DNA from: Pocillopora verrucosa
Lineage: Eukaryota > Cnidaria > Anthozoa > Scleractinia > Pocilloporidae
Direction of reading: 5' to 3'
Assembly (NCBI RefSeq): GCF_036669915.1
Contig: NC_089319.1
Location: 16,740,012 to 16,804,011, forward strand
DNA length: 64,000 nt
Below, in pieces: positions 1 through 64,000 of the stretch; position 1 is the stretch's first letter; each line of letters begins with the position of its first letter. A model generated the notes under the pieces. It searched no databases. It was not told the origin of the DNA and saw only the letters and a list, made by a program, of their open reading frames with translations. The translations under genes were made by a program, and so were the position numbers.

Positions 1-267
1 AGCACATTTGAGCACGATTCATCTTTTTTTTAATCTTTACCTACGTCAATTTCTGTCTTCCGCTTGAATCAGTCTGCTTTCTGTACAGAAAAAAATGAAT
101 GCGTGTTTCTTTTAAATTCCGCTCCTGCATTCATCATGGGCAACCCCATGCTTTGTAACTTAATATTTCTGTCGCCATTACCATCTGTACAGAGCGAGTA
201 TAGAGGAAATCATGCTATCCTCGAACAATACAACTTCCTTCATCATCCTACGGAAAACGAAGACAAA

Positions 268-306
268 ATGAGAACAGAGACGCTTTCGTTGTTTTTTGCA
301 ATTCTG
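268..306 (+). pseudogene. Orphan copy of the signal-peptide exon of the secreted cysteine-rich gene
   Basis: Thirteen codons beginning ATG encode a hydrophobic leader (MRTETLSLFFAIL) followed directly by GTAATT. The mirror position in the other arm (5816-5854, minus strand) encodes MRTRTLSLSFAIL followed by GTAAGT. The copy here has a weaker donor, and I find no matching second exon downstream on the plus strand: the duplication ends inside the intron. It is therefore probably a non-functional fragment, unless it splices to an unrelated downstream exon. Confidence 0.6.
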
Positions 307-327
307 GTAATTATCAAAGCTTTCGAT

Positions 328-475
328 CTGACGTAGGGCTAACACTCGAAATGTCTGCTTAGAAACTCTTCGTAGTGGCCAATTTACATCATCAACTCAT
401 TATGTTAACCAAATTATCTTTTTTATATCCTCAACCGACACAGTACCACAGTTTCTTAAGAAACTTATCCTTTTT
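328..475 (+). repeat. Dispersed repeat copy with hammerhead-like core (inside left arm)
   Basis: Contains the family core CTGACG..GGGC-TAAC-ACTC-GAAATGTC, followed by a TGGCCAATTTACATCATCAA block and, in reverse, a TTTCTTAAGAAACT block. The same order recurs at 5637-5797, 26164-26331 and, partly, elsewhere in the window. Confidence 0.7.
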
Positions 476-1365
476 ATTTAACTAGTAAATACACCAGCAG
501 TTTGCGTTTATCGAAGAACAGGAACCCAGAATATGAACTAGACCAGGCGAATCACTCACAAAAATAGATGGTATCTTCTAGTGGTTTTTGCGAAATTCCG
601 CAACCAGTATCTTACGAGAGTATTTTCCTTCAGCGCAGCTGGTCTCACATATATACGGCTCTTGCTTTTTAGCTTCCTTTTTTCGGTTTGTACTTTTCGT
701 CATCTGAACATTTCTACCATAGGACAATAATCGACTAGTTGTTCAACTGATTTTCCCCAAAAGACCACGTGACAATAAACCCGTCACGTGAAACATAGTG
801 AGTGACACTTTGTATTTGACGCGTGCATTTAGCTCAACTTCCGCTTATGCTGATTTTCTTTATCAGGGATGTGGGGTGTCGAATTTTTTGTCTATGTAAT
901 CAACTTCCTCTTCGAACAACTGACTTCCACTTTCCAATTTATCGCCAGTCAAGAAGCTGCATGTAGTAATACAACTTGTCATTTACTAAAATTGTTTAAA
1001 ATGGTTTACACCACATAATTATTGAGAAATTGTCGGGTTAATTAACCAGTATCAAAAAGCAGGTCTTCCTTTCGACTTCCGTCTTTTTATCACCGTTCTT
1101 TTAATTCAGATATTTTGATTTCCATGTATTTTGGAAAAACCCGTTCGTCATCTGGTGTCAAAAAACTCTCCAAATGTTGTTACCATTTGGCCCTTGATAT
1201 ACACGTTACTCTACAAAATAGGTAAAAATAGAAGCTTTGTTTCTTAAAAAATCCCAAAGTTTCTCAATTGCAAACATTTCATTTCTGTTTTCAATTAAGT
1301 TTTGAAAGTAGACTACTACAAAACGGCATTATACTAGTTCGCTTTATGTCTTCGTCTAGAATAGT

Positions 1366-1949
1366 CCGGGCCATAACCATTTCTGGATACTTGATGACGT
1401 CACCGACATGGATGTCGTAGTGGGACATCGAGGAAACTCTCTCATTACTTTATTCGAGCCCTAGCGACTTAGTTCCCTACCCATATCCCATGAAACCTTG
1501 CAAAATTACAGAAGACAAGCAATTACACACAACAAGCAAAGAACTGATGGTGGTCTCGATGACGAGAAGGAAAAATTCAGATGAAAAGTCGGGTGGAGGT
1601 CCATGTTGCGAAGGGCTCGATCGAGGAATAACCTCTATTTAGTTGAGGTTTTCAGGTATACAACATTTTTTTTGATTCCTAAAAAAATATTTTAAAAAAC
1701 TAGAATAAATTTGCTTCCAATTTGTCAAAATTCCAATCGAGTGCACGAGGTTTTTGCTCGAGTGCACGAATGTTGAAAGTCTGTTAGTGTGCAAACTACC
1801 AGACGGATTCCTTTGTTCAGATCCATCGGAGTATCGTGTAAACCATAAATTTTAACCATACGTTGTGGCCGACCAATTTAAAAGAAAAGGACGATTATTT
1901 ATCGGACCTTTATAATCCTACAATGTGAATTTCAGATCAAGCCAACAGC
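1366..1949. other. Spacer with no recognised gene
   Basis: Lies between the left arm and the RAG1-N-like exon. The part near 1370-1392 is the reverse complement of about 3120-3145 (GGGCCATAACCATTTC block), so it shares repeats with the interior of the duplication. A consensus acceptor (TTTCAG) at 1931-1935 precedes the next exon. Confidence 0.5.
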
Positions 1950-2929
1950 ATGGATGAACACATTCAGTATCTCGAGACACTTTGTCGTCTCTGTGGCACA
2001 AATCTGCCACGGACCTGGGTCAGTGCTACAAACAAAGAATCTTTTAAATCGGAGCTCTGGATGAAACTTCGAATCAATGTCGATCTTGACATCAGAGAGA
2101 TTCATTCAGCCAAGGCGAATGCACACTAAAAAATAATTTCAGGAAACCACGGATCTAACACATAAATGTGATTATCCAGCGAGTAAGTTCTCCTTCGGGC
2201 AAACATAAAACAAACAGGTATTCGTTCACTGAGCTCTCGCATCTTTAGGTATCGTATCCGGGAAATGTGCGATAAGAGCGGCATGAAGGTGAAAATAAAG
2301 AAATCACATTGGTGGAAAGCCTTGCCGAAGTGTCTCTATTACAGCATTCCGGAAACAAAGGTTAGAGTTTAACTACACGAACTGATGAGAATGAAATTTT
2401 CGTCTAAAACCACAAGGGACTTGTTTGTAATTGTGAAACTCGTTCAGAAACACCGCTCGTGCTTTCACATTTTGCAGTGATTACCTAAACAAACTTTCTA
2501 TACAGGGTGTTCAAATCAAAGGGTAATTGTAGAGGACATATTGCTTTAGGGTTAGGGACTAAAAGTTGTCGGACCGAATTTGTAGTGTTCTGAGACCTAG
2601 ATTCTCCCGCGAATCGATCAATAGCGCGCAAAATACCTTGTATGATTCTCTTGCATTGAATTCGATCATGTGTATTCGTCTTAATATAGATTGTGACTAC
2701 TTGATTTTATTTTATCCCACTCATCTCTTTATTGGCGTTTATTTTCCAGGTATCATAATTTACCCAGAAGTTCTCCAGATACAAACAGGCTGGCGGAGGA
2801 GCTTTTATTCCTGTGACGCTCTTGGTGGAAGGACCACAGCGTTACAAAGAATTTGTGCTAGAAAGAATCCGCTTTACTCTTCCAGAATGCGAGAATGTCG
2901 AGGACATGCATATTGAATGTTTGAAATAA
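1950..2929 (+). pseudogene. RAG1 N-terminal-like zinc-binding gene, probably degenerate
   Basis: A 59-codon frame at 1950-2129 reads MDEHIQYLETLCRLCG and later SELWMKLRINVDLDIREIHS. This resembles the part of RAG1 N-terminal of the catalytic core, where a LCRICG knuckle is followed by a helix and IHP, then a CxxC pair. Here the expected CxxC after IHS is missing in frame and a stop follows. A well-formed exon at 2249-2360 (TTTAG acceptor, donor at 2361) joins in phase to a last exon at 2768-2929, ending in TAA overlapping AATAAA (2925-2930). I could not connect the first block to 2249 without a stop, so it is either a decayed gene or needs an exon I cannot see. Known precedent: RAG1-N-like proteins occur in invertebrate mobile elements (N-RAG-TP of Aplysia). 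Function here is unknown. Confidence 0.45.
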
Positions 2930-3897
2930 ACGAATATTTTTAATGGTACCTTATGTCCAGTCCTTATTAGCGAATATTGTTTCAGCTTACTACCTTACTA
3001 CCGCATTACAACATGGCCGCCACAAAAAAAAAAAAAATTAGCTTGTTCTTGTTTCCATTACCTCTCGGCCAAATTTGCTTTGTTTTGGTTTTGATCTCAC
3101 CCAATCACAAAGCTCGAAACCGATATCCAGAAATGGTTATGGCCCGAACTGTAGAATACTTCTCAATCAATCAAATTCAAACTTATGCAATCGCTTCTTC
3201 GTCGTTCGCCTTTTCTCGCGCCTCAGACTCATTACATGTTCAGATTTTGAGCCCTCATTAGACTACGAGTAGTCCCTTCTTTTCGGTAAAGTCCGTCGCG
3301 CAAGTTATTTAAAAAAAGAACTGCGAAAGAAATTGATGTTAGCGTGCCACTTGAAACTCTGCGAGTGAGGCGCAGAGTTCCACATAGCGCACAGACTTCA
3401 ATTTTTTTTCGCTGATTGTTTTCTGAATCACGCGATAGACTTCGCCACACTCTAAGTTCCCATTTGCTCATCGTACAGTGTTCCTTCATCCTGATTGGAT
3501 GATTCGAGAATTCGACAAAGGAGAATAATTTTTTGCGCAGCCCATTTCACTGTGATGACGTGTTCTTTGCTCTTCTACCCCAAGAAAAAGCCTTCCCCCC
3601 TTCTTTACTTATGTCCATTGGAACAGGTGGGCAAAGGATCAAGGACTCGGGGAGCGCTATCTACCACTGAGCGTACGATTTTGTAATAGTGAAAACAAGT
3701 CCTTATCGCAACCCGTATGGCATTTTTATAGAGCTAGCGCGGGAAAGGAGAAGAAAAAGGAACATGAGCGAGGATTTCTCCTTGTTCATGTACAAAGTCA
3801 AATGCTATGACACTTATAAAAGTATTGCTTCCATATTACAAGTGGTTTTTATTTCATGTTACATCGGAGTTACTTATCCTCGTTTTTTGAGAAGAAT
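2930..3897. repeat. Repeat-rich interior of inverted duplication I
   Basis: No convincing gene. About 3150-3240 is the reverse complement of about 4630-4715 (shared block AATCAATCAAATT..ACTTATGCAATCG), and about 3470-3500 is the reverse complement of about 4586-4620 (CCAATCAGGATGAA block). Short open frames here lack splice sites, signal peptides or recognisable domains. Confidence 0.55.
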
Positions 3898-5854
3898 CTA
3901 GTCTTTTGAAAGAAAACTTCTTTTTCTCTGTTTCTGTTTTGACTTGCACTTACAATCGGTTATAAACATCTTTTTCAAATCATTGTAATACTGATACTTC
4001 GGCTCACACTTATGATACACGGGATGTGTGCCGCTGCATCCAAGCATGGAGTAACCGTAACATTGTGCCTCCTTGATCAATTTTCCTTCAATATAGACTC
4101 GTGAAAAATGCCTCACGCAGGGATGCTGTTTAGGTGATCCTAAATCGTTTCTTTGTGAGTTCGTCTTCGTCAGGATTTTGTCGGCAAAAACATGCCAGCG
4201 TTCATGCGGAGAATCCAATCGACTACTTTGGAAATCTCCACCTGGTTCATTGCCTGAGTACTGTTTGGGTTTCATCCACTCTGCGCCATATGTGTTCTCC
4301 AATATTGCTATCTGAAAAGTAGAGTACTGTTATATGGAGCCTTTAAGGCACCTGTGGTAAGGCTCAAAATGAGTCATTTATTGTACAGTTACAGTAAATG
4401 ATTACAGTCCATCGCTTTCTATAAAAAACATTACTAATCTAGCGCCCAGACACTCAATTACTGGGCAGTGAAATTGTATAATAAGGTTTGGTTACGAAGT
4501 AAGTGTATAAGACAGAACGTGTTCGTCTTTGATTAAGAACCAAACGGTTCACATTTCGATTGACCAAAACCAAATTTAAGAACGTCGTCGTCCAATCAGG
4601 ATGAAAGCGCACTGTACAAGGAGCTAATAAGGACTATCGCACGAGTCAAACGAGGCGAACGACAAAAACGCGATTGCATAAGTTTTAATTTGATTGATTA
4701 AGAAGTATTCTAGACGAATACATAAAACGAACTAGTCTATTTTCGAAACTTAATTGAAAACTGCGTTTCATCTTATTAAAACTAAAAGATAAACGTAAAC
4801 GGTGGGTATAAACCAAGAAGAGGAAACAGAAATGAAATGTTTGCAATTGAGAAACTTTGGAATTTTTTCAAGAAACATAGCTTCTATTTTTACCTATTTT
4901 GTAGAGTACCGTGTATATCAAGGGCCAAATGGTGACAATATTTGGAGAGTTTTTTGACACCAGATGACGAACGGGTTTTTCCAAAATACATGGAAATCAA
5001 AATATCTGAATTAAAAGAACGGTGATAAACCGACGGAAGTCGAAAAGAAGACCTGCTTTTTGTTTCTGGTTAAATTACCCGACAATTTTCCAATAATTAT
5101 GTAGTATAAACCATTTTAGACAATTTTAGTAAATGACAAGTTGTATTACTAAATGCAGCTTCTTGACTAGCAATAATTTGGGATGGGGAAGTGGAAGTCA
5201 GTTATTAGAAGAGGAAGTTGATTACACAAGCAAACAATTCGACACCCCACATCCCTGATAAAGAAAATCAGCATAAGCGGAAGTTGAGCTAAATGCACGC
5301 GTCAAATATAAAGTGTCACTCACTATGTTTCATGTGACGAGATTTAGGTGTCATTTGGTCTTGTTGGGCGAATCGTTTGAACAACTAATCGATTATTGTC
5401 CTATGGTAGAAATGTTCAGATGATGAAAAGTACAAACCGAAAAAAGGAAGCAAAAAAGCAAGAGCCGTATATATGTGAGACAAGCCGCGCTAATGAAAAA
5501 TGCTCTAGTAAGGTCGTGGTTGCAGAATTTCTCCGAAACCACTGAAAGATACCATCTATTTTTATGGGTGATTCGCCTGGTCTAGTTCACATTCTGGGTT
5601 CCTGTTCTTTGATTAACTCAAGCTGATGGTGTATTTACTAGTATAATAAAGGGGATAAGTTTCTTAAGAAACTGTGGTGCTGTGTCGGTGGAGGGTATAA
5701 AACGATAATTTGGTTAACAAAATGAGTTGATAATGTAAATTGGCCACTGCAAAGAGTTTCTAAGCAGACATTTCGAGCGTTAGCCCTTTGTCAGATCGGA
5801 AGCTTTGATACTTACCAGAATTGCAAAAGACAACGAAAGCGTCCTTGTTCTCAT
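3898..5854 (-). CDS. Secreted cysteine-rich protein, IL-17/cystine-knot-like (two exons)
   Basis: Exon 1 (5816-5854) encodes MRTRTLSLSFAIL and ends at a GTAAGT donor. Exon 2 (3898-4311) follows a TTTTCAG acceptor and joins in phase 0, extending the leader with IAILENTYGA; the join gives a classic signal peptide with likely cleavage near residue 23. The product is 150 aa. The mature part has six cysteines: one near the middle, then QCYG, LGC, HKC, and a terminal DCKC, followed by a basic tail. The order A-x-C, GC, and a final CxC near the C terminus recalls the IL-17 cystine-knot fold, but the spacing between the first pair is longer than in vertebrate IL-17, so other cystine-knot ligands remain possible. 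The intron (about 1.5 kb) includes a dispersed repeat 14 bases past the donor. Exon 1 has an inverted duplicate at 268-306. Confidence 0.6.
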
Positions 5855-6295
5855 TTTGATGGTGAAGGAAGTTGTGTTGTTCTAGGGTAGCATGGTTTCC
5901 TTTATACTCGCTCTGTACAGATGGTAATGGCGACAGCTTTGTGAAATATTAAGTTACAAAGCAATGATATCTCTAGCCAAAGCGTGCAGTAAATGCTCTT
6001 CAAGGGCTGGAATTTTAAATGTTGTAGGAGATGCTACTTCATCTTTTTAAGAGGCTCTTTTTGTTCAACGCCCGCTCCTATTACGGCAAGCCTCATAAAC
6101 AACCAGAGTTAAACTTCCTGCTAGCCTTCTTTCAGTATTTTTTTTTTCAGGGGTTGCCCATGATGAATGCAGAAGCGAAATTTAAAAGAAACACACACTC
6201 ATTTTTTCTGTAAAGAAAGCAGACTGATTTAAGCGGAAGACAGAAATTGACTTACGTAAAGATTAAAAAAAAGATGAATCGTGCTTAAATGTGCT
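4708..6295 (-). repeat. Right arm of inverted duplication I
   Basis: Reverse-complement partner of 1-1365; the pairing ends at 6295 (partner of base 1). Contains the functional-looking signal-peptide exon of the secreted cysteine-rich gene and its upstream flank. Point differences and small indels between arms are frequent, so the duplication is not recent. Confidence 0.85.
5637..5797 (-). repeat. Dispersed repeat copy with hammerhead-like core (inside right arm)
   Basis: On the minus strand reads CTGACA..GGGC-TAAC-GCTC-GAAATGTC, then the TGGCCAATTTACATTATCAA block; on the plus strand it starts AAAGGGGATAAGTTTC. It sits in the intron of the secreted cysteine-rich gene. Confidence 0.7.
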
Positions 6296-8314
6296 TCTCA
6301 GTCTGTAGGATGTCGACCGTAGGAAGCTGTTCGTAACCGATTTTGAAAAGGATTCATATGACGTGGGCTGAACCTAGAAATAATGTCCTTGTCTTTTCTT
6401 TTGAAAAACATCAGTGTTTTTCTTGTATAGTAAATATGTTAATGTATAAGCTAATTTTGTGCCTATAATTACATTTCTCTTCAGTTTAACAGCTCTCGGA
6501 TTTAGTTTGATGAAATTTCTCATCATCATCATCATCATCGTGATAATCATCATCCCTGTTATTATCATCATTATCTGTCACAATCATCGATTTTCAAGAT
6601 ATGGGATAAAAGAATAGAAAAAACGTGGGTCATCAAATACGTACTTTTTTCCCTTATTCAGCATATCGACTTTTTGAAGGTTCCGGGTTAAGTGTACTAA
6701 AAATGACAGACAGGAACAATTTTTATGGTTTTAATCTCCAAAGTGCCCTCTCAGACCAAGTCACAATAACATCTCTTAAACACGTCAATCTTTCTTTTAT
6801 TTTCCCATTCACTAATCGGCTGTAATCGGTCTTCAAAAAGAACTTAGGTAAAATAAAAATAAAAAAGATTGTCAGTTTCTAAAAGAGTTGGTCAAATGAT
6901 TTCAATATTTTCAAACGCATCTATTCATGTGGGCTACGCACAACAAAGACGATAAATTGAACCTTAAATTTCAAAAGGATTTTGTCAAAGAAGGACAACG
7001 TGCTCAAGATGGTCACACACAAAAAAGCTCATTGCATTTCAAAAGGTTTTTCATTCAAGTAGGAGGATTGCTGGTTCATACATAATGATTAAGGGTTTGA
7101 AAACAAGCATTTTTTTTCTGAATAGAAACGGGCACAAGTTTGGTTCAAACGATTGTCTATCAAGCTAGAATGCAGAGAATAATAAAAATCAGATTTCAGT
7201 TTGTAACAGGAAAACAACTAAGAAAAAGATAATTCTACACCAAAATCAATAAATGCAAGTTCAGTGGAGGAAAATATTACAAAATAAATAACTCTGGAAA
7301 TAGCTTGAAAACACAACACAATCACTTGCAAGATGGGACTAAATTCTTGGATGGACGGCAAATCAAGATGAAAAATTTTTCTCTTGGTGAAATGCTTTTT
7401 ATATTACATTGTAACATAAAACTTTAGGGGAACAGAGTGCAAACTGGCTGTCTAGACACTTCGTAACCAAAAATAAACCTTGAAAAAGCTAAGTTTTTTA
7501 TAATACCAGTCACCGCTCAATAGCTTTGAACGACTAACGTACGCTATTTATCATCCATTAATAGTTGTACCGTCGAGTTATTTCGGAGATCTTTATTGAG
7601 TATAATATCACGTGTTCTTTAAGGTAAATGTCAAATAAATGAACACAGAAGTGACAATCTTTTAGCGCAAGATGTTGAACTGTAAGTGCGTAAATGTGTT
7701 CAAAAGATAAACCCTCTCATAATCTTCAGTTCAAAATGCTGAAAAACAATAACAGGGGCAGATCTAGGTTTTTCTTAGGAGGGGTTGCACCAATAAAGAA
7801 TGACGTAACTGAAGGGTGACATAAACATGTTTTAAAAGTGGACAACGAATGGCCTGAACCTTTTTCGAGCAGCGTTTCTGGTCCCATGTGAAACAGCTGA
7901 AGCCTGAAGACCCAGGCGTAGCTGACCTCGTGATCGAAGGCAAATATTCAGCAATGGAGCGACCAAAGCGGAATTTTGAACAAAAAATTCTCTTCTGTTT
8001 TCAGCAATTAAACTGACTCAGATCCTCAGAGCGTCGGGAACGAGCCAAAGTCTAGCAGAAGTCCTCTTATAATCACCGTTATTGGTGTCACCAAACAGCT
8101 AACCTCACTGAAGACCAATAAGGCTTGCGACCACAGACCATAGACTTTGCTTTACTTCGCTTTGAGAGAACTCGCGCCGCTTCAAACCTTGACCAATCGC
8201 GGCTGGGTCACTCGCGTTTTCCCGCACTTCTTGTGGCTTAGCGGCTTTCAGTTTGAGTTTTCATTGGCTCTTATAATCTTTTCCTGTGTTTTGATTGGCT
8301 GTTGTGATAACTTT
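6296..8314. other. Intergenic, AT-rich, no gene recognised
   Basis: Nothing protein-coding that I can support. A short ATC/ATT microsatellite lies at about 6520-6572. Remaining open frames are short and lack domain or splice evidence. Confidence 0.5.
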
Positions 8315-11300
8315 GGTTTTTAGCTTTGATATTATGACACGTACACCGAAATGCGCGCCAATGTAGAGGAACGTGTCACCAGATGTTTTGACTGCGAAGA
8401 CAAGACGAACCGAAAGCACATGAAAACCAAATAACCAAATAACCAAAAAAATGTTTTTATTTCTTAGCCAAGTACGCGTCACAAATAATAAAAATAACAA
8501 TTTTTGAAACTAAGAGAGGTCATTCTAATTTTAACAAACGTTAAAATCAACAATTCCCTAAGACCGAGTGCGTGTAGACCGGCAGAAAAATACATTGAAG
8601 TTTCACACATTGAAATATTTGAATCATGCATCAAAGTTAGTATCATTCGGGATTAAGGAAGGATAATCGCATCAGAATTGATTTACTATCGTTAAACAAG
8701 ATTATAACGTCTTGAAGGGACACATTCAAATTTAAAAAAAATTCAAAAGATATAGGCTAAAAATACAGAAAAACTTTCCTTCTGAACTTTCAGTACTTAA
8801 ATCCATTGATACCAGCTATATTAGTCCATTTTAAACTTGTTTTTTTTTCAAAATGCGTGGATATTTTGACCGGAACAAAAAAATTGCGGCTCGGGAGATT
8901 ACGGATGTTTCGCCGTTTATGTAGAAGGTTCTCAGACAAGTTTGCCCTAAACGTTTCCTATACAACCTAACTAAATAAATTTCTTCCACCCTTCTAAAAC
9001 ACGGTCAATTCTCGTACCGCATATTCACAATAAGTCATATGATCGTTTTTTACAAGGCGTGCATCTGTTGATCACACTCGCCTTAGCCTTGGGTTCTCTT
9101 GTCTTAGAGAATATCTCCGTTTTAAAATAAATAGTTGTGCGTCGCCTATTTGCGAGTGCGATCTTGACTCCGAATGGGTGAATTTTTTTTCTTGAATTGT
9201 CTAAGGTATGCCGCTCAACGAAACGTCCTCTTTACATCTGCTGCTAATATTCTAGGTGAAACATGGTCATCGAGAGGCGATCGAGGAAGCTGAATTTTTT
9301 TATCGTATGGTGTTGAATCTGTAACTATCAATTACGATGTCAGCTATACTTTGTTTAAATAATATATCCCTAGCTTTGTAAGTTAAATTCATCGTCATTA
9401 CAATTTGTGTGTGTAGTTTGTGTGTCTGTTGGTGTGTGAGCATGAGTAAATTGAATTTTATTTGCAAAATTGAATTTTATTTGCAATATTATAATCCTCT
9501 CGTCAAGCCTTCGTACTTTCGGGGAAAAAAAAAGGAAAAACATGTCTAAATAATAATAATAAAAAAACCTATCTGTATAAACTTGTAAAAGGGAAGCAAG
9601 CCCTTAAGTCACCAGAAAACCGCATCCCTTTTGTTCAAGAGGCGCTTTTACAGTGAAATGCAATATACCTTTTCGGGGTTCAAGACTGCTACGAGCTACT
9701 AAGTCAATAATGTGTACAACATCGCACTGTCGTAAATAATTCCCTGAGATACCGTGCAAGGCATATTAAACCGGCTGTTGAGAGTGGTAGTCCGTAAATG
9801 TAGGAGCAGGTCAAACAGGTAGGTTCACCGATTTCGCTTAAATTTTGCATGTAAACTTGGTTAGGGTTTCCAATCATAAGATTGCAATTTATTTTGCGTG
9901 GGGAGTTACGGCTCACAGCCATATTGAGCGCCATCTGGAACATGGAAACTGGGCTAAACTAAGAGCTACTAAGTCAGATTCATGGGCAAAGTTTGAAAGA
10001 AATCGATTTTTTAAACCGAAATACACCGAATCGCTTTGAGAGAGACTGCGTCTTAACTGTTCCCTATTTGCTTCAAATATCAAGCCACCGCAAGAGAGTA
10101 CAAATAGTTTATATTCTCTTAGCCGCCGTAAGTCTATTCCATGTCAAGTCGTCCGGTATTCCCTAAGAAAAGAAAAAATATAAAAAGAATCTCGAGGAGT
10201 AATTAGCGATATCAGTTCACGAAGAATATTATATCTTGTGACAAAAAACTGATAAAGCGAGGAACCGAGAGTACAAAATATTTCAACATCGAAACTCTTG
10301 GACACGGAAATAAGTTAAAAGTAATTACAGTTTACAGCGTAGGTGTTAGTTTTCGTAACTGAGACCCTGTATTTATCTTCTACAAGTAATGCAAACTGGA
10401 CTGGCTACGAACCCTAACAGTTCCGCCTGACATAAATAATTTGTTACTCGTAAATTCAGACTTATCATAATTACTCTTGGAAAAGAAGTGTTAGTCTTTC
10501 TATGCCGATCTAATACAAAATAGAAAACTGGTTGCCACTGAGATCTTTTATTGTTTTTCGAATGAAATTCAGCATGGGTGTTTTCAAACTGACGTTTATC
10601 TTCAAACGCGTTGGTGTTGTTTCATCAGAGCGAGGAAGTAAGTTCGTTCAAGGCAACAGATGCGTATAAGTATTCTGAACTCATTTTGCATTGGTATGAT
10701 CAAATGAAGACAACAATAAGGAGTAAATGTATAATTAATGACTTTCAGTATCAACGTTCTAACTGATGAAACGGTTGGTACTCGGGGTTACAATTTGATT
10801 TCAGGTGACCTACTTTAGAGAAATTGGAAATACTCAGAATTTGTACTTTACCTTCCAAGAGCCAGGGAGTCATCGTCATTGTCTGTCAGAGTTTCCAGAT
10901 ATATCAGAAAATTAAGGGGAAAAAATATTAACATTAAAAACAATCACTTAATGTCGCGTCATTTCTATGAACGCATTCACGACAGCTTACAGACATCGCT
11001 ATACAACAGGAAAATTCGAGTTGGTTACCTTTGATGCAATGCACAGAAATGGATGTCAATAAAGGGTATCAACTCATCCATGAGTTCTATATTCCCGGTT
11101 GTCTTCCACAAGAAACAGTCGATCGAAGAAAAGAACATAGTGTTGAATTAAACACTCATTTTTAGAAGGTAAGTAATTGTTATCCACGAAATCCTCTTGA
11201 TCAATAACTTTACGGTTTGGAACAACTGCTTGGGACAAAATTATTTGATGTCTTAGGTGATAAAATTCAAAACCGTGCCGTTAAAACAGAATACTCAAAA

Positions 11301-11990
11301 GTAATATAATCATGATTTTCTTCGCCGTGATCGATCGCGGCCTCAACTGAAAGCATCCCTTTTTTCATACCTTACCTTTTCATTATTATCTTTAGATCAA
11401 ACATGACCATGTTCTTCAAGTCCGTTGTGGTTGTCTTGATAGCCATCCTGTTCATCGACGAAGCTACAGCGAACACCTGTCCTCGTTTGGTGAAGCTTAA
11501 AAAGAGTCCAGTCTGTTTCGGGGCTCGAAGTAACAAGTATGGTCGTTTTACCTACCCTCGGAACATCTTCGTGAGCTCCTTCCTGTTCGTGCACCGTACA
11601 GGATCGGTGACTTGTAATAAAAAACAATACAGCTACTGGGGTTGTTTTCCAAATCACCATGGACTTGTTGTCATCCTCACAGATCATCAAATCAGAATAC
11701 TGGCAGGTTACACTTCTTCGTCTTCTGCCCTCGTGTTCTGTGCTCCTCAGAAGCCCCACTGTCCTTCGCCAACACCGAGCTCCGCCTCTGGTACGGAGAA
11801 GATTTGCGTGGTTTCATAGAGAACGACAAGGGCGGAAAAACTTGCGCAGATGTGTATGATGCGTTGGCCTAATCAGTGATCTAAAAAACCTCGAACTTTA
11901 GAATGAATATATCAGTAAATGCTGAAAAATGTTATCTTTGTACTACATGATTACAACTGATAAGGGAAATAAAATTATTCGAGGTGAGGA
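8315..11990 (+). repeat. Left arm of inverted duplication II
   Basis: Blocks in order match the reverse complement of 19050-21935: 8330-8385 with 21870-21922 (TATGACACGTACA..CGTGTCAC), 8505-8570 with 21655-21725 (AGGTCATTCTAATTT), 8860-8960 with 21260-21370, 10180-10270 with about 20840-20930, 10390-10450 with 20640-20720, 11030-11120 with 19995-20100, then the secreted-protein genes. The left arm is longer, mainly because about 9.0-10.1 kb has no clear partner. Confidence 0.8.
11403..11872 (+). pseudogene. Secreted NxCPRxVKL family paralogue A, frameshifted
   Basis: Starts MTMFF with a hydrophobic leader (to about residue 21), just after an acceptor (CTTTAG) whose partner donor GTAAGT at 11169 would end a non-coding first exon. 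The mature part begins NTCPRLVKLKKSPVCFGAR and follows its paralogues at 14930-15433 and 19177-19686. Two lesions: an in-frame gap of about 13 codons after ILA, removing the GGWYNL region, and a one-base loss near 11762 that shifts the frame; the family C-terminal part (LRLWYGEDLRG, TCADVY) then continues in another frame to a stop at 11870-11872. AATAAA at 11968-11973. Probably not making the full protein. Family function not recognised. Confidence 0.7.
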
Positions 11991-14929
11991 GACTGGTATT
12001 TGTTTTCTTACCATAAAACCCCGCTGATTAGAGGCTCAATGCTTTCAGTTTTATTTAAAAGTTCAGCCAAAGACGGAATCAGCGAACTTATGCTCTATTC
12101 GTATGATCTAAGAGGAAATCTCTGGAAAGGTGAATTTAGTTCGCAGAACTGATCAAATCTTATCAAATTTGTTTAAAAAGAAAAGAATATTTATGTCACA
12201 AAGTTGACCCAAAAATTGGTGACAATCTCCAAAAATTACACATTCCCATCGAAATCGGATTTTCGAGCAGCGAAATTAGAGCGTAGACTCAATTTTTTCC
12301 CGCCGGCGCTTGTGCGATTTACCGCGCTCCCGACCGCTCGCACAACTGCATGAGACATATGAATGAACCATTTAAACGAGCGTCTTGCGGCTAATTTTTA
12401 TGTCATATTCATAAAAGTGATTCAGTTCGCGCCTTAAATAAACTGCGGTTTATTTCCCTCGTAAAAGTGGCCCCGATTTCCCCTTTGAGGGCTGCGCAAG
12501 ATCTTCCACCATTGATGCTTCAAATTTAATCGACTAAGATCTTTCGCTTCCTACATACTTTCGTAACAAGAGACTATAAACTGTAATCTTTTGTTTCGTA
12601 ACAAAGTGGCCCTCTACAAGTCATATGTTCTACATCTACATCCATGAAATTAAAACCAATACTGACCATATCCGACCACATTTGTTTAGAAGACTAGAAA
12701 ATTAAGGAGAATTTGTAACAAAATTAATCCCGTGAATCATAATAATGTTAAAAAAGTTCTCGTCTCACTTCAATTTTCCAGCTGGGGCATTTGTTAAAGT
12801 AAAAAAGCTCGAAACAGAAGAGTATTGAGACAAATATAATACGAAATTAACAAAAAAAACTAGAAATGGAATATCAGGTGCTAAAGAAAAATTTGTGGCA
12901 ACGAGAAGCAAACCATACAGATTTGCACAAGTGAAAAAGCACGAAGTCCTTTAACAATCTGAATAGGACAACTTTACGTGTGTCTTCTAGTCAACTTTGC
13001 GAGAGAGGGAGAGTAAAAACTATGGGGACAAGGTTATGTTCCAGTCAGTTTGCTAAGCAACACCTTGGACACGTAATTAAGGGTTCATTCGTTGTGAAGC
13101 AGATTCTTGCGAACTGTTCATGAAAATTTGATGATTTTTTTCGCATATCAAACATTAACAAAATCAAAATATGAACAGGACATGAAGAAAGCCTCTGTGG
13201 TCAGACAGCTATGAGAATTATTCAAAAACATTATTAAGACACTTAAAGTTTCTCTTCTTCTCTTCTTCCTATGAACAAAAGCTACAAAGGATTAACTTTG
13301 TAAGAAGAAAGTTAACTCTGCTGTCCATAAAACACCAACAAAGATTTATGCAAACTCCAAAACGATATGACCAAAGTAACCTTTTATCGAAGATGTGACT
13401 GAGAACAACATCAATTAGCAAGGTACACAATTGAATGATGACCTGTCGTAAAAGTTATAAGCAGTAACTAAACATTCAAATGGATTGGAATCATAAGCAA
13501 TTAGACATGTCGATTTGGCTATTATGTACTATTTACAACTAAATACATAAGTTGCGCCAAATACAACATGCATCAGTTTAACAGGATAGAGAGGGCTCCT
13601 TTCCAAAAACAAGTTAACACTCGAGATCTCCTTTCCAATGACAAATTGATTCGAAACATGGAAGGATGTTTTATAATCTAGTCACTACTGTGAGATAGAG
13701 AAATACTTGTAGGCCCCCGCTCATTACCAAGCTACCCACTCAAGTTAATAGAATTGATGGATTCTGATCCAGCTTTATTTAAAATTGAAAATCATTCCGA
13801 ATCAATTGTTACTCAAGGACATCAAAGAAATGCCATTTGATTTAAGTGGATCCAACGTTCTTGTCAGTGAAAACTACAGCTGAAAAGCAGATTCAGCAAA
13901 CCTTCCTGTGATAGCCGAAAAAAATGAGGCAAAAGTAAATTGTTATCACGTTTTAACGAAGGTGGAAGATCAACATCAATTAGTAAAATATACCATTGAA
14001 CAGCCATGAGTTAAAATTGGAGTCACTACAACAATAGAGCTGTTAAACACTATTATAATGTTCAATGTTTCATATAAATACAGCACGCATCAGTCATCAG
14101 TTCACTGTGTATAGATTTTCGTTCCTGATCACAAGCAGCTGACGAAACCTACAACGTAAAAACTAAAATTTCTCGTTTATTCTGTTCCTTCAGCGCCCAT
14201 TGCAAAAGGTAACTGAGATATTTGATTGATTCCAAGAGTTCATATTTGATCATTTTTTAACCAGGGGTTTCAAAAACTTTTGCCATAAGCATAAGGGGTG
14301 TAATAGGCGACTGTGCCTGTAAAAGGGGGCGAGGGTGGAACCAGAACGCGAAGTTCTGTTCGCAGGCTAAACAGGCGTCAGTAAGTGGTCATTACTGCAG
14401 GTAATGTGTCGATCATCCCAAAGCTTCAACATCCTCTCGGGCAACCCCCTGGGCATTTGAACTTTTGAAGATTGGTTTGATAAAATTCCCACCCTCTTCT
14501 CCTCCCTCGAGGCCAAAATTGTGTTCAAATGGCCCACCCAAGAGCTGGATTGATGATCCATTTTTTTGTAAGATTCAAAATCAGGGACGATCTTCTGAGC
14601 CATTACCTCGCGAAAGTAAACTGTTTACCTTCAAACACGTCCATTTTCAAGATGAAGCACTCGTATTCCATCGGAAAGACTTCACACTTCCGGTTCAAAA
14701 TTTCATTCCAGCCAGGCAAAGTTCAAATTGCCCGATTCCCTTCCCCCCCCGGCACGTTCGACAATCAAATGCCCGGGAAGATGTTGAGGCTTTGAATTGA
14801 TCGGCGCATAACTGACTTTTGTCGAAACCCTTGATTTCAACAGTTTTTTTTTCACGAAGTGACTCTGTTTCTACTAACTATGTGTACAATTGTCTGTTTT
14901 CCTTCTTCTTCAGATCAATCCAAGTCACC
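11991..14929. other. Intergenic, no gene recognised
   Basis: No frame with convincing coding character. The last part precedes paralogue B and contains a good pyrimidine-rich acceptor (CTTCTTCTTCAG, ending 14913), which would close a 5'-UTR intron; the first exon was not located. Confidence 0.5.
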
Positions 14930-15433
14930 ATGCTTTTTAAGTTCGCTCTAATCACCATGCTAGCCACAGCGTTCATCAGCGAAGCTTCAGCAAATTCCTG
15001 TCCTCGCTGGGTGAAGCTAAACAAGAGTCCAGTCTGCTTCGGAGCCCGAGACAGTCAGTTCGGCGCGTTTGCTTACTCTCAGAACATCCTCGTAAGCTCG
15101 TTCATGCTCGTTCATCGTTCTGGAACAGTGACGTGTAATAAAAGACATTATAGTTACTGGGGATGTTATCCAAATCACGCAAGTATAAATGTCGTCTTAA
15201 CAGATCATCAAAACAAGTTATTGGCCCCAGCTGCTACCAATCATGGTGGATGGTACAATCTGTCAGGTTACACCTCCTCATCTTCTGCCCTCGTGTTCTG
15301 TGCTGCCAAGAAGCCCCACTGTATCCACGCCAACACCCAGCTCCGCCTGTGGTACGGTGAAGATTTACGTGGCTACACAGAGAGCGACAACGGAGGCAAA
15401 ACTTGCGCAGATGTTTATGGTCTGCTGGTCTAA
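14930..15433 (+). CDS. Secreted NxCPRxVKL family paralogue B (167 aa)
   Basis: ATG at 14930 is chosen over upstream starts because it lies 17 bases past a strong splice acceptor and opens a signal peptide (MLFKFALITMLATAF..EASA), as in the two paralogues. The mature protein begins NSCPRWVKLNKSPVCFGAR and has seven cysteines, so one may be free or pair between chains. Conserved blocks: YSYWGC near the middle, GYTSSSSALVFC, and a C-terminal LRLWYGEDLRG..DNGGKTCADVYGLL. I do not recognise the domain; the C-terminal block recalls sequences seen at the ends of cnidarian extracellular proteins, which is only an impression. AATAAA at 15527-15532. Intact, and expected to be secreted. Confidence 0.8.
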   Translation: MLFKFALITMLATAFISEASANSCPRWVKLNKSPVCFGARDSQFGAFAYSQNILVSSFMLVHRSGTVTCNKRHYSYWGCYPNHASINVVLTDHQNKLLAPAATNHGGWYNLSGYTSSSSALVFCAAKKPHCIHANTQLRLWYGEDLRGYTESDNGGKTCADVYGLLV

Positions 15434-15539
15434 ACTGCGATCAACAAACCTCGAACATTAGACTGAAAGAGATGATAACTGATAGAGAAAGACTGTCGAT
15501 TTATAGCAAGTTGTCAAAATAGAGATAATAAAGTGATTC

Positions 15540-16020
15540 GAGGTCAGAGAAGAGTGGAGATGGTGATCCTGACCATCCTGCAATCCCATACCCAAATATT
15601 AAGGCAAGAGCTGCTACTTAACCTCTAAGGAATACAACGGTCAAAACATTGAGCATGCGCGAGGGGATCAAATTTGGCCGCCCGCGCGCCAATTTCCCGC
15701 GCAGAAAAACAGATAAAACAACTGCTCTCGCAAAATGGGTGAAAGAAAATTGAAAAGCTCATAGAATTATGTTAAAGAAAACAAAAACATGGAAAAGGAA
15801 AACTCTTAATTTTTAGAACAGTACGGGTTTTCTTTTGATTCACTACTCTGTTTTGAGCTTTACCAAAATATGGGCTTTTTACGCTTCTAAAAAAAAAGTG
15901 ACTTACCGGCTTGTTTGGTTCACTGTTTTACCGCTCAGTCAGCGATAAACAGGCATATTTGCATAGACATCTTAACCTTGTAAAATCCTAGTTGCAATAA
16001 GACACCAAAACAAAAGAATG
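15540..16020. other. Intergenic, no gene recognised
   Basis: Between the polyadenylation signal of paralogue B and the LINE fragment. A CG-rich patch near 15680-15705 (CCCGCGCGCC) is the only compositional feature seen. Confidence 0.4.
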
Positions 16021-16029
16021 AGTCTCCAG

Positions 16030-16595
16030 TGATGGAGACCCGCGTAATACACACACTTTATACACACACTTTATTTTTCTTTTTTTTACAAAATAATTTA
16101 GATTATGTTGACCCGCAGATAGCAAATTTGCTATTCGAGGCGGGTCAATCGTCAACAAACATTTACAATATATAAAGAAAATTAAAAACTAAATAGTTAG
16201 ATATTGTTAAATTATAAAGAGAAGCATAACTGGTAAATACATCAATAGTTGTTCAATAAAGTATAGAAGCAGATAAATTAGTACTGAAAGCAATCGGATC
16301 AATTTGTTTTAATTATGCAGTCCTTAAGTTTAGAGGAGATCTTTTCAACATCAAGATAAGAATCTTCATTATCTAGTATCTGAAATAAAGACGTTTTTAT
16401 TTGTTTATTAAAGGAATGTTTTGATAACGTTTTGAATTCTTTTGGTATCTTATTCCAAATTTTGACACCAACACGCGAGAAAGCCTTTTTTTGTAGGTTA
16501 AGTCTAGAGTACTTTGTACTAAAGAGCTGCGATTTGGATGATCGAGTATTGTAGGTATGAATATGAGATGAGTAATCAAATAAGTCCATAAATAA
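16030..16595 (-). mobile_element. LINE 3' fragment (CR1/L2-like C-terminal end)
   Basis: The minus strand at 16299-16589 encodes HTYNTRSSKSQLF, then YSRLNLQKKAFSRVGVKIWN and a helical tail. This NTR..SR..SFSRIG.K.WN.IP pattern is the end of the reverse-transcriptase protein of CR1/L2-type LINEs. Downstream on the minus strand is an AT-rich tail with AATAAA and a TATAAAGTGTGTG repeat, as expected of a LINE 3' end. The element is cut off upstream by the 8-bp array. Confidence 0.7.
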
Positions 16596-16625
16596 ATATT
16601 AGAAGGAGTGAGACATCAGGTTCGA

Positions 16626-18648
16626 CTGTATCTCTGTATCTCTGTATCTCTGTATCTCTGTATCTCTGTATCTCTGTATCTCTGTATCTCTGTATCTCTG
16701 TATCTCTGTATCTCTGTATCTCTGTATCTCTGTATCTCTGTATCTCTGTATCTCTGTATCTCTGTATCTCTGTATCTCTGTATCTCTGTATCTCTGTATC
16801 TCTGTATCTCTGTATCTCTGTATCTCTGTATCTCTGTATCTCTGTATCTCTGTATCTCTGTATCTCTGTATCTCTGTATCTCTGTATCTCTGTATCTCTG
16901 TATCTCTGTATCTCTGTATCTCTGTATCTCTGTATCTCTGTATCTCTGTATCTCTGTATCTCTGTATCTCTGTATCTCTGTATCTCTGTATCTCTGTATC
17001 TCTGTATCTCTGTATCTCTGTATCTCTGTATCTCTGTATCTCTGTATCTCTGTATCTCTGTATCTCTGTATCTCTGTATCTCTGTATCTCTGTATCTCTG
17101 TATCTCTGTATCTCTGTATCTCTGTATCTCTGTATCTCTGTATCTCTGTATCTCTGTATCTCTGTATCTCTGTATCTCTGTATCTCTGTATCTCTGTATC
17201 TCTGTATCTCTGTATCTCTGTATCTCTGTATCTCTGTATCTCTGTATCTCTGTATCTCTGTATCTCTGTATCTCTGTATCTCTGTATCTCTGTATCTCTG
17301 TATCTCTGTATCTCTGTATCTCTGTATCTCTGTATCTCTGTATCTCTGTATCTCTGTATCTCTGTATCTCTGTATCTCTGTATCTCTGTATCTCTGTATC
17401 TCTGTATCTCTGTATCTCTGTATCTCTGTATCTCTGTATCTCTGTATCTCTGTATCTCTGTATCTCTGTATCTCTGTATCTCTGTATCTCTGTATCTCTG
17501 TATCTCTGTATCTCTGTATCTCTGTATCTCTGTATCTCTGTATCTCTGTATCTCTGTATCTCTGTATCTCTGTATCTCTGTATCTCTGTATCTCTGTATC
17601 TCTGTATCTCTGTATCTCTGTATCTCTGTATCTCTGTATCTCTGTATCTCTGTATCTCTGTATCTCTGTATCTCTGTATCTCTGTATCTCTGTATCTCTG
17701 TATCTCTGTATCTCTGTATCTCTGTATCTCTGTATCTCTGTATCTCTGTATCTCTGTATCTCTGTATCTCTGTATCTCTGTATCTCTGTATCTCTGTATC
17801 TCTGTATCTCTGTATCTCTGTATCTCTGTATCTCTGTATCTCTGTATCTCTGTATCTCTGTATCTCTGTATCTCTGTATCTCTGTATCTCTGTATCTCTG
17901 TATCTCTGTATCTCTGTATCTCTGTATCTCTGTATCTCTGTATCTCTGTATCTCTGTATCTCTGTATCTCTGTATCTCTGTATCTCTGTATCTCTGTATC
18001 TCTGTATCTCTGTATCTCTGTATCTCTGTATCTCTGTATCTCTGTATCTCTGTATCTCTGTATCTCTGTATCTCTGTATCTCTGTATCTCTGTATCTCTG
18101 TATCTCTGTATCTCTGTATCTCTGTATCTCTGTATCTCTGTATCTCTGTATCTCTGTATCTCTGTATCTCTGTATCTCTGTATCTCTGTATCTCTGTATC
18201 TCTGTATCTCTGTATCTCTGTATCTCTGTATCTCTGTATCTCTGTATCTCTGTATCTCTGTATCTCTGTATCTCTGTATCTCTGTATCTCTGTATCTCTG
18301 TATCTCTGTATCTCTGTATCTCTGTATCTCTGTATCTCTGTATCTCTGTATCTCTGTATCTCTGTATCTCTGTATCTCTGTATCTCTGTATCTCTGTATC
18401 TCTGTATCTGTATCTCTGTATCTCTGTATCTCTGTATCTCTGTATCTCTGTATCTCTGTATCTCTGTATCTCTGTATCTCTGTATCTCTGTATCTCTGTA
18501 TCTCTGTATCTCTGTATCTCTGTATCTCTGTATCTCTGTATCTCTGTATCTCTGTATCTCTGTATCTCTGTATCTCTGTATCTCTGTATCTCTGTATCTC
18601 TGTATCTCTGTATCTCTGTATCTCTGTATCTCTGTATCTCTGTATCTC
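16626..18648. repeat. 8-bp tandem array, about 252 units of TATCTCTG
   Basis: Almost perfect head-to-tail 8-bp units over 2.02 kb. The only defect I see is one 6-bp unit near 18405. Because 8 is not a multiple of 3, three units make a 24-base cycle with no stop in any frame on either strand, encoding LYLCISVS one way and RYRDTEIQ the other. The resulting 688- and 739-residue open frames are a by-product of the array and I do not treat them as genes. It abuts the LINE fragment. Confidence 0.97.
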
Positions 18649-19049
18649 AACCTAAAAATTCTACAAATCATTGATGCTTCTCTGTCAAAACTTGTCTTTT
18701 GATTTTTCCTTTCATTAATTTCACAGCTCGAAAACTTGTCCTGAACGGGGATACCTATTATTTGCAGATTGTCACCAATATTTGGGGTCGACTTTGTTTC
18801 GAAGATATTCCGATCCAATTGTTAAATAAATGTGGCAAGATTAGGTCAGTTTTGCTGACTAAATTTATGCTTGAAAATATTTTCTTTTTTTTTTTTTTTT
18901 GGATCACACCTATGAATGGCCATATGATACAAAGCTTCACTGATTTGGATTTCTCTGAAAGTTTTAAACGAAACTGTGCAGAACTGGAAGCACTCCGCCT
19001 CTAGGTTTATAGCTTTTTTAATGAATAGGCTTTTAAAGTCATAAAACAA

Positions 19050-21935
19050 ATACCAGTCTCCTCAACTCCGATGATTTTATTTTTCTTCATTCCGATAGCT
19101 AAGTACAAAGAAAAATATCTTTTAACAACTACTGATCTATTCAGTCTAATGGTCAAGGTTTCTTGTTACGAACAGTTTAGGCCAACAGACCATACACATC
19201 TGCGCATGTTCGGCCGCCGTTGTCGCCCTCTGTACTGCCACGTAAATCTTCTCCGTACCACAGGCGCAGCTCGGTATTGGCGAAGATACAGTGGGGCTTC
19301 TTAGGAGCACAGAACACGAGGGCAGAAGACGAGGAGGTGTAACCTCCCAGGTTGTACCATCCTCCACCATTGGTAACAGCTGGGGCCAATAATTGATTTT
19401 GATGATTCGTTAAGACGACATTTAGACTTGGGTGATTAGAAGCACATCCCCAGTAGCTGTATTGTTTTTTATTACAAGTCACCGATCCTGTACGGTGCAC
19501 CAACATGAAGGAGCTCACGAAGATGTTCCGAGGGTGGGTAAAACGACCATACTGGTTATTCCGAGCCCCGAAACAGACTGGACTCTTGTTAAGCTTCACC
19601 CAACGAGGACAGGTATTCGCTGAAGCTTCGTCGATGAACAGGGCGGCTAACAAAACAACCACAACGAACTTGAAAAACATGGTCATTTGTTTTTGATCTG
19701 AAGGAATCAAAATAAAAATACATTAAGACATAAACAATAAAAACGTGCTTTTGGATGAAGCCGGAATCGATCCCAATCAATCGCAGCGAAGAACATCTAG
19801 GGCATGTTACTCTTTAAGAATTCTATGTTAACGGCGCGCTCAGTTTTTAATTTAATCATCTTTGTGATCGATTTCCTTTGTCCTAAGTCGTTGTTTCAGT
19901 CCGTAAAGTTATTGATCAAGAGGACTTCATGAATTACTTACAATGGCTCACCTTTTGAAAATGAGTGTTCAGTCCAACACTGGGTGCTTTTCTCCGATCG
20001 ACGTTTTCTTGTTGAAGACAAACGGGAATATAGAACTCATGGATAAGTTGATACTCTTTATTGACATCGGTTTCTGTGCATTGCATTAAAGGTAACCAAC
20101 TCGAATTTTCTCGTCCGAAAGGGAAGTCTGTAAGTTGTCGTCAAAGCGCACATAGAATTGACAGGAAAACTATTTGATTTTGATTTTATTGTTAATATTT
20201 CTTCCGCCTTTATTTTCTGACATATCAAGGAACTGCTCTGATGGATATTGAGTTCACGTAAGTATGTTTGTTACTAGTAGTCAAATTGTAATCCTGCATG
20301 AACCAGGCTAACCGTCTCATAAATTAGATAGCGGTATATGTACGTTGATACTAGAAATCATAAACTAAATATTACTCCTCATTGTTTGCTTTATTTGAAC
20401 ATGCCAATGCAAAATGAATTCAGGATACTCTTACGTTTCTGTCACTTTGAACAAACTGACGCGCTCGCTCTACTATGAAACAACACCAACATGTCTGAAC
20501 ACAAAAGTGTTGTAGAAGGTCACTTTAAAAACACCTTTTCAGAATGTTCTTTGAAAAACACCCAAAGATCTCAGTGGGAACCAGTTTTTTCCATTGGATT
20601 GGACGAGCATCATAAAGGATAACGTTTCTATTCCCAGAATAATTAACAAATCAGTTATGTCAGCCGGAATTATTAGGGTTCGTAGCAGTCCTGTCGGCAT
20701 TGCCCTGATTCGCGATCGCTTCATACTTGTCCCGGCGAAGATGAGCATAAGGCCTCATTTATAATAACCGATACAGCTTTAACCGTAATAACTTTGAACT
20801 CATTTGGATATCAATATTGGTTTTGTTGACAAGATATTTACGGTTCTTTCGGTTCCTCGCTTCATTAATATATTGTCACGATGTACAATTTCCTTCGTAA
20901 ACTAGGATCCCTAATTGCTCCTTGATCTGCTTTTTATCTTTTTTATTTTATCGGGGTAAACAGGACGATGTTTTGAGGCGTAGACTCACGGTGGCATAGG
21001 GTAACAGCCGATTCAACATGCGTTCCATGGTGTTTTAAAGGAATATTCGGATAGTGCAATGTTGAACAAATTATTGACTGAGTGGTTTGCCCTAACAGTC
21101 TTGTTTAAGATTTGAACTCGGAAGGGGTATATTCAATTTCAGTGAGCAAGCGTATCTTAAACAAGAGGGATGTGTGGTCTAGTGACTCGGGTTCTAACAA
21201 CCCGTTTTCCGAGTTTGTAGAAGAAAGGTAAATTATTTAGTAAAGGTGTGCTGAAAAAGTTTGGGGCAAACTTGACAACGAAACGAAACCTCCGTAATCT
21301 CGTGCGCAATAACTTAACTTAAACTTCAGCGGCCGTTATTTTTTTTCATCAAAATATTCACGCATTCTGGAAAAATGATATCAATTACCAGCTAAATGTC
21401 TAAAATGGCCGTTATTCAATGAATTTCACTACTGAGATATTAGAGGGTATTAGATTTTTGTATTTTCTACCTAAAGCTTCTGCCTTTTTTTTAATTTCGA
21501 ACTTGTGTTCTCTGTTTACCTAATAACCTCGGTAAACAAAATGGAATTAACTCGAAAGCGATAATCACTCACTTAGTTTTGAATAACACCAATTTTGGTG
21601 GCATGACAATGATTTGATTATCGTAATGAGTGGAACTTTACTGTATTACTCTAAGGGTTTACAAGTGTTCGGTCTTGAGGCAATGAATGTTGATTTCAAC
21701 GATGTGGAAATTAGAATGACCTCTTAAAGTTTCTATGATTGCGATGTTTTTCATTTGTGGTACGTATGTGGCCAAGAAGTGAAAAAGTTTTTCGGCTGTT
21801 TGCGTTGAAAACTAACAGAAATCTTTTTCATGTGATTTCGGCCATCTTGTCTTCGCACCCACAACATCAATAACGTGACACGTACTCTTTCTTGGCACCA
21901 TTTCGATGTACGTGTCATAAAAATATGCGTTATTG
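19050..21935 (-). repeat. Right arm of inverted duplication II
   Basis: Reverse-complement partner of 8315-11990 (block list given there). Carries paralogue C, a probable non-coding first exon ending at 19952 (CAAAAG then GTGAG on the minus strand) and upstream flank. The corresponding first exon in the left arm ends at 11168. Confidence 0.8.
19177..19686 (-). CDS. Secreted NxCPRxVKL family paralogue C (169 aa)
   Basis: ATG at 19686 (MTMFFKFVVVVLLAALF) follows an acceptor (TTCCTTCAG) by ten bases. The signal peptide ends near SAN, then TCPRWVKLNKSPVCFGAR. It keeps the GGGWYNLGG stretch and the frame that paralogue A has lost, and ends in LRLWYGEDLRG and TCADVYGLLA. Seven cysteines, as in paralogue B. 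AATAAA on the minus strand at 19076-19081. It is the intact counterpart of paralogue A in the inverted duplication. A non-coding first exon ending at 19952 is likely. Function unrecognised; expected to be secreted. Confidence 0.8.
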   Translation of the reverse strand: MTMFFKFVVVVLLAALFIDEASANTCPRWVKLNKSPVCFGARNNQYGRFTHPRNIFVSSFMLVHRTGSVTCNKKQYSYWGCASNHPSLNVVLTNHQNQLLAPAVTNGGGWYNLGGYTSSSSALVFCAPKKPHCIFANTELRLWYGEDLRGSTEGDNGGRTCADVYGLLA

Positions 21936-22857
21936 ACCAAACGAGAGGTCACCGAGACGAAGTCACAGAAACGAAAAAAAAAAGAACGAGGCTCATATCC
22001 AGCCAACTAGACCGAACAAGAATGGTCAATAAAGGAATTATTGTACAGCAAAAATGTCTCTTTATAAAAATCAAGAATATCTTGTCTATTTCGAGAGCCG
22101 GGAAAGTAAGCCAACTATGTTTGTAGCACAGTAAACCCATTAGAGTCGTTTATGTTTTCTTTGTTTTGACTGTCTTATGCCGCTTTTTGCGGCTCCATCG
22201 CCCACATTGTCCTTGAAGAGCAATATGCTCAAAAACTATCTGTGAAAAGAAACGTTAAAAATTTATTCGAGCGCCGCGCAAATTTCGACAAATTTATGGT
22301 TTACTTCACCTTAAAATAAACTACACGTTCCTCATCACACTTAATTCTGAGCATATCGTTTTTCAAAAGAGAAATTGTTCACTCTAGCCAAGTTTGGGAT
22401 GACGTTAAAAGCGATTATAAAGAACGTCAAAAACAGATGGTAAATTTCCTCTCCTTAGTGACAAACTCGGTGTAAATTACGGGCTCAGACACAACAAACC
22501 ACCCTCTTTTAATCCACCAAATCAATACAAAGCACAGAAGGTATACCAACTTCTATTTTGTTCGAGAATAAATTTCAGCGCAATTACTTTACCACCCAAA
22601 ATAGTAATTTTTCAACTTTCAATGCTTTGGTGAGTACACTCTGTGGTGAGTGTTGATTGCATTTTTAGAGAAATAGTATCACACCTTTTAATATTTGTGA
22701 CTTAAAAATAATAATAAAAAAAGAGAATTTACCATAGTAAATAAGTAATCTATGATCACCAAATCACCAAAGGTTTTTTCTGTTGGTTGATAATCGATTA
22801 TGTGTTCAGCCAATTAAGTAGCAAACCTGCTCTTTTTCACCTTTACACTCAAAAATC
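21936..22857. other. Intergenic, no gene recognised
   Basis: Flank of the right arm of duplication II. Short open frames only; no splice or domain support. Confidence 0.4.
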
Positions 22858-23042
22858 GAAATCCACACCCTCCATACTCCTCTCTATACATTTCCTATAG
22901 TGCTGACAAGGAGAATTTGTTTAACAATCAAAGCTCCTTATGTTAGTAATCATTCCCATCATTCTCATGAACTTGGAGGAATAATAATGCAGTATTACTG
23001 TAAGAACAAATTGAGATGCTGTCCACCCTTAGGGTTTAATAG
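22858..23042 (+). repeat. Short dispersed element, family 1 (copy 1)
   Basis: Shares the order CTATACATTTC / GCTGACAAGGAGAATTTG / CAATCAAAGC / CATTCTCATGA / CCTTAGGGTTTAA with copies at 24958-25182 (reversed), 32105-32312, 40250-40450 (reversed), 50040-50262 and 60622-60835. About 200 bp, non-coding, MITE-like. Confidence 0.7.
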
Positions 23043-23330
23043 GTAAATGCTTTTCATGAGAGAAATACTCTTGACTGAGCTCTGTTTATTTTTCAAAGCG
23101 GGCATCTGTCCATTCTAAAGTCAACTGGCCCGAGTAAGATACTTCAACTTGTAGTTCTGCTGTGTCCTTTACATGTAACTTCTGGTACTCTGTCCATAAA
23201 AATCTGTCCTCAAATCTGTGCAAATTCACTTGAAAGCCAGAGGCATCATTTTCCCATTAAATACTGCAGGTCTCTTTAGTGTGTTCACTTTCTAACAATT
23301 AATTACATTTCCGTTGGATAGTTTCTTTAC

Positions 23331-25905
23331 TCATGACTTTCCAATATTCCCCCCTGCTTCCCCACTTGTTTGTTTTGCTGCCATGGCAACTTTTTCTGCC
23401 ATCTCTGCTGTCCGCTGTTTAACATACTCCTCATCCTCTGGACGGATTTTCAAAAATTTCCCTTTCTGTTTCTGTACCCATTCACGTATCTAAAAAACGA
23501 AAAACTCGAGAGTTATGTACATGTCACAGCTGCCATGTGAAGATTAACATGGGTGAGTTTAGGCAGAACATATCTACCAGCAGATTGCAGGAAAAAAAGA
23601 GGATTCTAGTTCTACCAGGTTTCCATATCAATGCTGCATAAAAATAGAAAAAATCTCTTATTTACAGTTTATGCAAATATTTCAATTTTGGATTAAAAAA
23701 TGCTTCAGTAGACAGCAAGATGCTCACTTTAGTCCTTCGATGTTTGTCATATATGTGATACTTAAGCTCCCTACTAGCTCAAGGGAATGAATGATGTAGC
23801 TTTGGAGAGGGAGAGGGGATCTTAGGGGTTTGATGTTCCACTTCTTGGTATGATATAAGAATACTGGTAATTACTTAACTTTTTTATTTCTTTTTTTTTT
23901 CAACAGTGAACATCATAACATGTCCTTAACTTCTGGTGAAAAGCTGGTGTAGGTCTCCTTATTGAAAAATCTTTTATCTGACATGGTTTGACACTACTCT
24001 GGTTTAAAGATTTGATGAAAGTAACCTAGAAGTTACAATTCATAGACCAAGACAGAGTTTCTCCCTAGGATATCCATATGATTTCAAGCAGGCAATAAGA
24101 ATAAGGAGAAATATCAATTAGGGGATTATCAGTTGATTCAGTTACAAATTCTCAGAACTAAAATCATAAAAATTGTACAACAGTCGGTAAGGAGAATTAC
24201 TAGTGAGATCTTGAAAGTGAAAGGGTTAAGCTCCCTACTAGCTCAAGGAAATGAATGATGTAGCTGTGGAGAGGGACAGATGATGTGAAGGGTTCATTTG
24301 CGACTACTTGGAAACTTTTTAGTTTTTTTTGTAACAGTGAACATCATAAGATGTCCTTAACTTCTGATGGAAAGCTAGTGTAGGTCTCCTTACTGGAAAT
24401 TCCTTTATCTGTTATGGTTTGACACTACCCTTGTTTAAAAATTTAATGAAAGTAACCTAGAAGTTACAATTCATACACCCAATGTACTGAAACTCCTTCA
24501 GATCTATGAATTGTAACTTCTCAGTTACATTCATTAGATCTTTGAACCAGAGTAGCATCAAACCACATCAGATTGTTCACCTGATTGCCTTGTGAACTTT
24601 AATATATCAAATCCTTTATCTGTTCTTATGTTGTTTTTATCATCATCATCATCACTCCATTTTCTTATCATTGTAGAATAGGCCTACAGTTGTTTTTCTT
24701 TTAAATAAGTAAGATGAAGATGTTTTTTCTTTCTCTATTTCTTTACAGAGCTTGAAACTTGCAATCTTTCCTACTCTGTTTAGATAATTATAAGTTGCAA
24801 AACATGAACTTACTGGAACAAAGCAATGATCTCCTTCATACTCGGGTATAAATACACAATACAAGCCAGCTCCTGATAGGATGAAAATAAAAAATTACAA
24901 TTACCACTAAATGCATCACAAAGCTCTAGATCGTTCAGGTTAAAAATGTTCTCTTTTTAACCCTTGGATCCCTAAGAGTGACTAGCATCTAATTTCTCCT
25001 TACAATATCACCCCTGAATCAAGCAATATGACTCACAATAATAGAGAAAATGATCACCAACAAAAGAAGTCCTTAATTTTTAATCAGATGCTCCTTGTCA
25101 GTGCCTTAGGAAATGTATAGAGAACATTATGGAGAATATACATATTGATGTAATGGGTTGTAAAGGTAAGGTTAAGAGCTAATGAAATTGTATCTAATGG
25201 GGGGGTGGGGGGTAGATTTGTATAATATTAAGTAAAACTGGTAGGGATTGAAATACCAGTGCCTCATGAATTTTCTTACTATCAGTGAGAAGCCAAACAG
25301 GCCGTTAGATAGAAGGGAAGTTTTACTGTGCTACACAAGGTTACAAAAGAGGGAGAAAATTTCAAGGTTTTAGATCTCGAGCTCCAGGGCCCAACATGCC
25401 TAGTTCTTTCTTTTTACCTATTATGGAACCACAAACAAATGCTCCCTCCTATGATAGACATCCATGTCATAGTTCCTCCGCTTACAGTCATATGTTTTGA
25501 AAACTCATGAAATTATTGGGTAAAATTTCCGCACAGCCCCATACTACATTGTGCATTCAGTTCTTGGATAGAGAAAACAATGACAAAAACAATACATTGC
25601 CACTGGGAAAACAGATTTGTTTTTATAATAGTATGGGGCTGTGTGGAAATTTTATCAATTATGTGGTTTCTTCAAGTAAAAAACAAGCGCGATTCCTAAC
25701 CTCCTTGTCGAAACACAAACTTCTTTAAATACTTACCTAGGGTAGCCAAGTAAGTAAATATTTTGAAGGCTCGTTGACTATTTGGGAATATTAGCGGCTT
25801 CATGAGTTCGCTTCTGTTTGGAACTCCTGGAATTTCTGGGAATGATCTCTCCTTTCTGATCCGGGTAATTTTTTCTGCCATTTTGTCCGCCATTTTGTCC
25901 GCCAT
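23331..25905 (-). CDS. Small membrane protein of unknown function (three exons, 128 aa)
   Basis: Exon 1 25737-25905 (MADKMADKMAEKITRIRKER.. to FTYLATLG, donor GTAAGT), exon 2 24814-24872 (AGLYCVFIPEYEGDHCFVP, acceptor ATCAG, donor GTAAGT), exon 3 23331-23489 (IREWVQKQKGKFLKI.. to GNIGKS and TGA). All junctions are consensus and phases agree (1, then 0), giving 387 nt. Residues about 46-66 (RAFKIFTYLATLGAGLYCVF) form one likely membrane segment; the C-terminal half is charged and helical. Layout suggests a small single-pass protein, perhaps of an organelle membrane, but I do not recognise the family. The translation start contains a tandem MADK repeat. Intron 2 carries a local tandem duplication (23762-24470). 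Confidence 0.7.
23762..24470. repeat. Imperfect tandem duplication, period about 469 bp
   Basis: AAGCTCCCTACTAGCTCAAG at about 23765 and again at about 24231, then GTGAACATCATAA and TGTAGGTCTCCTTA in both, ending CTAGAAGTTACAATTCAT in both. An inverted partial copy (ATGAATTGTAACTTCTCAGT) follows at about 24497-24590. Lies within an intron of the small membrane-protein gene. Confidence 0.75.
24958..25182 (-). repeat. Short dispersed element, family 1 (copy 2, reversed)
   Basis: TTAACCCTTGGATCCCTAAG at the left end and GGGTTGTAAAGGTAAGGTTA at the right; interior matches copy 1 reversed. In intron 1 of the small membrane-protein gene. Confidence 0.7.
25518..25660. repeat. Inverted repeat, about 28-bp arms
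   Basis: TAAAATTTCCGCACAGCCCC near 25521 and its near-perfect complement GGGGCTGTGTGGAAATTTTA near 25637, spaced by about 90 bp. Small palindromic element in intron 1 of the small membrane-protein gene. Confidence 0.75.
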
Positions 25906-26082
25906 CTTGAATCATGTTGACCTCTCTCTCAATCTCGAGCCCAGGGTCATTTTGGCACCTTGTCAGCGGTAAGATCATGGTCAGCTCAAGTTTGTCACCC
26001 CAATACATATTATGTATTATTTTACATTCATATAATGTCCTATACTTTACGTATAATATCCTACACACACATATAACCATAC

Positions 26083-26482
26083 ACAGCTATATAGCGCAAT
26101 ACAGACAGCTATAAACAGCTATACAGGGCTATAAACAGCTGTACTACACACAGTTAAACAGAGTTATAAAGGGGGTAAGTTTCTAAAGAAACTGTGGCGC
26201 TGCGTCGATGGGAGAGTATAGCAGGTAATTCACTCTGACGAGGGGCTAACGCTCGAAACGTCAGCTTTTTTACTCTTTACGGTGGCCAATTTACGTTTTC
26301 AACTCAGTTGTTAACATTAAATTACCTGCTAAACAGAGCTATACACAGCTATACAGGGCCATACAAATCTATACAGCGATACAGAGATATACACAGCTGT
26401 ACAGGGCTATACACAGCTACACAGAGCTATACACAGCTATACAAGGATACACAACTATACAGGGTAATAAACAGCTTTACAA
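26083..26482 (+). repeat. 18-bp minisatellite (left block)
   Basis: Degenerate units of ACAGCTATACAGGGCTAT, interrupted by a dispersed repeat at 26164-26331. It runs in frame into the LINE open frame, so the first roughly 58 codons of that frame are minisatellite and not LINE protein. Confidence 0.9.
26164..26331 (+). repeat. Dispersed repeat copy with hammerhead-like core, inserted in the minisatellite
   Basis: Starts TATAAAGGGGGTAAGTTTC, then CTGACGA-GGGGC-TAAC-GCTC-GAAACGTCAG, TGGCCAATTTACG and ends AAATTACCTGCT. AAACAGAG occurs on both sides (26156-26163, 26332-26339) and could be a target duplication, but it is also a minisatellite variant. Confidence 0.75.
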
Positions 26483-27921
26483 CTAATCCTGGTCCCACTG
26501 CTATTCCAGTTGTAATTGGTAATCGACGTCCGACAAACTGTTATCCTGCTAATGCCACTCGTGTTTCACCGCGTTTGTGTGGCTTGGACAACTTGAGAAA
26601 TGTTCAACGACAAACTGTTTTTGTAACTCGCAGTTATATTTCCTGCTGTGTTCAGCTTTGCCTGCTTAATGTAAGATCTGTTAAGAATAAGGCGATGATA
26701 GTGAAAGACTATGTTGTGGACAATGATATTGATATTATGGCTTTGGCAGAAACATGGCTGCGACCTGGAAATACCGATGATGTTGAAGTGGGATATTTGT
26801 GTCCTACCGGCTATAGGTTCCTACATGTTCCAAGATCTCATTCCAGGGGAGGAGGAGTTGGTGTGTTATTTAAAGACAATCTTAATATCAACTCCTCAAT
26901 GTGTGACACCTTTCAGTCATTTGAATTCATGGATGTCCGTCCAAGAAGTCTTCAGTGTATTAGGATCCTGGTTATTTATCGTCCACCCGACAACAACTCC
27001 TGTTTACTTTTCTTTGAAGAGTTCTCTAGATTACTAGAGCAAATTGCTGCTGAGCCTTCGGGATGTTTATTGATAACGGGTGACTTCAATTTCCACATGG
27101 ATGATCCTGACAATGCTAATGCCAAGCGGTTTGCAGACCTTCTTGAGTCATATGATCTGAAACAACATGTCAATTGTGGAACTCATACCAGTGGCCATAC
27201 CCTTGATTTAGTGATTACAAGATCAGATGACTCACTTATTAAGGATACCAAAGTTAAGGATCCTGTTATTTCGGATCATCTTGCAATTAATTGTGTGTTA
27301 TCTATTCTGAAACCTCAATTTAGAAAAAAATTGATAAACGTCCGGAAATTACACTCCTTAAATATGGACTCCTTTTGTAAGGACATTATGGATTCTCCTT
27401 TGTTGCAAGATCAAGCTACTGACTTAGATATGATGGTAGATCAGTATGATAGGGTTCTGCGACAGTTATTGGACCAACATGCTCCAAAAAAGAAACGTCT
27501 GGTAACTGTAAGGCCATCTGCACCGTGGTATACATCGGATGTCGTTGCTGAGAAAAGGAAAAGGAGAAGACTGGAACGGAGGTGGCGTGTTTCGCGGCTA
27601 CAGTGGGACCGGGATCAATATGTTCGTCAATACTGTTTGGTTAACAACCTAATTGCTACATTGAAATCAGCGCACTACACTTCAATCATCAATGAACATT
27701 CCTCAGATCAAAGGATATTATTCGCGACTGTTAATAAATTACTTCAAAAACCATCTGAGAAGCGTTATCCACCCTCTGTTGATAATTCTGCTCTGGCAAA
27801 TTCATTTGCTGATTTCTTTATTGACAAGATTGATAAAATTCACTCTAAACTTGTTCAGAGGAATATCATCGTAGGGCCCCTTTCGTCCAATACCATTAAC
27901 ATGTCCTGTGGAGTTCAATAA
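26483..27921 (+). pseudogene. LINE endonuclease part (APE-type), CR1/L2-like
   Basis: After the minisatellite the frame reads NPGPTAIP and then an apurinic-type endonuclease: LNVRSVKNK, ALAETWL (catalytic Glu), SRGGGVGVL, VIYRPP, LITGDFNFHMDD (catalytic Asp/Asn) and ISDHLAI (catalytic His). A basic linker follows (KRKRRRLERR). It ends at 27919-27921 because of a one-base shift near 27905; the protein should continue into the reverse transcriptase. Not an active copy. Confidence 0.85.
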
Positions 27922-28964
27922 CTTTAGAGAGGTTAGCCAAGAGGAAGTAAAGGTGTTTGCGTGTAAGCTCTCTTCTAAGTCATGTGTTTTGGATCCTTTA
28001 CCTGCAATGGTTCTAAAGGGCTGTTTCTCGGTGTTGCTACCTACGATAACTAAGTTTGTCAATCTGTCTCTCTCAACTGGCAGAATGCCTAATGCACTGA
28101 AAGTCGCTGCTTTATCTCCGTCCCTGAAGAAACCTGATGCTGACTTCAAACAGTTTTCAAATTTTCGTCCTATCTCCAATCTGACACTAATCTCAAAGAT
28201 CATTGAGAAAGCCGTTGCTGAACAATTGACTGACCATGTAAAGACATACCATCTGGATGTGATGTATCAGTCTGCCTTCAAGGTCTTGCACTCGACTGAG
28301 ACGGCCTTACTAAAAGTACAAAATGACATACTGCGTGCCGTTGATGATAACAAGTCGGTTATACTCCTTCTACTCGACTTGTCCTCAGCCTTTGATACGG
28401 TTGACCATTTGATACTGTTATCTAGACTCTCCCATCGTTTTGGTATAAAGGGTAATGCCCTTGCTTGGTTTGATTCGTATCTTAAATCTCGCAAACAGTT
28501 TGTGCAAATTGAAGATTGTCAGTCATCACAACGTTGTTTAGCACATGGGGTGCCTCAAGGATCTGTGTTAGGTTCCTTGCTGTATTTATTATATACATCT
28601 CCGATTGCTGATATTATCAATTTTCATAGGCTACAGTACCATTTGTATGCTGATGATTCTCAACTTTACATTTCTTTTAAAACTGACTGCTTTGCTGACC
28701 TCGCTCAAGCTAAGTCATCTGTTGAGCTATGTGTCAAAGATATTGACTGGTGGATGACAAACAACATGCTAAAGCTCAATCAGGAGAAAACTGAACTGAA
28801 ATTCATATGTGTCAGTTGGTGATGAACAAATACTCCCCAAATCTTCAGCTAGGAATCTTGGTGTCATATTTGACGAATGCTGTAATATGGTGGAACATGT
28901 AAATAAGATCTGCAAAACGTCGTACTACCACTTAAGGAACATTTCTAAAATTAGGAAGTACCTC
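27908..28964 (+). pseudogene. LINE reverse transcriptase part, frameshifted
   Basis: EFNNFREVSQEEV leads into a reverse transcriptase with FRPISNL, LLDLSSAFDTVDH (first catalytic Asp), GVPQGSVLG and YADDSQLY (catalytic YADD), then MLKLNQEKTE. A second frame change near 28797 puts SVGDEQIL..NLGVIFD in another frame, up to KIRKYL, where the insert at 28965 begins. Two shifts plus an insertion make it defective. Confidence 0.85.
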
Positions 28965-29348
28965 TGATTTGCATTTCTCAAGCCGTTTGTCATTTTTTTT
29001 GTGAATATTTAATTATCTTAGCGCAACGCGGCAAAAATAGATCAGGTGACTAATTATTTAAAAACCTAGAAGTTCGTTACGCAACTTACATTTCAAAAGT
29101 GTCACCACAGATCGCACTTCGAAGCTTACTAGCCGCATATGGAACACAAATTGTAAGTATAATATTTTTCCCGTCGCTTCAACCGAAATCGACATGTGTA
29201 ATAACCTTCTTTGTCATATTAATTTAATTTTTCAGTTGACTATATTACTACAAGTGCAAATAAATTCCATGTACGGTCATGTACGCAAAAATCAGTTAGT
29301 GGTGGAATCTTCAACGTAAAGTAGCCCTTCAATCACAGGAGCGAATCA
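28965..29348. mobile_element. 384-bp MITE-like insert in the LINE, 5-bp target duplication
   Basis: The LINE reads KIRKYL up to ACCTC (28960-28964), is interrupted, and resumes after a second ACCTC (29349-29353) as TEETTEILVHAFVSSKLDYC. Removing the insert and one ACCTC restores the LINE reading across the junction. The insert ends are TGATTTGC and, reversed, TGATTCGC: an 8-bp terminal inverted repeat with one mismatch. No coding capacity. Confidence 0.8.
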
Positions 29349-29692
29349 ACCTCACTGAGGAAACTACGGAAATTCTTGTTCATGCATTTGTTAGTTCAAA
29401 ACTAGATTATTGTAACTCTTTATTGTATGGCCTCCCTAAGCATATGATAAGTAGTTTGCAGTCTGTGCAAAACACGGTTGCTCGTGTCGTTACTTTAACC
29501 AAGAAATTTGATCATATCACCCCTGTATTGATTCAACTTCATTGGTTACCTGTTCACTTTCGTATTCTTTTTAAAGTTTTATTGTTAGTTTATAAGGCCC
29601 TAAATGGTATGGCACCATTATATATCACGGAATTACTTAGTTATCGTAAATGTTCACGTACGCTACGCTCTACTGATCAAAAATTTCTGGCA
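29349..29692 (+). pseudogene. LINE C-terminal part after the insert
   Basis: Continues EILVHAFVSSKLDYCNSLLY, LPKHMISSLQSVQN and LHWLPVHFRILFKVLLLVYK, typical of the CR1/L2 thumb and C-terminal region, to RSTDQKFLA, then passes into minisatellite. The normal 3' end is missing. Confidence 0.8.
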
Positions 29693-30385
29693 GCTATACA
29701 GAGATATACATAACTATACAGAGCAATGCGCAGCTATACAGGGCTATACACAGCTAGAAAGAGCTAAACACAGCTATACAAGGCTATACAAAGCTATACA
29801 GGGCTATACCCAGCTATACACGGCTGTACAGGGCTATACCCAGCTATAAACGGCTGTACAGAGCTATACACAGCTATACAGGGTTATACACAGCAATGCA
29901 GGACTACACATAGCTATACAGTGCCATGCACAGCTATACAGGGCTATACACAGCTATACAGAGCTATACGCAGCTATACAAGGCTATACACAGCTACACA
30001 GGGCTATACCCAACTAGACATGGCTGTACAGGGATATGCACAGCTATACAGGGCTATACATAGTTATACAGGGCTATACATAGTTATACAGGGCTATACA
30101 CAGCAATGCAAAGCTGTACACGGATATACAGAGCTATACACACCTGAACAGGGCTATATACGGCTCTACACACCTATACAGAGCTGTACACAGCTATAAA
30201 GAGATATACCCAGCAATACATGGCTGTACAGGGATATACACAGCTATACAGGGCTATATATAGTTATACAGAGCTAAACACAGCAATACAAGGCTATACA
30301 CACCTTTACAGGGCTATACATAACTATACAGGGATATATGCAGCTATACAGAACTATATGCACCTAAACAGAGCTATGCACACCA
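29693..30385 (+). repeat. 18-bp minisatellite (right block)
   Basis: About 38 degenerate units of ACAGCTATACAGGGCTAT in the same orientation as the left block. Its open frames (GYTQLY..AI patterns) are by-products of the repeat. Confidence 0.9.
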
Positions 30386-30764
30386 ATAATTTCTGCAGGC
30401 TTTGAATTGAAATAGCGTTACTTTTAATAATTTTATTGTTACACGTTACTCAAGGATCAGTTTTTCATCATGATGAGTATAAAAATGCCATAAAATGGAT
30501 TTTCTTAAAATTTATTGAATTCTTATTCCGGAATAGGCTGTAAATACCGCTTAAGTGCTCAAGTGATTGTAGAAAACCTGCAGAGCTAAACGAAAAATGT
30601 TATTCAATACTTAGTTGTTAATTCAAACGTCAGCAATTGAAGCACAATAGTTTTCTGAATTTCTCGTATATCAGTGATAGTTCTGCATTCCCTCATTGAC
30701 GGCATTCTCTCTTTTACTTGTTTTAAAAGTGTGTTATCAAAGAAATAAACACGTAAAAAAGGCA
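30386..30764. other. AT-rich spacer, nothing recognised
   Basis: Between the two right-hand minisatellite blocks; no gene, no clear repeat. Confidence 0.4.
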
Positions 30765-30930
30765 ATTTATGTATAGTTGTGTATAGTTCTGTATAGCTCT
30801 TTATAGCTGTGTATAGCCTTACATGGCCTTGTATAGCTGTGTATAGCTGTGTATAGCTGTTCATAGCCCTGTATAGCTGTTTATGGCTCTTTATTGCGCT
30901 GTATAGCTGTGTATGGCTGTATCTAGTCTT
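30765..30930 (-). repeat. 18-bp minisatellite, opposite orientation
   Basis: Units of the type TATAGCTGTGTATAGC, the reverse complement of the left block, leading into the right inverted end at 30940-31009. Confidence 0.85.
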
Positions 30931-31208
30931 GTTTTGCACTACATATGTGTGTAGGATATTATATGTAAAGTATAGGACATTATATGCATGTAAAGTATAG
31001 GACATAATAATTCCTCATACATGACCTACTTACTTATTTTCCCGCCAAATTGGAACATTATTCTGTGAGTTCATCATTCGAAACGTTTGGTACGAGGTGA
31101 GTAGGTTTGATAATTTGATGATTTGATCATTTTCGCTGTAGAGAGCCCAAAAAATGCTCGAGAGAAGTTCAATGACAAGATCGGAAATTAATTTAATGTT
31201 TTAAAATA

Positions 31209-31448
31209 TTATGCTGTTGTCGGGGGTTTCGATAACTTCGATAAGCAATGCCGATGGTGAAGTATCTCGGCGGCTGTGCACATAAAACCCAAACACGAGA
31301 GCTTTCTTGCAAAGGTCTTACAGGCGGCAGTATAGACAGCCAGTAACCGGCTTCTTATGAAAACCCCGGCTGTCGAACAATTGGAGTTCTGTGAAAGGGA
31401 CAAAGGACGTAAAACGAACGCGCTCGCTAAAAGCAGATCTGTAGCCAT
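31209..31448 (-). CDS. Hypothetical 79-aa open frame, weak
   Basis: MATDLLLASAFVLRPLSLS.. to KLSKPPTTA. It has ATG and stop and an even amino-acid use, but no domain, signal peptide or homologue I recognise. It could be a stray open frame or a first exon on the minus strand, divergent from thymidylate synthase. Confidence 0.2.
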   Translation of the reverse strand: MATDLLLASAFVLRPLSLSQNSNCSTAGVFIRSRLLAVYTAACKTFARKLSCLGFMCTAAEILHHRHCLSKLSKPPTTA

Positions 31449-31701
31449 TCTTCTGACATCAATAATTCAGCACTTAGCATATATCGTTTTTATTACTGGA
31501 ATCTCTTGCATGGCTAAATGTATCTGCTGATTTATCCTGCACGCTCGATTCTAACTTCAATAAGACACGCGGTTGTTTTGACCGAACGCACAATGTCACT
31601 CGCATGGTTTCAATAAATTATTTTTGCACTTGATACGCGCGCTTTGCTTCTGGATAATTGTGATAAGCTATCTCGTATTTTTTCATGTATATCATTAATA
31701 C

Positions 31702-31845
31702 GTAATGACATGATTTTTCACGTGCAATTTGGAATGAATAACTACAAATTGCACTCGCTCTACGGGCTCGTACAACTTTGTTAGTCTTCGAAAAATTTTA
31801 CTCGCGCTTATTTATTCCAAATTGCATTCGAAATCATGTGATTAC
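31702..31845. repeat. 144-bp palindromic MITE
   Basis: Left end GTAATGACATGATTT..GTGCAATTTGGAAT; right end, reversed, GTAATCACATGATTT..ATGCAATTTGGAAT. Arms of about 40 bp, with an interior of about 64 bp. Upstream of thymidylate synthase. Confidence 0.8.
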
Positions 31846-32104
31846 CTCTACAAAGTACATGTACTAAAAATAATCAAAAAATTTGTGTCTTATAACAAAT
31901 GTATTCAGACATATGATGCAAGAGCTCAGTCAATGGAGCATTCCATTGCATTGCTAAATAAAAGGACTGCAAGCAGATTTCCACTAAGAAGTATAAATGG
32001 GTACTGAATAACTGTTTGAACATTTTATGGTATGCTGGGAGGCCTGGGGAAGCATTGCTTGAGAAGCCTTGTTTTCCCTTCGGGTGGATGAAAATCTCTG
32101 AAAT

Positions 32105-32312
32105 ATACTTCACCCCTAACACCCTAACATCGGTATGCATACTCTCCGTACTATTTTCTGTATATTTCCTGAGATGCTGACAAGAAGAATTTGTTCAACA
32201 ATCAAGAGCTTCTTTATATGGTGATCATTTCCTTTATTCTCAAGACCTTAAAAGTGTTTGCTTTGGGGGTGACATTGTAAGGGGAAAAAGGACAGTAGTC
32301 ACTCTTAAAGGT
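32105..32312 (+). repeat. Short dispersed element, family 1 (copy 3)
   Basis: CACCCTAACATCGGTATGCA, GCTGACAAGAAGAATTTGTT, CAATCAAGAGC, then TCACTCTTAAAGGTTAAAG. It ends about 107 bp before the thymidylate synthase start codon. Confidence 0.7.
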
Positions 32313-32418
32313 TAAAGAGTTCAAGCTGGGAAAAAAGGGTACAAATTAAGCAGATTGACACATTTCACTCACAGTCAGACTTGTCTCTCTACAAGGCTTT
32401 TAATACAACTGCATCAGG

Positions 32419-37839
<5,421 letters not shown>

Positions 37840-39826
37840 AGTTCAATGCACTTGTGAATACATTACTCTTTAAATTAATCTTAATTGGACCATGTTTTTG
37901 TTAAAAGAATACTGCATTATACATGATTGTTAAAGCCCTCAAGGTTTCAAGCTAAACTTCTTCATTCACAAAATTAGAGAATGGTCCTTGAAAAAAAAAA
38001 AAACGAAAAGGAAAAGAAAAGGAAGAAGGACATTTTGTCAAATATTGCAAACTATTTCAAGCAAGAACTGATCTTATTTGATACTTAAAATCATACACTG
38101 AAAAATGAAAATGTTACAATTTTGCGAACAAGTATTTTTCTAGAATAGAGTGTACACTTTCCTATTTCTGCACAGTTGGTATTAAAAGTGATCTCTTTTT
38201 TTTACTGTCTTGAGCATGGGGTCATTTCCCAAACTGTGGCTGATTTCAAGCCAAGAGGCATAATTAAGTCTAATACAGGAATGCCGTATCTAGAGGCCAC
38301 ACCCTTGCCTTTTTGTAAACTACTTTTGATCAACAAGGTACATGCTGATCCTATTAATATTTCTGATGAGGATTAATACTATGAACATTGAAGTTTCCTA
38401 TCATACTGTTCAGCCAGAGAATTATGGGAAAATTTGGGTGAGCTACAGGCAAATACTTTGGTCCTAATGCATACATGTAGGTATTTTTAGTACAATGCCC
38501 AACGATGGGGTATAAATTCATTAAATTAAGCCCCAGAGTCTTAGCTAACGAGGTCCTTAGGTGCCTGAGGAAACTCCTTTCTCCCTCCCTTCTGAGAAAG
38601 GGTTATCATTTGTAATATCTAACTCTTATGCCATTAAAATGCTGAAGTTAGACCCTCATTAGACTTTTCCAGGTAGCAGAACTACACGATACAAAAATGA
38701 CGAGACACACAAACTATTTAGGTCTTAATACATGATTAATGCATAAAATTCATGTTCTATGCAAGTTTGTGTACCAAGACGTTCTAAATACCAAATATTC
38801 CATAAGGGCTCTCTTTGGAGTTAACCATATGCTGAACAGCTAACACAATTTCAGCACCAAAAGCCAATCGCTCAAAATACTGGGAAAGAGAAATCAGCTA
38901 GTTATTCTGCTCTTTGCTTGACTTAAAAAATGATTTTCTTTTGTGTAATGAGAAAGTAATTGGGTGACAGCTATGTCAACGTGACAAACTGTAGCAATGT
39001 CACGCACTGCGTGACTGAGGAGAAAATTAAACGCAGAAGCCTGGGGGGAGTACGATGTTCGCCAGCCATTTTGAAAAAGTTTAGTCTTCACACGAGTCAA
39101 ATATATAGTAAGATAGTAGCGTTCCTCTGATGACAATTTGCACATTTTACAGATCATCGGGCTTACTGACAGCCTAGAGGTTAGTCTACTTCGGCAGAAT
39201 AATTATGTAGCAAATTTTGCTTTAAATCTTAGATCACAAATTGTTTAAGGGAATTTTGCAATGAAATTATGTAATTACGTAAGACAGTAAGCTCACTTTT
39301 ATCTTCGGATGTGCGTCCGATATTTTTTGTTCGAAAATTGATGAGTTTGAACTCTTTTACCCTGTTTCCACTTTTGGGGAATGTGACGGGTTATAAGAAA
39401 AAACTTTTTCCCCACCACCAAAAAAAAAACATTAGAAGCAAACAAAAAGAAAACAGGAAATAAAATATGCAAAGTGTCTTTTTATACCATTAAATCGAAG
39501 GCCAATCACTCAACAGAGGCCTTGTAAGTTAGGTTACACAGTTTCCACATTCTTAAATCCTCATAACAGGCCTGATTATCGCAGGGTGTCAAGACCAACG
39601 GTTACTAAATTATTATTTTCTCCAAGTATAATTTATTTTACCTCTTTCTCTTTCTCTGCTTCAACAATACCTTGTAAACCTTTAGTTCACGGTTTCCTTG
39701 AGTATATTCCAAGCACAAAGTCAACTGCCATTTGTTTCCTTTAAAAATGTCATATTGCCATGCAAATGCCTTTTGAATGACAAGGATTGCTGTTTTCATT
39801 TCAGGCTTCATAAACTGACCTTAGAA
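37840..39826. other. Region between thymidylate synthase and ETFRF1, no further gene
   Basis: Begins with the thymidylate synthase 3' untranslated region (an A-rich stretch at 37990-38030). On the minus strand near 39043-39072 a short frame starts MAGEHRTPPRLLRL but stops after 32 codons, and I do not claim it. An acceptor at 39794-39803 (TTTTCATTTCAG) begins the ETFRF1 coding-start exon, so its first exon is probably non-coding and lies in this region. Confidence 0.5.
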
Positions 39827-41111
39827 ATGACAAATGCCAATAATTTGAGGTTTGCAGTTAAACATCTCTACAAGCAGGTCAGATAAATGTCCTACATGAA
39901 GTGTATCCACTAAAACCCAGTTGTAAGAAAGAGTTAAAAAAAAAACTTAGATAAACTGCCCTCAGGTTCAGGCCCCAAAACTGTTTTGCTTTTGACCTTA
40001 ACCGTTTATCTCCCAGGAGTGATAGACATGTAACTTCTCCCCACAATATCCATACATTACCCAGCAAACAGGTTAGGAGAATACTCAGACCAGGTAGAGG
40101 TTGTTATCTTTATCTCAGACCAAATTCTTGTACCTAATTTGTAAGAAAATGAGTAGCAGCTAAATGTGAGAATTAAAATCAGATCTTAGGTGTTAAAAGG
40201 TTAATCTACTTGATGGTTATTTTTCTGGTGGAAAGTCCCAGCCAGGCTTAACCCTTTAAACCCAAAGAGTGATCGGCATTCAATTTCTCCCCACAATAGT
40301 AATGCTGAATCATTTATTGAGAGCACAAGAATAGAGATAATGATCACTAGCCTAAGAGGTTTTGATTGTTTAACATATTCTCCTTGTCAGTAGTTAAGAA
40401 AATGTATAGATAATGGTATAGAGAACATGGATACTGCTTGTAGATAGAAACAGTAGAGATGGTAAGTTTTGTCCCACACTCGTCCAATGCTCGTGAAAAG
40501 ATGAAAAAACATCTTTCTTAATTCTTTACCAAGCTCAAAACTTACCATCTCTACAAAAAAGCTGAGGTCAATTCTTATGATGTTAGTTCAGAGAATTTGG
40601 TAATGGATTAACTAATAATCCCTAATTGATATTGTTTATTTTCAATACTTGTCTGCTTGATATTGTGTTAATTTTATATAGTATGGAGAAATTATGTCTC
40701 GGTCACTCATGGGAGTTCAAAGGTTAAGGTGTGGTGTCATTTTGCAGCAGAGAAGCTTTTTTGTGAAAGATTTACCCACTTTCTTTACACAGAACTAATG
40801 AGTCAAATACAACTCAATGCTTCATAGGAGAATATTTCACTTGTCTAGTTACTCACAGTATAGCTGGTTAGAGGTTGCTGATCTTTTTCTTTTCTTTACA
40901 GTTATTGTTTCTTGGAAGAGATTATCCAGCAGGAGAAAAGTATTTTAAATCCAAACTTAAACAAGCATTTATGAAAAACAGGGATGAAACAGACCCTGAG
41001 AAGATTAAGATGTTGATTGCCAGAGGAGAATATGTCATCAAAGAGGTTGAAGCTTTGTACATGTTACGAAAATACAGGACTTTAAAGCAACGATACTATG
41101 GAGACCAATAA
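39827..41111 (+). CDS. ETFRF1: ETF regulatory factor 1 (LYRM5), two coding exons, 86 aa
   Basis: Exon 1 39827-39877 encodes [17 protein letters not shown] and exon 2 40902-41111 begins [19 protein letters not shown] and ends [19 protein letters not shown]. The join (phase 0, donor GTCAGA, acceptor TTTACAG) reproduces the small LYR-type mitochondrial matrix protein that binds electron-transfer flavoprotein and removes its FAD; the human protein is about 90 aa. Diagnostic features are LYK in place of strict LYR, the LGRDYP motif, PEKIK, and the C-terminal EALYxLRKYRxxKQRYY. The start is in a separate exon behind a 5'-UTR acceptor at 39803. The intron contains two short dispersed elements. Confidence 0.93.
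40010..40203 (+). repeat. Short dispersed element, family 2 (copy 2)
   Basis: CAGCAAACAGGTTAGGAGAA, CAGGTAGAGGTTGTTATCTT, CAAATTCTTGTACCTAATTT, CAGATCTTAGGTGTTAAAAG; same order as 35893-36068. In the ETFRF1 intron. Confidence 0.7.
40250..40450 (-). repeat. Short dispersed element, family 1 (copy 4, reversed)
   Basis: AACCCTTTAAACCCAAAGAG at the left, then ATAATGATCACTAGCCTAAG and ATTCTCCTTGTCAGTAGTTA. In the ETFRF1 intron, next to the family 2 copy. Confidence 0.7.
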
Positions 41112-42205
41112 TGGCATAAAACATTGGCCATTAGAATTCTAAATCAAAATTTTCAGTGACAGATGCTCTTGCTTCAGGCTTAATGATTATGTAACTGCTT
41201 TGAGTGGTTATTTCAGTTGTACATAGTTTGAACTTCAGTTGTTCTAACTATACATGGCTGCAAAAATTTCTTAATATAATTTTGTATAAGGGTTTTAAGT
41301 CATGGCAACTTCTGCATCATCTAGTAAAGTAATTTTTTGGAATTCCTATTTTGTTGGTTTATGGAACAGTGTCACAGAGGTTTTTTTCAGAGAGAACTGC
41401 TAAGGAGTAGCAGTGAGTTGCTGATGAAAAAGAGGACTTTGTAACACTTTTGGAAAACATTTGTGTCTGAAGAGTTAAAAGTTGTCATTATGACATTTAA
41501 ATGACAGATAAAGCTAACCACAAGGACAGTGTCAATTGTAAACCAGTTTTCATGTAGGCAGAGCATATATCCATGCCATAGGTATCAGCTGGTAGCTTAA
41601 AAAGGTTGGAGAAGTGATACACTGCTTCAGCATTGTGTGACATAAACAGGGTATGCATGTTACTCAATCCTTATATGTTCCTCTATCCCTAACTGGAGAA
41701 TGTGAAACCATCTTATGACTCTTGCAATGTTGAACCACTGACTAACAGCTCTCCAACAAAAAGGCCTTTGAAAGGCTCAGATCACAGCTTAGATTTGACC
41801 TTTTGTCAGTGAGGATGGAAATGGTATTGAGTGATGCCCTTTTTCGCTGTTGGGAATACTGAGGCAGAATTAAAATGAGAAACTGGGATCATGATCAGGA
41901 AAATGGGATTTGTGCCAAGACCAGTTTTTAAATCACAGTTTGTGCACCTCAAAAATTGAGGCTTAAATTTTTGGAGTTCATCAATTGCAATCGCTTTTAG
42001 AACAGTTATCTAGTGAGTGTCCAAAGTGAGGGGGGTTTTAATTAACTTTCCTCTGTGATTGGTCCAGAAAACTCGCGCCATCTTCTCAACCAATCATGCA
42101 ATTTTTTAATGGCGACTTGGTCATTCTCGTTTTCCCGCGCTTTAGGCAGTTTGCATGTTTTCACTCCTAGTTCTCATTGGCTAATTGGAATGGAAGTCTT
42201 TGCTC
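41112..42205. other. 3' flank of ETFRF1, no gene
   Basis: Untranslated tail and spacer; no coding evidence. From about 42000 the sequence (TGATTGGTCCAGAAAACTCG) looks like the start of a dispersed repeat. Confidence 0.4.
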
Positions 42206-42290
42206 TGACGAAGAGTTAACGCTCGAAACTTAAGCTCTGAAACTCTTTACGGTGACCAATTTACATTATCAACCCAGTAGTACGACACAA
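42206..42290 (+). repeat. Dispersed repeat fragment with hammerhead-like core
   Basis: CTCTGACGAAGAGTTAACGC then TCGAAACTTAAGC, CTCTTTACGGTGACCAATTT and ATTATCAACCCAGTAG. A diverged copy of the family also seen at 26164-26331. Confidence 0.7.
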
Positions 42291-42649
42291 CTGCCTTTTG
42301 CTTTATTGGTAACTGCTCTATCTAATTTTTTTTAATCAAAGATTTTAATTAACAACACTACAAAATACAAACTAACATTGTTAACAAGAATGGCGTTTTT
42401 TACTATATTTATAATGTAAATATTACCTATGATAATGACATTGCCTTAAATACTAACCTTATGTACCATACTAACATCGCCTAAAGTTATTTGAGTTTCC
42501 CTTATATCAATCAGTTATACTAATTTGACCAATTTTTTTTTTTCACGCTTTTAAAAATTCCTCGTAAATGTTTGCACTAACCCACTTTTTCATCCACATA
42601 GACTAACACCACTAAATACCACTCAGATACTGAAGGCACAAAACAAAAC

Positions 42650-43098
42650 TTATAACATCCGGAAAATATTGTTGAACCTGTGTTAAGCGGCACCGTACTA
42701 AGCGGTCTACCTGTAACAAGCGGTCAGTTGTCAAAGTCCTGATTTTTCCCCCTTCAGTTACCGTAGATTTTTTACCTCTGCTAAGTGGTCGCAGTGACCC
42801 TTGACTTAGTCCCAACGTCCTTAATCTCATGGCCTGACCTGTATTAAACGGTCACTTAAAGTGTAACCACCTTAGTAAAACTAAAAAAGTCCCAAGTAAA
42901 ATTTATCAATGTTAGTACTGCATTTACAAATGTCCCTAGCGCATTACGCGTTAAACAGTCCATAGATTACTTTTTCATGCAGCCATTTACACGAAAGTTG
43001 TCGTTTTTTATCGCGTTTGACTGTTTCGTGGATCCTGTTTTAAGCGGTCATCCCGCCATTCCCCGTGGGTGACCGCTTAATAAAGGTTTGACTGTATG
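42650..43098. repeat. Element with repeated AAGCGGTC motifs
   Basis: Several AAGCGGTC or close variants in both orientations (near 42688, 42702, 42719, 42784, 42848, 43043, 43072), ending GACCGCTTAATAAAGGTTTG at the right. Non-coding. The right end resembles widely spread MITE ends (an impression). Confidence 0.6.
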
Positions 43099-45954
43099 AA
43101 ATAAGCCAGCAATTAATGAATACAATACTTCAATATGGCAGTCGCTCATGAAAAAAGTTATTGCAACCCCCGACTGCATGACCAACAAAATTTCGATTGA
43201 TAATTAAATTCAAGTTCTGATTTCAATGAAAATTTCATTCACCTTCTCATTTTACACTCCATAAACCTAATTCCATGTAAACATCATTCATACCAAAATT
43301 TCCAGTCTTGTACATGGTTATATCGCAAATTTTTTGTTTTAAGGAAAACAGATGGGAAGTAAACAAGCACATCCAGACTTTTTCTAACCTCAGGTTCTCA
43401 CGATCATTAAGTGCTATTATTATCATTAATAAATCTCTTTTGTCCGACCGATCATCCAATTTTTACGGATGAAAGGCAACGGAAAAATAAACCATTTTGG
43501 AAATGGCCCTAAGATCGGCGCACAAGAAGGGACTAGTCCCTATAACTATAGTCCTGGGAACCAAGTCCATTCGTGTGAACTATCCATTTTCATAAAAAAT
43601 ATGGTCGCAGGGACCAAATTAATCTGAATTCGTGGAACAAGTCCCCTGAACCAATCCCCCAAATTATCCAGGTCCCAGCGTGTGAACTGTTAGTGGGAGA
43701 AAGTCCCCGGTCACAAATAACAATAATCCAATCACTGAGTGGTATTTTAGTTCCCATAACCCCTTTCGAACTTAAATATATTTTCAATTTTATGCGACGT
43801 GGCCTGCAGAATAAATTTTCAATTTGGTCGTATTAAGGGCTCTGTCTGAAGAGCTGCTGTTTTTAGTTCTGGATCAGTTTAGTATACCGAATCCCAGGGG
43901 AAAAAAGAACGCTTTCGAAATTGTAAATGACTGACCAATTTTATAAATCGAGAGTATCTTGTTTAATTGACGTGAATATGTACTTCAGTGTTTTGCGGTT
44001 AAGTTAGTAAATTGATTCGGTTTCTCTGTTTGGGAGCGTTCCATTTCCGTCTCTACGCTTCCCTTAATTTCAGTGGAAGCGCTCTAAATTTTACTATTTT
44101 GACGTGTTACAGTTCCCGGCGTATAAACCTTTAATAGGATCTTAATGGGGTGATGGTTTTTACGGCTAATGGTTAAAATATTGGCTATTTAACGGCTAAC
44201 AATTAATTTCTTTCCGTTGCGATTAAAGGAAAACCTTTTTACGGTTACTAAAACTCCTATTACGACTACGGTCATTTTTTTCGCCCAACGGCTAAAGGTT
44301 AAACCCATGGAGACCCTCTTCAAGAAAGTTGTCCTTGCAACTGATCCCATCGTGAAAACCCTACAGAGGACAAGTCCTTGCATGAAACAAGTCCCTGCCA
44401 CTCGTTCCCTTGTATCCTGAAGATTGCTTAGTCCAAAAGTAAGACATCGTTTTCTACTGACAATAAAAAATTTATAAATTTACCTAACACAACAGCAAGG
44501 AAAGTAAATGTAACAAATACGTATTGATAAAAAGCGGATATCCTAAAACTTTTTTTCGTTTTTTCGATCGGATGAATTTCACTGACGTCAAGACTTCTAC
44601 GTTATTTTGGATTGTATATTGTGACTTAGATTAAGCTCCAGGTAATCAATCATTTGTAAACATTTTAAGTTGATTGTTAAGAAAATAATCTTTAAGTGAA
44701 ATATGTAAATGGCTAATAACTTTTTCTTATTTCGAGGACAAATTTGCATTCAAAGAGTACGTGTTAAGTAATTAAACCTAGCAAGCCAAGTTGTACATCT
44801 TAGATTCTGTTTCGAGGTAAGTCAATCTTGCTTTTTTTTTTTCCTCGAGGTAATTTTAAACACAATAATCCTAAAAGGCGAGCATTTTATAAGCTACTAT
44901 TCCCATTCGACCAGCTCACCTGTCTCCCGAGAACATTAGCTTTTGTGTGACATCGTGAATCATTCTGTATAAAATGTTCCCTATTTTCCTACTTTTACCT
45001 CAAGAAAGCTACTAAGTGGTGGTTTTTACCTATAATGGTTGCCGCTGGGTTTTTTGTCATACTGTCCGCAATAAAAAATGTTCGCTACACTTTTACAATG
45101 TTCACAGTTCCTGGGAATTTTTCTCTGATTTCGAAATCTAACCGTCACGATTGCTTAATGGTTGTTAGGGTTGAGATTTCTGTTGGTTGTCGTTTTAGCC
45201 CTGATCATGATAGTGGATTTTCTACAGGTATTTCTCCGTTTTTCTCCCTTCTTGAAAGACAACACATACTAAAACAGTTCTACTTGACCACAACAGTGGC
45301 ACAAGTTTTGTGCGATGAGTTCTTTGACGTCTTCAGTGTTACTCAGGCGAAAAAAAACTCCTTATCATATACCACTAACCGGACCAGATGCATGACCTAG
45401 ATACTGCCAATATTCTTCAAAATTATGTATGACAAAGTGAGAGATACGCTGATTTGTTTCCTGCGTGTTGAAAAATGATTTGCACCCCTACACATTTAAA
45501 AAGTAAAAAGCCTTTAGATCTGTCCTTGTCATTCTCTGATCTCCACGAAGACCTATCGTTCCTTAATACTTGAGCATTGACTAATCTTGGTCAAAATGGT
45601 CTTCCTTTTAAAAATAAACTTTGGCAGTTTCAGATGCTATTTTCAAAAAGGTATTCTACTAAACGTTGAGTTTTTAAATCTTCCCCTTATCATCAAAATA
45701 TTAATAATGGTTGATGAAAATCACGAAATTACGAGCTGATAGATTGTATTCTTGTGACCCGTAATAATTTTTCTGATCTACTCTCAATATAACTTGGTGC
45801 AAACCCGGAACATTTGGATTATCACACGGTTATCTTCCGTTGTCCGATTCATCATTTATGGGTACCACGCCACTTGAGTCTTACAGCCAATAACATCACG
45901 GAAGAAATGACCAATCAGGATTTAGAAACCGGACTTACAACATTCGATTGACAA
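43099..45954. other. Repeat-rich intergenic stretch, no gene supported
   Basis: CGGCTAA motifs recur at 44160-44300, and AAGTCCC motifs at 43500-43710 and 44325-44400; these look like remains of small elements. A 121-codon open frame at 45035-45400 has no domain or splice support that I can see. Confidence 0.4.
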
Positions 45955-46070
45955 CAACCATTCACTTGACTCTGAAGATGACTTCCGCTCAGGTTGTCGA
46001 AACGTCAGTCACCACTACTGACAACAGTCCTTCTTAGGGCTACACGGACGATCAAACTACAATATTACAC
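45955..46070 (+). repeat. Penelope-like remnant with hammerhead-like core
   Basis: CTCTGAAGATGACTTCCGCT, CAGGTTGTCGAAACGTCAGT, then ACAACAGTCCTTCTTAGGGC and GGACGATCAAAC. CTGAAGA..GAAAC fits the CUGANGA/GAAA core of hammerhead ribozymes, which are known in Penelope-like retroelements. Assignment is inferred. It lies about 110 bp upstream of a coding start. Confidence 0.5.
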
Positions 46071-46178
46071 CTTATTGATTTGTTGACACCTTATCCCTCT
46101 CATTCTCGCTGCAAGGACAGGAGCCTGAGAACGAGGTTCAAATGCTAAAGAATATTTTTCTCGTAGAATTCATCCACA

Positions 46179-48391
46179 ATGAAGTCATCAGAACACAGAT
46201 TTCAAACGCTATTCGAGCCATTCCGTATCAAATCAGTTGAGAAGATACAACGTACCACAAGAGCTCAGCGGGTTCAGCGTCTAGAAGAGGCGAATTTCAA
46301 TCCCTTCATGTTGAACTCTGAAGACATCATTATCGATCTGTTGACAGATTCTGGTACGGGCGCCATGAGCTCCGACCAGTGGGCCGCTATCATGAAGGGT
46401 GACGAGTCTTACGCGGGCTCACCAAGCTACCGGAATTTTGAAGCAGTGGTGAAAGAAATCTTTGGCTTCCGACACGTGATCCCTACGCACCAGGGCCGCG
46501 CTGCCGAGAGGATCTTATTCCAGTGTAGTCTCAAAGAGGGGGATGTCGTTCCAAACAACGCGCACTTTGATACAACTCAGGCCAACGTAGAAAAACGGGG
46601 AGCCAAAGCGATGAATTTGCCAGTTTCCGAAGCCTTGGATCCAGAGGTAAGTATTCCATTCGGTGGCGATATGGACATCAACAAACTGATAGAATTGCTG
46701 TCGAGTGGAATAAAAGATAAGGTTACATTGGTGATGACAACCGTAACTAACAATGCCACTGGTGGAATGCCCGTCAGTATGGAGAACATAAGAATGGTTT
46801 CCAAGATTTGCCGCTCTCGAGGAATCCCCTTCTTTCTTGACGCGTGCCGTTTTGCGGAAAATGCTTGGTTCATCAAAATGTTTGAGAAAGGGTATGCACA
46901 TCGCTCGCCGCTTCAAATTGCACGCGAGATGTTTTCGCACGCCGATGGCTGTACCATGTCTGCCAAGAAAGATGGCCTCGTAAATATTGGAGGATTTCTA
47001 GCCATGAATGATGAGCAACTCGCTGACAAATGCCGCCGCGAGTTGATCATATCTGAGGGGTTTGTCACCTATGGCGGGTTGGCCGGAAGAGATCTCGAGG
47101 CGATGGCCGTTGGATTACGTGAGGGCCTAGAGGAAGACTATCTTCAATATCGAGTTGGATTTGTCAAAATGCTGGCAGATTTGCTGAGGGAATATCACAT
47201 CCCTGTGTTAACCCCACCAGGTGGACATGCGGTCTACATCGACGCAGCAGCTATGTTGCCGCATATCCCCAGAGATCAATTCCCAGCTTGGGCTTTGAGC
47301 TGCGCATTATATGTTGAAGGTAAAATAACATTAGCTAATGACACATAAATTATTATTAGATGGAGAGCGGTGGCGCCTAAGTGCTTTACTTGCAAGAACA
47401 CTAGAATGAATCTAGTGCTGTTTTTTTTTTTTTAAAGATTAAGTTGCTTCAAAAGATAGCACAAATACAGAACAAAACTACTCAAAGTCGCAAATCTTGC
47501 TCGAGATATACTGTCGTGTCGGAGCGTTTTTCGATTAAACTCGAATGAACACCAAAGGAGAACATAAGTTAATACTGAAAATTGCCAGTGAGACTTTGAA
47601 GTAAAAGAAAAAGTTCAAACTGCCTGAGGTGCGGTAAAACGGGAGAGACGAATTTGAAGTTACTCCTGAAACGAGAGCCATTTGTCGAAATGTCGAAGGT
47701 AACCCGGGATTTCAATGGTTTCCTTTACTTTGTGTTGTGATTGGTTCGGAACCCGCGCCACACTCTCAGCCAGATGTTCAAACCACAAAAGACATGAAGG
47801 AGAAAGTCAGCAAATATTGATTGCGTTGTATTTGAAAGGAAGCCATTATTGATATATGTATTTTTCAGGTGGTATTCGTTGCGGTGAGCTGGGCGGTGTA
47901 ATGCTCGGTGGAGATGATATAAGCTTGGAGAACGGTCTCGAACAAGAAGATGAAAAGAAGGAACTTCTTCGCCTTGCAATTCCACGCAGGACATATACTG
48001 AGTCACACATGAAGTACGTATTTTCTACCCTATAGGTGAGGGGGGGACCTTTTAATTTTTCGGCTATTATCATTTTAATTATTATCATTTTTGTTGTTAC
48101 TATAATTATTACTTTATTGGCAGAGAAAATTTCGGGCAATCAACGCAGTCTTTTTAGCCCTCTAAACATACTATCAAACAAACATAGTTCTCACAAATCA
48201 TATAATCATGGTAAATTTACTGTAGGTATACCGCTGAAGTATTGGAGTACGTTAGCAGACACAAAAACGAAGTCAGCGGTTATAGAATCACGTGGGCTCC
48301 TGCTGTATTACGTCATTTCAGTGCTCATCTCGAACCCATTTTCCCGCCAAACCAGGAACACGAGAACGGCATTGGAAACGAGGGAAGATAA
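46179..48391 (+). CDS. Tryptophanase-family PLP lyase, copy 1 (three exons, 483 aa)
   Basis: Exons 46179-47319, 47869-48013, 48226-48391; GT-AG, phases 1 and 2, 1452 nt. The family cleaves tryptophan or tyrosine by beta-elimination to pyruvate, ammonia and indole or phenol. Seen: EPFRIKSVE, IDLLTDSGTGAMS, GDESYAGS, PTHQGRAAE (cofactor phosphate), TNNATGG, FLDACRFAENAW (cofactor Asp and Arg), TMSAKKDG with the expected Schiff-base Lys264, YGGLAGRDLEAMAVGL, PHIPRDQFPAWAL, RLAIPRRTYTESHM and VLRHFSAHLEP. Asp131 (HFDTT) and the His of LRHF match tryptophanase (E. coli Asp137, His463); the tyrosine phenol-lyase Arg of the MERG segment is replaced by GELGG. Length is near the bacterial 471 aa. An acidic insert (DDISLENGLEQEDEKKE) precedes LLRLAIPRR. 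AATAAA at 48577-48582. Bacterial-type family, probably transferred. Confidence 0.9.
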
Positions 48392-50039
48392 TTTGGTGGA
48401 ATTCGCTACATGTGAATCACCATTTCCTGTACTGCAAGGAGAATGCTCGTAAACTCACTGACTGTTGTGGAAACTATCCACTGAAGGATTAATCTTTTCT
48501 TTTGAGGCACGTATTACACTAATTTTATCACTATCCTAATAACCAGAATGCGGGGGTTTGTCAAACACAAGATTCAAATAAAGTTTGAGGCCATAATTGT
48601 ATCCTGATTCCTGGTCTTGATAGATGATTTTTTTTGGCTCTTTCCGGCCGCTTGTAAAATTTCGTAATATTTTAATTTTAAGTGCGTCAGAATTCGTCGT
48701 ATTCGCTACATATGAGTGGCAATACTTTGAGAACGGAGTCTTTGTATGAAAGACTTGACTGATATAATAAAACGATACAGTTCGCGGGCATGAATATCTT
48801 TTAGGCCAGACTAAGAGTTATTTCAGCCCGAGCCGCTAGGCGAGAATTAAAATGACTCGGAGAATGGCTTGAAACAGATTTATGCCCAAGAACATAAACC
48901 CTTTTACCATTATTATCATTTTGGAGGAAAATAAGAAAATAGAACCTGATTAATTACAACAAAACTGTCTGAAAAATCACGCGGGCGTGCGAACAGGCAA
49001 AAATATAATTTAGCCCGCCATAATCTCTATGTTAGCCCGCAAAATGCGCCACAGTTCCCGACAAATTGATTGATGATAATTTTCAGCTTCCCTTAATATT
49101 TTATTGCTTCACAAATGATCAAACTCGCCCTCAGGGCGATTCTTCCCATTCATATTTAAAGGGGAAAGCACTGAGGAAAAGAGATTGTAAATGAAAGATT
49201 TCTGAGGTGCTGCATAGACGAGTTTTAGGATCAACCAATATACGTATAAGAGCAAAAAATTTATATGCAAGTGAACTATGTGCAATAAAAATATTCTCTT
49301 TCGGGATTTGAAAACATCTGCTCTTGATATGAGACTTAAATAACACTTTATCTGTATGCTGAAAAAATATTGGCAAATGAAACTCAAATATGACGACATT
49401 GGCGGAATTGATCAAAAAGATCATTTGATCTACGTTGTGTAATTTCCGATGGTTAAGTTTGTTTATGGTGTCGCCTCTTCCCCCTTTACATGCATCTTAG
49501 ATTGTGTAACATTTGGACAAGGAATAAGCCTTTATGTCAATGGAAGTATTTAAGAATGCGATGGTACTGGAGGAAAAAATTTTCTCAGAGAACCTAGGGT
49601 ACGTCGCTTTGCTTCTCCGGCAGATTCAGTCTTGCACAAAAAAAACTCCTCTCAAGTATTGTTGCGTTGGTAATTGCAACTTTTCAAGGTAAAAAGTCGC
49701 TATTTCATAGATCACTTTTTTTCGGCTAAAAACAGTGACTGATCGTGAAACTTAAATGACACATGTAATTTTTTGTGTCAGCATTTTACTTTACGTGAGA
49801 GACTATATTCTAAAATGTACAATTTATATCGGTTTGAGTGTTTGCAGCCTGCTTATCAGAGCTCATTTATCAATTATGAGTGCTTATCATTCAGTTTCAC
49901 CCCTGTATTTTTGGGCCGTGCACCATATTCTCGATTACGTTTTAAGGCAATTTTAAAAACTTTGATTGATTTGAGGCTTCGTTTGCTAATTTTTGCCGTT
50001 TCGTATTAGTGAAATGTCTTCGATCTGATTGTTAACACA
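48392..50039. other. Intergenic, no gene recognised
   Basis: 3' untranslated tail of copy 1 with its AATAAA at 48577-48582, then AT-rich sequence without coding support. Confidence 0.45.
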
Positions 50040-50262
50040 ATACACCCTAACATTAGCATTCTCCACGGTGTTCTCTTTACATTTACTGTTACACTGATTA
50101 GTAGAATTTTTTTTACTGTGACACTGATTGGTAGAATTTTTTTGAGCTATCAGGACCTTTTTAAATTGGTGATTGTTTCCTTCATTCTCATGACCTTTAA
50201 ATTTGATTCAGGGGCTTTATTGTAAGGAGAAATTAGAAGCCAGACATTCTTAGGGGTTAAAA
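50040..50262 (+). repeat. Short dispersed element, family 1 (copy 5, diverged)
   Basis: CACCCTAACATTAGCATTCT, TCATTCTCATGACCTTTAAA, TTGTAAGGAGAAATTAGAAG and CATTCTTAGGGGTTAAA. An internal 40-bp stretch (ACTGTTACACTGATTAGTAG) is doubled. Confidence 0.65.
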
Positions 50263-51782
50263 CAAGAATAAAATGATATAAAGGAATTGAAATACATTTT
50301 GTTATCTGTAAGAGGGGCCAAAACTCGGTTTTCCTAATTTTTCTACGAACTAAGGTGGAACTCTACCTCAACAAAAGGCTTACATAGATTGTGCGATTGT
50401 ACACACTTTGGAATTTGTTATCCGTTGGTTATCTCATGGAATTTTTCTTCGTGCTTTAACAAGTTATTTGACATGTTACTCTTGAAAATTGTCGTGAAAT
50501 TAAATTGAAAGCAGAGGTAAATAACTGAACGGTGTATCATTGCAACGTTTCTCTTACTTAATTTGGTTCGATCTGTTCCTCTGATCTCTCAACACGTTAC
50601 GATAAAACGATCTACTGAAAAGTTTCGAGAGACAAGTTTGTTCTGTCAAACAGTTATCAGTTTCTCCAACTTAGTGATGTTTGAAGTTATATCTTTTCAC
50701 AGGATTCTTCCGGGAGAATTGTAAATAAAAAGAAGTAAAACATCCGTTGAAAATGCGAGAACTCATTTCAAAGGCTGAAGAGCTCAAGGTTTTCCGCTCT
50801 AACGAAGATTGTGCTCATGGAAGAGCGATCACAAAAGTAAATCTTTCATCCATGTTAGCTGTTGTAGCCAGTTACATTAAATATATATCTAAAACAAGAA
50901 TTTATCACTTCCATAATATGTTATGGATTTTTTCGGTTTTGGTTATTGATATTCTGCGTATCAAAGTCTAATTTTCAAATTTTGTCATATTTTTAATCAT
51001 CAGCTTATCAACATCGTTTTTAGTTCGGGACAACAACTTTTTACAAAGGCATGATGTGTTTGCTGTAAAAAACACTATATTGGAAATTTCAAGTGTAAAC
51101 GCTTCATTTTGTAAATAGCCCTTTTGGGTAAACGGAAGCAAACAAATGTTCTTGTCCAGAGTAATTACAATGGCTAGAAACCGGAAAATTTCCCTTTTAA
51201 ATGACTAAGGGTTGGACGTTTAAGGGTTTTCTTCGGTGAAAGGAGCAGATATCGGAAATGGCAAATAGATGCAACTAATTCTATTTCTTCCATTCGTTTA
51301 GGTAAAACGGTTTTTTTTATTCTCTTTTTCTTAATCAAAATAACCAAAATAGTTATTACCAAACGGTAGAGTTCAGAGTATCAAATGCGGAACAGATAAA
51401 AGAAATTTCAAATTCAAAACAAAATAATTTACTTCTAATTTTTTTCGAGAGAGAAAATCCCTTTCTCGGCATACACGGGGTTATTCCTAAAGGCAAATCC
51501 AACAACCGTATTAGTAATTTCTTTATTAAAAGTGACCCACTAATCCGTTCTGCCTTTTTCTCATTTTATAATTTACAATAACAATTTTTCTGTGTCATTA
51601 TGTAACTATAAATGTACTTACGGTAACTTATGATCATGTTATAAATCTTATCAGATTTTGAAGACTGGCCCGCTTAGATTGGCGTGCAGACTAGCTGCCC
51701 TTTCACATTAAGAATGACAAAAAATATGAAATGTTGTCATTGTGACTGTACTTTTTCCCTTCCCTAACAGGATTCAGAACCG
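50263..51782. other. Upstream region of tryptophanase copy 2, no gene
   Basis: No supported gene. An acceptor (TTCCCTAACAG, ending at 51770) stands 12 bases before the start codon of copy 2, so a non-coding first exon probably lies in this stretch. A 74-codon open frame at 50747-50971 has no recognisable domain. Confidence 0.45.
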
Positions 51783-54080
51783 ATGGATTTGAAAGAACAT
51801 AGTTTTCAAACTTTCTTCGAGCCTTTTCGTATCAAATCAGTTGAGAAGATACAACGTACCACAAGAGCTCAGCGGGTTCAGCGTCTAGAAGAGGCGAATT
51901 TTAATCCCTTCATGTTGAACTCTGAAGATATCACTATCGATCTGTTGACAGATTCTGGTACGGGCGCCATGAGCTCTGACCAGTGGGCCGCTGTCATGAA
52001 GGGTGACGAGTCTTACGCGGGCTCACCAAGCTACCGGAAGTTTGAAGCGGTGGTGAAAGAAATCTTCGGCTTCCGCCATGTGATCCCTACGCACCAGGGC
52101 CGCGCTGCCGAGAGGATCTTATTCCAGTGTAGTCTCAAAGAAGGGGATGTTGTTCCAAACAACGCACATTTTGACACAACACAGGCCAACGTAGAAAATT
52201 GTGGAGCCAAGGCACTCAATTTGCCAGTCCCCGAGGCCCTAGATGCTAAAATTAAAGTTCCTTTCAGGGGAAACATGGACGTCAACAAACTAAAAGAGTT
52301 ATTGTCGGGGGAAATGAAAGAAAGCGTTGCTATGGTAATGATTACAATTACAAACAACGCCATTGGTGGAGAGCCCGTCAGTATGGAGAATATCAAAGCG
52401 GTTTCCAAGATCTGCCACTTGCACGGAATCCCGTTTTTCCTCGACGCCTGCCGTTTTGCGGAAAACGCGTGGTTCATCAAAACGCGTGAAGAGGCTTATA
52501 CATATCGCACGCCGCTCCAGATAGCACGTGAGATGTTTTCCTATGCTGATGGCTGTACCATGTCTGCTAAGAAAGATGGTCTCGTAAATATTGGGGGATT
52601 TCTGGCCATGAATGACGAGCATCTTGCTGACAAGTGCCGCCGGGAGTTGATCATATCTGAAGGGTTTCTCACTTATGGCGGGTTGGCGGGGAGAGACCTG
52701 GAAGCGATGGCTGTAGGATTGCGCGAGGTTCTGGAGGAAGACTACCTTCGGTATCAAGTTGGATTTGTCAAAATGTTGGCAGATTTGCTGAAGGAACATC
52801 ACATCCCTGTGTTAACCCCACCAGGTGGTCATGCGGTCTACATCGACGCAGCAGCTATGTTGCCGCATATCCCCAGAGAGCAGTTCCCAGCTTGGGCTTT
52901 GGGCTGCGCTTTATATGTGGAAGGCAAGTCAAAGTCTGTGTTACTGGGTATAAGCCGGTGGAATCTTTGTTTTTATGGAACTCATCACGTTGCCTGGTGT
53001 ACGTCTTCTACTTGCCACGAAATGCGCGGTCATCTCTGAGAAATCTCAGAGCTCACAGGGAAGATCCAGGGAATCAGCCATTGCTTATCGCTTGGAAAGA
53101 GTTGGTGTTGGGGGGTCTGAGGATTTTGGTTCTCCTGATTACTTCCTTAAAGCTCTGTAACATTCTTATGCCTTCCCCCCCTTAATTGGCATTCATTTTC
53201 TATAGTCTCCCACTATGCTCTGCTGGCGACGACTGATGCCCCCCCGTTCCCCCTTAAAACCGTGTGAGCCCCCCTCCACCCCCTCTCCAGGCAATAAATA
53301 AGGACTGGTCCCTGATTACTTTTTAATCCCATTATGATGAGAAACGTGTACGCATTTTTATCAGTAACCGCGGAATGATGTAACACACTGATCATGCGTT
53401 CACTCACCTAGGATAATATTCCATTTCAAATCGGTAGTAGTCTGGGCAAAGCAAGGCGTTCTGTTCTGTTCTGCCAGAAACCAACAGCGGAAAGGCGCAC
53501 GGATTAATTTTTTCCTTTCCCCATGAATTCCACCGCCCGCGGAAACGCCTGGTAACAGACTAGACATAGCTCTCGAACTTACCTTATTTGTTTAACTTCT
53601 TAGGGGGAATCCGATGTGGTGAGTTAGGTGGTGTGATGCATGGAAAAGATCCTAAGATCATGGAAAATGACCATGAATTAGAAGACGACGAAAGTGGAGA
53701 ACTTCTACGCCTTGCCATACCACGAAGGACATATACTGAGTCACACATGAAGTAAGTACCGAATAAGTGTTTGTCCATACATAGTTTGAGAGCGCTAGGA
53801 TTCCTAACCGTGAGTCAAATTTTGATTACGATTTTGTCCATTTTATAGGTACGTCGCCGAAGTATTGCAGTATGTTTACAGACACAAAAGAAAGGTTAAC
53901 GGATACAGAATCACCTGGGCACCGAATGTACTGCGCCATTTCAGCGCTCACCTGGAACCCATTCCTCCATCAGCCAAGAAAGAAGAGGGGCCTGAGGAGG
54001 ACGAGGTCGATGACATGGAGGAATTCTTAACACGCGTGCGTGGAATGTCACTTCGTCGACACTCCTACCAGTTTTTGTAA
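51783..54080 (+). CDS. Tryptophanase-family PLP lyase, copy 2 (three exons, 506 aa)
   Basis: Exons 51783-52923, 53604-53751, 53849-54080 (1521 nt). Exon 1 is exactly as long as in copy 1 (1141 nt), and the first 400 or so bases after the start region are nearly identical, so the two are recent duplicates or have converted. The first intron begins GC (GAAG then GCAAGT), a non-standard but known donor. Active-site set as in copy 1: Tyr of ESYAGS, THQGRAAE, HFDTT, DACRFAENAW, SAKKDG, LRHFSAHLEP. It has an acidic insert (KIMENDHELEDDESGE) before LLRLAIPRR. The C terminus extends past LEP with an acidic stretch and a basic tail ending RRHSYQFL. A polyadenylation signal (54180-54185) lies in a dispersed repeat. 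Confidence 0.9.
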
Positions 54081-54104
54081 CTCTAGTAAACTCGTCGCAG
54101 CTTG

Positions 54105-54190
54105 ACATGCTCTGACAAAGGACTAACCCTCGCAACGTCACTCTTTACGGTGGCAAAATTTTACAACAATAACTCAATTAATAAAACTTG
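54105..54190 (+). repeat. Degenerate dispersed repeat with hammerhead-like core
   Basis: GCTCTGACAAAGGACTAACC, CTCGCAACGTCACTCTTTAC, GGTGGCAAAATTTTACAACA. The core GAAAC is mutated to GCAAC. It supplies AATAAA for tryptophanase copy 2. Confidence 0.65.
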
Positions 54191-55564
54191 ATTATCTTGT
54201 TGTACGCCCCGCCCACGCAGATATCAACCTCGTTCCTTTTTGCATTTGAATGGACCTTGGCTTCGTCTCAGTCCATAAAAAAAGTTTAATATCCAGTCAT
54301 CTTGTCCTCGCTCTCGGTCAATCGCATATTTATATTGTAAAATTTGTTTTAGGATTGTGTTCAATCAGATATCGCAATCGGTTGGTTAATTAACGATACT
54401 GAGCCCAATTACGGTTGCTCCTGTTCAATCCATTAGTTAGAGCGCATTTCGATTGCAAGTCGTAACACAAACCCAAAGAAATCACAATGGCCAATCAGAG
54501 AAAGGAAAATGCTCTTAAGATAATGGGAACTTTAAGTAATGCGTAGCAAAACGCGGGCGTCCAAGTCGTGATTGGTTTTAGTTTTGCATCTGATTGGTTG
54601 AGAAGGTTGGTGCGAAATTTCTGGGCCAATCACAGAGCAAAGTACAGCAATACCAAAGCAATCCCAAATACCAATGTAACAATGAATTACTTTCTACACT
54701 ATATTGAGAATTGCTCCAAATGGATATTAAATTGGATTGCAATGCCACTGCATCAATGCTGATAGCATCCGTTCAAATATCTCCTCCCTAATAAGCATTA
54801 TCAGTTTCCGCCAAAGTTCGCTCCTTAATAAAGGTTACGACGATGACAAAGATAAAAACATAGTTGATTAACTTAAATTCATTTTTACTGTCTTAATACA
54901 TAACAAGTAAATAAATTTCTTCAAATACGTCGTTCTTAGACTTTCTTATCTATAAATGTTTCCTCTTTTCTTTATCATAGTGTAAACTGCAACAATTTTG
55001 CGTAACCTATTAAACAATCTTATTACGATTAAAAATTTTTAGTAAGAATTTTATTTAAAACAGATTCAAAATTCTTTACATCGGGTGACTGAAAGGTATT
55101 ATGCCTGCGCAGCAAGCAAGGCTTGTTTCTAGGGAGTTTCCATCATCCGATGAGGGCACTTCCAAGAAATAGGCTAATAGGGATGTGCCGATAGATAGAG
55201 TCGCATTTTTACGACTAAATTGACTGTAATGGGGTTGAATTTTGTTAGAGTTACAAGAATCGGGTGGCATATTTGTGGGATTTTGGGGGTAAGTAGGCTT
55301 TACGTCTACAATTGGCCACAGTATAGACTATGGTGGGGCAGGGGATCTGAGATACCAGCGGTACATACCCAGTAAAATAGACCCAAGCACCCCCGCCACA
55401 GTATAGACTATAATGGGGCAGGGGATCTGAGAGGTCAGCGGCACATACCCAGTAAAATAGAACCAAATTCCCTCGCAGCCATTACTATTCCCATAAAATC
55501 AAATCGCGTACGTCATAACATCAAAATCCATCGGAATTAGTTAATTACTGGGTCTCAAATCATA
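54191..55564. other. Convergent spacer between tryptophanase copies 2 and 3
   Basis: Copies 2 and 3 converge here. No gene supported. An AATAAA on the minus strand near 55051-55056 may end the transcript of copy 3. Confidence 0.45.
55316..55475. repeat. Two tandem copies of an 80-bp unit
   Basis: CCACAGTATAGACTATGGTG at 55316 and CCACAGTATAGACTATAATG at 55396, each followed by GGGGCAGGGGATCTGAGA and ACATACCCAGTAAAATAGA. Confidence 0.85.
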
Positions 55565-57752
55565 TTAACTAAACTGCATTGATGAATTTTTTCGTCTCCT
55601 CAACACTTGACCACTGGATACCTTTACGGCTGACGGACGGCGCACTTTATCTGTTTCCTCAGAAGCCTCTGACGGCGGTGGAATGGGTTCCAGATGAGCG
55701 GTGAAATGACGCAACCAGGGTGGTTCCCACGCAATGGTATAGCCGCAAACCTTAGAGCGGTTCCTGTAAATATGGGCGCAGACCTCTGCAACATATCTGT
55801 AAAGAGGATTTATACAATTATTGGTACATGCTAGTTAGTAGGAATCCCCCTTGAAAAGCCTAAAAAGGGAACAAGGAAATTTTGAATTCTTCCATCCTTT
55901 TCCTTGGTGGGCAGAATTAGGATTTCAAGAGACGTTTAGTTGAGGAAAGCATAATAACATTAAGGTTAAATGCTTTGAAAGTCGACATCAGAGCATCCTT
56001 TCACGATTTTCTCGCGGCAGTTACCCTCATCCAATCAGATACGAAACTTTTCAAACGCCTACGCCTTTGTGAACAGCACGTGTCAGACTCGCGCTTGATC
56101 ACTTGACATAAGGAATGGATAGGAATGTGCCACGTGACACATTTGGTCGGTGGGAGAGTTTAACAGGGTAATTTAGTATTATCAAATGAGTTGATAACGT
56201 AAATTAGCCACCACAAAGGCATTTAAAGCTAGCGTTTCGAGCGTTAGCCATTCGACAGAGCGAAGGGCGAAGCTACGCTCCGATGAAGGGCTAACGCTCG
56301 AAACGTCAGCTTAAAAACTCTTTATGGTGGCTAATTTACGTTATCAACTCAGTTTATAATACTAAATTACCACACTATAAGAATTAATGTTACACTTTAT
56401 AAGTGAAGGGCTCACCTGATATGAGACTCAGTGTAGGTGCGGCGAGGAATGGCCAGACGGAACAGCTCTTCATGCTCCTCCACTTCAGTTTCAAAAACCT
56501 CATCATCTTCTTCATCAGTGTTTACTTCATCCTCTGTATTCTCACTCACTGCGGAAGACTCCTTGCCATTTTTGGCCGTTCCCAGCATCACCCCGCCAAC
56601 TTCAGCCCCTCGGATACCTCCCTCGACATAAAGGGCGCACCCGAGGGCCCACGCGGGAAATTGTTCCCTGGGGATGTGAGGCAGCATTGCACCTGCGTCG
56701 ATATACACCGCGTGACCTCCTGGGGGCGTGACAATCGGAACATGGTTCTCTACGAGTAAGTCCCCCAAAAACTTCACGAAGCCAACTTGATAACGCAAGT
56801 AGTCCTCTTCTAAGACCTCGTTTAATCCCACGGCAATTGCTTCGAGATCGCGACCGGCGAGTCCACCGTACGTCGTAAACCCTTCGGTTATCAAGAGCTC
56901 TTTGCGGCATTGTGCGGCGAGTTCCGAGTCGTTCATTGCCAAAAATCCCCCAATGTTTGCGAGGCCGTCTTTCTTTGCGGACATAGTGCAACCATCGCCG
57001 TATGAGAAGATTTCATGCGCGATTTCTTTGGGTGTGCGATTGGCATAGCCTTCTTCTTTGATCTTGATGAACCAAGCGTTCTCAGCGAAACGACAGGCAT
57101 CGAAGAACAGCGGAATACCATGAGCTCGACATAGTTTTGAGACCGCCTTGATATTCTCCATGCTAACAGGCTCACCTCCAACCATGTTATTGGTTATGGT
57201 GATCATAACAAGTGGGATTCTGGCCTTACTCTTAGCGACCTTTTCTTCTAGCATTCCTATATTCATGTTACCCTTAAATGGCATATCTGTACTCGGCTCC
57301 ATAGCTTCGGGTGTCAAAAAATTGATCGCGTGCCCCCCCTGCGCTTCGATGTTGGCCAAAGTAGTCGCAAAGTGTGCGTTGTTAGGAACGATATCTCCTT
57401 CCTTTATTGTGCACCGGAAGAGAATGCGCTCAGCAGCGCGCCCTTGATGCGTGGGGATCACGTGACGATAGCCAAAGATCTCCTTGACGACCTTTTCAAA
57501 CTTTATGTAACTCGGGGAGCCTGCGTACGACTCGTCTCCAAGCATTACCGCTGCCCACTGTTCAGAACTCATCGCCCCAGTCCCTGAATCGGTCAGCAGG
57601 TCAATCATGATGTTCTCCGAGTCCAAGAGATACAAATTGTAGTTGGCTTGTTTCAGATGCTTGATTCGTTCGTCTCGCGTTGTTTGCTTGAGTTTCTCAA
57701 CAGATTTGATTTTGAAAGGCTCGAAGAACGTCGAAAACTTGTGCTCTTGCAT
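55565..57752 (-). CDS. Tryptophanase-family PLP lyase, copy 3 (two exons, 522 aa)
   Basis: Exon 1 56416-57752 and exon 2 55565-55796; phase 2, GT-AG, 1569 nt. The first intron of copies 1 and 2 is absent: YVEGGIRGAEVGGVMLG is continuous. Cofactor residues are kept (THQGRAAE, DACRFAENAW, SAKKDG), and so are the Tyr of ESYAGS and the His of LRHFTAHLEP. The tryptophanase Asp is not: HFDTTQ is HFATTL, with Ala129. This suggests a changed substrate or lower tryptophan activity; inference only. The acidic insert is longest here, with about 20 Asp/Glu in EDEVNTDEEDDEVFETEVEE. The C terminus is basic (LRRRKNSS). Diverged well from copies 1 and 2. The intron holds a 205-bp palindromic element close to the donor. 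Confidence 0.9.
56167..56371. repeat. 205-bp palindromic element inside the copy 3 intron
   Basis: Starts GGTAATTTAGTATTATCAAA and, reversed from its end, GGTAATTTAGTATTATAAAC; arms of about 95 bp, each with the GGGC/TAAC/GCTC core in opposite orientation. It is a head-to-head pair of the dispersed hammerhead-like repeat. It lies 44 bp from the splice donor. Confidence 0.85.
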
Positions 57753-59889
57753 ATTTTCACAGGGTTAGAGCTAACACTGAAATATAATAAAAATAGTGTT
57801 TGACTGCGCTGTAAATCAGCCTGAAGGTCTCCAACAACCGATAATAAGTGCATCACACGCTCCTCCCTGGGATAATTTTATCATTTACCACTTAATTTTC
57901 GAGTTTGGCGATAGGAAGGGGAGGGGGACGAGACTTTAGGAAGGAGAGGGTGGGGAAGGGGAAAGAGCCTACTACGTATGCGCAGGCCAAATATTAAGGG
58001 TATCGAATAGATGAGTTTAAGACACTCCTAAACGAGGGAGCTAAACAATGTTACTGTGTGAAACTCACGGCAAACGGGGAGGGGAGTCAGATACAACTTC
58101 GAAAAAAGCAGTGAAAGCGCAGTATACAGAGCTAGCAAAAATATTTTAAGAATTGCCAATGGAGGGGCAAAATTATGTGCTGGTTCTACGTAGAGTCGTT
58201 TGGAGACAAGACAGAGTAATTTGTAGACTTTCCGATGGAAAAAAAAAAGAAAAAGAAAAGGAAGACAAAAAAGATCCAGACAAATTGAAAAAACTTTCAG
58301 TTCTGGTGCCTCAAAAAATGTAATGAGGCAGGAGCCCTTACTGAGGATATTGACCAATTTCACAGCCGCCTAAACAACGGGGGAAGGATGTTCAGGCTTA
58401 GAATTCAGAGGGGTCAACTATTTAAAATATTAGCTACAGGTCAAGATTAAATTTTATACATCTGCTTGGTGGAATTTTTCCGATTATTAAAAATGAGGCA
58501 TGTCACGAAATTTTGCATTGTGTTTTGAATGCTGAAAATTGTCGTTCACTTGAAGGAAACATTCACATTTACTTTTCGGATGAAGAAAAACACCAAAGAA
58601 ACAGGCAAAAACCAAGTAGAGACCAGGATGGTTGAGTACTGAGAAGATAGACATCGATTATAGAAACAAACTCATAAAATTTAGCTTTCCCATGGTTTGA
58701 AGGCCAAGCGAGATGATCGCTCGGGAAGAGAGGAATTTTACTAGACACTCTTCAGACAATGGAATGAAATAACGATTGGTAATAGAAACAATGGCATTTG
58801 TTTCTCAAAGAAATCTAAGAAGTATGATCTTTCGGATGAGCGTCAGTCCCTTACGGTTCGTCGCACAAGAATAGATGACTTAAGTCTAAGATTTTGATGT
58901 GCTGGTGTCGGGAAATCGGCATTTCTTCCAAAAGTCAGTTCTTTGCCGTCGAAGGACAATAACCTGTAGTTTAAACCGTTTTCCGTTTCTGTTCATTGCT
59001 ACTCTATTAAGTCATGCGTTTCAAATTAATTGGAGTGAAACACTGCATATAAAACTTTAGTTGATATGATCGTTTAGTGTTGACATTACATTACTTGAAC
59101 AAGCAAATAATTTGTTGGGGCTATATTGCGGGTTTGCCGTTTATCTCGTCGTGAAAGTGTAACTGATTTCGGTTTCCATGGTGCACAAGCAAATGTTACG
59201 ATATGTTTTCAATTCCCTACCTTTATGCCAGCGATGGCGAAAAATTCTGTCCACAAAGATCAGTGAAGTTTTCTCTCACAGTCGAGATTTACCGGTTCGT
59301 CGCTGAACGCTTATAGACTTGGACGCTGAAGTAACGTGGAATCATATGACAACATAGTCCTCTGGGGATCCCCTCAATTTATCGTGTTTCCAGTACGTCA
59401 CAAAAGACCTTGACATGTCACCCGTTTCCTGCTCTCTTTCATCTCGTTTACAGTTGTGAAGAGGACAATCGTGATTGCAAGGCTACAGAAAGATTGCGGA
59501 AAACTTGCACACAATGACTCTAAAGTAAAAAATAAATACTAACAAAGAATGACAACTGTAACTGAAATAAAGGTAGCGTGGTAACAGAAAAATTACGGAA
59601 CATAAAGATTGTGTGATCCGTTGTCATGCCAGTGCAATGGGTTAACTTTTTTGGGCTCAAAACGCCATTGAATGCTGTTTCGACTGAATATATGTGAGCT
59701 TTTTTGCCTCTGGTGAACAGAGGAACAATCGGAACACCATAAACAATTTATTCGAACATGAAGTGGTTGTGAAAAAAATGAGGAATTTAGTTAAAACTTT
59801 TATCCCCTATGACAGTTGAAAATCAGGTATTTTGGGGAAACGGACCTCAATGGTCATGACAGCAATACCAAAAATACACAGCTGAAACA
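57753..59889. other. Intergenic between tryptophanase copy 3 and PACSIN, no gene
   Basis: Upstream region of copy 3 on the minus strand, then AT-rich sequence. Open frames here (for example 58028-58363) are low-complexity or lack any domain. Confidence 0.45.
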
Positions 59890-61324
59890 ATTGTCTTTCA
59901 AAAAATCACATTTATTACAATAATCATTTACTGCTTCCATGATTATCTGGGACAGCAGAGAAGAGAATAAACATGACCTAAAGACATTTCATTTGAAATA
60001 CACCTCATTCCAAATGGTCTTCACAAAATATCCTTTACATTCAGTAACCCTAAACTCTGATCAAAATTCAACTTCTCCTGACCAGCTACTTGTTAAATTC
60101 ACTTCTATGGCAGCATTTGCAGCAAATTAGGTACCGTTGGGAGGAAATACATGCTGAAGGGGTTTCAGATATTCTACCAAATAGAGTAAATAATGGCTTT
60201 CTTTAGAACACCTTTTTTCGTTCATTTGTGATATACAAGTATGAAAACCTACTCAAAAAATTATTCTTGCTTCATACTGACAACAAAGCTGCATAAATAA
60301 GTTTATCAATTAACTGTTGCAATACATCTAAATTCTGTTTCATACTTGAAAAAGTACAATGGTATGCCTCTTTTTATATAATGGTGGCAGGGTAAGAAGT
60401 TTCCCCTTTATATTGTTGAATTGTTAGACAAGGAGAAATAATATAACCCAGACCATCCAGATACTAGAACAATTTTTCCAAAAATCAGTTTTACATCTAT
60501 TGTAATTGGATTCTCCTTACCAACAATATACACGCTGAAAAAAACCTAACCTTCTGCAAAGTATACATTATTTTTTTCACAATAGGTGTTCTCTGAAAAT
60601 ATCAATACCCACTCAAGGAAGGTTAACCCTTTACACCCTAACATCAATATACAAATTCTCCATACTCTTCACTATACATTTCTTCAGGTGCTGAGAAGAA
60701 GAATTTGTCCAACAATCAAAGCCTCTTAGGTTGGTAATCATTTCCTTAATTCTCACAATCTTCAGTAATACTGATTCAAAAGATAATTGTGAGGAGAAAT
60801 AAGATGCTGATAACTATAAGGTTTAAATAGTAAATAAAATTGGATAAGGAGAAGGAATTAAGGAAAAAAAAAAGACCATATTTGTCTTGAGTGTAAAAGC
60901 CAACTAGAGTTTCTGGAGTTTGAATGGTTAAAACCAAAATCTTTCCACAGCACAGTTAGTCTCCTTGCATCCCATGTTTTGCTTTTTTATGAAATATGTT
61001 CAAAAACAGCTGCAAGAATTAAGTCTGTGCAGGGATATGGATATTGATATTTCCTTGAGCCACAAATAAACCACAACGTCCTGTGGTTGCACATATTTTA
61101 TTGACTATCAATATTATTATTATCATTTTTTGTGATAACTTATTGCTTAGATATTTTTTTCTGAGATAGTACTTGGGAATTTAACAGCCAGCATTGAGGC
61201 ATTGCCTTATGTTTTTAAAATGCCATGCTCCATGTAACGGCAGGGGAGACCATCAAGAGACACTAAGATTGAATTCTTTTAAAGAAGAGCAGAACATCAC
61301 ATTGCTATCATTAACTTCTTCTTC
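59890..61324 (-). other. Probable 3' untranslated region of PACSIN
   Basis: Follows the PACSIN stop codon (61325-61327) on the minus strand; no gene within. AATAAA on the minus strand at 59911-59916 would close a tail of about 1.4 kb. A family 1 dispersed element (60622-60835) lies in it. The extent is inferred. Confidence 0.45.
60622..60835 (+). repeat. Short dispersed element, family 1 (copy 6, best preserved)
   Basis: GTTAACCCTTTACACCCTAA at the left, GCTGAGAAGAAGAATTTGTC and CAATCAAAGCCTCTTAGGTT inside, and AACTATAAGGTTTAA at the right. The ends are weakly inverted (TTAACCCTTT against AGGTTTAA). Confidence 0.75.
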
Positions 61325-63574
61325 CTACAGTGGCTCCACATAAGTCCCAGGAAAATGTCCAATTTTACCCTGAAATCTTCCCTGACACCAGCCCTGGTCA
61401 TCCTGCGAGGAAAGTTGTGTAAGGATGTCCCCTTCTTTGAAATTGAGTTCGTCATCCTCCACACCTTGGAAGTCATACAAGGCCCTGACTGGGACACCTG
61501 TATCTTCAATGGGAGGTGGCTCAATGTCCCATTCATCTGGAGCTGATGGTTCACTGAAGTCTTCATTTGTATTTGATGTATAATTGTTAAATGGGTTGTT
61601 TCTATTGACCAAGAAAATGAGACAAAGGTGAATAACACTGTGATGGATAAGCTCTGAATTGTCTCATTACCATTGCACCTTTATTCCTTAGGCAAGTAGC
61701 CTGAACACAGCAGTCAAAAGTCAGGCATGTACAAGAGTATTAATTCTGGCTAGCAACACACCTATCTCCTGTGCAAAATTTCAATTAGGAAAACATAAGA
61801 AACAGCTGCTGTCTTGCAAAATAAGCAAAAGAAAATTAAAACTTCAGTAATTATCAGCGGTAGGGAAAGGGAAAACTTGAGACTTTTTGAACACAAAGCT
61901 TTTTCAAGTACAGGTATCATGTTGATTTAATATTCTTTTTCAAGCTATACCTAAAACGGTTATATGTTTTTTGACACAACATGAGTCAATAGCTTGTGTG
62001 GTTGTTTGTAACTTGTGTGACACAACTTGGTTGTGACATGCTAACAGCACATTACCAAATCATAACGATGTTTGTACATGCGCAGTCTTTTGATGCCTGT
62101 CTTGGTAGCCTGTAAGCTCAGTGTTCAAGTAGACTTGGAAAAGCTCAAGGCCACTAGTTATTCTTAGTTCTAAAACTTACATCTCATTGTGATGAGGGTA
62201 ATCAGTTTGTTCTTCAATATGGTTTTGAGTGGTTGTATAAGTGGATGCCACTGGTGCTTGTTCATGTCCTCGTGACACTGATGGTCGTTTTGCTGGAGGT
62301 GGCTCATTATACTCCTGGAAAAAAAAAAAGGTTCAACTTTCAAAGTACTCAAGCATCTAACTATGAAGCTTTGAAGTCACTCCGAGGATCTCATAGTACA
62401 TACGTTGTTATGGTTTCTTGTGGTTTTTAGTCCGAAGTAGCTGATGATAGTGTAAGGTGTATTGTTCAAGAACATAATGCTAGAGGTGGTTCTGAATTTC
62501 TTTGTGAAATTTGATTAATTTGATCCCACTTTTTTCCCAAAAATTGTTTTGAAAAAATAAGAGTCCTTGCTTTCAGCCACCTTCAAAGTGACATGACAGG
62601 AGTAACATCATTTGTGCCTGCCAATTTTCAATCTTCTCTATATTAAATTATGATATTTTTTCTGCCTCCTTTAAAGACTTTTTCCTCTTTTGTGTTTACT
62701 ATGTTACCAAACTATTCAGTGGTCTTGTTTCATCTTGAAGGTAGTTAAGCATTTTAGGAAAACTGACAAAAAACAAGGGATCAGATGAGGAGTAAATTTA
62801 GCCTAAAATGGCACGACTTATCTTCCTGTAGTAATAGTTTAATGAAAAGCAAACAGTTTTCACTTGATGTCGATGCTCACTTCCAATCAAGTTCATGAAT
62901 CAACAGTTCTTCTTCAATGCTTCTCCTAACTAAACAATCACTCTTTGCAGTAAATTGTTTCTCTTGCTTAAAACCATTCACTGCAAATACTTAACTTTTT
63001 AACCCTCTGCCAGACAAAGGTTTCTAGTAAAATCTTAGCACCTCTTTTCTAAGCTGACTCTGACTGCCTTATACTATCCGTAGTAAAAAACTCTAGCTAA
63101 CGTATAACTACTGATAATCCTGTGATCTTCAATCTATAGTACCTGATTACTGCATGACACATCCAATATTTCCCAGTATAACACTTCTGTCCTGCTATTA
63201 CCATATGCACTTTCTACACAGTCTACCTTCTCTGAAATATTTCCATCTTGTGGATGTTCACCTACTCTTTCAACATTGCTTGAATCTTTAACACAGCAGT
63301 TATATATTGACTCAACTGTGCTGTACAAAACACCTTCATTGAAGCATTCACCTGTGCCTAAAGTTATGAGATGTTCAATATTGATAGTGTAAGTGTTCCA
63401 AGCAAAATTATCCTCTGTGTCCAGGTGAATACTGTGCACTTTATCAAGTGACTCACAAGTACTTCCCTTATCTATGTATAAGTTTTGGAGTTGCTTTCCC
63501 TTTTTTAATGCTCCACTTTGACATTGTCTATGCAACTTTCTTTGCAGTAAGTTACTAGTAGGATGTTTCCTTTC
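61325..63574 (-). CDS. PACSIN: PACSIN/syndapin, C-terminal part (gene continues beyond the window)
   Basis: Last exon 61325-61601 encodes an NPF motif (NNPFNNY), an acidic linker and a full SH3 domain: PVRALYDFQGVEDDELNF, GDILTQL, DDQGWCQGRF and the terminal GHFPGTYVEPL. PACSIN proteins couple membrane curvature (N-terminal F-BAR domain, outside this window) to dynamin and N-WASP through SH3, and bind EHD proteins through NPF. The preceding exon 62181-62314 (EYNEPPPAKRPSVSRGHEQA) is proline-rich linker and joins in phase 2. Further up, 63143-63574 is an open 432-nt stretch between a strong acceptor and a GTACTA donor, phase 0 at both ends: a candidate cassette exon for the linker. The SH3/NPF assignment is strong; the exact paralogue is not determined. 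Confidence 0.85.
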
Positions 63575-64000
63575 CTAAACATAGGCAAAAAAAGCAGTTT
63601 GAAGACTGCATCCACTGGAAAAGTTCTGCACTCTTAGTTCAGAGACATGAACTACCTTCTTACTAAAGTTGCACATTAACCACATCTTAATGAAAAAGTA
63701 CCTACTCTTGAAAATATCTTTTTCCACTAGAATTCATATATTGTTTGAAAATAACACGAAATGTATTTCTAAGGTATACTAAGCACATGAAAGAAAAACA
63801 TAACTGAATCCCACAACATATATGATTTCTAGCTTGAGCTGAATAAAATTAAAGTCACTTCAGCTTTGCAGTGAAAAAAGAATACATTTCCTGAAAGGAA
63901 CCCTCTTAAAGCTAAAAACAGCTATGGTTAAACTGTGGCTTGCCTCTGATGCTATGATGGAAATGCTGCCTGATACAACAATGACACAAAATTGACACCC
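63575..64000. other. PACSIN intron, no exon identified
   Basis: On the minus strand this begins with a pyrimidine-rich acceptor (TTTTTTTGCCTATGTTTAG) at 63575. The rest shows no supported exon; the F-BAR-coding part must lie past the window end. Confidence 0.45.

Follow-up and report, generated by a model that had tools for sequence, protein, structure and literature searches.

For animal hosts, indole is regarded as a signal that comes from bacteria. A locus in the stony coral Pocillopora verrucosa, analysed here as a stretch of 64,000 nucleotides (the window), raises the question of whether an animal could release indole itself: three genes of the tryptophanase family (T1, T2 and T3) lie together on a host chromosome. 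We consider it likely, with room for doubt, that they are a host gene family derived from one bacterial-type gene and duplicated in place, that T1 and T2 would be tryptophan indole-lyases, and that T3 would be inefficient on tryptophan and fits some other beta-lyase.

All three genes are intact, with predicted spliced structures (Table 1). A sequence-only reading of this DNA had proposed the five splice junctions, and each leads to an open, alignable protein; each of the three predicted proteins carries the motifs it had singled out (SAKKD, LTDSGTGAMS, THQGRAAE, RLAIPRRTYT and LRHF). Four features go beyond that reading: the GC-AG first intron of T2, the absence of this intron from T3, the acidic insert of T3 and its Ala at the site of the pocket Asp. 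Coding introns are few, one or two per gene, and all fall in the last quarter. An AATAAA or ATTAAA lies about 100 nt downstream of T2 exon 3. Between T1 and T2, dN is 0.106 and dS 0.618, a ratio of 0.171, which shows purifying selection and together with the open frames rules out pseudogenes. For T2 and T3 the synonymous sites are saturated (pS 0.834) and pN is nevertheless low (0.218), so that the path between these two copies has been under constraint.

Table 1. Positions of the tryptophanase-family genes and associated features in the window
Feature	Position	Strand	Remarks
T1 gene	46179..48391	+	483 aa
T1 putative 3′ splice site and 12 nt 5′ UTR	46165..46178	+	AG at 46165-46166; aligns with T2 51769-51782; upstream exon not located
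T1 coding exon 1	46179..47319	+	380 aa; PLP lysine in SAKKD; Asp at residue 131
T1 coding exon 2	47869..48013	+	preceding intron GT-AG, 549 nt
T1 coding exon 3	48226..48391	+	LRHF (His458 equivalent) and stop
T2 gene	51783..54080	+	506 aa
T2 putative 3′ splice site and 12 nt 5′ UTR	51769..51782	+	
T2 coding exon 1	51783..52923	+	Asp at residue 131
T2 coding exon 2	53604..53751	+	preceding intron GC-AG, 680 nt
T2 coding exon 3	53849..54080	+	LRHF and stop
T3 gene	57752..55565	-	522 aa
T3 putative 3′ splice site and 24 nt 5′ UTR	57753..57778	-	
T3 coding exon 1	56416..57752	-	lacks intron 1; acidic insert within residues 392-430; Ala at residue 129
T3 codon GCG (Ala) at the Proteus vulgaris Asp133 position	57366..57368	-	
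T3 coding exon 2	55565..55796	-	LRHF and stop; preceding intron GT-AG, 619 nt
Open frame with SH3 exon of adjoining PACSIN/syndapin gene	61325..61663	-	flank control

Membership of the tryptophanase/tyrosine phenol-lyase family, as first proposed from motifs, is borne out by profile searches, in which the first exons were scored (380 of 483 aa for T1, 379 of 506 for T2 and 445 of 522 for T3). On these first exons only, the beta-eliminating lyase domain PF01212 gives 228.1, 232 and 231.6 bits against a Pfam gathering cut-off of 27 (E-values 1.8e-67 to 1.2e-68), and the tryptophanase subfamily model PRK13238 (NF009709, NCBIfam) gives 558.8, 567.1 and 594.3 bits against a curated cut-off of 285; chance resemblance is thereby excluded. 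The equivalog models TIGR02617 and NF053783, for which again only first exons were scored, give 412-425 and 478-515 bits (cut-offs 825.8 and 750). The predicted structure of T3 resembles tryptophan indole-lyase (TIL; TnaA, EC 4.1.99.1) from P. vulgaris (1AX4) and Escherichia coli (2C44), with TM scores of 0.85 and 0.82 and with 43% and 39% identity over the model. No tryptophanase-family gene beyond these three was found in the 353 Mb host genome. The mitochondrial code gives indirect support for a cnidarian host, narrowing its identity to a type of code.

The closest relatives among the matches listed belong to the environmental PRK13238/NF009709 subfamily (Acidobacteriota, Chloroflexota, Verrucomicrobiota and others), whose profile model was scored against proteins of the window alone. 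The best 80 loci of the matches listed were taken, with frames extracted by tblastn, and 79 were aligned; the remaining one (L055, with an 8-aa frame) is absent from the counts and from both trees. A partial viral locus (L084), not one of these 80, was excluded as well. T1-T3 are 54-61% identical to these 79 bacterial relatives among the matches listed (highest value 0.611), in agreement with the bacterial-type kinship originally suggested. The 79 genes among the matches listed are single open frames, whereas T1-T3 have introns; the animal proteins also differ from the bacterial subfamily in their C-terminal tails and, in T3, by the acidic insert. A careful tree was obtained from a 95-row tree by removing 34 rows (six long-branched named rows and 28 near-duplicates or extras), and its outgroup consisted of a Pantoea row annotated as tyrosine phenol-lyase and a Fusobacterium record that has no annotation but shares those residues. 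In the tree of bacterial-type rows, without other eukaryotes, T1-T3 form one clade with 100/100 support, as expected of the local duplication proposed before, and this clade, on a stem of 0.60 changes per site, attaches to the bacterial subfamily outside both of its main supported groups. In a quick tree T1-T3 were flagged among rows whose long branches meet. We name no donor, as the base of the bacterial subfamily lacks resolution in both trees.

The surroundings of the bacterial genes were considered as a clue to function and set aside: among 20 flanking ORFs scanned (of 31 listed, from 15 of 16 loci), 13 matched a Pfam family at 1e-5, and none of the neighbour families occurred repeatedly; the neighbour of L055 is unreliable, that gene having been wrongly delimited. 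Viral carriage was likewise dropped. IMG/VR held four loci, three with a near-full relative, and the sole locus examined (L081) is surrounded by bacterial metabolic genes.

Tryptophanase genes in Anthozoa are not new. A 2021 survey (Boya et al., PMC8537960) reports anthozoan tnaA, of the same family and from the same animal group; its excerpted text lists the gene for Nematostella, Exaiptasia, Acropora, Stylophora, Pocillopora and Orbicella (genera expanded from initials), offers lists and trees, enters indole production as n/a for these animals, leaves the origin open, and mentions neither a cluster nor a paralogue lacking Asp133. Nor were the three-gene cluster and the altered copy found in the open-access literature searched. 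The earlier statement that animals generally lack tryptophanase is too broad: it fits vertebrates, but the same excerpt has tnaA in corals and sea anemones and, here and there, in further animal groups. These other animals (octopus, hemichordate, horseshoe crab, springtail, Drosophila and priapulid, in the same excerpt of PMC8537960) could also mean vertical descent of the gene from an ancestor early in eukaryote or animal history, with loss in most lineages; the long stem of the T1-T3 clade fits an old origin. We regard this as possible, though doubtful: the distribution is patchy and partly questionable, KEGG giving no tryptophanase match for Octopus bimaculoides (PMC4962025), and T1-T3 are intron-poor, whereas the host's other PF01212 gene matches in five separate pieces. 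The alternative is a presumed transfer into cnidarians.

The capacity to release indole, proposed earlier for the whole cluster, has to be divided among its members. Equivalents of TIL Tyr72, Arg101, Phe132, Asn194, Asp223, Arg226, Lys266 (the PLP lysine), Arg414 (which binds the carboxylate), His458 (in LRHF) and Phe459 are kept in all three proteins. The Asp133 equivalent is Asp in T1 and T2 (codons GAT and GAC) and Ala in T3. Since T1 and T2 keep the tryptophan indole-lyase residues, they are probably tryptophanases, and for them the proposal fits. Their active-site lysine would form an aldimine with L-tryptophan through PLP, the indole NH would be bound by the aspartate, which with the histidine would close the site, and beta-elimination would yield indole, pyruvate and ammonia.

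For T3 the proposal finds no support. According to the available part of PMC11301627, P. vulgaris TIL D133A has no detectable activity on tryptophan and its activity on S-ethyl-cysteine is spared, while H458A retains 1.6% of kcat with L-Trp. With Ala at the site of this aspartate, T3 is probably not a tryptophanase. It keeps the PLP machinery and has two more changed pocket residues (Tyr at the TPL Phe36 site and Ala at the TPL Met379 site, TPL being tyrosine phenol-lyase), a pattern that would fit a beta-lyase with a different amino-acid substrate, for instance an S-substituted cysteine; by analogy with the mutant it may be a C-S lyase. The substitution is confined to T3 among the rows compared. 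Asp occupies the site in 79 of 79 aligned bacterial relatives among the matches listed, where His458 is equally constant, in all three near-full rows from the viral collection, and in seven of the ten named reference rows, the other three having Thr together with the Arg381 and Phe448 of TPL. Both this uniformity and the D133A result speak against T3 still being a tryptophanase in which the role of Asp133 has passed to some other residue, such as the Tyr gained at the TPL Phe36 site; we think this unlikely, even though His458, Lys266 and the remaining fold are retained and there is constraint between T2 and T3.

T1 and T2 depart from the bacterial pattern as well, at two sites close to the active centre. 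The TPL Met379 site is Gly in both (Ala in T3), against Val in 69, Cys in 7, Ala in 2 and Ile in 1 of the 79 bacterial relatives among the matches listed, and the TPL Pro289 site is Val/Leu in T1/T2, against Pro in 77, Leu in 1 and Val in 1 of the same relatives. The substrate range of T1 and T2 may thus have moved too. A shift to a bulkier substrate (halogenated or hydroxylated tryptophan), to which the Gly might point, nevertheless seems improbable to us, because the remaining pocket positions checked are tryptophanase-like, Pro289 site excepted.

That T1-T3 might be tyrosine phenol-lyases (EC 4.1.99.2), making phenol from tyrosine, is suggested by the top PDB sequence and Foldseek matches, which are tyrosine phenol-lyases rather than tryptophanases (TM 0.87 for the T3 model); the two enzymes share the fold and the PLP machinery. 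This identity is highly improbable, being ruled out by three marker residues: in T1, T2 and T3, respectively, TPL Thr124 is replaced by Asp, Asp and Ala, Arg381 by Leu, Leu and Val, and Phe448 by His throughout. A branch with 100/100 support moreover separates the two TPL-type rows, which were set as outgroup, from the environmental rows together with T1-T3.

That the locus stems from contaminating bacteria, or from an endosymbiont whose contig was wrongly joined to the animal assembly, is very unlikely, to the point of being negligible: identity to bacterial proteins and a coding GC of 0.48-0.50 against 0.38 for the window might suggest it, but all three genes have predicted spliceosomal introns with host-type splice sites, the cluster lies on a 23.8 Mb contig, the window contains no N, a PACSIN/syndapin gene adjoins 3.6 kb to the right of T3, and the highest bacterial identity among the 79 aligned rows of the matches listed is about 61%, all of which upholds the original placement in the host genome.

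More tentatively, the cluster might serve an indole economy run by the animal. T1 and T2, if expressed, would make indole beside the ordinary kynurenine route, for which pieces of tryptophan 2,3-dioxygenase are present in the host, and T3 would be a natural counterpart of D133A that selection has kept for another lyase reaction, perhaps C-S cleavage of S-alkyl-cysteines. Should T1 or T2 prove active, the indole detected in such an animal could be animal-made, which would change the reading of holobiont experiments. T3 offers a natural test of a prediction from mutants: whether a tryptophanase that loses a single aspartate becomes a different lyase kept by selection. In Nematostella, a gene annotated as Tryptophanase, linked to T1-T3 through that annotation, is among those differing most between oral and aboral regeneration in Table 1 of PMC5015328. 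Its activity is higher orally, and the strongest change, at hour 24, has a log change of 4.08 with an adjusted p of 2.68E-13.

The three tryptophanase/tyrosine phenol-lyase (TPL) family genes, T1, T2 and T3, have open frames, and the exon coordinates that the sequence-only reading assigned to them were borne out (see table). Of the five coding introns, all are GT-AG except the first of T2, which is GC-AG. The three genes share the codon position of their last intron, and the first is missing from T3. Similarity between T1 and T2 starts at a matching AG 12 nt upstream of each ATG, which suggests that they share a putative intron in the 5′ UTR; in T3 an AG lies 24 nt upstream of the ATG. Within the T3 intron is a MITE-like 99-base inverted repeat (56167-56371) with arms 86% complementary and a 7-base loop.

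Positions of features in the window
Feature	Position	Strand	Description
T1 coding exons	46179-47319, 47869-48013, 48226-48391	+	483 aa
T2 coding exons	51783-52923, 53604-53751, 53849-54080	+	506 aa
T3 coding exons	57752-56416, 55796-55565	-	522 aa
Low-pS stretch, codons 1-120	T1 46179-46538 vs T2 51783-52142		synonymous-site comparison
PACSIN/syndapin SH3 exon	61325-61663	-	
Short cysteine-containing protein family, three copies	11331-11819 (+), 14816-15433 (+), 19177-19722 (-)		
LINE-type element	26239-28822	+	endonuclease and reverse transcriptase domains

Over aligned residues T1 and T2 are 82.6% identical, T1 and T3 66.2%, and T2 and T3 68.8%. For T1-T2, dN is 0.106 and dS 0.618 (ratio 0.171); for T2-T3, where synonymous sites are saturated, pS is 0.834 and pN 0.218. 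T1-T2 pS is 0.15-0.21 in the first 120 aligned codons versus 0.33-0.75 across the seven remaining blocks, which indicates probable gene conversion over codons 1-120.

Against Pfam PF01212 the first exons of the three genes reach 228-232 bits, and against PRK13238, the NCBIfam model of a tryptophanase subfamily (cut-off 285), they reach 559-594 bits; scores with the more specific equivalog models for TnaA and TPL, obtained for exon fragments alone, fall under the cut-offs. TPLs top the list of PDB sequence matches. They are also the best structural matches (TM 0.87) of an AlphaFold2 model of one T3 exon (445 aa, 22 rows, pLDDT 78.3, pTM 0.80), with P. vulgaris tryptophanase 1AX4 a close match (TM 0.85); confidence is low at residues 1-13, 56-58 and 387-426, the last spanning an acidic insert, an extra stretch in T3.

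To compare specificity residues, T1-T3 were aligned with ten named reference rows, three viral-collection rows and 79 bacterial relatives (the best 80 of at least 540, minus L055). T1, T2 and T3 all keep the PLP lysine, together with the cofactor and carboxylate residues. TPL residue numbers are those we presume, with columns set by the Pantoea TPL row; the TPL marks were not found in the three aligned proteins, Thr124 being replaced by D, D and A, Arg381 by L, L and V, and Phe448 by H throughout. All three carry His458, a mark of tryptophan indole-lyase (TIL, i.e. tryptophanase; P. vulgaris residue names from PMC11301627). The other TIL mark, Asp133, is kept in T1 (GAT) and T2 (GAC), in 79/79 of these best-matching bacterial relatives, in 3/3 viral-collection rows and in 7/10 named rows, the rest (Pantoea TPL, Fusobacterium and Rhodobacter) having Thr; T3 alone of the aligned rows has Ala (codon GCG, 57368-57366, minus strand). 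Among the same 79 relatives, TPL position 36 is Phe in all (Tyr in T3), the Met379 site Val in 69 (Gly in T1 and T2, Ala in T3) and the Pro289 site Pro in 77 (V, L and T in T1, T2 and T3).

According to PMC11301627, the P. vulgaris TIL mutant D133A loses activity on tryptophan and keeps that on S-ethyl-cysteine, and H458A retains 1.6% of kcat with L-Trp. On the strength of these data, carried over from another enzyme, T1 and T2 are predicted tryptophanases and T3 would be something else. The host genome has tryptophan 2,3-dioxygenase in five pieces on contig C14, two exceeding the family cut-off, so a kynurenine route probably exists beside tryptophanase.

The genome_contigs scan gave at least 540 relatives among 591 candidate stretches, of which the best 80 were retained, from Chloroflexota, Acidobacteriota, Verrucomicrobiota, Gemmatimonadota, Actinomycetota, Myxococcota and others; the 79 usable ones show 54-61% identity to each of T1, T2 and T3 in full-length alignments. 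T1-T3 form a single clade both in a quick 95-row tree (SH-aLRT 100) and in a careful tree built from 61 of its rows (100/100), with T1 and T2 paired (99 and 100/99, respectively) and a stem, in the careful tree, of 0.60 changes per site. A 100/100 branch separates the clade from two TPL-type rows set as outgroup. The clade joins at an unresolved base and belongs to neither of the two main bacterial groups that have support (one of 13 rows, 95/97, the other of 39 rows, 95/84); the quick tree gave a long-branch warning at T1-T3 and at the retrieved locus L056. No donor lineage could be named from the 95-row and 61-row trees. Because T1-T3 are the sole eukaryotic sequences in both, horizontal transfer, its direction and its age are matters that we infer.

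Three IMG/VR contigs (L081-L083) each carry a near-full tryptophanase relative; bacterial metabolic genes flank that of L081 (pyrophosphatase, dihydroorotate dehydrogenase, aspartate decarboxylase), making a viral origin doubtful. On two actinomycete plasmids, tryptophanase adjoins a tryptophan dimethylallyltransferase family gene (Streptomyces sp. CL7, L088 5010-6431) or lies one gene from a tryptophan 2-C-methyltransferase (Amycolatopsis sp. AA4, L091 1896-3377); these loci are perhaps secondary-metabolite clusters.

The open-access literature search found no paper joining tryptophanase, cnidaria and horizontal gene transfer. Tryptophanase in an animal, the headline of the sequence-only reading, is less novel than it seemed, since it is already on record in Anthozoa: the survey by Boya et al. 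2021 (PMC8537960) reports tnaA in Acropora digitifera, A. millepora, Stylophora, Orbicella, Pocillopora damicornis, Exaiptasia, Actinia tenebrosa and Nematostella, as well as in two octopuses, a hemichordate, a horseshoe crab, a springtail, Drosophila and a priapulid, gives indole production as n/a for every animal tnaA listed, and judges the sparse animal presence insufficient to show origin. In Table 1 of PMC5015328, Nematostella v1g204932 ('Tryptophanase') has higher oral activity, with its strongest change on the oral side at hour 24 (log change 4.08, adjusted p 2.68E-13). PMC4962025 reports tryptophanase in a mollusc transcriptome, along with indole-making Vibrio; three further molluscs, Octopus bimaculoides among them, gave no match there, and the octopus entries in PMC8537960 conflict with this. 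The gene cluster and the Asp133-less copy were not found in the open-access text consulted. Of greater interest, then, is that two tryptophanase-type copies lie beside a copy with a natural D133A-type change, each with an open frame, on a contig of chromosome scale.

The host assembly totals 353,415,432 bases over 52 contigs; the window is C8:16740012-16804011, on a 23.8 Mb contig. PF01212 matches number eight: T1, T2, T3 and five pieces at C8:5.15 Mb (VIDLRSDTVTKP, HMDGARLFNAA), which we take to be threonine aldolase. A PACSIN/syndapin gene adjoins T3 on the right, with its F-BAR exon in locus L104 (best PDB match Syndapin, 5.9e-76). Contig C30 (L110-L112) holds three COX1 copies spaced 17,407 and 17,411 bases, which fits a mitochondrial genome assembled in tandem; it looks like at least three copies of a ~17.41 kb genome assembled as one contig. 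Its COX1 codon usage is that of code table 4, with 13 in-frame TGA codons, four AGA/AGG codons at sites presumed to be arginine and six ATA codons at presumed isoleucine sites; this code is used by cnidarians, sponges, and some fungi and protists, and bilaterian animals differ. It lends support, short of proof, to the cnidarian identity given in the sequence-only reading.

Elsewhere in the window, the cysteine-containing proteins are probably secreted; two of the three copies were tested, and neither matched a Pfam family at 0.01. At 16626-18648 the 8-base unit CTGTATCT is repeated 253 times (99% matches), and several frames of this array are open on both strands. Tandem repeats of CAGCTATACA type flank the LINE-type element, and at 34292-35411 lie two arrays with units of ~195 bases; judged by eye, the consensus of one resembles the reverse complement of the other.
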